Assembly: GCA_963921825.1 (NCBI GenBank)
Contig: OY997589.1
Coordinates: 50,400,546-50,464,545 of the forward strand
DNA from: Erodium maritimum
Taxonomy: Eukaryota; Streptophyta; Magnoliopsida; Geraniales; Geraniaceae
DNA: 64,000 nucleotides
Direction: 5' to 3'
Shown: positions 1 through 64,000 of the stretch, in pieces
Position numbering within the stretch: the first letter of the stretch is position 1
How the letters are laid out: every line of letters begins with the position of its first letter
The notes under the pieces: model-generated
What the model was told of the DNA's origin: nothing
The model's input: only the letters and a program-made list of their open reading frames with translations
Databases searched by the model: none
Program-made: the position numbers and the translations under genes

Positions 1-109
1 CCAAATATGTTAATGTTTCGAATATCAGTATATTAGCACGATCAGATGTTTCAGTCATATAATCTTACACGTTTTGACAACTTATAAATATCTGGAAGGA
101 TCTATAATT

Positions 110-1860
110 ATTTTTTTCTGCTCGAAAAAAAACGGATTAAAAAAGAGAGAAAAAATCAAATAGAAACTACTCCTTAACGTAAAAACCGTGTCAACCAATC
201 CAAGCCATTCATTTTAAGAATGGATGGATGAGATGCAATTGATTTGTTGACTTGTTGACTGCAAAAAAAAAACACTTTTTAGTAAGTGGTAAGGGCTTTT
301 TAGTAAAACCATCATATTATTTATTTTTACCAATTCACTAGTTTAATTTTTCCCACTTCGTTTGAACTCCGATTGGCTTCAAACTTGCGCCATTATTTTT
401 GTTTTTTCAAGGGCTTTCTATCAAGATCAATCATGAATATATTTTGAAGCACGAAAAAAAAATTATTTCGGGGCTGATTTTTAAAAAGAAGTTAAGTCTG
501 GGTAATTTTTATCAACACTATACACTGGGTTTATCAATACTGAACACTAGTTTTATCACCTTATTTTCCAAAATCGAACATGATTTTTATCACATCATCA
601 CATGTTTTTTTATGAACATTTATCAACACTAAACACTATGTTTATCATTAAATTACATGTGTTTTTATCATCCCATCACATGTTTTTTTATCAACACTAA
701 ACTCTAGTTTATCACCCTTCTTTCGGGGCTGATTTTAAAAAAAAGTTCAGTCTGGGTATTTTTTTATCAACACTATACACTGGGTTTATCAACATCATAC
801 ACTAGGTTTATCAACACTGAACACTAGTTTTATCACCTCATTTTCAAAAATCGAACATGATTTTTATCACATCATCACATGTTTTTTTATGAACACTAAG
901 CACTAGTTTTATCAACACTAAACACTACGTTTATCATTAAATTACATGTGTTTTTATCATCCCATCACATGTTTTTTTTATCGACACTAAACTCTAGTTT
1001 ATCACCCTTCTTTCGGGGCTGATTTTAAAAAAAGTTCAGTCTGGGTAATTTTTATCAACACTATACACTGGGTTTATCAACACCATACACACTAGGTTTA
1101 TCAACACTGAACACTAGTTTTATCACCTCATTTTCAAAAATCGAACATGATTTTTATCACATCATCACATGTTTTTTATGAACACTAAGCACTAGTTTTA
1201 TCAACACTAAACACTACGTTTATCATTAAATTACATGTGTTTTTATCATCCCATCACATGTTTTTTTTATCACCCCAGTACATGTTTTTTTTTATCGACA
1301 CTAAACTCTAGTTTATCACCCTTATTTTTAATTGAACTCGATTTTTATCACCTCATTATCTATTTTTTATCACCCCAGTACATGTTTTTATCAACATTTA
1401 GCACTAGTTTGATACCCCGATATAAAAAATTTATTATTGAAGATTTATCAACACTCAACATTGTTTTTATCACACCAATATAACTATTTAGTTTCGTGCT
1501 TCAAAATATATTCATGACTGATCTTGATTTAAAGCCCTTGGAAAAAGAAAAATATTGGCGCAAGTTTGAAGCTAATCGAAGTTCAAACGAATCGGGAAAT
1601 ATTAAATTAGTGAATTGGTTAAGAAAAAAAAATGGACACTTGTCCGCATGGAACCATGCTAATACAATTATGCCCTTGCTTGTGTGAGAAATGATGAAAG
1701 TGGCGTGAATTTGGGTGAAATTGGGGTGATGATGTGACATCATGGTGAATGTTAGATTTTAGGTGTGTGTGGCTTGGATTGGTTCACACAGTTTTTGGGA
1801 TAACAGGAGTTCCTAGCTGATTTCTCCTCTTAAAAAGGAAAGAATAAATTGAAGAAAAAA
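110..1860. mobile_element. Foldback/MULE-like element with long inverted arms
   Basis: Two long, diverged inverted arms flank a tandem array. The inner arm at 330-456 matches the reverse complement of 1484-1625, including the shared words CAATTCACTA, TTCAAACTTGCGCCA and ATATATTTTGAAGCACGA. An outer block at 184-206 (CCAATCCAAGCC) matches 1771-1792 inverted, and weaker similarity continues to about 110 and 1860. No transposase-like ORF is visible, so the element is non-autonomous. Long inverted repeats around internal tandem repeats are typical of foldback elements and some Mutator-like elements. I could not find a clean 9-bp target duplication, so the family and exact ends are uncertain. Nothing recognisable lies in 1-109. 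Confidence 0.6.
471..1480. repeat. AT-rich tandem array, about 260-300 bp period with short sub-repeats
   Basis: Three imperfect large units begin near 471, 726 and 1016, each opening with GGGGCTGATTTT followed by AAGTT(C/A)AGTCTGGGTA. Within each unit a short motif of the form TTTATCAACACTAAACACTA or TTTATCACATCATCACATG recurs every 20-30 bp, so the array has two levels of repetition. The last part (about 1250-1480) keeps only the short motif. It fills the space between the inverted arms of the surrounding element. Small ORFs across it are by-products of the repeat. Confidence 0.8.
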
Positions 1861-1949
1861 ATGCTGAAAGTTGATGGAATTTTTAAAAAATATTCTCTGG
1901 AAAAACTACCTCGATTATATATATACAAGACCAAAATGAAATAAATGAA

Positions 1950-3673
1950 GTGACTCAACTTTCAGCTCGTTTATCTGAATAATGAACCGTTGAAATCCAA
2001 ATTCCATCGTTCACTTTGAATAAAAATATGTAGAGAACATTCACTCCAAAAATCAACTTTATCGGACCTTGGATGAACCTCCGATCGAGCTCATGAAGGT
2101 GGCTGGTCGGACAGAAAACAATGCAGAAAATTATGCACCTTTTCTTCTCTATTTGTTCAAGAACACCAAGAAAAGATGAACGGCTTGAGTCTCCTAGACG
2201 CCTACGTATCCAGCACGTAGTTCTTGTATATAGAACACAAATTTTGGAGCAAAAAGTCTTGGCCAAAACCTAGAGAGAGAGGAAGAAGATGGAGTTGTGT
2301 TCTACTTCTTGTCTTGGTTTGTTATATTGAATAAGATGACAATAATCCCATCAATATAATAAACAAAAATCTATGACAAGTAAGGTGTAGAGAAGCATGG
2401 TGTAAATAGGACAAGTATGGTGTTAAGTATGAGTGGACATGATATGGTTAAGTGATGAATTATCAACACTTTAATTCATGTCTTCCATACTTAGTGCTAA
2501 TTAATCAAGACCTTGATTAATTATTTCCATGGGCCTTGGTTGCATGGGCCTCATAGAATATGACTCGTGGCCATTCCCAACGAGGTTCCGTGACGTGCTC
2601 ATCGCCTCCAAGCCTTCCATACAAGAGATGTCCAACATTATCCGACGTGATCAATCCAAGACTCCAAGCCTTGTCTCGATCCGTAAAGTCATATTCACTT
2701 ACGGGCACATGACCCAAAACCCAGTTTTGGTCATGTCCCGAGACAACTCCCTTTTGGTCATTCTCCATAAATGTGTTAATGACTTTCATCCTCTGGTGTG
2801 ACCCTTAGGATTATGCATGTCAATAGATCAACGTAAAATCCCATTTTACTTGATCCTATTTAAGTGGCAACTAACGAGACTTTAGTATTGTCTGACACTG
2901 AATAACGAATCGACCTTGTCGATTCTAACCTTTCTGTCGTCCCTGTCATTATCCGTTTATCTCTGATATTCCTATTGAGATAAGGCATAGAGATGTCATC
3001 CTTATTATTCTCAATCACTATTCCTTGATATGTGAGATGACTGAATATATGATACCCAGTATCATGTGCATGGTCATGTTATTCTTTCAGTCACTCTCGA
3101 TCAAGCGGCCCAGAACCGATATCTTTCCCATACCGCAGTATGAAGGATAAATCCCTTAGTCGTCTTTCGTGTCACTCATGATGTTCGTCCCCAAGCCAAT
3201 CCTGGCCGTTATGGAAGCCCTGTTACGGACAACGTTAGCCTCAGGTCATACTCAATTGTTTACATCATAGCGATCACAAAGACTCCTTGGTCTAAGGATA
3301 CATGACAATCTACGACAATGAATATGTTCATGACTTGATCTATGACACATATTCATGTAGGGTCGTCCAATATCATGTCCCATATGATATCTATGATCAA
3401 ACTCCGGAATCCCATTCCAATGACTAACAAAACGTAAGCCATAAAGAGCCATCTTTCATACTAGTCGCTTCTAGTGAAGCTTTGTTGACTAGGGACCCAT
3501 CGAGTGGGATCTATCTCGATCTATGGTTATGTTCGCATGGTGGGCATAGATCAGAGAACACATCGATATATTACTCCAACACATAAGTAATATAAAGCCG
3601 CTTTAATTTTATTGCGAACGATGATATATACATGTGGACATTTAGGATTGAACTACGGACACTAAGACTAACA
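1950..3673 (-). mobile_element. Diverged LTR family A (copia) relic
   Basis: From about 2160 the sequence aligns by eye with the three near-identical 1688-bp family A LTRs elsewhere in the window, but with many substitutions. Shared landmarks include GGCTTGAGTCTCC-AGACGCCTACGTATCC, the inverted motif around CCCAAAACCCAGTTTTGGTCATG, and the 3' end GCACTAAGACTAACA at 3659-3673. The first roughly 200 bp (1950-2160) differ from the family and the true left end is not defined. No matching 5-bp duplication was found. It is the oldest-looking full-length-type copy of this LTR here. Orientation is inferred from the copy at 46098-47785, which lies beside a minus-strand polypurine tract. Confidence 0.65.
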
Positions 3674-4570
3674 GAACACTCTCAGTTTTAGGGGGACATA
3701 TCACAATTCATCCCAGTCAGTACATGGATTCTGCACCCTGCATCCTGCCTCCTTTGATATACATGCTCTTAGAAACAAAAGAGTAGATTCAATCACAGGT
3801 CCCTAACCTGAACCATTAGTTAGAACTAGTGTGATTTTGACGAGTTGATCATGTTTTATTGATCATGCATATAGAGATATGAGTAAAAGTCACAGATGTA
3901 AAAGAGTTTAACATTTGGACGACACACGTTGAGAATACTCCATAGAAAAAAGAGACATGAGTATATCTCAATTATCAAAGTAGTCTTTAGTCCTACGACC
4001 ATGGCATCGCCATGTGATCTACATGAGGTGTATTCATGACTTGACATAACCAAACGCTTGTCCTAACAGATAGTTATAAAGGTTATTATCGGACATGGAT
4101 ACACACATGTGAGATATATGGGTGATGGTCATAGGGACTTGTCACTTGTGTTACACAAGTTATATGACATCATCACGACCACTCTTGATGAGTAGGAGGT
4201 TTGTAAGAGAAGCATGGTCATGTGTGTGATTAGTCACCTACATTCTTCACTCGGAATCAAGAGAACATATCGAGATTGAAGTAGAAAGGATGATGCTTCT
4301 ATGCCTTTGTTTAGTCATGACATTCTCCAAATGACAAGAGGATAAAACTACATATGATAACAAGACTTGAAGAAGTAACGGTATCTTGTTTCATTTCACT
4401 ACCAATACTCAGAGAATCCTAAAGGGTCACACACAATAGAGAAAGACCACAACGAAGTGGACGAAATGGTTTCGATTAAATAAAATGATGTGTAAATATA
4501 TTTGATATAATAAACATATAAATTTTATTTAATTGAAATACTCACAAAGGAAAATAATATTTGTATTTAA
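3674..4570. mobile_element. Unclassified LTR-like relic, related to the COG6 intron relic
   Basis: No coding capacity is visible. Motifs such as CATGTTTTATTGATCATGCAT, an AGTCTTTAGTCCTACGACC block and a GGACATGGATACACACATGTGAG block occur in the same order as diverged counterparts at 13995-14420 inside the COG6 intron. The AT-rich tail (about 4480-4600) follows CCTAAAGGGTCACACACA, a pattern I associate with copia-type LTRs. It is probably an old LTR fragment lying directly beside the family A relic; boundaries are approximate. Confidence 0.4.
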
Positions 4571-5751
4571 TTATTATAAAGTATAGTAATTAAATAGACA
4601 AATAAAAGGCCCAAATATATCTGATAACAGATGAAAGAGGGGTGAACCAGAACTGGAAGTCTGATAACCTCATCCTAGCCTCGACCTGGTACTTCCAGGC
4701 AGACATCACTGTTAGATTCCGGACACCAAGGCCGGATTTGGAGAAGCAGCGTAGGACCTTCGGAACTAAGCCCATCGCAGCGCCAAGGCGGAAATTCGAC
4801 TAGCACGCCGACGAGGACTCGAGAGGGGGCAGTCACCGGAACACGAACGGATCCACTTGTCACTGCAGCACGAATGGACCAAACGGAAACGGAGAGAACA
4901 AGGAACGAGGGGGAGAGGGAGGAAAGAAGGGTGGGGGGAAGAAGAAAGGGTGAACCAGAGATGCATCCGTCGTCAACGACCACAACCGTGACCGTGACCG
5001 TGACCGTTACCAGCGAGGGCGAGAAGAGGACTGGCGGCGTGTACCGTAACTCGAGAGGGTTTTCTTCTTAGTTGTCTTTTATAAATTAAGTTACGACTAT
5101 TTAGGTCATTTCTATCTAAATTTATGTAAGGACAAGGATTTCAATTTTTGATGAATCTAGGGGTTTACATCATTTAAAAAAATGAACGGCGAATTAAATG
5201 ATTTTCAAAAGATTGTCTGACAATGCTAATATTTGATGGTTTAACGACTCCACCGATATTTCTAAAAGTTAATAAAATTAAGCGAAAACCGAACCGATGT
5301 TAGAGTAGACAAACATAGTTAAACCATATATAAATACAAACGATGAAACATAAACATCACTTCCTATAAACTTTTACCCCAAACACATTTTTCTTAGTTA
5401 CTTCTCAATAGTAAGAGTTCCTATGATAAACAAAAAATAATAATAAGAGTTCCTCTGCTAATAAAAAAATAGTAAGAGTTCTTGTATGATGAATAATATC
5501 AAGTCATGGATGCTAATCCTCCTAATGGAAAAGAAGGGATTTCGGTATCATGGTTCGGAACTTTGAACTATTGATAAGAAACCTTGACTCAGTTCTTAAG
5601 TCAAGCATAGAACCCCTTAGACCAGCTAAAAACCAATGTTTATCACTACACGAATCCATAAAAAACACAGGAGCTTAACTAATCTAGTGTTTGTATGCAA
5701 GAAGATAAAGTTACGCGAACCTTTACATTGCAACTCCTCACATTCATGATC
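4571..5751. other. Unassigned stretch with a short TGACCG-type microsatellite
   Basis: About 4620-5070 is clearly more GC-rich than its surroundings and contains a purine-rich run (4880-4960) and a short ACCGTG hexamer repeat at about 4983-5012. It holds a 65-codon ORF on the plus strand with no family resemblance. The rest, 5070-5751, is AT-rich and forms the 3' flank and probable 3' UTR of the WAT1-related gene. I see no gene or recognisable repeat in it. Confidence 0.4.
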
Positions 5752-8700
5752 CTAGTCTATCGCTTTTGGTAATGTGGTGGAGGGCCCTGAAAACAAGTGT
5801 CCTATCTGGTATGCTACCTTGTTAACTGGCCCATCTTTGTGGAAGAGAGGCTCCGAGCTCCGATTTATTTGTGGCATGATCCCATTACCTCCTTGTCTTT
5901 CTCGGTAGGATGCCCAAGTCACCAAATAAAGACCGGTGATAATTAGTAAACCACCTGCCACACTGCTTCCAGATAAAAAAATAAAAATAAAAACAGTAAA
6001 TTTATATAAATTGAGAAGCATCTGAAATCAAGGGTGTTAAAAATTGTGACTTCCAAAATTGGTACCAAAATATGGCATGTTTTACATACTGAACAGAAAT
6101 GAATGGGGAATATGTATGAAGAGTAAAACCTTCCCAAATAAACCGGACTTCCAAGAAAAATCCTTGAGAGTATAGCAGATGCTGCAGGTTGAAGTGGATT
6201 GTAGAGAGCAACTAAAGAAGGTCCTAAGATCTTATTGGACCAAGTCAAAAGTCCATAATTGATGGCAGATGCAACAATACCCTGTAAATAAGATCATGTA
6301 GAGACGTTCAAAACATTTCACTTTTCCAAACACCATGATTCAACTTCCTACAAATCCATTTAAAACAATAACAAAAAGCATTTGCCCAAAATTCTTCATG
6401 TTTTCCAAGTTAGATTATGACAGAACTGAGAATGATTAGGTTTTCTGGACTTGAGTTTCAAAGACTTGAAATCAATCAGAGACTTACAGCATAAGTGACT
6501 GCAAGAGCTTCGGACTGTGTCAAACTCCATTCTGTCGACTCATTTGTGAAGAAAAATGCAGTGATGACCATCAATATTGCACCAAAAAAGTATGAATATG
6601 CTGTGACTGATAGGTTGGCAGGATATTTCCTCAGGAGTGGTGCCTGAAAAATTTGTCATATGTAGAGACTAACATTAACAATCTCGTAAGAGCTGAAGCT
6701 TGAAAAATATACAACAGATTCAGAATGTCATATCCCTAATACTCACATAAGTAATGTTTAACAGAACGTACAAGAAAATCAGTTAATCACAATTACCATT
6801 CCCATAGTTTTCGTCCATTTCTATGGTAGATTCTACAAATGCAATTTTTGTTGTACAAATCCCTGTTGTTTAACAGGGCTGGACACTTTCCTTCAATTCT
6901 AACTATTTTCCAACCAAATACTCCCTGGACTTGAAAGACCAACCGAACCTTTACCCTTCTAAGCTATACCGCATCTTTTAACCACCACATCCTATTTCTG
7001 TAATTCATAGCTTTATCATATTTTATATACTTTCACTGGTCCCAACATTCAAAATATGTTTCATTTCCCTTGAAAATTGTACCTGACAGATAAAATTTGC
7101 AACCCAAATTTAAAACAAAAGGAAAGCCACTTACATAACTAGGCTGGTTTGTAACAAATTATGGCATGGGAAAGATTTGATGAATTCTAGTTTCACTTGG
7201 CTTTAAATATAGTGAGGCCACGTTTGGTTGGTTGGTTTCCTTTACTTTCTTGCTGGACATTACTGGGACATGGTTGGTATGTTTCGTATGACATCATTTA
7301 AATTAGAGTACATGCACCACAGATCTAACATCATGTAGTTGCCCAAGAGGACTAGAAACACTTCACATAATATTGTTTTACTTTTCAAGAAGGCATCTTG
7401 CTAGCTTACCCATGTGGTCACACATTTATGCAAGCCATACCATCATAAATACCACATATTCAAAATCAAATATGGATAATATGATAAACTGTTCCAACCT
7501 GGGTGCTCACCAAAACCCTCCCTATCAAATATTGAAGTACGGACTCAATTATAGATTCACTGGTTGCTCAACCTTAATGGTTTGTTAAGAGAATAATGGT
7601 AGTCAAGTCTCACGCTTAATACGCTTGATGACTGAGTACCCCATATTCAGCAAACAATATGTGCATGTTCTCGCTCATTTTTCTATAACCAATACTCCAA
7701 AAATGAAGGGAAATCAACCTTACCTGAATGGCTAGAAAGGCAGCCATGCACATACAATTTCCCAATAAGCATAAGACTCCAAGGTGCCAATGATCAAGCC
7801 CTAACTCCAGAAAAGTTGAGATTAGCCATCCAGCAGGCTCTGGTTGACCCTTGGCACTTATTTCATTGTGTGCTGCAAACTCTGTTTCTTTGTACCCAAT
7901 CAAAACTGGTCCCCGAAAGAGAACCATAAATATGGCGCCAAAAACGCATACAAGTGTACCTCCAACCTTTGCCTGACCTTCAACCCTGAGTAAATTCACT
8001 TTCTCTGTACTGCAAGCACGGAGATATTAACTCTGCAGCCATGAAACTCAAAACAGGATATGAATATTTGTAGAAATACAAAAGGGGAAGACCAAAACTG
8101 ACCCCATGACTACTGCCAAGAGAAACGTGAAGACTGGAATTGAAGGCTGGATGGCAGCAGCATAAGTTGGATTTGTGTAGCCGAGACCAATGAGAAACAA
8201 AAGCTGGTTGCCGAATATCCTATTTGAATGTGAAGAATAAAGCAACAACAGCGAATCAAACCGAGCAAGTCAAAAGAGTAATAGTAGATACGATTGGTGA
8301 GACAGACAATCAGTGACTGTGACGATCATCTAAACTTACCCAGTCAATCCAAGAAAGAAGAATGATAAAAGAAGGCTTCTTGTGATAGGAACTCGGATCC
8401 GCCTGCAAGCAGCAAATGAGAAATGTTTTATCAATTATTTCATAGATTAAGCAACGGAATGGGGCCATATCTATCAGTCATTCAATTATGATGAAACAAA
8501 ACAAACAGGGCTAAAGGGAAAGAACAATACTAGTTAACAGACTAATCTTAATCAGAAGAAGAATGTGAGTACGAGTCATGTCGATTAAGCAGATGAAAAC
8601 AAAACCCCTAAATCACTCTCGAAATTCAGATTTATGAAGACGAAAGGGTTATTGGTGAATTGGGCAAACCTTTCACGAACATAGGCGACGGGAGCGAGGA

Positions 8701-8854
8701 TGAGGAGGGCGAGGAGGTCGCGGAAGACGCAGAAGACGAGCTGGTTGATGCCGACGTTGAGGGCCACCTTGGTGATGACGTGGTATCCGCCGTTGAAAAG
8801 CTGAACCATGGCCATGGCGGCGTGAGCCTTCCAGGCGTCTCCTGGGGCAGCCAT
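5752..8854 (-). CDS. WAT1-related transporter (EamA/nodulin MtN21 family)
   Basis: Multi-pass membrane protein of the drug/metabolite transporter superfamily. WAT1 itself exports auxin from the vacuole; the substrate of this relative is unknown. Seven exons read in transcript order: 8670-8854, 8340-8402, 8103-8219, 7724-8009, 6488-6643, 6130-6281 and 5752-5962. All junctions are GT-AG and the joined frame is 1170 bp (389 aa plus stop), close to the roughly 390-400 aa usual for the clade. Family landmarks include [19 protein letters not shown] in exon 1, [20 protein letters not shown] in exon 3, GQPEPAGWL in exon 4, and [17 protein letters not shown] and [12 protein letters not shown] in exon 6. 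They match the two-EamA-domain, ten-helix layout and especially the Arabidopsis At4g19185/At5g45370 subgroup as I recall it. The start is the first in-frame ATG; the upstream in-frame extension has only a GTG. I see no defect. Confidence 0.93.
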
Positions 8855-8880
8855 GTCCGACTTGTCCCTCTTCAAGTAAC

Positions 8881-8966
8881 AGGTCTGAGTCAATGCCAAT
8901 GGCGTTGCCACACTGAAATCAAAAGGTCTGAGTCAATGCCAATGGCGTTGCCACAGTGAAATCAAA
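8881..8966. repeat. 43-bp perfect-to-near-perfect tandem duplication just upstream of the WAT1-related start
   Basis: Units 8881-8923 and 8924-8966 both begin AGGTCTGAGTCAATGCC and differ at only a couple of positions. They lie 27-112 bp upstream of the start codon, so in the probable 5' UTR or core promoter. The 43-bp period is not a multiple of three, which argues against a coding role. Confidence 0.85.
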
Positions 8967-9088
8967 TGGATCTGTTATTCTTATTTAACAAGGTAACAAA
9001 ATCACCTCCATCCTCCTTCCCATTTCAGTCTTTGTTTACTCCGTTTGTTTTTTATTTACATAAATTGTATCTATCTTTTTTTTAAGGT

Positions 9089-9388
9089 ATAATTGTCCAA
9101 AACTACCTTAAAATTTAGTTTCGTCTATGCTGTTTGGCTGCCTAAAGTTTTGTCCACGACTTTTTTAGTTTTGATGTAATAAAAATGTTTAGAATGATAG
9201 TCTGGACAATGCTTCCCGGATTGAATAGAAGCGTGGACAAAACTCCAATGCACCCACAAAAGCGTGAGCAAAACTTTAATACACCCACAAAGTGTGGACA
9301 AAACTTTAGTGCACCCACAGAACGTGGACAAAATTTTGTACATCAACTCGTTTGTGGACGAAATTTTAGGATAGTTTTGGACGATTAT
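9089..9388. mobile_element. MITE-like element, about 300 bp, with inverted ends and internal repeats
   Basis: The left end (9089-9125: ATAATTGTCCAAAACTACC, then TTAAAATTT and CGTC) matches the reverse complement of 9355-9388 (ATAATCGTCCAAAACTATCC, then TAAAATTTCGTCC). Between them, roughly 30-bp imperfect repeats with the core GTGGACAAAACTTTA run from 9230 to 9360, and an inverted copy of that core lies at 9142-9160. It lies between the WAT1-related gene and the COG6 3' end, with no coding capacity. An 8-bp TTTTTTAA occurs just outside both ends but is too simple to prove a target duplication. The superfamily is unknown; the layout resembles a small version of the element at 110-1860. Confidence 0.65.
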
Positions 9389-9676
9389 TTTTTAAATGTT
9401 CATGTTCACAGTATCTCCATCTCCCGTCAACAGTTAAGATTTAAGTTTTGATAATTAAGATTTACAGGCTCAATGATCAAGACTTGTGCTATTTATTCGA
9501 TAATTTGAATTCAGATGCAGATCTCTGATATGGTTCGGTTCTACCTTACAAACATGCAACAAATGTATATAGGAATGGAGGGGATACAATGTTCTTTTAC
9601 TCGCCGTGAAATACAAAATTCTTGAAATAATGAATGAGTCTAAATCACGTCTTGTGTTATAGGGATAGGAGGAAAG

Positions 9677-12600
9677 TCAAATTCCTAAAATGGTCCTGAT
9701 CTGGTCTGGGGGGTGCCTTGCCAATGACTTAGGGTCTGGATAGCGGTTCTTCGGATCCATAATTGCCTTGTAAATAAGCTCATATGCTTCTGCTAGCAGC
9801 CTCGCTACATGCACAGAAGCTTCACCTCGCAACTTGGGGACCTGCATCTGCTCAAACTCAGGTAGCCAGCTCTCGCTTCCCAGAATAAGCCCAAAGAAAG
9901 ACTTCAAACTCTCTGCAAGAGAACCCGGACTTGTCTCCTCTACCTCTGCCAGTGGTGTCGCCTCTCCCTTCACTGAATTGCTCAAGTAATTCATTTTGTT
10001 TGACAACCCACATCTTCTTAAAATAGCCTCCACTTCCTTTTCCACAACAACATTAACGTGATTCTTTATCATTGCACCGAGCCTTTTAACATATTCATCT
10101 GCAACTTCGTGTCCAGATAACGGTTGCTCAATGGCACACAAGCAATTAATAAGGAAGATCTTGGGGGGGAGTTCACTACTCTGCACACATCAACCAAATC
10201 AAAGATTCAGATGCTAAAATTTTATATACAAGATGCTTACGTGATAGATCCATATAAATAATCAAAGATGATGTCAAGATTCATACTCATGGTCTGGAAC
10301 AAAATCTAAGGGTCACTTCGAGGGTCATGAAAACACAAACCTCCAAAAATCGAATTCATTACATTATACACAACCCACAGTGTAAATACCTACCTTCAGC
10401 ATATACACCTCCTTAATTTATATGCATAACATATCCATCCTCGACAAATGAAACCGATTATCATCCTAGGATTTTAACACAGATTTGACTTCTGACAGGG
10501 TCAGATGAAAAAAGTAAGAGAAGTGGGGAATTGCGCAAACCTGAGATGAAGCAGAGCTTGTACTTGACAGGATTGCATCGACTGGAGATTTACTGTTCTG
10601 GCTCGACTCCATACTCATTCTACTTCTTCTAGATGAATGGCCAACTAACTTCGACTTGTGTGCCTCTGCTGCCTTCTCACACATCTGGAATGACAAGGAA
10701 ATAACAAGATGAACACGTATATTTTAACACAAGTTGGACTTCCAAGTATTATGCAAAATGAAGAACTATATATACCATGCTCTATACCAAGGTTCTAAAT
10801 AACGGTAACGGTCAAATCGCGGTAAGGTACCGAATAAGGATATTTCAACTATCGCCAAATCACGTTTTGTATTATATAACAAATAAATACATATATTGAA
10901 GACAAAAATAGCAATAGTTTGGTAAAATAAGATAGTTCCAAACACACTTTAATTCATGCTTGGTGATATTTAATTATTATTTGAAAATTGAATTCAACTT
11001 GCTATTGATAATCTCTTTCTGTGTTCGCGCTATACACAGATCTTCGAGTACAAATTTTGCATATACAGTTTACAATTGTATCTGAAAACTAGTCAACTGA
11101 GTTTTGATCAATTTTCAAATATCGGTCGAAAACGGTCAAAACTCAGTGGTTAAGTTTCACCAAGATATCAGGGTGATATCGGGTTATTTAGAACACTGCT
11201 CCATACATTTTTTTCTTCAAATTTATTGCTGGAATTTGCATCGATTTCAGCATCATATAACCAGAAGTTTGATGTATCATGCAATTTGAAGCATAGAACT
11301 TACCTGAATAATGGGGTCCAGTAAAGCAGATATCACCGGATCAAAATCAACATTAATCCCAGATACAGGAACCATCATGCTATTATGGGTCTCAATTATT
11401 TCAAGCAACACAGACACCCCTTCCCTTACTGCTGCAGGTGGGGAAAGATCAACAGCCACAAGAGGAGGATATCGTAAGAGCTTTTCACCTCTACTTTTCA
11501 GAATGTCAAAAAAGGTTTTCTGAGCAGCATCTTTGAGTGCCCATAGTGTCTGACAGAGAGCAGCTTCTTTTCCCAGTAAATCTGAAATCTACAAGTGAGA
11601 AAACAGTTATAATAAGAATAGACATGAAATAGGGAGAAGGCGAGAGACAATGATCAACTCACAGTGTAGCTGTAAAACTCCAAGGTATTGCTGAGTTTAT
11701 ATGAAATTATAAGACTAGGTTGAGACTGCAGGACTTGCTCAACTCTGACTTTAAATGGCCGACAAACTCCTTCGAAAATTCTATCTAGAACAAACATCGA
11801 ATCAGATTCTGTCTTTCCAGTATCACTATTTGACTTCTCATTGAACCGATTTGCAGTTTGTCCATTATCTACCATAGCATCTGGATCGAGCAACACGAGG
11901 ACAAGTTCTCGTTCAGAGGCCAATGCCTGCATAGAGAAGAACCAATTAAAAACATGACAATCAAATATGTAACAAATTTATAAATAAAATCAGGAATTTC
12001 ATATAGCTAGAACTGAAAGATAGTGCCTTTTGTGTCACACCTGATGGAGCCACCCAAGCATGTCTCCAACATATCGCAAGGGATCATGAGCATGCACTTC
12101 AATAGGTCTAGGAAGTCCACCAGGGCCTCCACGGGTGAGAGCACTTATAAACCTCCTGAACAATGCATTATGCCTCATGTTTGCCACCTGTTTTATATGG
12201 GAGTTAATGCTTCGCAACAAGAACTTTTAAAAACAACTATAATAATCCTAAGGTTTGTGGTTTTAACACTTAAGCTTGATCATTTATATCGGTCATAAAT
12301 AAAAACTTGATCCAGCTATATTGAATCACCTCTTCTGCACAATACTTGAAGAGAACAGGTCTTTCCCTGAGACATCGAACGGCTGTCTTCAAAAGCTCAT
12401 TGACTTCAGGGTTATCCGTGTCGCCTAATTTCCTACATTCTGCCTGGACCCATCTGAGAGAAAATTAACAGCCATATATCATGTAAGGCACGTCCACACC
12501 ACAGAACAAGATAAAGGTATATGATACAAAGAGAGAGAGAGAGACAGATTATACTAGTCATTCAGCCCCAAGTAATTACAACCATTACACAAGATGCAAT

Positions 12601-15600
12601 CTTGCAAAATCTAATTATAACATCTGAAGGTCCAAGATTATCTATGCATGTAAAATATTTTCCCCCCATCAACGATGAGAGATGGTTGGCACCTACTCCA
12701 AAATAATTTTGCTTCATAAAACCCAGCTGGTGGCAGGTTCTATTAGGGTACAGATTCAAACTCTATTCCTGAGGTAGGAGGCCCTGGCCACTGGCCTCTT
12801 AGAATTAATGTGTAACACAATGGAAACATAAACGTGTCTATTGAAATAGTGTGCTGCTGATAAAGCAACCAAAAAGAATCCCGAGTAAAAAAGTGCTGAT
12901 GAACTTTTTAGGCATATCCCATATTTTTGCTCCATGGTATATTATTTAACTGACCCGGCTAGGTTATAAATGCAATCCGTATTACTTTTTGTGATGCCAG
13001 AAATGTATGTCAGTAACAACGGTTGTTGAATCACAAAGCTTTTGGTCGTGTCTGTGTGACTCTGAACAGTTTGAATGTCACTGTTTCAGTCCTATCTGCC
13101 AACTTTTTTGGGATCCACAATTTCAGTGGATTTATATGCAACTAAAATGTCTATTTCATCAAAGTGAGGGAATAAATATAGTTTCCTCTGTCTACAGAAG
13201 ATAGAAAGATAAAATGATAATTAAGAGCCATAACTAGTACCAGAAAGTATGTTACTTCCTTTTACATCATACCATAAGAGATCAAATGACATAAGATGCC
13301 AGAGTGCCAAACGATTAAGTTCTGTTTGATTTTTCAGTTTTCCATGGTGCAAAAGTCCTAAGCTGACGTCAATCACAAAGAGGATTTAAGCATGATTAAT
13401 GTATATGCTTTCTTTCATGGTTTAGCCAGTTCACCTGCACAGGCGCTCATAGGCTCCTTCTTGGTATACAGCCATCATATCCATCAGTTCCAAACCTGCA
13501 CGCTGTGAAGGAATTCTAATGAGTAGTAGAGATGGATATATATTGAATTCTCATTTTGAATTCATGAATTGGAAATTACATGGCTCAGATATAACAGCGC
13601 ATTTTGTGGCTCGTTAGTGAGGACCAATAATGGAACTGAAAACCCCAAGGTGACACTACAGCATGCTGTATTTAAAACTACAAAAAAAATGTTCTATAAC
13701 ATGGCATATAGTATGACAAATTAGAGATTACAGATGTTTGCAGTGTTTACCACCCTGAAGACAAAGGAATAATCTATGAGTTATATCCTAGGTCAATACT
13801 ACATGTATTGACTTTATAATTTGTTTATTAATAAGAGATGCACTTTTATTATCATTTATGCGTTAAGATAATCACTTGAGTTTTTAATTCTTTTGAAGGT
13901 CGTCGAGCACGTGACCTATAGTAAAACTATTTAGAGAGTGATATTCATATAACCCTAGTTTTAACAATATACTAAGACCAGATGTTGACTGATAATCATG
14001 TTTTACTGATCATGCATGTGAGACTATTTGGAAAAATAGTATTGGATGACCCATCGTGAGACTACTACATAGAGGTTGTCATAAATATTTCTCAATACCG
14101 TAATATGGCTTTAAGTCCTTTGACCTTAAAATCGTCATGGATTCCTAATATAGCTCTTTTGTATCTTGACACAATCTAACATTGTCTTTGACCACATGAT
14201 AATAAAGATTGTCGTTGGATATGAAGTCAATCAACTATATGAGGAATGTGAATGATTGAGATGGGATTCGTCCCTTGTGTAAATATTAGTAAGATATTGT
14301 TGGACCCCTTAACGAGTGAGACTGTGAAAATGCATTTACATGCTAATTGATAGAGTTATTACTCGTGGACTACTTGGAGTCAAGAAATGGTTAAGCCGAA
14401 TTATCGATCTTCATGTAACTTTGGTGGTCATAATGTCTTGCTAGAATGGGATTTCAGACCCGCTGTCAACATTATATGAGCCTACATGGTCATACTTAAG
14501 AATAAGCCCAAAACTGATTGGACTTAAGAAATCCAATTAAATATATAGAAAAGTCAAAAACGAATTGAATTATAAGTGTTTTAATTCAACATGTTTTTGA
14601 ATACATATAAATGCATCCTTTTCAGGTAAGGTTTCATTATGCTTTGTACTTTTTGAAATTACAGCCCTAGCTGCCTTTACAGAAAACGAGTGAGTTAGAT
14701 CTTGCATTCCAGACAAAGGTGCTAACGCAACTGTTGGGTTTTGGATAGTGATTGGCGTGTGGATATTTGTAGAGGGCATATTATGTTGGAGACGTCTTGA
14801 TCGCGTAAAGCACGAAAGCATAAATACTTAAGGTCATCGTCTCGAACCAAACCGTGAACATTACAAGAGGTATTGGTTCTAATTCAATCTAGCACTGATA
14901 CGGTCGGAGCGTCCAACACTTTGAACAAAAACTGAAAAATGTATAAAAGCTTTCATTTTCTGTAACACCCTAATGACGGCGTTAAGTAAAGGATAAAAAA
15001 ACAAAGTCCATGGAAGTTTATGATTGATTTTACGTATAGTTGGTACTATTAAGTACTACGGAATTTGATGAATTTCTTTGTTGTAACTTTCAAACCTAAT
15101 TTTTTATTATTACAATGTTCGGACACATCAAAATTCCAATTCTTTTTAAACAGCACGTAATGTCTTAATCAGAACAGACACATTGCTTTGCACCCACATG
15201 CTTAATATGATTCCTCCCTGGCAGAATAAAAAGTTTGTGGGCATGAATTTCCTGTCATTATGGAATCACGTATCTCCTGAACTGAACTTAAGATGCCTAT
15301 ATATACCTCTGTGTGAGCAGATAAGAGAGTGAGAAATTTACCTGGTGATGTGTCCTTAACAGTACTTTGCAATTGGCATGAATTTCTTGAACATGAGAAA
15401 GTGCCTTAAAAAACTCTTCATTCAGATCCTCCTCCTTTAGAGCATTTATCTACAAAGAGAGGGCCACACCACACTATATGAACAGAAATAGAACAGCAAC
15501 AGACCAAAGGAGAGGTAGCATGACTGAGGATCAAAACTAAACCTCCTCATTAGATAGCTGGTAATCACGAAGAAAGCATGACACTATCTCTTGTCTCTGT

Positions 15601-16274
15601 GTAGTGATGTCAAGTTCTTGTTTAAGCCTCTCAGTGGTACTGATAATATCTCCAGTACTGGCACTACAGCTATTCAATGCATTTGCAATCCTGTGAACAA
15701 GGAAATTAGGAAGATCCATTAGCAAGTAAAAAAACACAAAGAGGGAGAAGAATCCACATTTCTGATCTCCAAGTGTCTTGAATCACAAAAATCTCAAGTT
15801 GATGGTAAGCTGGTGAATAGATCCATTAATGAACTAAATGGTAAACAATTGATCACTGGAAAATGAATAGAATTTGATCAAATTGAAGAGCTACATCCAT
15901 TGAGAAAAGCTTATTGGTTCAAATGAATGGCGAATTGGGATGTGGTAGTTATATGTTGAACAACATTAGCTAGCAACAAGAGAAGAGAAGAGAAGATCAT
16001 ACTTGTCGCAGCATTCGGCGAGAGAATTGACCTCCTCCTCGACTCGGTCCAATGCCTTTTGGGAGGCATCGGAAGCAGTGAGGAACTCGAGATTGATGGA
16101 GAGGGAACGCTTCTCAATGGTAGATCTGAGGTTGCGGCGAGCATGAGAGGTGTTGTCGGTGTAGAAAGAGGAGAGAGTGTTGAGGGAAGCCAAGAGATCT
16201 GGAGTGTCGGTCCTCGATTCCAGTACCTTCTTCAGCTTTCTTGACAGTCCTGGAGCCAGACCTACCGTCCCCAT
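9677..16274 (-). CDS. COG6: Conserved oligomeric Golgi complex subunit 6
   Basis: Subunit of lobe B of the COG tethering complex, which acts in retrograde transport within the Golgi and so in glycosylation enzyme recycling. Ten exons in transcript order: 16003-16274, 15543-15690, 15342-15449, 13435-13502, 12330-12453, 12041-12187, 11663-11926, 11304-11588, 10541-10684 and 9677-10180. The joined frame is 2064 bp (687 aa), against about 680 aa for Arabidopsis COG6. Landmarks are the N-terminal [40 protein letters not shown] in exon 2, [19 protein letters not shown] in exon 4, [19 protein letters not shown] in exon 6, [20 protein letters not shown] in exon 7, and the C-terminal [19 protein letters not shown]. 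The frame has no stops or missing exons. Introns carry a hAT-type MITE (10788-11198) and an LTR-like relic (about 13790-14919). The gene looks intact. Confidence 0.96.
10788..11198. mobile_element. hAT-type MITE in a COG6 intron
   Basis: The left terminus CAAGGTTCTAAATAACGG (10788-10805) and the reverse complement of the right terminus, CAGTGTTCTAAATAACCC (11181-11198), form a terminal inverted repeat starting with CA, as in hAT elements. The 8-bp flanks CTCTATAC (10780-10787) and CTCCATAC (11199-11206) match at 7 of 8 positions, the size expected for a hAT target duplication. At 411 bp with no ORF of note, it is non-autonomous. It sits between the exons at 10541-10684 and 11304-11588 without touching the splice sites. 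Confidence 0.8.
13790..14919. mobile_element. Unclassified LTR-like relic in the long COG6 intron
   Basis: This fills most of the 1839-bp intron between the exons at 13435-13502 and 15342-15449. CATGTTTTACTGATCATGCAT (13999-14018) and several following blocks occur in the same order, with heavy divergence, in the relic at 3840-4450. The right edge is guessed from GTCCAACA at about 14919, which could be an LTR end; the left edge is a guess. No ORF of a retroelement is present. The intron insertion has not disturbed the flanking exons. Confidence 0.4.
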
Positions 16275-17225
16275 CTTCTAAATCGCTCTTCTTCTTCGTC
16301 GTCCCCGATTACACTTCTTTTCTCTTTTCATCCTACTAAAAACCTCATTTGTGAAAATACAATATTACCCCTATTCTTTGCAATAAAATTACCCACAACC
16401 TGCTCGAGATAACCGTCTACCAAAACTCCGGCGTCCCTCTCTCTCCATTTCCGTCCGCTGCGAATCGTCACGACAGCGTCGAGCTCACAACCTGGAGCAG
16501 ATGTAGATTCTATGGAGTTTTTGTATTGAGCTTGATATTGTAATTGGAATTTGATATTGGAATAGCTTACTTCCATCTACTAATCTACTACTACTAGTAT
16601 CGACGATTTGCTTCATTCCAAGGACTGCCCTGATTGGCGGTCTAAACTAGTTTCGCCATCATGGAAACGGTAGGTATTGAGAGAAGTTAGTAGCTTTAAC
16701 ACTATCCATAATAGCGTCGAAACGATAAGTCGTTTGGACATCGAATCCAACGTGACGTTGAAAATCTGCGTCGAATATGAGAAAGTGAGTCAGGTCTGCG
16801 TTGAATTTGTGAACTTGTAGATTCGACGTTGAGAGTCTTGTAGACTCAGTGACCCGTCGAATCAACGAATTCGGGGCCCAACCGTATCGTGACCAACGAA
16901 TCAAAGTGTGTCGCATGGCACGATTAGGGCTTCAATGGACTCAACGCTTCGTCTTCCTTACTACTTATACCGCACCCGTTTCTTCGTCTTCCCCACTAAT
17001 TCTTCTGCAACCGTTTCTTCGGCTTCCCCACTACTTTTTTTTGCACATGTTTCTCTACCTCAGACCTTCTCTACCTCATGCTTCCATGCCTCTGGCATTT
17101 CTGGCACTACAATTTCCCCCAGAACGTCGACACCGTGTCTCCACCAAAGTTGCGCCACCACCGTTTCCCCATCGGTCACTGCCTCTTTTCCATTTATTCT
17201 GTATTTGCCGTCCGAATCTCTTCCC
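16275..17225. other. COG6 upstream region and unassigned sequence
   Basis: The first few hundred bases should contain the COG6 promoter and 5' UTR, but I see no decisive TATA box. At 16700-16880 several short blocks share the core GTCGAAT/CGACGTTGA. From about 16930 the sequence becomes pyrimidine-rich with three imperfect repeats of CCGTTTCTTCG(T/G)CTTCCCCACTA (about 16977-17035). Overlapping ORFs of 100-188 codons here are low-complexity and not recognised. Confidence 0.4.
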
Positions 17226-17358
17226 ATGGCCGACAACAATCCTTTTCATGGCTCTTCCATGGTGTCGAGGTCGAGCTCGACCCCCACATACGCGGCCAGC
17301 CGGAACCGGGAACTCAAATTCCATCGATGGTCTTGTACACACGGTTGAACGCCAACCC

Positions 17359-20229
17359 TGTCACGCCCCAAATTCAGTAGAACCAAACCCGGAACGCGGA
17401 CGTTTAAGACAATAAAACATTTTTAAACCTTTTAAATAAATCACTTTAAAACCACCATTTTGTTCATCAAAATAATAATTTACAACTCAAAAGTACGTCC
17501 CAACAAGCGGACAAAATACAAGGCGTACGTCGCTAGACTCAAAAGGAAACCCGGACTCCCGCTCCTAGCTCTTCAAGCTTCGAGAGCTCACTTAGTCCGC
17601 CCCGCGACCAGTACCTGTAGGAAAAGCAGCTAGTGGTGAGCGTTCGCTCACCACCACGGATAACAGACTGAATACGGCATACTAGTAGACAATGCCGGTA
17701 ACACCAACAACAACCCAACACCGGGGACTACTATCCCCAACTCAAGTAACCCGACTAACACACGACTATTACTTTCCTCAACCGACTCAACACTCGGACA
17801 CGTAAAGTAAACCCGTCACAACGATTACGACTTCCTCCAAGGACACGAAAGATAACCACGCCACACCCAAGATCACAACGGATCGCACACCAAACAAGAT
17901 CGCAAAGGATCGCACTCCAGCTACTTAGTCCCCACGCAACTTTTCCCAACACGACGGTTGGATCAGGCGGTCGACCTGTCGCACTTTTCCCGACACGTAG
18001 TCGGATCAGGCGGTCGACCTGTCACCACCACGCACGCGTTGCCAGAACCCCTTTACTCTCAGGCGGGCCCCCTACCTCGTCTGAACATGCATACGCGCGC
18101 GATCACGGGACCCCCTTTATTATGAGGCGGGCCCCCAACCTCAGGTAACCACAATCACAACCACAAGCAAAGTTCAACCGACAGCAACAACACAGGTTTA
18201 ACACTTCACAGGAACTCATGGCCACCCAAGACACCAACGGTAAAATACGGGTTCAACAACCCCACGGGCACTCATGGCCACCCGAGACACACCAACGGTA
18301 AAAATACGGGTTTAACAACCCCACAGACACTCATGGCCACCCAAGACACCAACGGTAAAACACGGGTTCAACAACCCCACGGGCACTCATGGCCACCCGA
18401 GACATACCAACGGTAAAAATACGGGTTTAACAACCCCACGGGCACTCATGGCCACCCAAGACACACCAACAGTAAAATACGGGCTCTCATGGCCACCCAA
18501 GACACAACAGTAAAGTACGGGCTCTCATGGCCACCTAAGACACAATAGTAAAGTACAGGCTCTCATGGCCACCCAAGACACAAACTAAACAATCAACCTC
18601 CGGGCATAACCAAATGCCTCCAGTAATTCTAATATCGATAAGTTCACTGCTCCTACGACACTACTAAGGGTCACATGTATTTCTATTGTTCGATACGTTC
18701 CCGTATCATACGACACCACCCGGTGTCGCCTGCCTTTCTATCATTCGATAAACTTACTTAACCCACGACACCCAAGTGTCACAAGCATTTCTACAGTTAA
18801 CTTTCCCTAGCCAGGGCCGAGATCTGGCTACTTTTCCCTACCTCGTATGCTTTCTCCAAAAGCTCACAATCAAGCTCCGGCATGATCTCGATCGCTCGCC
18901 TAGCTTTCCCTTTCCTCTGTCGGCGGCACGATCTAATAAGAACACAATTTAAAACACTTTTAAGCTTGCAGGGATAAACTGAATTTTAATAAACTTGACG
19001 CCCAAAAGTAACCCTGACAATTTCGATCACTCCTAAACTTCCCAATTACTCGACATTGTCGATAATGGACCCGGAAAGGCCCGTTTCGCCCGACCCGGCG
19101 AATCTGCCCGGGATTGGAAAACGTCCTTCCAGGGCTCCGAAAATTCCCGTTTTCGTTTCTACTATCTTAGAATAATTCAAGGGTTCCAACGCAATTGACG
19201 GAATCAATTTCCGACTTCCGAGCAATTTAATTCGCGTTTAAAGTTTCTAAACCCGTCAATTCCAACTTTTACAATTTAATTCCAAAATTCGTTCCGGGTG
19301 TGGATTAACTACTTGGGGAACATCCTAAACCACCCGAACACGAAACCCCGAGACCCGCGCATGTGGGCCCCACTCGGCTATCAAGGGAAAACATTTCTTT
19401 TCGCCCCAAAACGTTCCTAACGAACCCCAAACCTCAACCCAACCTTAATCAAACCATTTAAACTCAAACCCTAAAATTCAAACGTTCCAAAATGAAAATC
19501 GGTTAGGTTCTCACCGTAGGGAATGATGACGGGGACTCGATTCTTCGATCGTTGAGACGATCCGTCGGTTGGATCGTCGGGAAATCGACAAAAGCCCAAG
19601 CTTTCTTCTCTTTTTTCCCCTTTTCTCCTTCTCTTTCCTCTCTCCACTTTCTCTCTCTATTTTCTTCTCTTTTTTTGGTGTTATGGTCGAACTCTTCATT
19701 TGCTCTTCCTTTTTGTTTTGTTTTAAAATAACAACTAACACTTAAATAAAAAAAACTAACACTCAAGTCTCATCTTTTGTTTTGTCCCAAAAACCTAACA
19801 CCACCACTTGTGTGACATGTGGCAAAAGGGTCCCACCCCTTTTTGGAAAATATTTTCTAGATTTTTTTCAGTCAGATTCGCGAAATTCGGTCGTCTCGGG
19901 CCCCGAACGGGCACTTTTTCCAAGAAATTACGAAACTTCACGGGCTACCAGGAAACGACTCAACAAAGACCGTTGCGACGACGGCTAAGCTTTTTGGACC
20001 CAAAACGGACCTCGAACGGACCAAAACGTCGCTCGGTTGACTTTTCCAACGAAAAGTCAACATTTCCCAAATTGGTCAGAAAGTTGCCCTGAGTCCCCCG
20101 GAACTCACTTTGGTCGATAACGAGGTCAACTTAAGTCTGGTATAGGTTCATTTAAGTGTCTGTCTAAAATTTTTAAATTTTCCTGTTTTTCGCCGATTTG
20201 ACTAGCGTTGACCGGGAGTGGTTCTTACA
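17359..20229 (-). mobile_element. Solo LTR, family B (Ty3/gypsy type), 2871 bp
   Basis: It begins TGTCACGCCCC and ends GGTTCTTACA, so it has TG...CA ends, and is bounded on both sides by the 5-bp duplication AACCC (17354-17358 and 20230-20234). There is no internal region, so it is a solo LTR left by LTR-LTR recombination. Orientation is taken from the copy at 52590-56031, whose right edge abuts a minus-strand polypurine tract. It contains the conserved inverted repeat GGTGAGCGTTCGCTCACC at about 17636 and a minisatellite at about 18200-18590. ORFs inside it are not meaningful. Confidence 0.93.
18200..18590. repeat. Minisatellite inside LTR B copy 1
   Basis: About four units of roughly 60 bp with the core CACTCATGGCCACCCAAGAC and a CGGGTT(C/T)AACAACCCCACGGG spacer are followed by about four shorter units of 35-40 bp with GGGCTCTCATGGCCACCC. 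The same two core words build arrays at the equivalent place in every family B copy in the window, with different unit lengths and copy numbers. Confidence 0.8.
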
Positions 20230-20649
20230 AACCCGCTGAGAATGCTACGCCTGTACCAGAAATGGAGTCATCCCGAGGAGTCTACATTGGTTTGTGCATG
20301 GCTCAGACAGACGGAGTAAGGTCGTGACCAATCCAACAATGCGTTTTGGGATGTCATACGGGGGGAGCTCGCACACGTGACCCGTCAATCCCTCACGATT
20401 GAGCAGTCCACCGAGAACTGCAACTATCATGGATCGTCGTCAACCGGAAGGTGAAGAGCTTCAATGAGTGTTGGGGGCAGATGAAGCGCATTTACTAACC
20501 TGGTTGGTCCGACGCGCATGTGATGGACATTGCTGAAGAGGTATATGCCGATAGATACGGACACGAGTTCGTTTAGCAGCATTGGTGGATTCTCGTGCGG
20601 GACCATCCAAGTTGGATGCAATCGTAGACACAACCGTAATCAAATATAG

Positions 20650-21598
20650 CAAGTGATACACCAAAGGGTTAGAAAAAATAAGGTCGTCATCGCACAATAC
20701 AAGACGACCAAACCTTTGGAAAAACATAGATCAATAGTCAGGGATGGCGGAGGAGCTGAAATTGTGGTTGGAGCTGTCGACACAATAGCCATCCCGGGCA
20801 GTAGCCGGAGGCTTCCCATCGCACAATACAAGAAGGGCAACCTTTGTCAATGAAGAAACTCGAGCCGACCGATCCTATCGCCAGCAACATTCCCCTCTTG
20901 AACCCGATTCCCATGATAGCAGTCAGATTCGCCTACAACACACATTGTAGGTGCTTTTAATAATCGAATTTTTGAAAGAATTGAACTATTTGTACTGTCC
21001 TAGTTATGCCGTATGTTTTGGTCCTTAGTTTTATAGGAAGTGAGAATTTTACAAGAACATGTTCTTGGTATTTTTAAAAGGCAAGTTCAATAGAAAATTT
21101 AAAAAGAAAAGTGTTGTTAAATAAAAAATGTGTGAATTCGTTTAATTTTACTTTTAAATTTTTTTAAAAAACCTATTTAATTTGATAGTTCATTTGAATT
21201 TTTACTTCTTAAAAATTTGAAGGATAAAATAATATATTTCTACCTATAAGAGGCATTTTTCATCTCACCTATTCTGATTCAAACAAAATATTATTGTCTA
21301 AACGATTTATACCCGTCGACATGTAAAATATCAAACATTTTGTGATAATTGTTGTACCCATCTGTTCAATATTTTGCCGTGGTAACAATGCCAAAGTTGA
21401 TATTAGACAATTCGGTTCCCAAAGTAGCAAGAACTATTTGCATAGATTGTTGACCAACTGGCTTACTGTCATCTAACACGGGTTTTAACTGATTCATATC
21501 TTTGACTTAAGCAAAAGACAAATATACCCAACAATTATTGTTACTCCTTCACATGCCTAACAGATACATATCCGTTCATAAAAAGATCAAGACTTAGA
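20650..21598. other. Unassigned AT-rich intergenic sequence
   Basis: A short direct repeat (ATCGCACAATACAAGA at 20689-20704 and again at about 20819-20834) lies just after the decayed gene. The rest, to the stop codon of the F-box gene, is AT-rich, and its last part presumably includes that gene's 3' UTR. I see no gene or clear transposon. Confidence 0.4.
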
Positions 21599-24500
21599 TC
21601 AGCAAAACCTCAAGGCAGCTTCTAGCTCCTTCTCATCAGCACAGTTATATCCCAGTGTATAAGCTCGTGCTGTTACATGAACATAAAATACACTGTAAGC
21701 ACTAAACAAAGGATATCAACCAGAGAACAATTAGCAGCTATTACCAAAACGGCCAGATCCCATAAATGGTTCAGCTTCATCTGTCGCTCCACCTTGTTGT
21801 TCCTAAATTATTGGGGAAGAAAAGTATTAGTATTTTAAACAACATATTTACATAATATACGATTCCTTCCAACAATAACCATATCCACTTTAGTTGAGCT
21901 TTCAATGACATAATACACGATTCCTTCCAACAATAATCATATCCACTTCACAGATAATCGTAAGTCACTTTTTCAATGACATCATTCAAACTAGGTAGTT
22001 GCACCTCATAAGTGGGAAGCTAATCCCTTAAGATGCCATGATCAATTGAATTGATCGATTAGTTGACAATAAATATTACACCAATAGATATAGTAATGCA
22101 TTCTCATGGACTTCCAAAGTAGATCAAGACAGATAACAAATCTAATGGACTAGTTTTACACTACTTTTATATTTCAATGTATGATGGAGAAGCACAAAAG
22201 AAATTTATATTCAAGTCTAAGTGGTCTAATTCAACAATGCAAAAAAATTTCACTCAAACATACTATTTGTTAGTTATTAATTAATTCTTTAGAAATTTAT
22301 ATATTTTTATTTTTACCATTCAATTATTTGAAGTCTGCTCAACTCAAGTTGATCAAACCCGAGTTATTTTCAGCCTGATATTAAATTAGTTAGGTCCAAT
22401 CTAACACCAAATGCACACCCCCATTTATTGGTTAAAAAGCAGAACAGTTTCATTCACCCACTACGGTTAGGTCAAGCAAGCACTCTTACATCTTCATAGG
22501 TTAGAGGTTCAAATCCTAGTGGATAACTACTTGAAACAAGATGGGGTTAGGGGGATGATTTTCTCTAATGTATTGTCATGTTCTATAAATAGGCACTCTA
22601 TCATTAAAAAATAGTTTAATTTGGAACATAAAATAATAAGTTTATCCAGTTCAGAAGACAACTAAGTGGGGTTTAAACAAGTTCTGAGAGACCATTTCCC
22701 GCACAACGCGGAGATGTGACACATCCTATTTCACTAATTTTTAGTTAACAATAAATTTTTATAAAAGTTCATTTTCAAAATCATCATTTTAATTTCTATT
22801 TCTATAAGACACTACTCACAGTTAAAAATCAAACAAATTATTCACTTAATTTAAGTCAGAGGATCAGTATTTTGTTATAGTTTCCTCATCCAGTTCCCCC
22901 AATCAAATGAAGGATTTCAATCATTCTTTTCATCCCCTAATCTAATCACTGTAATTCAGCACCCGCATTGAATTATTTTATCCATCATGATATAAAACAT
23001 CATAATAGATCTTAAAAGACAATCCAATGTTGACATCAACAATTAGATATGTCTCAAAGTTAATATAGAAATCCAATCTATCTCTCCATCAAATGTTAGA
23101 TAAGCCTCATAATGGATGATGGAATTTGATTCATCTCTCCACCAAATTTTGATAAACCTCATAATGGATTCTAAACTCTTAACTCATCTTTCCAGCAAAT
23201 GTTGGTAATTGTTGATAAGGAATAGCTGGTCAAATAAATAACCTATAACGAAACTTCCCTCTCAAGTTTAGAGAACTCTCTGAAGTCTGATTACAAAGAA
23301 TCAACAAACCTCTTCAACTCTACCACCCTCACTAATTCTATATCTAGCACCCTATTCTATATTTTCATCCTTGACTCAAAGATATAAATCATCTAATCCT
23401 ATTTCCAACACGTATACACACTGAATCCTATATTCTTGCCAAATTTACACTCCTTATATTCAGTTCTGAATCTAATGATCTTAAAACATAAGGACACTCT
23501 CTACCTGATATGGATTTCATCTCTAATCTACCTTATCATAAATGAGAGCAATACAATACAAAAATAAAAGTACTTATGTAAGCTACAGGACAGCATAACT
23601 TACAAAATCTGGTTCCATTTCACCTGGCGAGAGTAGCCTATCAAAACAATGGCCTGAAATTGTACAGACCAAAAGCTCATTCGCAGGGTCCATGATAACT
23701 TCTCTGCACGTATCATCACACACTGAAAGAAACCAATGAATATAACCTAATAAGATTTATGTTCACTCTATGAATATGTTAAAATTTGCATGCATTTCTA
23801 CAGAGGATTGGCAGTATTATAATGTTCTTACCATGAACGTGCCCAGTCTTTTCACAAACAAATACATCTCCTATTTGGTAATAGGAGCATGTTTCTCCAG
23901 AACAAGCATGATCAGTGACCACCTTATCCGTGAGACCTCTACTACTTTTCCATGTAGACACCTGATCAGCAACTGTCTTGTCGAGAATTATACGATCATC
24001 TTTAACCTTCATAAGTAAAACAAAAAACAGATATAGTTAAGCAGCTTCTCATTTAATGCAAGACTCATATAAAGATAACAAACAAACAAACATACTCTAT
24101 CTCTCTCAAACACACACACATAGAAGAAGAAAATTGATCAAGGAGGGGGAGAAGCTTTTATGGGTATAGTGATTTCTCTTACCTGTGAAGGAAGAGGTGC
24201 TTGGCTTCGCTTGGCAGTTTGCATTTGGATGTAATACTCTTTAAACTCTGGTTGGCAGTTTCTAACAAATTCAACCATGTCCTCTTCATCACGCTGCCAG
24301 AAGAGAAAGAGTTACTTCAAAATCCTGTGGTCGTTGATTTAATGGGGACAGTTGCAAAGAGAAACCTCTAAACATTTTACAAAACAAAATGAACAAACAT
24401 TTCCAACTTCCAAGAGAGTAATACGTAAAACAGAATTTAACACAAGAGCAGAGAAGTTTTTATTTATTTATTAATGCCTTCTATACATTTTTCATATAAT

Positions 24501-25656
24501 TTGAAACACTAACATTAGGCTACATCAAAAGGACAAGAGGTCTATGGCATCATAGTTTGTTTAGAGCATACCTGAATGTAAAGCTTCTTCCAGGCACTTT
24601 CCCGTAACTTCTTTGTAGGCGGCAATAGGCCCCATCGCAGGGAGTATCTGCACAAAGGTGAAACCACTTACGAATATAACTATACAAACACATCAATGAA
24701 CATAAAACAAACAAGCCTAAGCAACCACAATTTAATTCCAAAACTTGAATCATTAACCCACGTTCCATTCATGAGATAAAATTAATAAACGTCAAAGTCA
24801 CAAGTTGAAGCCATTTGGCATACCCAACAATGAAATGCAAAAACGTAGATATGGAAGTAACCAATAAAAAACTACTGTTGATTTTTTTTTTCCTTGCAAG
24901 TGAATTGATTAGCAATTTGATAAGCTGAAGAATTGAGGACTACATATTTAAACATGGACTTTGGCATGTGATGAAATGGGAAATCCAAAAATATAGTTCC
25001 ACTAACTGGCTGTGCATGTTAAAAAGGATTGACTAATAAAAGTATGTTTTTTCAAATTGTAGCAACTCAATGAAGAACCGGGAGAGAAATATTATACTCA
25101 CAATCTGCGCCATAAGGATTCATCAGAAGCTGCATAATTGAGGAAAGTGCAAACCAGAGAGCAAGAAACAAGATCCTGCAAGATATCATTAGATTTACAA
25201 CAATAATTTGATTTTAAGGCAGAAAGTGACAGCATCAAATAGGAAGTGCACCTCGGAAGAGAGAAATTTGAGGATGTGAAGGAAAAGCTCAGGAGGAATT
25301 GTGCTAAAAATCCCGCTCTGAATCCTCCTGGGACCGCTCTTGTTGAAACTGGGGGCTAGGGAATTTTTCCTCGTTGCCAATTTCTCAGAGTTCTGGTCAC
25401 TGCGAAGTCTCTTGGCCGGAGGCTCTTCCTGAAGATATGAACAAATAAAAAACCCTAACCGACTATTCAGGCATTAATCTGGGCACTACAGGATCTTCTA
25501 TAAATAAATAACCTAACAGGCAATTCTGCCAACAATCTCGATAAGAAGAGAAATTGAAATAATATTTTTTATGAAAACCTGATCGGAAGTTTCAGCTAAG
25601 ACTTCAGATTCGAGAAAACGAGCCAAATTCTCATCTTCGTCGTCGGAAGCAGTCAT
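21599..25656 (-). CDS. SKIP31: SKIP31-like F-box protein
   Basis: Presumed substrate-recognition subunit of an SCF (SKP1-cullin-F-box) E3 ubiquitin ligase; the target is unknown. Nine exons in transcript order: 25579-25656, 25252-25428, 25102-25175, 24572-24647, 24183-24293, 23832-24006, 23604-23722, 21745-21802 and 21599-21669. All junctions are GT-AG and the joined frame is 939 bp (312 aa), close to the roughly 316 aa of Arabidopsis SKIP31. The protein has an acidic start ([20 protein letters not shown]), an F-box across exons 2-4 ([20 protein letters not shown], then SLWRRLYSLRWG), the block [14 protein letters not shown], and a Cys/His-rich C-terminal region ([36 protein letters not shown]) ending EAALRFC. 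The last big intron (21803-23603) carries a SINE-like insertion. The gene looks intact. Confidence 0.94.
22455..22612 (+). mobile_element. Possible tRNA-derived SINE in an F-box gene intron
   Basis: A good RNA polymerase III box B, GGTTCAAATCC, lies at 22506-22516. About 45 bp upstream is a poor box A-like stretch (GGTTAGGTCAAGCAAG). The unit ends in an A-rich tail ATTAAAAAAT. The flanks AGTTTCATT (22446-22454) and AGTTTAATT (22613-22621) match at 8 of 9 positions and could be the target duplication. A length of about 158 bp suits plant SINEs. It is antisense to the host gene. The box A is weak, so this is moderate evidence. Confidence 0.5.
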
Positions 25657-27719
25657 TTTTTGCTATCACCGGCAGCGGAGAAAAAGAGCAGAGCCGGAGG
25701 CCTTTCACAAAAACACCGAACCAGAACAAGAGGAAGAAGAAGCGACCAACAACGAACAAGGATGCGATACTCAACGTACATCCGGGCCGGCCCACTTCTG
25801 AGTCTCGATTTTTCTGTCCGTATCCGTATCCTCCCAAATTTTGTACGACAGTAATTAAATGAGTTAAATATATTTTTTTATATCTTTTTGTTGTCTACAA
25901 TTTTTTTTAATATACGATATAAATTTTATTAGTATGAAAATAAAAAGATTAAGTAGATAGGGCAATAATAAAAGGGAGATAACAAGATAAGATACAGTTT
26001 CGATGACGTCTGAAAAACTGATCCTATGAAAAGATATTCGGTAATACCAAGAAATGAGATAGGGGTGATTCGTTATTCGTATTATGGTTGACACAGTGAA
26101 TCAAAATATCTTCCCTCGTCTCGTCTTGAACAGAAATGTTGTGTCATAACAGTCGTCCAAGGAGTACACCAGAAAAAGAAGGAGATTGGGGAACATAAGG
26201 TGTTTGTTCCGTAAAAATCGGGGTGTAACTCCTTTGGTACACCTCAAGGTGCCATAGGGGGCTCATGTTGCCATTTCCATCTGGAAATGGACTCAAGACC
26301 TCATGTCCTAGTGAGAGACATGTAGCCGTAAAGCCCATCCGATTGTTCATCATGATTGCTTTCGTGTACACGATTATCTCGGCTATCCATGAGGCGCCAG
26401 GGATTTCCTCCCTGATGAACACCTCTTGGATGACGCATTCTAGGACGTGTATCCACAATGATGCGGATTCTGAGCAACATTGCCCTCACCCGCGGTGTTC
26501 GTCGGTTTCTTTGCGCCTTATGTTCGCTACTGATCAGTTCCTCAAACGCTAGCTCCTGCTGATGGATTGGTCTCCAAGGGTAGAGTCTCATAGGGTGGAG
26601 GCCCAATCATGCACGGGAGAGGCAGGTGTGGTGAATCCCTCTAATCGGGTCTGGTTGTCCCTCATGGATTCCAAATGGTGCACGAGGTAGATTCGAGACC
26701 TGGTTCCTCTCCGATAGGGGTGCATTGGTGGTGGAAAAGTGAAGTGTGATCGACCGGCTATGCGAGTTCTATTCTGTAGCGGTGCTAGTGGGCCACCATT
26801 GAAGAACGTGGCCATTGTCTTCCTCGTTATGGTGTCTCTAGATCGACGTCAACGCATAGGGTGTCGTCATAGGTAGGAGGTTCCACGTCGGAGGATAGAT
26901 CATCCAAGTGGGAAGGGCGGCGGTGGGAGGCAAGGACGGGGATGTCTCCTGTTGGGTAGACCCACAGTCCCAAATGCATCGGACTGGCCGTGAGGGGCGA
27001 CGAAGGTTCAGGCGAAGAGCGACATGGGTTAGTGGTCGGGGTGGCGGCAAAGACATGATGAGAGAATGGTGGTGGTTGCTGGAGGCGGAAATGGTTACGA
27101 GGGAGAAAAATATTTGGAAACCATAAGGCCAATAGCGAATTTGTCACACTTACATTGGTCCGCGGATATTAAAGTCCCACATGTTTGAAAATGAATGAAT
27201 TTTTTCATATCCTTATTTCCATCTGAAATCCTTTTTTTCGATTTTGGTTAAAAAAAAGTAACAAAATATTGTAAAATGACTATTTTACTCTTTTGTATTT
27301 CAAATTAAAATTTTCATACGGGTAGAAAGACTATTTTACTCTTTTTTTCATAATTAATTTCTTAGTAATTCATTAATTTTATGAATAATTAATAAATGAT
27401 ATGAAATTATTTTTCTTAAAATTTTAATTAACTTAAAAAAAATTAAAAAATCATTGTTTAATTACTTTTCTTTTATTTTTATCATTTTTTCAATCTTAAT
27501 TCTTTTAGATCTGGATTTTTATTTTTTACTTTATGGTTTTTTTATAATTTGTAGTTGTTATTCAAAAAAAGTTAATTATTTTTATAGAATTTTAGTTTTT
27601 AGTACTTTTACATTACTAATATATTTGCAGTCTTTTATTAAAGCTGTAATTTTGATTTATTTTCTGCAAAAAGAAGTGGATGAAATCGAGTTGAGGCTTT
27701 TTGTCTTCTTAACCTGAAA
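25657..27719. other. Intergenic sequence with an unrecognised GC-richer block
   Basis: 25657-25860 should hold the F-box gene promoter and 5' UTR. From about 26140 to 27150 the composition is richer in GC and the minus strand has several medium ORFs: 26827-27147 (106 codons, Pro/Ser-rich), 26588-26815, and 26144-26458, which reads WIHVLECVIQEVFIREEIPG and IAEIIVYTKAIMMNNRMG. They could be parts of one broken gene or retroelement on the minus strand, but I do not recognise a family. 27150-27719 is AT-rich with nothing visible. Confidence 0.4.
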
Positions 27720-28195
27720 TGTGAAGAACGCCTCGGTAAAAAGATTTAATTTATTTAATTTTGTTCGATCGGAACGTCGAGGTTTAAAGTTGGGTCGGTT
27801 TTTGGTAACGTCGTGGTGGGAAAACGGATCGAAGTTGAGAGCTTTTGCAAAAAAAAAAGAAAAAAAAAGAGAAAGGGTTGAACCGGGTGGACCCGACCCG
27901 ACCTGCAGACCCGACCAAGCCAAGCCCGCCCCGCCCCTCTTCCCTTAGGCCGCGAGGCCTGTTCGTGCGCAGAGGCCCATTTGTGCAGCCCAGGCCCGGC
28001 TATATAAGCCTCAAATTTTAGGGTTCAGCTCATAACCCTCTTCTCTCGCGCAGCCGACCCTCACCCTTCTCTCTGCTTTCTCTCACTTCGCCGTCTCTTC
28101 CCCTCACGCCGCCATCACCGTCGCGCCTCTTCTCCCTCCGTTCCTCTCGCCGTCTCTCCCTCCGTCGTCTCTCCCTCCTCCCCCAACGCCGAGTC

Positions 28196-29883
28196 TGTTG
28201 GGTCTCGAGGTAGGGTTGGAGATGAACCAACTCGCAGCGGAAAATCAATGAAAACCAAGAGACGATTAAAACCATGAAACAACTAACAAAGAATGGATTC
28301 ACAAGAGAAAAATTCAGCACTAGTTCTTACCAAAACAAGAACACCGGTTAACGAATGATTGGCTTGAGTCTCCAAGACGCCTACGTATCCACATGGGAAT
28401 CAAAGCCACGTAGTTCTTCTCTTTGAGGACTCAAGAACACAAAAAAGGAGGTGGAAACTAGCCAAACCCGAAATGGCCATGGAAGAGGGAGAGAAAATGT
28501 GTTTCCTATTCTTGTCTTGTGTTTGTTATGTTGAAAAAAGATGACTTAAACATAACAAAACCCATACTTGTCCAACTAAAGGCATGGGACAAGTATGGTG
28601 TCAAGTAAGGTGTAAATAGGACAAAGTATGGCAAGACAAGATTGGGTTAGGTGGTGAATCACCAACACCTTAATCCTTGTCTTGCTTACTTAGTACTAGT
28701 TAATCAAGACTTGATTAATTAGTTCTATGGGCCTTGGTTGCATGGGCCTTTCATGGGCCTCTTGGAACATGGCCCGTGGCCATTTCTAACGAGGTCCCGT
28801 GATTCGCTCATCGCCTCCAAGCCTTCCATACCGGAAATGTCCAACATTATCCGACGCGATCAATCCCAAGACTCCAAGCCTTGTCTCGATCCGTAAAGTC
28901 CTATTCACGTACGGGCACATGACCCAAAACCCAGTTTTGGTCATGTCCCGAGACAACTCCCTTTTGGCCATTCTCCATAAATGTGTCAATGAGTTTCATC
29001 CTCCGGTGTGACCCTTAGGTTTATGCATGTCAATAGATCAACGTAAAATCCCATTTTACTTGATCCTATTTAAGTGGCAACTAACGAGACTTTAGTATTG
29101 CCTGACACTACATAACGAATCGACCCTGTCGATTCTAACCTTTCCGTCGTCCCTGTCATTATCCTTTTATCTCTGATATCATGATTGAGATAAGGCATAG
29201 AGCCGTCATCCTTATTATTCTCAATCACCGTTCCTTGATATGTGAGATGACTGAAGATATGATACCCAGTATCATGTGCATGGCCATGCTATTCTTCCAG
29301 TCACTCTCGATCAAGTGGCCGAGAACCGATATCTTTCCCATACCTTAGTATGAGGGATAAATCCCTTAGCCGTCTTTCGTGTCACTCATGTAGCCCGTCC
29401 CCAAGCCAATCATGGCCGTTATGGAAGCCCTGTTACGGACAACGTTAGGCTCAGGTCAAACTCAGTTGTTGACTACATAGCGATCACAAAGACTCCTTGG
29501 TCTAAGGATACATGACAAGCTACAACACTGAATATGTTCATGACTTAATCTATGGCACATATTCAGGGCGGGTCGTCCAATATCATGTCCCACATGATAT
29601 CTATGATCAGACTCCGGAATCCCATTCCAATGACTAACAGAACGTAAGCCATAAAGAGCCATCTTTCATACTAGTCGCTTCTAGTGAAGCTTTGTTGACT
29701 AGGGACCCATCGAGTGTGATCTATCTCGATCTATGGTTCTATTCGCATGGTGGGCATAGATCAGAGCACACATCGATATATTACTCCAACACATAAGTAA
29801 TATAAAGCCGCTTTAATTTTATTGCTAACGATGATATATACATTTGGACATTTAGGATTGAACTACGGGCACTAAGACTAACA
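28196..29883 (-). mobile_element. Solo LTR, family A (copia), 1688 bp, nested
   Basis: It begins TGTTGGGTCTCGAGG and ends CTAAGACTAACA, bounded by the perfect 5-bp duplication GAGTC (28191-28195 and 29884-29888). The length equals that of the other two complete family A LTRs. There is no internal region, so it is a solo LTR. It sits inside the family C solo LTR, so it is younger than that one. Orientation follows the copy at 46098-47785. Short ORFs on both strands recur in every copy but look incidental. Confidence 0.95.
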
Positions 29884-31399
29884 GAGTCACTGTCTCTCTC
29901 CGCCACTCCTACCCCATGCTCTTCTGGTTTCGCCGGCGAGGGAGGAGAGCCTCAACCCGCAACCTCCCGCGCTCGTTTCCGACAACCACAACCCACCTCC
30001 GACCTTGTCAAGCCGTACCTTCCTCGTACCACTCCGGAACCTTCGAGTCGTCGTCGCTCTCGCCAGATCTGAGACGGGAACCAGCCACGCCGTCCAGATC
30101 GTAGGCGAGAGAGAGTCCGCCGTGCTCCGCCGCTCCCACGACTGCAACCTCGACCCTCCCGTCGTTCTTTTCCCTACGGTGAGGCCTCGGCCGGCGACGT
30201 CCTTGTCGGTAGCCGGTCGGTTTGAAAACCGAGCCTCTTCCTCCTTTTTCTTTTCTTTTCCCGAGTTTTTGGATCTGGACCTTTCTTTGGAAAAAAATTA
30301 ATTAAGGAAATTAAAAGGAAAAGAAAGAAATCAGAATTAAATAAAAAAGGGTTTAAATTCAGATTTGAATTAAGACGGATTTTGGACTGTTAACGAACTT
30401 GGAACTTTGGACCGTCGAACAAATCCGAGGAACGTGGGGACTTTGTTATACCGGGTTGTTGAAACGGACTTATAACGAATTATAAGCGGGAACGTTGAAT
30501 CGGACACCTTGGGAACTGTGCCTCAAAAACCTTGCCTCGAAACCCGTGCATTAGGAACTGTGCCTCGGGATCTGCGCACCGTTAACTATGCCTCGAGAAA
30601 CGTGCACCGGGTTCTGTGCTCGGGGCTCGGGTGCTGGAACCCGATTCGTCATATAATCCCGCTTTTGGCTCGTTCGAGTTTAAAAGGCAACTTGTTGGTT
30701 TTAACGTGGACCGTACGTAACTTTTAATTTAACGTTAGAACCGTTATCAATTGTGACTTTCCGTGTTAATTTAGAGTCCGGCTTCGATCAGAGAGAAGAC
30801 CGGAGGTAGCGAGCCAGGACGTCAGCAGCTAGGAGACGTAGCTGTCGGTTCGTCTGGAGGTAGGGAAAGTAGCGAATACTGGTTTAATTGCGGAAAGTTA
30901 CTAGTATGCATGCTAGGTAATAATAAAACTGGAACGAACGTTTATATGATATAAATAACCGGACGAGTCTTAGTAACATGTAGGATGTGATTCACTAGTG
31001 TTAGCCGCTCTCAATATTCTAGGAAATTGTCGTGCTGGTAGAATGGTCATGTCGAGCCGTAGGTTGTGTGCTGATTGAATTGCCTGATATTGTTTGAGAT
31101 GCGTGTTGTGTGACCTAGTGTCGATAAGTTTAAGAGTCAAGAACTAGCATATTCGGTGTAATATGTTGTTGCTATGTGGGGGCAAGTGTGCCGTGTTTGA
31201 TGAATGGTGAATCCTTGATTGTGATATGGTCGAGTGAGTGATAGACCGACGTGTTGTGTAGTTGTGGTAAGATTGTTGGGCCTGTGAGCCGTGTTTGATC
31301 TGTGGCATTGCGATGTATGATATTATCTTGATGTGTGATCCAAGAGAGTGTTTCCGGTACGATGCCTACATCGAGGGGGTGTGCTGGTGTAGGACATCT

Positions 31400-31620
31400 A
31401 GGCCGATGTCGTGATTGGGCCTACGGGTCGTATTGGGCCGACGGGTCATGTCATATCATACTGCATTGGGCCGACGGGTCGGAGTCGACGGGTCATACCA
31501 TATTGCATTGGGCCGACGGGTCGGAGCCGACGGGCCATACCATATCAGATTGGGCCTACTGGTCATGTTGGGCCTACGGGTCGCGATTGGGCCTACGGGT
31601 CGTGTTCTACCCCGATGATC
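31400..31620. repeat. Minisatellite inside LTR C
   Basis: About eight copies of GGGCC(T/G)AC(G/T)GGTC with spacers of 5-35 bp make up this array. It occupies a place in LTR C comparable to the array of family B, though the unit is different. Confidence 0.75.
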
Positions 31621-32283
31621 TATGATCCTTTAGAGACATTTCCGGGTCCCCCCCCCGATGAGATGCGTTCTTAGAGAACGTTTCTGGTCGCCCCGACGCA
31701 TGTGTCTCCCCTGGATCGAGGGGTTGTCCGAGATGATGCGGTGATTTTCCGATATGTTATGATGGAATAGGGGACTGCGGTACGGGACGTGTGCTGGTTG
31801 CTTTTGTGTGTGATATCTATGATGTTTAGTTAATGTTTTATTGGTTGTGAACGTGGTGGCTTGAGTGTGTTGTAAGTTTGGTTGTGAACCCCGGATTGAC
31901 AGTTAGTTATGTTGTACTAGTATGCCCTAATTGGACGGTTAATCGTGGTGGTGAGCCGATGTTCATTACCTTAACTACTTTCTCTACTGGGCGAAAGCTC
32001 ACCCCTTACATTGTTGATTTTCAGGTGTTGAGCGGGATTTGTGCTAGCAGGACACAGCTGAGCTTGGGAGCTGGCGAGGGTCCTAGGCTAGTAGGTCTAG
32101 AGACGTGCAGTTGTGTTTGAACTAAACTTTGTGTTTCGATTTTATGAGTTGTTGAATTTTCCGTTCGAATTATTATTATTATTATAAGTTGAGTTTTACT
32201 TCTTTTAATTATTCTTTCACTTAATTAGTTTAAGTTCAAGTTCACGTCTCGAGTCCGGTCAAAACCGGATTTGGGGCGTGACA

Positions 32284-33175
32284 TGAACCAAGTCGTCAGC
32301 AAGTTCAAACGGATCTAGACGAAGAACTCTAGCCAGTTCTGGGTCTTCTCGGTCATCTTTCGGAATGAATCCAATTTCGACCACTCCTTCTATAGATCCT
32401 TACAGAACTCTCTCAAAAAATGCATCAACTAGTTGAAAAATAGTAGAAATCCAAACAAAAACTAAGAACAAAAATTCTCTCATTAGTTACCTCGTTAAAC
32501 TAAACAAAATCAAATTAATTGCCCAAAACTCCAACTACAACATAGTCAAAATAAATATAATCCAACAAAGATGAAATCCAAACAGAATCCAACAAAGACA
32601 AAATTTGATCAGCGAACCAAGCCTTGGCTCTCGCCTCACCAAAAATCCATCTATTCTCTAGCGAGCTCTGATGCGTCGTAGATCCATAAAGGAGAATTGA
32701 AACTCTTCATCTATTAAACCTCCTTCACCGAGCAGCTTTCGATATTGTTAAAGAAGAGAAAAACCTCGCCCCGACAGATCGAAGGGAGATCTGAAATCGA
32801 AGGAAGGAGGCGAAGTCCAGAGAAGCACGACATGGTAACGTTACCTGTAAAGATCTGACCGTCGTCGTTGGGATGAAACAAATTTGAGTAAGCAGAAGAA
32901 AGACAACTACGATAAGGTAGTCTATAAGTCACCTTCTCCGGCGTGGTGATGCTTCCTCCGACAATGGATGAAGAAGCTGAACGTGCCACGCCATCGTGGT
33001 CTTGTCACTGCCTGTGCCACGCCGTCGTTGTCTCGCCGCTACCCGTGTCATGCCATCGTCACTAAAAATGTCTCTGGTACAGAGAATGATGTGTGAAGAC
33101 TGAAGGTGATATGAGCAATGCGAGGTTGTGGGTAGGATATGAGTTGTATTAGACTAAATAGAAACAATAAAGTTA
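32284..33175. other. Unassigned sequence right of LTR C
   Basis: A GC-richer part around 32600-33060 contains two copies of a (C/G)CCGTGCCACGCC(A/G)TCGT-like phrase. An ORF of 91 codons on the minus strand (32714-32989) is not recognised. It could be downstream of the LINE remnant or unrelated. No clear gene is present. Confidence 0.35.
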
Positions 33176-34125
33176 TTTTTTTATAAGCTCGATTTTTGTT
33201 ATTAAATATGACCAATTCCAAGAAGGAAAAGGACAAGGAAAACAACGATAACAAAGGAGCTCGGAAAATGAGTAGGGACCAAATCCCGAAAACAAAAAGA
33301 CAAACAGAAAACTAAGGAAAGATCTCTAAACCAAATCAGACGTCTCACTAAGACGAACGAACAATGCCTCATGGTGAACATGTGGTTCCTCCGGTCTCAA
33401 AAAGACTAAGTAACCTGTGCCACTTCACTCCGAGAGTAGATCGACCCTGAGCATTCCCCCGGATGAGCACTCGTTGGACCGCGGTGTGAAGAAGCGAAAC
33501 CTGAAAGGCACAAACCAACCCAAAGATCCTTTGAACACAACCATATGACATCATCTCTGGCCTCGGTCCCTCCTTGGCCAAATACACCAACTAGGCCTCA
33601 TGCACCACTCCTCAAAAGAGAGATCAGACCTTAGTGAATTTGACTACCACATAATAACATAAGGGTGATTCACTATCTTGTCGAAAACCACATCACCATT
33701 CTTCATAATATGATTAAACACAATGACATTCCTAAACAACCACAAATTCCACATAGTGATATAGCACACCCAAGCCCATTCTTTTCAAAAATGATGCGGC
33801 CCCACATTTTTCCACATCATCAACACGTCTGCAATAGATTTGGGCATAACCCACACCAAACCCCACCAATCAAAAACTTTACCCCAGATCCACCAAGAAA
33901 CATAATAATGGTTGAATAAATGATATATGGTCTCCACAAATGATTTGCAAAGAGGGAAAAACATCTGACTGATCGTAAAAAAATATAACCATAGGTTCTT
34001 CCTTCATAAACAAAGAATAGGCGGCAAAAACCGAAAAACCAGTTGCGGACTTCTTCCAAAAAAAAACGTCCTCCAAATCAAGAGCCAGAACACAGTTGTC
34101 CAAACAATCATAAAAAACATTCACC
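33176..34125 (-). mobile_element. 5'-truncated LINE (L1-like) 3' end with zf-RVT remnant
   Basis: On the minus strand, from 34124 leftwards, the translation reads DVFFWKKSATGFSVFAAYS, then after frame changes GKVFDWWGLVWVMPKSIADV and WVCYITMWNLWLFRNVIVF. This follows the plant LINE reverse-transcriptase zinc-binding domain and its C-terminal extension (DxxxWxxxxxGxFSVxxxY, WGxxWVxPKS, WxIWLxRN). The following U-rich 3' part is typical of LINE tails and ends near a short T run on the plus strand (about 33173-33182), the likely poly(A). Frameshifts and stops make it dead. It abuts the older family A fragment at 34126. Confidence 0.6.
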
Positions 34126-36304
34126 TCATCCTTAAGTGGTGAATCACCAACGCCTTAATCATTGTCTTGCATACTTAGTACTAATTAATCAAGACTTGAT
34201 TAATTAGCTCCATGGGCCTCATGGAACATGGCATGTGGCCATTCCCAACGAGTTCCCGTGACGCGCTCATCGCCTTCATCCCTTTCATACCGGTGTTGGG
34301 CCTCGAGGTAGGGTTGGAGATGAACCAACTCGCAGCGGAAAATCAATGAAAACCAAGAGACGATTAAAACCATGAAACAACCAACAAAGAATGGATTCAC
34401 AAGAGAAAAATTCAGCACTAGTTCTTACCAAAACAGGAACACCGGTTAACGAATGATTGGCTTGAGTCTCCAAGACGCCTACGTATCCACATGGGAATCA
34501 AAGCCACGTAGTTCTTCTCTTTGAGGACTCAAGAACACAAAAATGGAGGTGAAAACTAGCCAAACCCGAAATGGCCATGGAAGAGGGAGAGAAAATGTGT
34601 TTCCTATTCTTGTCTAGTGTTTGTTATGTTGAAAAAAGATGACTTAAACATAACAAAACCCATACTTGTCCAACTAAAGGCATGGGACAAGTATGGTGTC
34701 AAGTAAGGTGTAAATAGGACAAAGTATGGCAAGACAAGATTGGGTTAGGTGGTGAATCACCAACACCTTAATCCTTGTCTTGCTTACTTAGTACTAATTA
34801 ATCAAGACTTGATTAATTAGTTCCATGAGCCTTGGTTGCATGGGCCTTTCATGGGCCTCTTGGAACATGGCCCGTGGCCATTTCTAACGAGGTCCCGTGA
34901 TTCGCTCATCGCCTCCAAGCCTTCCATACCGGAAATGTCCAACATTATCCGACACGATCAATCCCAAGACTCCAAGCCTTGTCTCGATCCGTAAAGTCCT
35001 ATTCACGTACGGGCACATGACCCAAAACCCAGTTTTGGTCATGTCCCGAGACAACTCCCTTTTGGCCATTCTCCATAAATGTGTCAATGAGTTTCATCCT
35101 CCAGTGTGACCCTTAGGTTTATGCATGTCAATAGATCAACGTAAAATCCCATTTTACTTGATCCTATTTAAGTGGCAACTAACGAGACTTTAGTATTGCC
35201 TGACACTGCATAACGAATCGACCCTGTCGATTCTAACCTTTCCGTCATCCATGTCATTATCCTTTTATCTCCGATATCCTAGTTGAGATAAGGCATAGAG
35301 CCGTCATCCTTATTATTCTCAATCACCGTTCCTTGATATGTGAGATGACTGAAGATATGATACCCAGTATCATGTGCATGGCCATGCTATTCTTTCAGTC
35401 ACTCTCGATCAAGCGGCCAAGAACCGATATCTTTCCCATACCTCAGTATGAGGGATAAATCCCTTAGCCGCCTTTCGTGTCACTCATGTAGCCCGTCCCC
35501 AAGCCAATCCTAGCCGTTATGGAAGCCCTGTTACGGACAACGTTAGGCTCAGGTCAAACTCAGTTGTTGACTACATAGCGATCACAAAGACTCCTTGGTC
35601 TAAGGATACATGACAAGCTACGACACTGAATATGTTCATGACTTAATCTATGGCACATACTCAGGGCGGGTCGTCCAATATCATGTCCCACATGATATCT
35701 ATGATCAGACTCCGGAATCCCATTCCAATGACTAACAGAACGTAAGCCATAAAGAGCCATCTTTCATACTAGTCGCTTCTAGTGAAGCTTTGTTGACTAG
35801 GGACCCATCGAGTGTGATCTATCTCGATCTATGGTTCTATTCGCATGGTGGGCATATATCAGAGCACACATCGATATATTACTCCAACACATAAGTAATA
35901 TAAAGCCGCTTTAATTTTATTGCTAACGATGATATGTACATTTGGACATTTAGGATTGAACTACGGGCACTAAGACTAACAACCGGAAATGTCCAACATT
36001 ATCCGACGTGATCAATCCCAAGACTCCAAGCCTTGTCTTGATCTGTAAAGTCCTATTCACTCACTGGCACGTGACCCAAACCCAGTTTTGGTCATGTCCC
36101 GAGACAACTCCCTTTTGGCCATTATCCATAAATGTGTCAATGAGTTTCATCCTCCAGTGTGACCCTTAGGTTTATGCATGTCAATAGATCAACGTAAAAT
36201 CCCATTTTACTTGATCCTATATAAGTGGCAACTAACGAGACTTTAGTATTTCCTGACACTGCATAACGGATCGACCATGTCGATTCTAACCTTTTCTTCG
36301 TCCA
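34126..36304 (-). mobile_element. Older LTR family A fragment, split by a younger copy of itself
   Basis: 34126-34293 and 35982-36304 are the two halves of a partial, diverged family A LTR. Together they run from TTAAGTGGTGAATCACC to TCGATTCTAACC, equivalent to about the middle third of a complete LTR. Both outer ends are truncated. The halves are separated by the complete solo LTR at 34294-35981, and ACCGG is duplicated at the junction. Confidence 0.85.
34294..35981 (-). mobile_element. Solo LTR, family A (copia), 1688 bp, inserted into an older family member
   Basis: It starts TGTTGGGCCTCGAGG and ends CTAAGACTAACA, bounded by the perfect duplication ACCGG (34289-34293 and 35982-35986). It is very similar by eye to the copies at 28196 and 46098 and of identical length. 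There is no internal region. Same orientation as the host fragment. Confidence 0.95.
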
Positions 36305-36710
36305 TGGTAGATCTAGCTCGTTAGCTTGAAAAAGAGTAGAGAAAAGGTTAAAATATGATTTAGAATCCTAAAATCCGTGCACATACTGCTCAGCTCGCGG
36401 ACATCTTCATTTATGAAAATCTAGACGACTCTAACTCGACATTCGAGTTGACTTCCGACACACGCTCGAAAAGTACGGCCAATGTGAATCGCCGAGTCAA
36501 AGGTCAACGTGCATCGAACTTGTGCAACCTTTGCTCCATTTTGCTCCAAGTGTACTTAGTGTCTTCCATATCTTCACGTTTCCTATAATATACACAAAAA
36601 ACACAGATTACGTAATATAATTACAAGGAAGCGTGAACTAAAAATAAAAAAATGAAGAACCAAAAATATGAAAATACATGATGAAATGGTCTATTTAAAT
36701 AAAACAAAGG

Positions 36711-37112
36711 GCTAAATATATTTCCTAGACTTGTATTTTACCTCATTTTCACGTCCTAACTGTGCTTCTCCTTTCATTTCACTTCCTAACTATGGCTTTT
36801 CAAATATTTGTAGAACATAGCATAAAGGTGACGAAATCTTTCTGACTTTATGGATGCATTTGTTTGAATACCTCAACCTCTAAAATGCACTCGTGAATGC
36901 ATAAGTTTTTGGTAGTTTATGCAGCTAAAGATCGATAGTAGTTAAGATGTGCAAATAAGATAAAGGTGAGGGCTAGGAAATGACGTTAACCCTCACCTTT
37001 ATGCTAGGTTTCACAAATTTTTGAAAAGTCAAAGTTAAAAAATAAAACTAAAGCTGGAGCATAGTTAGGGCGTGAAAATTAAATAAAGTACATGGATAAT
37101 AAATATATTTAC
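36711..37112. mobile_element. MITE-like inverted-repeat element, about 400 bp
   Basis: The left arm (from GCTAAATATATTTCC at 36711, with CATTTTCACGTCCTAACTGTG) matches the reverse complement of the right arm (AAATATATTT near 37101-37110, with the inverted form of ATTTTCACGCCCTAACTATG). A GCATAAAGGTGA word near 36830 also recurs inverted at about 36990-37010. The arms exceed 100 bp with gaps, so the element could fold on itself. There is no ORF. Exact ends, target duplication and superfamily are undetermined. Confidence 0.6.
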
Positions 37113-37288
37113 TCCTAAACAATACAAGTACAACAAAGATGAAAGAAAAAAGGGTTGTCCGTGAAATGTAACATTACTATTTAAAAAAAAACTAACAATG
37201 AATGATGACAGATCATTTTTGTTTCAAGGGGTAACCTCGTTTCCTAACTTAGTCTTAGCTTTGTTTTCACAATCCTAACTACGACTTA

Positions 37289-37463
37289 CTTTTCGTGACA
37301 ATTCCCAATTATGAGCTATCATGTTTTTACACAGACAAAAGAAATACATCAAAATTAACAAAACTGTTAGTTTTTTAATGTAAAATGTCGAAAATTCCCT
37401 TCAATCTAACTCATACTGACTGACCTTTCGTGACAATTCTCAACTGCGAACTATCACGTTTAT
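37289..37463. repeat. Pair of diverged 40-bp direct repeats
   Basis: TTTCGTGACAATTC(C/T)CAA(T/C)T followed by GAGCTATCATGTTT or GAACTATCACGTTT occurs at about 37290-37328 and 37427-37463. The surrounding 37113-37660 is AT-rich and otherwise unassigned, as is 36305-36710. Confidence 0.6.
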
Positions 37464-37659
37464 GGATTAAATATTTTTTTCAAAATTTCTTTAATAAAAA
37501 AATATCGGATATGAAAATTTGAAAAACTATATGAAAAAAATGCTAAATGGAAACATTTTGAAAATTTAGAACCCAAAGTAAATCAAAACATTTTACAAAC
37601 CAAAACATATGATTTTATGTAACAAAATGACTAAACTAAACAAGGCAGTCTGAAAGTCC

Positions 37660-38264
37660 ATGTCCTCCCAAGTACATCCATCATCCTTGGCGGCGCCGCC
37701 TCAGCGTCTCATATCAGTGGTGGTTCGATCTGAAACTTTGACTGTAAGGTCCTCTGAGCCTTAAGATGGGGGTGGTGCAGTTCGGCAAATTGGGGTTTGG
37801 GGGGAGGAGTTGGTGTCGTGTACGACTAGGATGAGATTGTTCATTTGGAACCTCCATTTTCAATCGACGAAGAAGTGGCTAAAAGAGTTTTCTGGGCGAG
37901 TTTTTAAGGTTGTTTTGATGAAGAGGCCAAATGTTAATGGGAGATTTTTCGGTTGTATTCAAGTGGAATGCCAGGAAGACACATATACCCTAATTGCTGC
38001 TCTGCACTGTTCAAAGGTCCAAGGCTACATACTCTTGGTGGCCTGTGCTTGGTCACATGATCAAAGGACCGATTGAAGGCTTGAAGTGGTTCAGTGGAGA
38101 GCGGAGAAGAAATGGATGGTCTTTACTACTTTGAGGGTCTCTACGAACCAATTCTTGGTAAAACAAAGGATGTTGGTCGTTGAGAAGACTTGCATCGTGA
38201 TGGCCACTAGGATCTCCAAGAGGAAGGAGTGCTGACAGCCACACTGGATCCTACAGAGAGATTT
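37660..38264 (+). other. Unrecognised coding-like stretch left of LTR B copy 2
   Basis: An 88-codon ORF at 37810-38076 reads RLFIWNLHFQSTKKWLKEF and RPNVNGRFFGCIQVECQ. The pattern faintly recalls plant retroelement-associated proteins with a DUF4283-like N-terminus, but I would not name it. Open sequence continues past the stop in other frames up to the target site of the LTR, and more unrecognised coding-like sequence resumes at 41489 on the other side. Probably a decayed retroelement or gene fragment. Confidence 0.3.
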
Positions 38265-41200
38265 TGTCACGCCCCGATTTCAGTAAAACCGAACTAGGGA
38301 TGTGAACATTTAAAACAATAAAACATTTTGAAGCCTTTTACATAAATCACTTTAAAATCGCCATTTGTTCATCAAAAATAATCATTTAATCATTTACAAC
38401 TTAAAGGTACGTCCCAACAATTGGACAAAAAGCAAGGTACACGTCGCTAGACTCAAAGTAAACCCAGAATCCCGCTCCTAGCTCTTCAAGCTTCAGAAGC
38501 TCACCTAGTCCAACCCGCGACCGGTACCTGTAGGAAAAGCAGCTAGGGGTGAGCGTTCGCTCACCACCACGGATAACAGACTAACTACGGCATACTAAGC
38601 AGACAATGCCGGTAACACCAACAACCAACTCAACACCGGGGACTACTATCCCCAAACTCCAGTAACCCGACTGACACACACACACTGTTACCTTCCTCAA
38701 CTGACTCAACACTCGAACACGTAAAGTAGACCCGACACAACGATTGACGACCTCCTCCAAAGACACGACAGAAAACCACGCAACACCCAAGATCACAAAG
38801 GATCACACACCAAACAAGATCACAAAGGATCACACACCAAACCAGATCACAAAGGATCGCATTCCTGTCAGCTGCTCAGTGCCGGTTGCTAACCGGCTTG
38901 GCTCGAGCCTGCCCCACGCGCTTTGCCGATCCTTGTCAGGCTCCAGGCGGTCGACCTATTGGCGATAAACCGAGCTACTTTTCCCATAGCTAGTCGGAAG
39001 GGGAGTTTCCCTCTCATCGCCTAAAAACGCTCACAACCTGCCGAGACTCGAACTCGGGTCAGGCTAGCCAAAGAATGCTCGCAACTTACCGAGACTCGAA
39101 CTCGTGAGCCAGCCAAATTTCCACACCACTTCCCGACACAAAGTCGGGTCACGAACCTCGGGCAAACACAATCACAATCACAAGCAAAGTTCAACAAACA
39201 GCAACAACACAGGTTCAACACTCCACATGCACTTATGGCCACCCAAGACACCAACAGTAAAGCACGGACTCAACCACCCCACGGGCACTCACGGCCTCTC
39301 AAGACACACCAACAGTAACTCACGGGCTCAACAACCCCACGGGCACTCACGGCCTCCCAAGACACACCAACAGTAAATCACAGGCTCAACAACCCCACGG
39401 GCACTCACGGCCTCCCAAGATACACCAACAGTAAAACACGGGCTCTCACGGCCACCCAAGACACAACAGTAAAACATGGGCTCTCATGGCCACCCAAGAC
39501 ACAACAGTAACACGGGCTCTCATGGCCACCCAAGACACAACAGTAACACGGGCTCTCATGGCCACCCAAGACGCGACAGTAAAACACGGGCTCTCATGGC
39601 CACCCAAGACACGATTTACATAAACAACCTCCGGGCATAACCAATGCCTCCAACAGTTCTAATATCAACAGTTTCACAATCAACCTCCGGGCATGGTCAT
39701 ATGCCTCCAGTACTTCTAATATCGATAAGTTCACAATCAACCTCTGGGCATGGTCATATGCCTCTAGTAATTCTAACATCGATAAGTTCTCTGCTCCTAC
39801 GACACTACTAAGTGTCACATGCAATTCTAATGTTCGATACGTTCCTGAATCATACGACACTACCCGGTATCGCCTACCTTTCTAGTATTCGATAAACCTA
39901 CTTAACCCACAACACCCCAGTGTCACATGCATTTCTGCTGTTAACTTTCCCTAGTCAGGGCCGAGATCCGGCTACTTTTCCCTACCTCGTATGCTTTCTC
40001 CAAAAGTGCACAAATTAAGCTCCGGCGTGATCTCGGTCACTCGCCTAGCTTTCCCTTTCCTCTGTCCGCAACACGATCTAAAAGAACACAATTTTAAACG
40101 CTTTTCAGCTTGCAGGCATAAACTGAATTTTAATAAACCTGTCACCCAAAAGTAACCACGACAATGTCGATCACTCCCAAACTCCCCAATTACTCGACAT
40201 TGTCGATATTGGACCCGGAAAGGCCCGATTCGCCCGACATGGCGAATCTGCCCAGGTTTTGGAAACGCCCTTCCGGGGCTCCGAAAATTCCCGTTTTCGT
40301 TTCTACGGTCTTAGAATAATTCAAGGGTTCCTAGGCACTCGACGGAATCGAATTCCGACTTCCGAGTCATTTAATTTGCGTTTCAAGTTTCTAAAACCCG
40401 TTAATTACAACTTTTCCAATTTAAATCCAAATTTCGATCCGGTTGTGGATAAATGATCCGGGGAACGTTCCAAACCAACCGAACACAAAACCCGATCACC
40501 CGAGCACGTGGGCCCCACCCGACCAAGCTTGGCCGTGGGTGGCTAGGGCTCACATGGGCCCGGCCCACCATGGTGGTGGCCGGCCCTAGCTCTGGCCAGC
40601 CACCCCATGGCCGGCCGGCCACCCCCCTATGGTGGCCGGAGCTCCCCCCGAGCTCCCGGTCACCGGAAAACGTCCCCCTTCACCTCCAAACGCCTCCAAA
40701 ACGTCTCCAACAATTCCCCAACCTCAACACAGCCCTAAACTAATAGTTTTAAACCAAACCTAATTTTAGAACTTTGACAAAACGAAGATCGGTTTGGTGA
40801 TTACCGTAGAGGAAGACGAGGTGAGCTTGAATCTTCGAACTTTGAGACGATCCAAAGGTTAGATGACGTGAATAGTGGCAAGAAACCCTAGCTTTCTCCC
40901 TTTTCTCTCTTCTTCTCCTTCTCTCTCTAAAACTCTCTTCTTTTCTAAAACTAACTCATTTTTCTATTTTTTTTCCTTTTGAAATGTGTGGCCGGCCACC
41001 CCCATTGTCTTATCTTATTTTCCCCCCAAAAACCTAACACCACCACATATTGGACAAGTGTCAAGCGGGTCCCACACCATTTTGGAAAATATCTTCTCGC
41101 TATTTTCCAATCAGATTTGCGAAATTCGGACGTTTCGGGCCCCGAACGGGCACTTTTTCCAAGAAATTACGAAACTTGACGGGCTATAAGGAAATGGATC

Positions 41201-41488
41201 AACTAAAACCGCTGCGATGACGGCTAAGCATTTTGGATCCAAAACGGTCCTCGAATGGACCAAAACGTCGCTCGGTTGACTTTTCCAGCGAAAAGTCAAC
41301 ATTTCCCAAACTGATCAGAAAGTTGCCCTGAGTCCCCCCCGGAACTCACCTGGTCGATATTGGGGTCAACTTAAGTCCGGTATGACCCTCGAGGTCAAAT
41401 TTAGATTCAATCAAGTGTCTGCTGATTTTTTTTAAATTTTCCTGTTTTTCGCAGTTTTGACTAGCGTTGACCGGGAATGGTTATTACA
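38265..41488 (-). mobile_element. Solo LTR, family B, 3224 bp
   Basis: It starts TGTCACGCCCCGATTTCAG and ends GGTTATTACA. The flanks GATTT (38260-38264) and GATTC (41489-41493) match at 4 of 5, suggesting an aged target duplication. There is no internal region. It holds the inverted repeat GGTGAGCGTTCGCTCACC at about 38549 and a minisatellite at 39230-39620. A segment rich in GGCCGGCC-like words (40560-40640) reads through several small ORFs with no product. Confidence 0.88.
39230..39620. repeat. Minisatellite inside LTR B copy 2
   Basis: About three units of roughly 60 bp with CCCCACGGGCACTCACGGCC are followed by about five units of 36-40 bp with CACGGGCTCTCATGGCCACC. Same layout as in copy 1 but with different numbers of units. 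Confidence 0.8.
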
Positions 41489-43251
41489 GATTCGGCCTGT
41501 TATCTTGCGGTTTCAATTTAAATACACAAAAATCTCTAGTTTCTACGAGGGGTGGGATTGTACGACCTGTTTCTGAAGTCGTAGGAGGTGGAGACAACAG
41601 GGTTAGAATCACGATTTCTAGTGTAGTTAGGCCTTTTCCCCAAGTTGGTGAGCCCATAACTAAGGCCATATCCAATATTGTGAACCCCTCAAAGGTAACA
41701 ATTTCAGCAGATGGGACGTGTAATGCGGTAACAAAGGTGGTGGCCCCATCTCTTGACTTGAGTTACAAAAAACGTCTTTGTTATCACCAATCGACGACTT
41801 CCCCTCGTTACATTTACCGGACAAGACCCAACAGTTACTCTAGGGAAAGGCTGTTGGCTCAGGTAAAACGGTCTATAGATCAACCCCTCAAAGATCTGCA
41901 GGATCCTTGGAATACGCCCAAAGGTTTGGTTTGTAGGCCATAAGTTACTAAGACTTTTGGAATCTGTGACGATAACCTCTATTAAAGTCTGAAGTGGGGA
42001 TACGACACCATTTAGATAAATTCACATGTGTAGGATGGCTTAGTAAAACGACATCGTTCCGACGTCATGTCCTCTTCTCCAAAATAGATCAAATATAAAA
42101 GGAAATGGAAGCAGTAGAAGGGAGAAAGGATGAAGATGATAGTTCTAGTATCCATACCTTAGCATATAAGGTAATTGTAGTTCCTAGTTCTGGCGTAGCT
42201 TGTAGTGTAGACATAATAAAAGGACCTTGTAAGGTTGTCTTGATGTAGGTCGCATTACATAGTTCAATTAAGGCTTTATATGTTATTAATTCTTAACGAT
42301 TACGATATCAATCGTTATAATGGTATCAGAGCCCATCTTCTCATGCTTGTGGGTATGGTAGAAGGCAACATTGCTGACGATATGCATCCACGATGTTTGA
42401 AGAACAGACAAAGACGGAGAGCTTTGACAAGGGATTCGAGCCAGTCTTGCTTCACCGTGCTTCAACTTCAATGGTTCAAGTCCCTCCCCAGAGCTTCGAT
42501 TTTTATGGTAGTCCACCCAGAGAATCGGTTGATCAAAGTAAACCTTTTTACGCTTCACCTTTATTCGTCCACTCTATGTTCAGTTATGGTTTGATGAACG
42601 AAAATTTTCCCCAAAATTTATCCCCAAATTTTTTTCCTTCACTCATTGTATCGAACCCCAACTTCGTTTACATTATGTACCATAGAACCTTCACCATCGA
42701 GCCAAGCTTCACCTCACTACAACCACTACCTACTCCCCCTAACCACAACTAGAACACACTTCTGATACCCCAACTTCAATCACTACCGTGATATTCTAAT
42801 ACACGGATAAGCACACATCCACATCCACCTTTGATATAACCAACTAAACACCCATAAGATAATATCAAGCTTTTCAAAACCCACAGGATCAAGCCTGCGA
42901 TTTTGAGATGATGGCGATATTGAGGCTATTTGAAGTAGGGAGAAAAACCGAGTTGCAAAACAACTTCAAGAGAGAAGGTTGGCTGAGCAAACGGCTTGGG
43001 TAGCTCAACAACTAGCTATTTATGTATACATCTCGGAGCAGTTGGTTGATCTTGATAAACAAAGAGGAATGTATATGGTGAATGATATGAAATTGGTGGA
43101 AAAGTCCATATGAATGACCATATATTGAAAAATAGTGTTATGGAGGACAAAAATCTTGATGATGATTATGAAAATGAAGGTTCCTTTAACAAGCTTAATT
43201 CGGATGGTGGAGGGGTGGTACAAGATTATTATGGTGATTACAAGCTACTAA
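41489..43251 (+). other. Retroelement remnant with a primer-binding-site-like motif
   Basis: An ORF of 158 codons (41467-41943) begins just inside the LTR and continues outside it; its protein (IVRPVSEVVGGGDNRVRI..., NPSKVTISADGTCN) is not recognised. At 42100-42320 an ATATAAAAGG box and an LTR-end-like region precede TGGTATCAGAGC at 42321. Downstream, 42393-42752 is open for 119 codons (FEEQTKTESFDKGFEPVLL), possibly a degraded gag leader of another element. No typed domain is visible to assign a lineage. 42760-43251 is unassigned. Confidence 0.35.
42321..42332 (+). promoter_or_regulatory. Primer binding site-like motif (initiator tRNA-Met type)
   Basis: TGGTATCAGAGC is the usual plant LTR-retrotransposon primer binding site, complementary to the 3' end of initiator methionine tRNA. 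It lies 3' of an AT-rich, TATA-containing stretch that could be the end of a worn LTR. The LTR itself is not delimited. Confidence 0.55.
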
Positions 43252-46097
43252 TGTCACGCCTCAATTTCAGCGAACCGAACTCGGGACGCGAACATTTAAA
43301 AGATACAATTCTTTAAACCTGTTTTCTTTAAATCACTTTAAAATACCAGTTTAGTTCAACAAATAATGTCATTTACATCTCAAACAAATTAGTCCCACAC
43401 TTGGACAAAAATGGGTAGGTATACGTCACTAGACTCAAGACTCCCAGAACCCGCTTCAAGCTCTTCAAGCTTCAGAAGCTCACCTAATCCAGCCTGCGAA
43501 CGGTACCTGTAGGAAAAGCAGCTAGGGGTGAGCGTTCGCTCACCACCACGGATAACAGACTGACTACGGCATAATCAGCAGACAATGCCGGTGACACCAA
43601 CAACGACTCAAAAGACACACACACGACCAGTACTTTCCTCAACCGACTCAACCCTCGGACACGTTATGTAGACCCCACACTACGATCGACGACCTCCTCC
43701 AAGACACGACTGACCACACAATACCAAACAAGATCACAAAGGATCGCAACCCGGCTGCTTAGTAACCAATCTCTGTCTCTCGCCCTTTACCGATCATAGA
43801 CGTGGTCAGGCGGTCGACCTGTCGCGCAACTTCTCCCGATCCCAGTCGGGAGGCTAACCCACAACCTCTCTGCTTCACCTGATCCCAGTCGGGTGGTTAG
43901 CCACACCCGCGCGTCCTTCCCCCGATCCCAGTCGGGGAGCTAGCCCACAACCCCTCCGCTTCTCCCGATCCCAGTCTGGAGGCTAGCTACACCACACAAC
44001 CTCCACCAGTATCAAGTAACCAATCACAATCACAAACAAGTTCAAACAGACAGTAACGACACTGGTGACAACTCCACAGGCACTCAAGGCCAACAAGACA
44101 CCAACAACCAAACACAGGTTCAACAACCCTACGGGCCCTCATGGCCGCCCAAGACACCAACAGTAAAGTACGGGTTCACAACCCCACGGGCACTCACGGC
44201 AACCCAAAACACCGAAACGACAACACGGGCTCTCAAGGCCACCCAAGACTCAGCAGTAAATAACACGGGCTCTCAAGGCCACCCAAACTCGACAATAAAT
44301 AACACGGGCTCTCAAGGCCACCCAACTCGACAACAATTAACACGGCTCTCAAGGCCACCCAAACTCAACAACAAACAACACGGGCTCTCAAGGCCACCCA
44401 AACTCAATCAACAAAAAAACGCACAACAACCTCCGGCATAAACGATGCCTCCAACAGTCCTAAGATCACTAGTTTCACAAACAACCTCCGGGCATGGTCA
44501 TATGCCTCCAGTAAATCAGTTAACGCTAAGTTCTCTGCTCCTACGACACTACTAAGTGTCACATGCATTTCCAGTATTCGCTACGTTCCCGTATCATGCA
44601 TTTCTAATATTCGATAACCTAAAAACCCACGACACCCCGGTGTCACATGCAATTCTACAGTTAACTTTCCCTAGTCAAGGCCGAGATCCGGCTACTTTTC
44701 CCTACCTCAACCGAAGAACGCCTGCTACGCTTCCTAGCTACTGACGTTCTGGCTCGCTACCTCCGGGCTTCACTTCGATCGAAGCCGGACGCTAAAGATA
44801 ACACGAAAGTCATAGATTAATAACGGTTCCACCGCTAAATTAAATGTTACGATTAAACCAGTCTAGACCCGACAATTGTCCTTTAAACTCGAGCGGGCTA
44901 AAAGCGGGGTCACGGCGAATCGGGCTTGAGTATCCGAGCACCGAACCGGTGCATGCGAGGCACGGTCCCAATGCACGAGGTCCGATTCAACGGTCCGCTT
45001 TTGTTCCTTTCCAAACCCAAATAGCAGTCCATTTTAACAAGAGTTCCAGATTCGTTCAACTGCTCAAATTCCGTTTTAAATCCGTTTAACATCTAGTTTA
45101 AACGTTCAGGTTCCCAAACTCAATCCAGTTTCGATCCAATAATCTTAACAAGAAAACCTTTTGCTCGACTCTGGTTTCGTTTTCCTTTTTGATTAAAACC
45201 GTTTTATTTTCAAAATTGATTCTCGTTTTTGAACCCAAATTGATTTTAAACCCTTCATGGTATAGCTCTGATTTCGTTTTAACAAAAACCCTTTAACCTC
45301 AAAACTGATATCTTTTCCCTTTCCTTTCACAACTAATTTATTTCTTTAATTTAAGTTTGTTTCTGTTTCGATCCAACACCACCCAAAACCGATCTCAAAA
45401 CCCTAACTATTTCAAAACAACTTCCTTTTCTTCTCTTATTCCTATCTGATTTTTGTAAACTCAGTTTCTTCTATTTTCCGGATTCAACAGAACCGTTCCA
45501 AAATCAAGCCAGTTTAATCGTTCCAAAACGTTCCAAACATTAATCGATTTCATTAGCAGGTTTAACCAAATATTAATCGATTTATTAGCATGTTTAACCA
45601 AATATTAGTCGATTCATTAGCATGTTTAACCAAATATTAGGTTCCCTCAACAGATCCAAATCGAACGGACAACAAATAAGGAAAAAGGGCTCGATTTTAA
45701 TCCGGCCGACCAGGGTCGCCCGGTGGTAGGGGCTAACCGTAGGAGGAACAGCAAGGGCGGAGGCGGCGCACGGCGGTGCACGGCGGGACCCTTCTCGCCT
45801 CAGATCCGGACGGCCATGATGGCTTCGTCCCGGATCTGTCGAACGTGCCGGTGATCTGTGGCGGGGATCCGTGGCCGGAGTCGAGCACGGGAGCTGGCCG
45901 GGAGTTCGGCCACGCTCCGGGAAGAAGGAGGACGGTGCGAGGAGCTCGGAACGGTGGCGGCGTCGGTGTCGTGGATTGATCGAAGAAGAAGGGAAATCGG
46001 GGCTCGGGTGGGGGAGAAAAGACGGCGGCCGGAGCTGGTGGTGGCCGGAGACGGGTCTGCGAGGAGGGAAGGAGAGAGAGGCGGGTGGTGGCCGGAC
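43252..46097 (-). mobile_element. LTR family B/C-like copy 3, truncated by a copia insertion
   Basis: It begins TGTCACGCCTCAATTTCAG at 43252 and follows family B up to about 44820, including the inverted repeat (about 43529), five (T/C)CCGATCCCAGTCGGG-type words (43836-43980) and a minisatellite at 44090-44410. The 44880-45100 part instead resembles family C read on the opposite strand (CGAATCGGG, GAGCACCGAACCGGTGCA), so it is an intermediate or recombinant subfamily. It ends where the family A LTR starts at 46098; the remainder is not seen on the other side. The GC-rich 45700-46097 part carries long but meaningless ORFs on both strands. Confidence 0.75.
44090..44410. repeat. Minisatellite inside LTR B copy 3
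   Basis: Units of 35-60 bp with the core GGGCTCTCAAGGCCACCCAA are mostly reduced to the short unit type. Layout corresponds to the arrays of the other family B copies. Confidence 0.75.
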
Positions 46098-47785
46098 TGT
46101 TGGGTCTCGAGGTAGGGTTGGAGATGAACCAACTCGCAGCGGAAAATCAATGAAAACCAAGAGACGATTAAAACCATGAAAGAACTAACAAAGAATGGAT
46201 TCACAAGAGAAAAATTCAGCACTAGTTCTTACCAAAACAAGAACACCGGTTAACGAATGATTGGCTTGAGTCTCCAAGACGCCTACGTATCCACATGGGG
46301 ATCAAAGCCACGTAGTTCTTCTCTTTGAGGACTCAAGAACACAAACATGGAGGTGGAAACTAGCCAAACCCGAAATGGCCATGGAAGAGGGAGAGAAAAT
46401 GTGTTTCCTATTCTTGTCTTGTGTTTGTTATGTTGAAAAAAGATGACTTAAACATAACAAAACCCATACTTGTCCAACTAAAGGCATGGGACAAGTATGG
46501 TGTCAAGTAAGGTGTAAATAGGACAAAGTATGGCAAGACAAGATTGGGTTAGGTGGTGAATCACCAACACCTTGATCCTTGTCTTGCTTACTTAGTACTA
46601 ATTAATCAAGACTTGATTAATTTGTTCCATGGGCCTTGGTTGCATGGGCCTTTCATGGGCTTCTTGGAACATGGCCCGTGGCCATTTCCAACGAGGTCCC
46701 GTGATTCTCTCATCGCCTCCATGCCTTCCATACCAGAAATGTCCAATATTATCCGACGCGATCAATCCCAAGACTCCAAGCCTTGTCTCGATCCGTAAAG
46801 TCCTATTCACTTACGGGCACATGACCCAAAACCCAGTTTTGGTCATGTCCCGAGACAACTCCCTTTTGGCCATTCTCCATAAATGTGTCAATGAGTTTCA
46901 TCCTCCGGTGTGACCCTTAGGTTTATGCATGTCAATAGATCAACGTAAAATCCCATTTTACTTGATCCTATTTAAGTGGCAACTAACGAGACTTTAGTAT
47001 TGCCTGACACTACATAACGAATCGACCCTGTCGATTCTAACCTTTCCGTCGTCCCTGTCATTATCCTTTTATCTCCGATATCCTGATTGCGATAAGGCAT
47101 AGAGCCGTCATCCTTATTATTCTCAATCACCATTCCTTGATATGTGAGATGACTGAAGATATGATACCCAGTATCATGTGCATGGCCATGCTATTCTTCC
47201 AGTCACTCTCGATCAAGTGGCCGAGAACCGATATCTTTCCCATACCTCAGTATGAGGGATAAATCCCTTAGCCACCTTTCGTGTCACTCATGTAGCCCGT
47301 CCCCAAGCCAATCCTGGCCGTTATGGAAGCCCTGTTACGGACAACGTTAGGCTCAGGTCAAACTCAGTTGTTGACTACATAGCGATCACAAAGACTCCTT
47401 GGTCTAAGGATACATGACAAGCCACGACACTGAATATGTTCATGACTTAATCTATGGCACATATTCAGGGCGGGTCGTCCAATATCATGTCCCACATGAT
47501 ATCTATGATCAGACTCCGGAATCCCATTCCAATGACTAACAGAACGTAAGCCATAAAGAGCCATCTTTCATACTAGTCGCTTCTAGTGAAGCTTTGTTGA
47601 CTAGGGACCCATCGAGTGTGATCTATCTCGATCTATGGTTCTATTCGCATGGTGGGCATAGATCAGAGCACACATCGATATATTACTCCAACACATAAGT
47701 AATATAAAGCCGCTTTAATTTTATTGCTAACGATGATATGTACATTTGGACATTTAGGATTGAACTACGGGCACTAAGACTAACA
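46098..47785 (-). mobile_element. 3' LTR (family A) of a minus-strand copia element
   Basis: 1688 bp, TGTTGGGTCTCGAGG to CTAAGACTAACA. Its right edge touches a polypurine tract (47786-47803 read on the minus strand), and decayed gag-pol on the minus strand follows, so in element orientation this is the 3' LTR. The 5-bp flank on the left is CGGAC; its partner should lie beyond the missing 5' LTR. This copy fixes the orientation of all family A LTRs in the window. Confidence 0.93.
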
Positions 47786-47803
47786 ATCTCCCACTTGCCC
47801 TAG
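47786..47803 (-). promoter_or_regulatory. Copia polypurine tract
   Basis: Read on the minus strand it is CTAGGGCAAGTGGGAGAT immediately before the TGTTAG start of the 3' LTR. A GTGGGAGA-type tract is standard for plant copia plus-strand priming. Confidence 0.85.
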
Positions 47804-50800
47804 TTTCAATCTAAACTCCAATATGTCCCCATCGACTTTACATGTCTAACATGTTTAGGCAACGACACTGCCTTAGTCAAAGGGTTGGCTATGTTATCAT
47901 CTGTTGCAATATAGGTTATCTTCTTTTCCCCTCAGTTCAGTATTTCTCTGATTAGGTGGATACGCCGTAGTACATGTTTGGATTTGTTATGCGATCTGGG
48001 CTTTTAGCTTTCGCAATGGCCCTTGTGTTGTCGCAAAATGGATTCACTAGGCTGGATGGGTTTTTAATTACACCCAACCCTGCCGTGAATTTCCAAATCC
48101 ACATAGCCTCCTTAGCTGCCTCTGCAGCATCCATGTACTTGGCCTCTGTTGTAGATTCGACAATGGTATCTTGCTTTATGCTCTCCCAGCTAAAGCTCTA
48201 TCATTCAGCATAAACACATATCCTGATTGACTTCTAAACTCATCTGTATTTGTCTTGGAAATCTAGCGTCTACTCATCCTTCGATGACTAGTTCAACATC
48301 ATCTTTCCCCGGGTTAGACTGATGTCTACTGGTACAACATAAGGCTTACGAGACGTCCGGTCTTATACATGTCATGGCATATATGATCGATCCTGCCCCC
48401 AGGCGCATAGGATTCTCATCATCCTTTTCAGCTCATCGGGTGTCTTAGGACACTGAGTCTTGCTGAGATGAATGCCATGACTAGTGGGTAAGAGTCCTTT
48501 CTTTGAATCGAGCATTAAGAACCTACTCAATGCCTTGTTCACATAGGTTCCCTGACTTAAATCCAAGACCCTCTTGGTGCGATCTCTACATATCTTAATC
48601 CTTAAGATATGAGAAGCATCCCCTAAGTCCTTTATTGAAAAACACTTCCTCAACCAAGCTTTAGTCTCGTGCAAGGTTGGGATGTCGTTATCAATGAGAA
48701 CCAGAAAGGTAATATTGCTCCCACTAGCCTTCTTATAAACGCAAGATTCATCCTCGTTCTTGATTAAGCCAAATCAAATTACAGCTTCATCAAAACGAAG
48801 GATCCAACTCCGAGAAGTTCGTTTCAATCCATAAATGGATTTCAACAACTTATAAATCTTTCCTTTATTCTTCGGATCGTCAAAACCTTTGGGCCGAGAC
48901 ATACAAACGTACTCAGTCAAATTTCCATTTAGGAAAGCGGTTTTGACATCCACTTGCCATATCTCGTAATTATGATACGCAGTTATGTCAAGAAGAATTT
49001 GGATCGATTTTGACCATAGCCACTAAGGAGAAGTTTTCCTCATAGTCAATCCATTGGATCTGCCTATAACCTTTCGCCACCAGTTGAGCTTTGTAGGTCA
49101 GAGGGTTGCCATCCATGTCCATCTTCACCTTGAAGATCCATTTGCATCCTATGGTCCTCACACCATTGATGGGATCAACCGGTTCCTAAACTCGGTTGTC
49201 CGACATGGATTGCATTTCCTCCCTCATGGCTCCCAGCCATAACTTGGAGTTAGGCCCATCCACGACTTCCTGAAAGGTGGATGGATCATAGTGATCCACC
49301 ATGACTTCATTGTCACCTCCGGATACCATATCTTGGAGCTGGAAGATTGATCCTTTCAAATCGCCTTGGACCTTCCGGAATTGTAACACGAATTGGTTCT
49401 TACTCTACGACAATCTCTGGCTCCTTTCTACTGGGTTGCCAATTGGTTTAGACAGATCTGTACCATCCTGAATTTCTTCGAGATGCACAGTCCTCCCAAT
49501 GACGTCTTTGGAAACAAAACTCCTTTTCCATAAAGACCCCACCCCATGCGACAAACACCATGTTCTCACTGGGATTGTAGAAGTAGTATCCCCTTGTTGC
49601 TTTGGGATACCACACGAAGGTGCATATCTCAGATCTTGGTTCGAGCTTAGTCGAAACCAAATGTTTCACATAAGCCTCGCAACCACAAATCTTTAGGAAG
49701 GACAAAGCGGGCATCATCCCATTTCATTTTTAAAATGGTGGCCCTTCCACACCCTTGTCGAAGCCCCGATTCACTATGAATGCGGTCGTCTCTAGAGCAT
49801 AACCCCTGAAAGAGATTGGGAGATCAGTCCAACTAATCATGGAACGGACCATTGTCTAACAATGTCCGATTTCTCCGTTTGGCTACACATTTCAACTACA
49901 GTGTCCCAGGAGGAGTCCATTCCAAAAGGATCCCATTCTCTTTTAGATGATCTAATAACTCTGTGCTCAAGTATTTTCCACCTCGATCCAATCGAAGTGC
50001 CTTAATACCTTTGTCGAGCTGGTTTTCTACTTTAGTCTTAAACTCTTTGAATTTATCAAAAGCTTCAGACTTATGTCTCACCGAATAGACATAACCATAT
50101 TTACTGTAATCATCAGTAAATGTGGTAAAGTAGCTAAAACCCCTCTTGGCAAGTGAACTTATTGGTCTACACACATTCGAGTGTATCAGCCCCAATAATT
50201 CACCCGCCCTTTTATCGCGATCGATAAAAGGGAACTTTAGTCATTTTTCCCATCAAACAAACCTTGCACCTATCGATCGAATGGAACTCGAATGAACCTG
50301 AAAGTTCGCACTTCTAAAGTACTGATAGGTGCTTCTTGTTTATGCGACCTAAATGACAGTGCCATAACAGAGTTAGGTTTAAATTGTTGGATTTAGACCT
50401 CTTGGTATTAACGGAATATATAGAACTTGAGGCATTGTTAGCCATATCTAATATGTACAATCCTCCAACCAAGTCAGTACTGGTATAAAACATATCATTG
50501 CATAGAACATTGAAAACTCCATTTCCAATATTAACATTATATCCTTCCTTGTCAAACATGGATACATATATAATATTCGTACTAAAAGTAGGTATGCAAT
50601 ATACATTATACAATACTAAGACAAGGCCTCTTGGCAAAGCAAGACTCATGGATCCTATAGCAGTTGCCATAACTCTGAGGTCCACTTCGTGCTTTCCAGA
50701 CCTCTCCTACTTTCAGCCACCATATATAAGTGCATGTGTGAGATTCAGTCCTGGTATCTAATACCCATGAATCTTTGGAAGTAGAGAGATGTAGCTCTAT

Positions 50801-51314
50801 AGAGTTAATACCGGATGAAGGCACGGTCCCACCGCCTTTCCTTAGATCATCCAGGTTTCCTGATGAAGGCGCAGTCCTACTGCCCTTCTTCAGATCATCC
50901 ACGCTATTTGATGAAGGCGCAGACCCACTGCCCTTCTTCAGATCAGCCGTGAACTTCCTGTAATCCCGGTTCCAATGACCAGGCTGTTGGCAGTAGAAGC
51001 AGACATTCTCATGTGTCTCATCTTTCCTGCCAAGTGCGCATGGGCCCCGCCCTTGCCACTTCCAATTCCCTTGTTGACCATCAGAATATCCTTGGATCCC
51101 AAATCCCTGATATATTCTTCTCAGCAATTAATGACACTTCATGTAACTCTGATATGGTCTTAGAGACAGCCTTGTCATGGACATATTCTTTGCGTTCAGA
51201 CTTGAGGACTATCCTCAAAATTCTGTACCAGTCAAAATAGTTTGTCCCATTTAGGTTGACCCTGTCAAGAATGGTTTTTAATGACAAACTATTAATGTTC
51301 GCTGAATTTGCCAT
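47804..51314 (-). pseudogene. Decayed Ty1/copia gag-pol
   Basis: Domains are in copia order on the minus strand. Gag starts at the ATG at 51314 (MANSANINSLSLKTILDRVN). A zinc knuckle reads CFYCQQPGHWNRDY with the last Cys replaced. The protease motif is WVLDTRTESH where DTG is expected. The integrase zinc-binding start is LWHCHLGRINKKHL, and the integrase core (49896-50195) reads HSNVCRP where HSDV is expected and LDRGGKYLS where SDRGGEYLS is expected, so two catalytic acids are lost. Reverse transcriptase is fragmentary: FLVLIDNDIPTL lacks the YVDD catalytic box. RNase H is at 47952-48134 (AAEAAKEAMWIWKF, FCDNTRAIAKAKS). Several frameshifts and stops occur. It could move only in trans, if at all. 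Its right part is present twice in the window. Confidence 0.93.
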
Positions 51315-52589
51315 TTGATCTACAACAGATAAAATTCAATCAGTAAACTGAATAAATTTTATGAAGATCAAGCTTAAACACCAACAATCGATTCTAAACC
51401 TTTAGAATCTGAAACCAAGATCATTGATTCACTCGATTAAGCTGAACTAATGCTCACCACTTAATCGAGCTATGTAGGTAGGACTCCATCCAATCACATC
51501 CAATGTGACTCTTGGCTAGGGTATGTACTTATGTACACGACTTACCCTATCTGTTACCCTAGCTCGACCTCAGGCCGAGAATCGTAGTCGGGTCCACCAA
51601 TTTTCAACTATGGCTCGTCACTATGTAGGTGCTCCGCTAATGCGCACGACACCCACATATGTCGTCCAAACCTACTACCCCGCTTCCCCATGGATGCTCC
51701 GCTAATGCGCACGACACCCATAGGACGGGGAGGTAGTAAGGTGTTGATGATTGGGAGGTATCGGACATGACCCGCTTTTACTTGTCCAGTTGTGTTCAAA
51801 CCTTTGGCACATCCTAGATGCGATGAGCACATCAACTACATTCCAAATGCAATGATGCCTCAAATTACATCCAATGTAATTCTTCCTTTGAACCCTTCAA
51901 CTACATCCAATGCAATGACGGTTCTAAGGGTTCACACACAAGGATTAAAATTCCAATTTTATCTTTGCATGTGAGGTGATATGCTCGGTAAATAAAGTTA
52001 AGCATGCAATTCTAAAACACATAGAATTAATCATGCATAAACTAAACCAAGCATAAATCGATAAATGTGCACATAATAGCCCCCCTAAACTAACTCCCAC
52101 TAGCTTCTTGAGCTCCATCGACTCCAAGCCGATGCCAACACCCGAAAAGCCACCAAATGACCTTTTCGCCCTTTCTTCGTCTTGAGTAAAATATTACAAT
52201 TTAATATACGACTCGCAGGTCGGGAATAAATAAATATTACAAACAAGTGGCTCGACGACCACACCTTGAAAAAAAAATTATACGCTAACTCTAACGGCTC
52301 GCAGGCCGTGAAAAGCGATAAATAATTAAATCAAGCTCGGGGATATTATGTACACCATGCCAACATCACATCACACATCGTGTTATCAAACAAGCATGTT
52401 ATCAAACATCATGTGATTTTCCGGTTTTAATCAATAGCCAAGTTTCGAAAATTTTTGATGCTCGGTTTATCGAAACCGTTCAAAAATGAAACTTTTGAAC
52501 ATTTGATCTTCGAGTTCGTCATGACGGTTCCAAACTCGTCATAACTAACTAAACGGTTTAGCATTGGCATATCAACCATCCAATGGTCA
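51315..52589 (-). other. Copia 5' leader (first copy)
   Basis: In element orientation this lies upstream of gag and ends with CTGTTGTAGATC just before the ATG, as in many plant copia elements. It contains TTGGAGTCGATGGAGCTCAAG (about 52110-52130 inverted). I see no primer binding site and no 5' LTR; the family B LTR at 52590 replaces whatever followed. Two 45-bp phrases around GCTCCGCTAATGCGCACGAC (51632-51720) form a short direct repeat. Confidence 0.7.
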
Positions 52590-53198
52590 TGTCACGCCCC
52601 AATTTCAGCGAATCGAACTCGGGACGCGAACTTTTAAAACATGAATACTTAAAAACCTGTTTTGAATAAAAGCTTTGACATTTCCATTTATTTACCAAAA
52701 TAATAGTAGTATTTACAATACAAAAACGTCCCAACAAGTGGACAAGGTACACATCCGTCACTAGACTCAACAAAAGTAAAGACCAGACTCCGCTCCAAGC
52801 TCCATGAACTTCAAGAGCTCACCTAGTCCGTCCCACGAACAGTACCTGTAGGAAAAGCAGCTAGGGGTGAGCGTTCGCTCACCACCACGGATAACAGACT
52901 GACTACGGCATAATTAGCAGACAAAGCCAGTAACACTAAAACCAAACCCAACACTGGGACTATAGTCCCCAACTCAAGTACCCAACTGACCCACAACCCG
53001 TTACCTTCCTCAACAGACTCAACACTCGATAACACAATGTAGACCCGACACAACTATCGACGACCTCCTCCAAGGACACGACAGAAAGAGTACACAACGC
53101 CAAACAAGATCACAAAGGATCGCACACCAAACAAGATCACAAAGGATCGCATACCAGCTGCTCAGTAACCTCTCCCACTCACACGAACACGGATCATG

Positions 53199-53410
53199 CT
53201 AGCCAAAGAATGCTTACAACCTGTGATACTCAAACTCGGACCAGGCCAGCCAAAGAATGCTTGCAACCTGTGTTACTCAAACTCGGACCAGGCCAGCCAA
53301 AGAATGCTTGCAACCTGTGTTACTCAAACTCGTGTCAGGCCAGCCAAAGAATGCTTGCAACCCGTTGATACTCAAACTTGGTCAGGCCAGCCAAAGAATG
53401 CTTGCAACCT
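53199..53410. repeat. Minisatellite 1 in LTR B copy 4, about 48-bp unit
   Basis: About four to five units of AGCCAAAGAATGCTTGCAAC followed by CTGTG(T/A)TACTCAAACTCGG. A degenerate single unit with this core is present in LTR B copy 2 (about 39067), so the expansion is specific to this copy. Repeated identically in unit 2 at 62503-62714. Confidence 0.85.
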
Positions 53411-53682
53411 ACCGGGATCCGCAATCACAATCACACGCAAATTCATCGACCAGTAACAACACAAGTTCAACACTCACAGGCACTCATGGCCACCAAGACA
53501 CCAACAGTAAAACTCGAACTCAACAGCCCCACAGGCACTCACGGCCTCCCAAGACACACCGATAGTAAGACACGGACTCAACAATCCCACAGGCACTCAC
53601 GGCCTCCCAAGACACCAACCATAAGACACGCTTGCAACTTACCGAGACTCTAACTCGTAAGCCAGCTAAATGAAGCTTGCAA

Positions 53683-53709
53683 CCCCCCCCCCCCCCCCCC
53701 CCCCCCCCC
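53683..53709. repeat. Poly-C tract, 27 nt
   Basis: An uninterrupted run of 27 C between TTGCAA and GAGACTC, inside the LTR. The other strand is G27. In the second copy the tract has 28 C and is preceded by one more A. Confidence 0.95.
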
Positions 53710-53789
53710 GAGACTCTAACTCGGTCAGGCCAGCCAAAGACACCATCCTTAGTACACGGGCCCTCAAGGCCACCCAAAACACCAATTTA

Positions 53790-54125
53790 AATACACGGGC
53801 TCTCATGGCCACCCAAACTCAATCAATAAATAATACGGGCTCTCAAGGCCACCCAAAACTCGATAATAAAAATACGGGCTCTCAAGACCACCCAAACTCA
53901 ATCAATAAATAATACGGGCTCTCAAGGCCACCCAAAACTCGATAATAAAATACGGGCTCTCAAGACCACCCAAACTCAATCAATAAATAATACGGGCTCT
54001 CAAGGCCACCCAAAACTCGATAATAAAATACGGGCTCTCAAGGCCACCCAAACTCAATCAATAAATAATACGGGCTCTCAAGGCCACCCAGAACTCGATA
54101 ATAAAATACGGGCTCTCAAGGCCAC
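53790..54125. repeat. Minisatellite 2 in LTR B copy 4, about 76-bp dimeric unit
   Basis: Alternating half-units ACGGGCTCTCAAGGCCACCC followed by AAAACTCGATAATAAAAT or AAACTCAATCAATAAATAAT make a higher-order unit of about 76 bp, repeated four to five times. Core words are shared with the arrays of the other family B copies. Confidence 0.88.
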
Positions 54126-56031
54126 TCAAGACACCAAATAAGCAATCAACCTCCGGCTTAACCAAGCCTCCAACAGTCCTAACATCAACAGTTTCACAAT
54201 CAACCTTCGGGCATGGTCATATGCCTCCAGTACTCCTAATATCGATAAGTTCACAAACAACCTCCGGGCATGGTCATATGCCTCCAGTAAAACAATTAAC
54301 GCTAAGTTCTCTGTTCCTACGACACTACTAAGTGTCACAAGCCTTTCCAATAATTACTAAGTCCCCGTAACATGCCTTTCTAATAAACGCTACAAACTCG
54401 TATCATGCTTTTCTAATATTTAAATAAACCTATTCAACCCACGACACCCCAGTGTCACATGCAATTCTACTGTTAACTTTCCCCAGTCAGGGCCGAGATC
54501 CGGCTACTTTTCCCTACCTCGTATATAATCCCAAAAGCGCTCCAACAACACCCGAAGTACACCCATTCACTCGCCGAGCTTCCCTTTGCCTCGGTCCGTA
54601 GCACGATCTAAAAGAACACAAATTCAAAGTACTTTTAAACTAGTACGAATAAACCGAAAATTAACATACTTAACGCCCAAACGTAACCCCGACAATGCCG
54701 ATCACTCCCAAACTTCCCAATTACTCGATATTGTCGATAAAGGACCCGTAAAGGCCAGATTCGCCCGACATGGCGAATCTGCCCGGGTTTTGGTTAATTG
54801 CCTTCCGGGGCTCCAAAAGTTCCCGTTTTCGTTTCTACGGTCTTAGAATATTTCAAGGAACCCAACGCACTTGACGGAATTGAATTCCGACTTCTAAGTC
54901 AATTAATTAACGTTTAAAGTTTCCAAAACACGTTAATTACAACTTCTCCAATTTAATTCCAAATTTCGATTCGATTAAGGATAAATGGTCCGGGGAACGT
55001 TTTAAACCACCCGAACGATAAAAACCGAGCACCCGAGCATGTGGGCCCCACCCACACTACTTGGCCGAGACCCTAGGGTTTAAGGGGAGGCTCGGCCACC
55101 ATGTGGTGGCTGCTGCCAGCTCCGGCCAGCCACCTCATGGCCGGCCGGCCACCACCCACGGTGGCCGGAGCTCCTCCCGAGCCTCCGGTCATCGGAAAAC
55201 GTGAAATTAAACCCCCAAACACCTCTAAAACGTCTCCAACACCTCCCCACACTCTACACAACCCTAAGCCTTAGTTTATACTCAAACCCTAGCTTCCAAG
55301 AAAATAACCAAAACGAGAATCGATTCGGGTATTACCGTAGAGGAGAACGAGGGGAACGGGATTGCTCTTTGCTTTGACTCGATCCAAGGGCTCGATCACA
55401 AACCCTAGCTCAACCTCCCTTCTTCTCTCTTCTTCTCCTTCTCCTTCTCTCTCTAAAACCTCTCTTCTTCTTTCTATTTTAAAACAACTAACACAAAAAC
55501 CCAATTAAAACTCTTTTTTTTTCTTTTAAAACCCAAGTCTCGGCCAGCCCTTCTCCTCCATTCATTTCCCCCCCAAAACTAACACCACCACATTTAGGAC
55601 ATGTGTCAAGGTGGGTCCCACACCTTTTGGAAAATATCTAGTTAATATTTTCCAATCAGATTCGCGAAAATCAGACGTTTCGGGCCCCGAACGGGCACTT
55701 TTTCCCAAAAATTACGAAACTTGGCGGGCCACAAGGAAACGGCTCAACTAAGACCGCTGCGATGACGGTTAAGCTTTTCGGATCCAAAACGGTCCTCGAA
55801 TGGACCAAAACGTCGCTCGGTTGACTTTTCCAGCGAAAAGTCAACATTTCTCAAATTGATCAGAAAGTTGCCCTGAGTCCCCCGTAACTTACTTTGGTCA
55901 ATAACGGGGTCAACTTAAGTCCGGTATGACACTCGGGGTCATTTTAGGTTCATTAAGTGTCCGTCTTAAAATTTTTAAATTTTCCTGTTTTTCGCAGGTT
56001 TGACTGGCGTTGACCGGGAGTGGTTATTACA

Positions 56032-56046
56032 ATCTACCCCCCTTAA
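56032..56046 (-). promoter_or_regulatory. Polypurine tract of the gag-only gypsy element
   Basis: Minus-strand AAGGGGGGTAGAT directly precedes the TGTAATAACC start of the LTR. Just upstream, CGCGGACGAAATTCATTTAAG in its normal frame encodes ADEIHLR, the usual C-terminal end of plant chromovirus pol, so this small piece of pol survives. Confidence 0.9.
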
Positions 56047-57536
56047 ATGAATTTCGTCCGCGAAATTTGAATAACGCTCATAAAAGGTACAAAAGAACAC
56101 GTACCCTGATAGGTCTCGCGGTAGGTGGAGGATCCTAGGGTCCGGGGGTCGGTAACTGCGTACATTCTTCCCTCCGACTCCCGCTGCCCCTGACCCGGCG
56201 CACTGACTGCTGGGTACCCATAGCTCTGCTGCTGTCTCAGAGCTGGCACGCTTGTCGATGGCAGCGAAAACCTCGATTGGTGACTCTGACGAGGGCGACC
56301 CCTGGGTGACTGTACCGTCCGCGACTGCTGCGGCCGCTGTGCCGATGTCGCACCCAACGGCTCACGACACCATTCCATTGTGTGTCCCACACGGCCGCAC
56401 CGGAGACAGCTGGTCCCATCGGCTCCCGACTCCGAGCCCTGGCCTGCCCGGCACCCCCGCCGCAAGTGGCCTGGCTCCTTGCAGAGATGGCATGTCGGCA
56501 CCCTCTGTGTCGCGACTGGCCCCATGGACGTCACCGACCCATGCTGTCTCGTTCCACCCTGGTGAGTCGGTGGTCGGAAGAATCCAGAGGTCCTCTGCCT
56601 CCTTGGGTCTCGTGACTCTGACGGCCCTGCAAAGTCGGTCGGCCGCTGTCGAACCTCGCGGGTTCTGGCCGCATCTTGGATCCCCTGCTCCACCGTCGCT
56701 GCGGTGTCCACGAGATCTGTGTACTTCCGCAGTCTCAAGGCGAGAACCTGGTTCCGAATCCCCTGCCTCAGTCCTCCCTGGAACCGCAGGCAACGGTTCT
56801 GCTCGGTCATCACCATCTCCGGCGCGAATCTGGCCAAAGCTGTGAACCTGGCCTCGTACTCTGCTACCGTCATCCCCTCCTGTTCCAAGTCTAGGAACTG
56901 CCGATGTCGCTCCAACCGAGCCGACTCGGGAAAGTACTGTTCCATAAAAACTGTCTGGAAGATGTTGTAGTCATAACCGACCATGTCCTTCACACGCCCC
57001 CACCAGTGGTAGGCGCTGTCTCTCAGCTGGTGGGCCGCGAAGGACACCCTACGACGACCCTCCTCGACACCCGATGTATCCAGGTCGCGTGTGACCTGCT
57101 CTAGCCACCTCTCGGCTAGGTCGGGGTTCGGCTCCCCGACAAATGTAGGTATCCCGAGCTTCAGGAAGTCTAGTAGTGCTCTGGATGTGTGATCCTCTGT
57201 CTGACCGGGCCTAACTGGGACCGCGGCTGCCTCTGGAGCTGGTGAGGCCGACTCTCGGTTGGCGATGACCGCCACCAAACTCTGGACTGTCCTGGTCAGC
57301 TCATCCAGGGCAGTCATAACGGGTGGGTCTGCGATCGGCGGGACGCTGGGCGTGCCCGTAGAAGGTCCCGCATCGCTCCTCCTGTCCTCACCGACAGGAG
57401 TACCCTGCGCCTCGGCGTACTCGGCGGGCTCAACGGTGGGCACCCATCCTGGTGTCCCCGCTGACCGTCCCCGCCTGCCTCGCGCGGGCGCTCGTCCCCG
57501 TGCCACTGCTGCTCTTCCTCGTCTGCCACGAGCCAT
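56043..57536 (-). CDS. Ty3/gypsy (chromovirus-type) Gag, intact ORF without pol
   Basis: 497 codons from the ATG at 57536 (MARGRRGRAAVARGRAPARG). The order is an Arg/Gly/Ala-rich N-terminus, then the retrotransposon gag domain (FLKLGIPTFVGEPNPDLAER, LRDSAYHWWGRV, FMEQYFPESAR, MTVAEYEARFTALARFAPEM), then two zinc knuckles CHLCKEPGHLRRGC and CLRCGRVGHTMEWC, then a Ser/Gln/Pro-rich tail (SHQSRFSLPSTSVPALRQQQ, YAVTDPR). Gag packages element RNA into virus-like particles. Normally protease, RT, RNase H, integrase and chromodomain follow in the same frame. Here the ORF runs about 45 codons beyond the last gag-like stretch and stops (TAA) inside the polypurine tract, reading the last codons of pol out of frame. 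Pol has therefore been deleted while gag is open. The more upstream in-frame start at 57563 is GTG and was not used. Confidence 0.9.
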   Translation of the reverse strand: MARGRRGRAAVARGRAPARGRRGRSAGTPGWVPTVEPAEYAEAQGTPVGEDRRSDAGPSTGTPSVPPIADPPVMTALDELTRTVQSLVAVIANRESASPAPEAAAVPVRPGQTEDHTSRALLDFLKLGIPTFVGEPNPDLAERWLEQVTRDLDTSGVEEGRRRVSFAAHQLRDSAYHWWGRVKDMVGYDYNIFQTVFMEQYFPESARLERHRQFLDLEQEGMTVAEYEARFTALARFAPEMVMTEQNRCLRFQGGLRQGIRNQVLALRLRKYTDLVDTAATVEQGIQDAARTREVRQRPTDFAGPSESRDPRRQRTSGFFRPPTHQGGTRQHGSVTSMGPVATQRVPTCHLCKEPGHLRRGCRAGQGSESGADGTSCLRCGRVGHTMEWCREPLGATSAQRPQQSRTVQSPRGRPRQSHQSRFSLPSTSVPALRQQQSYGYPAVSAPGQGQRESEGRMYAVTDPRTLGSSTYRETYQGTCSFVPFMSVIQISRTKFI

Positions 57537-58506
57537 CAGCAGGTATCCTCTGCACGGATACACGCAAACGTTCAGTTTGCGAACTCAAAAAAAAAACAGC
57601 TCGAATGCAATAACGTTCACCCGGTCTACGTCTACCCCAACGTACTTGTTACTAAACGCTACACCGTTCACGCTAATCATACTTTAATCATAACATCACG
57701 TACGCGGAACCTCAAACTTAACCACACAAACGTACACCAAGCCCTTATTCGGTCCCTTATGCACTTACTCATAACTTTCCGCAACCAAGCCACTGTTCGC
57801 TACTCGTCCCTTGCGGGAAAAGTAGTAAAGGGGATGAGCGTTATGCTCACCTCCACGGACACCCGCTCGATTATGGCATACTAGTAACGCACCAAGGACT
57901 TACCACTCTAGTCAGGGCAAAACACCAACACAGAACTGAAGCCAACATCCCACCGTCCATGCTAACAACACCTCAAGTACTCGCTCGAGTAAGATGAACC
58001 TCGACACGGGAAACATGTCCTCAAAACAGTAAAACACCGTTGCTCGCGCTATTAAAGCCTTAAGTATACTAATACGTAAGCGAAAAAACTCAACAACAAC
58101 AACCCAACCGTACACCAGGCCTACAGCCTCTACAACCCATAACTGCGAACACAAACCCATAAATCAACGCTCAACCGTACGAACAAGAACCGAGTCACAC
58201 AACCGCAAACCTAAACGTACAACGAAACGAACTCTTACCCTAGGGTACTCGTATTCTACCAGTCTCTTGCCGACCCGCACACTCGTGCGTCGCGGACAAA
58301 TTACCACCAAAACGACCCAACACGTACCATAGAACCCGACTAAACCACGAACAAGCTAAATTGGCCAAACGCCCATACCAACAACAACGACGACACCCGC
58401 CCACCGGGCCAACCAAAGTCAAATAGCGCCCACCGGGCCAACCAACGACAATCACAATACGCCCACAGGGCCAACCAAAGTCAAACACAAACGCCCACGG
58501 CGTCAA
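57537..58506 (-). mobile_element. Upstream leader of the gag-only element, resembling a diverged family B LTR
   Basis: At 57800-57900 the plus strand reads GGAAAAGTAGTAAAGGGGATGAGCGTTATGCTCACC, then CCACGGAC and ATGGCATACTAGTA, which parallels the conserved GGAAAAGCAGCTAGGGGTGAGCGTTCGCTCACC module of the family B LTRs. At 58390-58500 three CGCCCAC(C/A)GGGCCAACCAA units form an array like that of LTR C. No TGTCACGCCCC end and no primer binding site was found. The sequence stops at the duplication junction (58506/58507). It is probably part of the element's 5' LTR or a leader derived from one. Confidence 0.5.
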
Positions 58507-60618
58507 ACATGGATTGCATTTCCTCCCTCATGGCTCCCAGCCATAACTTGGAGTTAGGCCCATCCACGACTTCCTGAAAGGTGGCTGGATCATAGTGATC
58601 CACCATGACTTCATTGTCACCTCCGGATACCATATCTTGGAGCTGGAAGATTGATCCTTTCAAATCGCCTTGGACCTTCCGGAATTGTAACACGAATTGG
58701 TTCTTACTCTACGACAATCTCTGGCTCCTTTCTACTGGGTTGCCAATTGGTTTAGACAGATCTGTACCATCCTGAATTTCTTCGAGATGCACAGTCCTCC
58801 CAATGACGTCTTTGGAAACAAAACTCCTTTTCCATAAAGACCCCACCCCATGCGACAAACACCATGTTCTCACTGGGATTGTAGAAGTAGTATCCCCTTG
58901 TTGCTTTGGGATACCACACGAAGGTGCATATCTCAGATCTTGGTTCGAGCTTAGTCGAAACCAAATGTTTCACATAAGCCTCGCAACCACAAATCTTTAG
59001 GAAGGACAAAGCGGGCATCATCCCATTTCATTTTTAAAATGGTGTCCCTTCCACACCCTTGTCGAAGCCCCGATTCACTATGAATGCGGTCGTCTCTAGA
59101 GCATAACCCCTGAAAGAGATTGGGAGATCAGTCCAACTAATCATGGAACGGACCATTGTCTAACAATGTCCGATTTCTCCGTTTGGCTACACATTTCAAC
59201 TACAGTGTCCCAGGAGGAGTCCATTCCAAAAGGATCCCATTCTCTTTTAGATGATCTAATAACTCTGTGCTCAAGTATTTTCCACCTCGATCCAATCGAA
59301 GTGCCTTAATACCTTTGTCGAGCTGGTTTTCTACTTTAGTCTTAAACTCTTTGAATTTATCAAAAGCTTCAGACTTATGTCTCACCGAATAGACATAACC
59401 ATATTTACTGTAATCATCAGTAAATGTGGTAAAGTAGCTAAAACCCCTCTTGGCAAGTGAACTTATTGGTCTACACACATTCGAGTGTATCAGCCCCAAT
59501 AATTCACCCGCCCTTTTATCGCGATCGATAAAAGGGAACTTTAGTCATTTTTCCCATCAAACAAACCTTGCACCTATCGATCGAATGGAACTCGAATGAA
59601 CCTGAAAGTTCGCACTTCTAAAGTACTGATAGGTGCTTCTTGTTTATGCGACCTAAATGACAGTGCCATAACAGAGTTAGGTTTAAATTGTTGGATTTAG
59701 ACCTCTTGGTATTAACGGAATATATAGAACTTGAGGCATTGTTAGCCATATCTAATATGTACAATCCTCCAACCAAGTCAGTACTGGTATAAAACATATC
59801 ATTGCATAGAACATTGAAAACTCCATTTCCAATATTAACATTATATCCTTCCTTGTCAAACATGGATACATATATAATATTCGTACTAAAAGTAGGTATG
59901 CAATATACATTATACAATACTAAGACAAGGCCTCTTGGCAAAGCAAGACTCATGGATCCTATAGCAGTTGCCATAACTCTGAGGTCCACTTCGTGCTTTC
60001 CAGACCTCTCCTACTTTCAGCCACCATATATAAGTGCATGTGTGAGATTCAGTCCTGGTATCTAATACCCATGAATCTTTGGAAGTAGAGAGATGTAGCT
60101 CTATAGAGTTAATACCGGATGAAGGCACGGTCCCACCGCCTTTCCTTAGATCATCCAGGTTTCCTGATGAAGGCGCAGTCCTACTGCCCTTCTTCAGATC
60201 ATCCACGCTATTTGATGAAGGCGCAGACCCACTGCCCTTCTTCAGATCAGCCGTGAACTTCCTGTAATCCCGGTTCCAATGACCAGGCTGTTGGCAGTAG
60301 AAGCAGACATTCTCATGTGTCTCATCTTTCCTGCCAAGTGCGCATGGGCCCCGCCCTTGCCACTTCCAATTCCCTTGTTGACCATCAGAATATCCTTGGA
60401 TCCCAAATCCCTGATATATTCTTCTCAGCAATTAATGACACTTCATGTAACTCTGATATGGTCTTAGAGACAGCCTTGTCATGGACATATTCTTTGCGTT
60501 CAGACTTGAGGACTATCCTCAAAATTCTGTACCAGTCAAAATAGTTTGTCCCATTTAGGTTGACCCTGTCAAGAATGGTTTTTAATGACAAACTATTAAT
60601 GTTCGCTGAATTTGCCAT
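58507..60618 (-). pseudogene. Decayed copia gag-pol, second copy, truncated in RT
   Basis: Same defects as the first copy: substituted protease DTG, lost integrase acids, substituted knuckle Cys. The 3' part is cut off by the duplication junction, so the remaining RT, RNase H, polypurine tract and 3' LTR are absent. Shared defects show the element was already dead before it was duplicated. Confidence 0.93.
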
Positions 60619-61893
60619 TTGATCTACAACAGATAAAATTCAATCAGTAAACTGAATAAATTTTATGAAGATCAAGCTTAAACACCAACAATCGATTCTA
60701 AACCTTTAGAATCTGAAACCAAGATCATTGATTCACTCGATTAAGCTGAACTAATGCTCACCACTTAATCGAGCTATGTAGGTAGGACTCCATCCAATCA
60801 CATCCAATGTGACTCTTGGCTAGGGTATGTACTTATGTACACGACTTACCCTATCTGTTACCCTAGCTCGACCTCAGGCCGAGAATCGTAGTCGGGTCCA
60901 CCAATTTTCAACTATGGCTCGTCACTATGTAGGTGCTCCGCTAATGCGCACGACACCCACATATGTCGTCCAAACCTACTACCCCGCTTCCCCATGGATG
61001 CTCCGCTAATGCGCACGACACCCATAGGACGGGGAGGTAGTAAGGTGTTGATGATTGGGAGGTATCGGACATGACCCGCTTTTACTTGTCCAGTTGTGTT
61101 CAAACCTTTGGCACATCCTAGATGCGATGAGCACATCAACTACATTCCAAATGCAATGATGCCTCAAATTACATCCAATGTAATTCTTCCTTTGAACCCT
61201 TCAACTACATCCAATGCAATGACGGTTCTAAGGGTTCACACACAAGGATTAAAATTCCAATTTTATCTTTGCATGTGAGGTGATATGCTCGGTAAATAAA
61301 GTTAAGCATGCAATTCTAAAACACATAGAATTAATCATGCATAAACTAAACCAAGCATAAATCGATAAATGTGCACATAATAGCCCCCCTAAACTAACTC
61401 CCACTAGCTTCTTGAGCTCCATCGACTCCAAGCCGATGCCAACACCCGAAAAGCCACCAAATGACCTTTTCGCCCTTTCTTCGTCTTGAGTAAAATATTA
61501 CAATTTAATATACGACTCGCAGGTCGGGAATAAATAAATATTACAAACAAGTGGCTCGACGACCACACCTTGAAAAAAAAATTATACGCTAACTCTAACG
61601 GCTCGCAGGCCGTGAAAAGCGATAAATAATTAAATCAAGCTCGGGGATATTATGTACACCATGCCAACATCACATCACACATCGTGTTATCAAACAAGCA
61701 TGTTATCAAACATCATGTGATTTTCCGGTTTTAATCAATAGCCAAGTTTCGAAAATTTTTGATGCTCGGTTTATCGAAACCGTTCAAAAATGAAACTTTT
61801 GAACATTTGATCTTCGAGTTCGTCATGACGGTTCCAAACTCGTCATAACTAACTAAACGGTTTAGCATTGGCATATCAACCATCCAATGGTCA
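60619..61893 (-). other. Copia 5' leader (second copy)
   Basis: Counterpart of 51315-52589 with no difference that I noticed. Immediately left of the LTR at 61894 the minus strand reads TGACCATTGGATGG, which is not a primer binding site. Confidence 0.7.
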
Positions 61894-64000
61894 TGTCACG
61901 CCCCAATTTCAGCGAATCGAACTCGGGACGCGAACTTTTAAAACATGAATACTTAAAAACCTGTTTTGAATAAAAGCTTTGACATTTCCATTTATTTACC
62001 AAAATAATAGTAGTATTTACAATACAAAAACGTCCCAACAAGTGGACAAGGTACACATCCGTCACTAGACTCAACAAAAGTAAAGACCAGACTCCGCTCC
62101 AAGCTCCATGAACTTCAAGAGCTCACCTAGTCCGTCCCACGAACAGTACCTGTAGGAAAAGCAGCTAGGGGTGAGCGTTCGCTCACCACCACGGATAACA
62201 GACTGACTACGGCATAATTAGCAGACAAAGCCAGTAACACTAAAACCAAACCCAACACTGGGACTATAGTCCCCAACTCAAGTACCCAACTGACCCACAA
62301 CCCGTTACCTTCCTCAACAGACTCAACACTCGATAACACAATGTAGACCCGACACAACTATCGACGACCTCCTCCAAGGACACGACAGAAAGAGTACACA
62401 ACGCCAAACAAGATCACAAAGGATCGCACACCAAACAAGATCACAAAGGATCGCATACCAGCTGCTCAGTAACCTCTCCCACTCACACGAACACGGATCA
62501 TGCTAGCCAAAGAATGCTTACAACCTGTGATACTCAAACTCGGACCAGGCCAGCCAAAGAATGCTTGCAACCTGTGTTACTCAAACTCGGACCAGGCCAG
62601 CCAAAGAATGCTTGCAACCTGTGTTACTCAAACTCGTGTCAGGCCAGCCAAAGAATGCTTGCAACCCGTTGATACTCAAACTTGGTCAGGCCAGCCAAAG
62701 AATGCTTGCAACCTACCGGGATCCGCAATCACAATCACACGCAAATTCATCGACCAGTAACAACACAAGTTCAACACTCACAGGCACTCATGGCCACCAA
62801 GACACCAACAGTAAAACTCGAACTCAACAGCCCCACAGGCACTCACGGCCTCCCAAGACACACCGATAGTAAGACACGGACTCAACAATCCCACAGGCAC
62901 TCACGGCCTCCCAAGACACCAACCATAAGACACGCTTGCAACTTACCGAGACTCTAACTCGTAAGCCAGCTAAATGAAGCTTGCAAACCCCCCCCCCCCC
63001 CCCCCCCCCCCCCCCGAGACTCTAACTCGGTCAGGCCAGCCAAAGACACCATCCTTAGTACACGGGCCCTCAAGGCTACCCAAAACACCAATTTAAATAC
63101 ACGGGCTCTCATGGCCACCCAAACTCAATCAATAAATAATAGGGCTCTCAAGGCCACCCAAAACTCGATAATAAAAATACGGGCTCTCAAGACCACCCAA
63201 ACTCAATCAATAAATAATACGGGCTCTCAAGGCCACCCAAAACTCGATAATAAAATACGGGCTCTCAAGACCACCCAAACTCAATCAATAAATAATACGG
63301 GCTCTCAAGGCCACCCAAAACTCGATAATAAAATACGGGCTCTCAAGGCCACCCAAACTCAATCAATAAATAATACGGGCTCTCAAGGCCACCCAGAACT
63401 CGATAATAAAATACGGGCTCTCAAGGCCACTCAAGACACCAAATAAGCAATCAACCTCCGGCTTAACCAAGCCTCCAACAGTCCTAACATCAACAGTTTC
63501 ACAATCAACCTTCGGGCATGGTCATATGCCTCCAGTACTCCTAATATCGATAAGTTCACAAACAACCTCCGGGCATGGTCATATGCCTCCAGTAAAACAA
63601 TTAACGCTAAGTTCTCTGTTCCTACGACACTACTAAGTGTCACAAGCCTTTCCAATAATTACTAAGTCCCCGTAACATGCCTTTCTAATAAACGCTACAA
63701 ACTCGTATCATGCTTTTCTAATATTTAAATAAACCTATTCAACCCACGACACCCCAGTGTCACATGCAATTCTACTGTTAACTTTCCCCAGTCAGGGCCG
63801 AGATCCGGCTACTTTTCCCTACCTCGTATATAATCCCAAAAGCGCTCCAACAACACCCGAAGTACACCCAGTCACTCGCCGAGCTTCCCTTTGCCTCGGT
63901 CCGTAGCACGATCTAAAAGAACACAAATTCAAAGTACTTTTAAACTAGTACGAATAAACCGAAAATTAACATACTTAACGCCCAAACGTAACCCCGACAA
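61894..64000 (-). mobile_element. LTR family B copy 5 (partial, runs off the window)
   Basis: Counterpart of LTR copy 4, starting TGTCACGCCCCAATTTCAG. It includes the inverted repeat (about 62169), minisatellite 1 (62503-62714), the poly-C run (62988-63015, 28 nt) and minisatellite 2 (about 63095-63430), and ends inside the LTR at the window edge. Confidence 0.93.
62988..63015. repeat. Poly-C tract, 28 nt (second copy)
   Basis: Run of 28 C after TTGCAAA, against 27 C after TTGCAA in the first copy. Confidence 0.95.

What the first reader, a model, noticed from the sequence alone, without database searches (positions are those of the whole stretch)
49203..64000. Very recent 9.3-kb head-to-tail duplication with non-LTR breakpoints
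The 9304-bp block at 49203-58506 is followed directly by a second copy with only about half a dozen visible differences over 5.5 kb. The breakpoints lie inside copia RT and inside the leader of the gag-only element, not at LTR ends, so LTR-LTR recombination does not explain it. Possible causes are replication slippage or end joining, a rolling-circle/eccDNA-type reinsertion, or an assembly duplication. If real, the locus may be a longer array, since the repeat continues off the window.
Basis: seen in the sequence. Interest (0 to 1): 0.75.

Follow-up and report, generated by a model that had tools for sequence, protein, structure and literature searches.

The report
Recent head-to-tail duplication in nested retrotransposons
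In a plant-like DNA window a 9.3-kb stretch of nested jumping-gene remains is followed directly by a nearly identical second copy, which is either an ordinary recent repair-type tandem duplication or an assembly error, and the sequence alone cannot say which.

Summary
49203-54695 and 58507-64000 match head to tail (offset 9304) with 4 substitutions and 2 indel places; the left edge is exact and the second copy runs off the window. The unit holds the 5' half of a minus-strand copia element, with a gag-only gypsy-type element (LTR 52590-56031, gag 56046-57584) inserted beyond copia's gag. The only abnormal joint seen is 58506/58507: the copia frame runs on through 49203 but is cut off at 58507. 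Neither breakpoint is an LTR end, so LTR-LTR recombination does not explain it. If real, it is an ordinary tandem duplication by end joining or template switching; a similar 22.7-kb case is published for maize centromere 10. The rival, a contig overlap joined end to end without merging, predicts the same sequence; it is somewhat favoured by the clustering and kind of the differences and disfavoured by the absence of a gap. I cannot separate the two: no reads are available, and the genome search did not complete (10 of 10 requests). Low interest.

The parts
49203..58506 (.). first copy of the 9304-bp unit
58507..64000 (.). second copy, first 5494 bases, truncated by the end of the window
58506..58507 (.). 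novel joint between gag-element leader and copia RT region
   Evidence: copia frame cut off here, continuous across 49203
46098..47785 (-). 3' LTR of the copia element (1688 bp, to the left of the unit and outside it); on its right a polypurine-tract-like stretch (minus strand) as I read it
   Evidence: same LTR family as solo LTRs 28196-29883 and 34294-35981
47786..52589 (-). copia internal region (RT, integrase, gag, leader), degenerate; the unit takes the part from 49203 rightwards
   Evidence: Pfam RVT_2 in 48375-48773, rve in 49899-50240, gag_pre-integrs and Pol_BBD in 50317-50706, zf-CCHC in 50609-51127 (only rve is above its curated cut-off); translation
52590..56031 (-). 3' LTR (3442 bp) of a gag-only gypsy-type element; 5 bases on its left are GGTCA
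   Evidence: three other copies of this LTR family in the window, one of them partial
56046..57584 (-). gag reading frame, 513 codons stop to stop, ending 14 bases from the LTR, so there is no room for pol
   Evidence: (Retrotrans_gag, 1.3e-16)
58398..58506 (-). minisatellite (repeat starts 29, 33 and 32 bases apart) in the gag-element leader; the unit ends inside its fourth repeat

Best explanation
A real, recent tandem duplication of a stretch of nested retrotransposon DNA. A break or stalled fork in the minisatellite of the gag-element leader was joined, by end joining or template switching with little homology, to the copia RT sequence 9.3 kb away on the sister chromatid or homologue, which leaves two direct copies and one novel joint. 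Shown: two direct copies, one novel joint, no LTR or other long homology at the joint. Inferred: that the assembly is right, that joining used at most a few bases of homology, and the age.
For: Direct contiguous copies with no N among the 64000 bases. The left edge is in a continuous copia frame and the joint is the only abnormal place seen, which is the form of a simple tandem duplication. Left flank and unit end share no base directly at the edge (CG against AA), though the three bases before these, GTC, are alike. The broken fourth minisatellite repeat ends GTCAA; in the third repeat GTCAA is followed by ACA, and the copia side of the joint also begins ACA, so the native right flank may have offered 3 bases of microhomology (window frequency of ACA 2.4%, of ACA or ATA, the continuation in the first repeat, 4.4%; the flank itself is unseen). 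Precedent: maize CEN10, a 22.7-kb adjacent duplication starting in a retrotransposon coding region and ending in an LTR, with 5 nt at the joint, ascribed to alternative end joining (PMC4806543, section 23 read).
Against: Differences are clustered: none in about 3.94 kb between unit positions 539 and 4480; with 6 or 7 events placed uniformly that has P of 0.0026 or 0.0008 (a post-hoc test, and part of the cluster lies in a C run and short repeats, which mutate fast). Three of 4 substitutions are transversions and 2 of 6 events are indels, which is not the transition-rich decay usual in plant transposons (recalled); at most 1 transition of 4 has P 0.05 or 0.11 if three quarters or two thirds of changes are transitions. 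Both differences that could be polarised are changes in copy 2.
Confidence: 0.5

Rival explanations
1. Assembly artefact: one contig ended at 58506, the next began at the copy of 49203, and the 9.3-kb overlap (read-length scale) was not merged, because of read errors or allelic differences. The genome holds the unit once.
For: Breakpoints at arbitrary places; length in the range of long reads (recalled); clustered, transversion- and indel-rich differences, two of them in the first 540 bases of copy 2 where a contig would begin; both polarisable differences in copy 2. Such false duplications from unmerged alleles or read errors are documented, the two copies being sometimes joined by wrong gap filling (PMC9516828, passages seen).
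Against: No N or gap at 58506/58507, whereas such pairs are most often separated by a gap (PMC9516828, passages); no HindIII, EcoRI, BamHI, XbaI or NotI site within 300 bases of either breakpoint as BAC ends might give (GATC sites do occur there). The possible ACA microhomology would be chance.
Confidence: 0.44
2. Excision of the unit as a circle and its return into the home locus by homologous recombination, giving the same two direct copies.
For: Predicts the same sequence; not excluded by any search.
Against: Needs two steps where one suffices; no trace specific to it was seen.
Confidence: 0.05
3. Unequal recombination between LTRs or other dispersed repeats.
For: The window is rich in LTR copies.
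Against: The joint lies between a copia RT sequence and a gypsy-type leader for which no shared homology was found in the window.
Confidence: 0.01

Closest known systems
22.7-kb adjacent segmental duplication in maize centromere 10 (PMC4806543, section 23 read)
   Same: Direct adjacent copies of nested retrotransposon DNA, one edge in a retrotransposon coding region, the other inside another part of an element
   Different: There both outer edges were seen and 5 nt of microhomology shown; here the right edge lies outside the window; 9.3 kb instead of 22.7 kb
False heterotype/homotype duplications of genome assemblies (PMC9516828, passages)
   Same: Near-identical copies on one scaffold with arbitrary ends
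   Different: Most often a gap lies between them; read depth and k-mers, by which they are told, cannot be tested here
TR-GAG elements (non-autonomous LTR elements with gag only; recalled, name seen only in a search listing)
   Same: The nested gypsy-type element has an LTR, a gag frame and no pol
   Different: Its 3.4-kb LTR makes it larger than the class as I recall it; its 5' LTR is not in the window

Membership tests
tandem (adjacent) segmental duplication | two direct copies, one novel joint, native sequence at the outer left edge | tested here: met
   (copy 2 seen for 5494 bases only)
tandem (adjacent) segmental duplication | native sequence at the outer right edge | not testable with these tools
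   lies beyond 64000; genome search not answered
end-joining/microhomology duplication | none to about ten bases of homology at the joint | tested here: inconclusive
   no shared base directly at the left edge; right flank unseen; ACA only inferred from the third minisatellite repeat
false assembly duplication | reduced read depth, no spanning reads | not testable with these tools
   no reads available
false assembly duplication | gap between the copies (usual, not required) | tested here: not met
   no N in the window
LTR-LTR recombination product | joint inside or at the end of an LTR shared by both sides | tested here: not met
TR-GAG element | LTRs on both sides, gag, no pol | tested here: inconclusive
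   3' LTR, gag and lack of pol seen; 5' LTR outside the window

The most novel reading that the evidence does not exclude
The window shows the edge of a young satellite-like array whose 9.3-kb monomer is a chimera of a copia and a gag-only gypsy-type element, spread by circle-mediated or break-induced amplification.
Probability: 0.05. Interest if true: 0.4.

Novelty: new member of a known kind. Interest (0 to 1): 0.15.

Why it matters
If real it is one more example that adjacent duplications in retrotransposon-rich plant-type DNA can arise by low-homology repair and not only by LTR recombination. If false it is a local assembly error that would inflate copy numbers. Neither changes current understanding.

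Tried and rejected
LTR-LTR recombination was rejected (no LTR or shared repeat at the joint). BAC-end ligation at common cloning sites was looked for and not seen (no HindIII, EcoRI, BamHI, XbaI or NotI site within 300 bases of either breakpoint; GATC sites occur there, 291 in the window). Folding of 120 bases around each breakpoint gave nothing I could interpret. A plasmid-collection search with 1001 bases across the joint found nothing. Rfam: no match at gathering score in the window. The native right flank could not be inferred from relatives: beyond 57886 the leader matched nothing in the window except its own minisatellite. Five paper searches were made; one search returned nothing.

Full report
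Observation. A self-comparison of the window finds 49203-54695 matched to 58507-64000 in the same orientation at 99.87%. The base-level alignment shows 4 substitutions and 2 indel places, one of them at the start of a run of 27 (copy 1) or 28 (copy 2) C; BLAST counts the indels as 3 gap openings. The left edge is exactly 49203. Copy 2 is cut by the window's end after 5494 bases, so about 41% of it and its right edge are unseen.

Anatomy. The sequence is of plant type (copia- and gypsy-type elements; a COG6 C-terminal match at 9680-10189, 6.6e-33, and a sub-threshold EamA match at 5946-6293; 'plant' is my inference, no call named the organism). A 1688-bp LTR family occurs as two solo LTRs with perfect 5-bp target-site repeats (28196-29883 GAGTC, 34294-35981 ACCGG) and as 46098-47785, which has CGGAC on its left and ATCTC on its right, i.e. 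no such repeat, and is followed on the right by what I read as a polypurine tract (minus strand) and the copia RT region; I take it as the 3' LTR of a minus-strand copia element. The copia element runs right through RT, integrase and gag, with many stops, to 52589, where a gypsy-type LTR of 3442 bp begins (52590-56031, TG...CA, GGTCA on its left). No copia LTR sequence was found between copia's gag and that point, nor the primer-site motif there, so the second element most likely sits in copia's 5' leader and copia's 5' LTR lies off the window (inference). Its leader holds a minisatellite with repeat starts at 58398, 58427, 58460 and 58492; the unit ends inside the fourth.

The joint. On the minus strand the copia frame reads ...GAMREEMQSM SDNRV*EPVDPINGVRTIGCKW... 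through 49203 (the stop I take as ordinary decay), whereas at 58507 it reads ...GAMREEMQSM and then passes into the gag-element leader. So the left edge of copy 1 is native and 58506/58507 is the sole novel joint seen. Directly at the edge the left flank and the unit's end differ (CG against AA); the three bases before, GTC, are alike in both, which may be chance. Whether the native right flank shares bases with the start of the unit cannot be read, since it lies beyond the window. The third minisatellite repeat has GTCAA followed by ACA, the same three bases with which the copia side begins; the first repeat has GTCAA followed by ATA. If the fourth repeat once continued like the third, the joint had 3 bases of microhomology; if like the first, 1. 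This is a hint only.

Real or artefact. For a real duplication: contiguous copies without N, a single simple joint, the possible microhomology, and a published close parallel in maize centromere 10 (PMC4806543, section 23). For an artefact: arbitrary breakpoints at a spacing in the range of long reads (recalled), differences that are clustered (none over about 3.94 kb; P 0.0026 for 6 events and 0.0008 for 7 under uniform placement, post hoc), three transversions out of four substitutions, two indel places, and both polarisable differences in copy 2. These two were judged by short contexts: the copy-1 form of each occurs 16 times in the window and the copy-2 form once; the 16 include repeats counted in both copies of the unit, and the other LTR relatives have gaps at these two columns in the alignment. 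54566 is ambiguous between LTR relatives, the C run has no counterpart in them, and 49281 (serine or alanine codon) and 49741 were not polarised. Against an artefact: no gap, where such pairs are most often separated by one (PMC9516828, passages). I put the two at about 0.5 and 0.44. If real, 4 substitutions in 5493 sites correspond to some 28,000-56,000 years at 1.3e-8 to 6.5e-9 per site and year (rates recalled).

What could not be done. The genome-wide search, which might have shown the right edge and the copy number if this genome is held at all, gave no answer in 10 of 10 requests. No reads are available.

Verdict. A correct observation of an ordinary kind of event or an ordinary kind of error. 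Nothing in the anatomy calls for a new mechanism.

Noticed in passing
52590-58506: Gag-only gypsy-type element with a 3.4-kb LTR rich in short tandem repeats; LTR copies of the family at 17359-20229 (2871 bp, target repeat AACCC), 38265-41488 (3224 bp, GATTT/GATTC) and 43252-44708 (partial).
   Followed up: partly
28196-29883 and 34294-35981: Two solo LTRs of the copia family with perfect 5-bp target-site repeats, about 98% identical to the copia 3' LTR at 46098-47785.
   Followed up: yes
508-1272: Tandem array of 2.7 copies of a 289-bp unit that itself holds 22-24-bp repeats.
   Followed up: no
42321-42332: A 12-base match to the tRNA primer-binding-site motif recalled for plant LTR elements, plus strand, between two LTR copies of the gypsy-type family.
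   Followed up: no
53683-53709 and 62988-63015: Run of 27 (copy 1) and 28 (copy 2) C inside the gypsy-type LTR; absent from the three other LTR copies in the alignment.
   Followed up: partly
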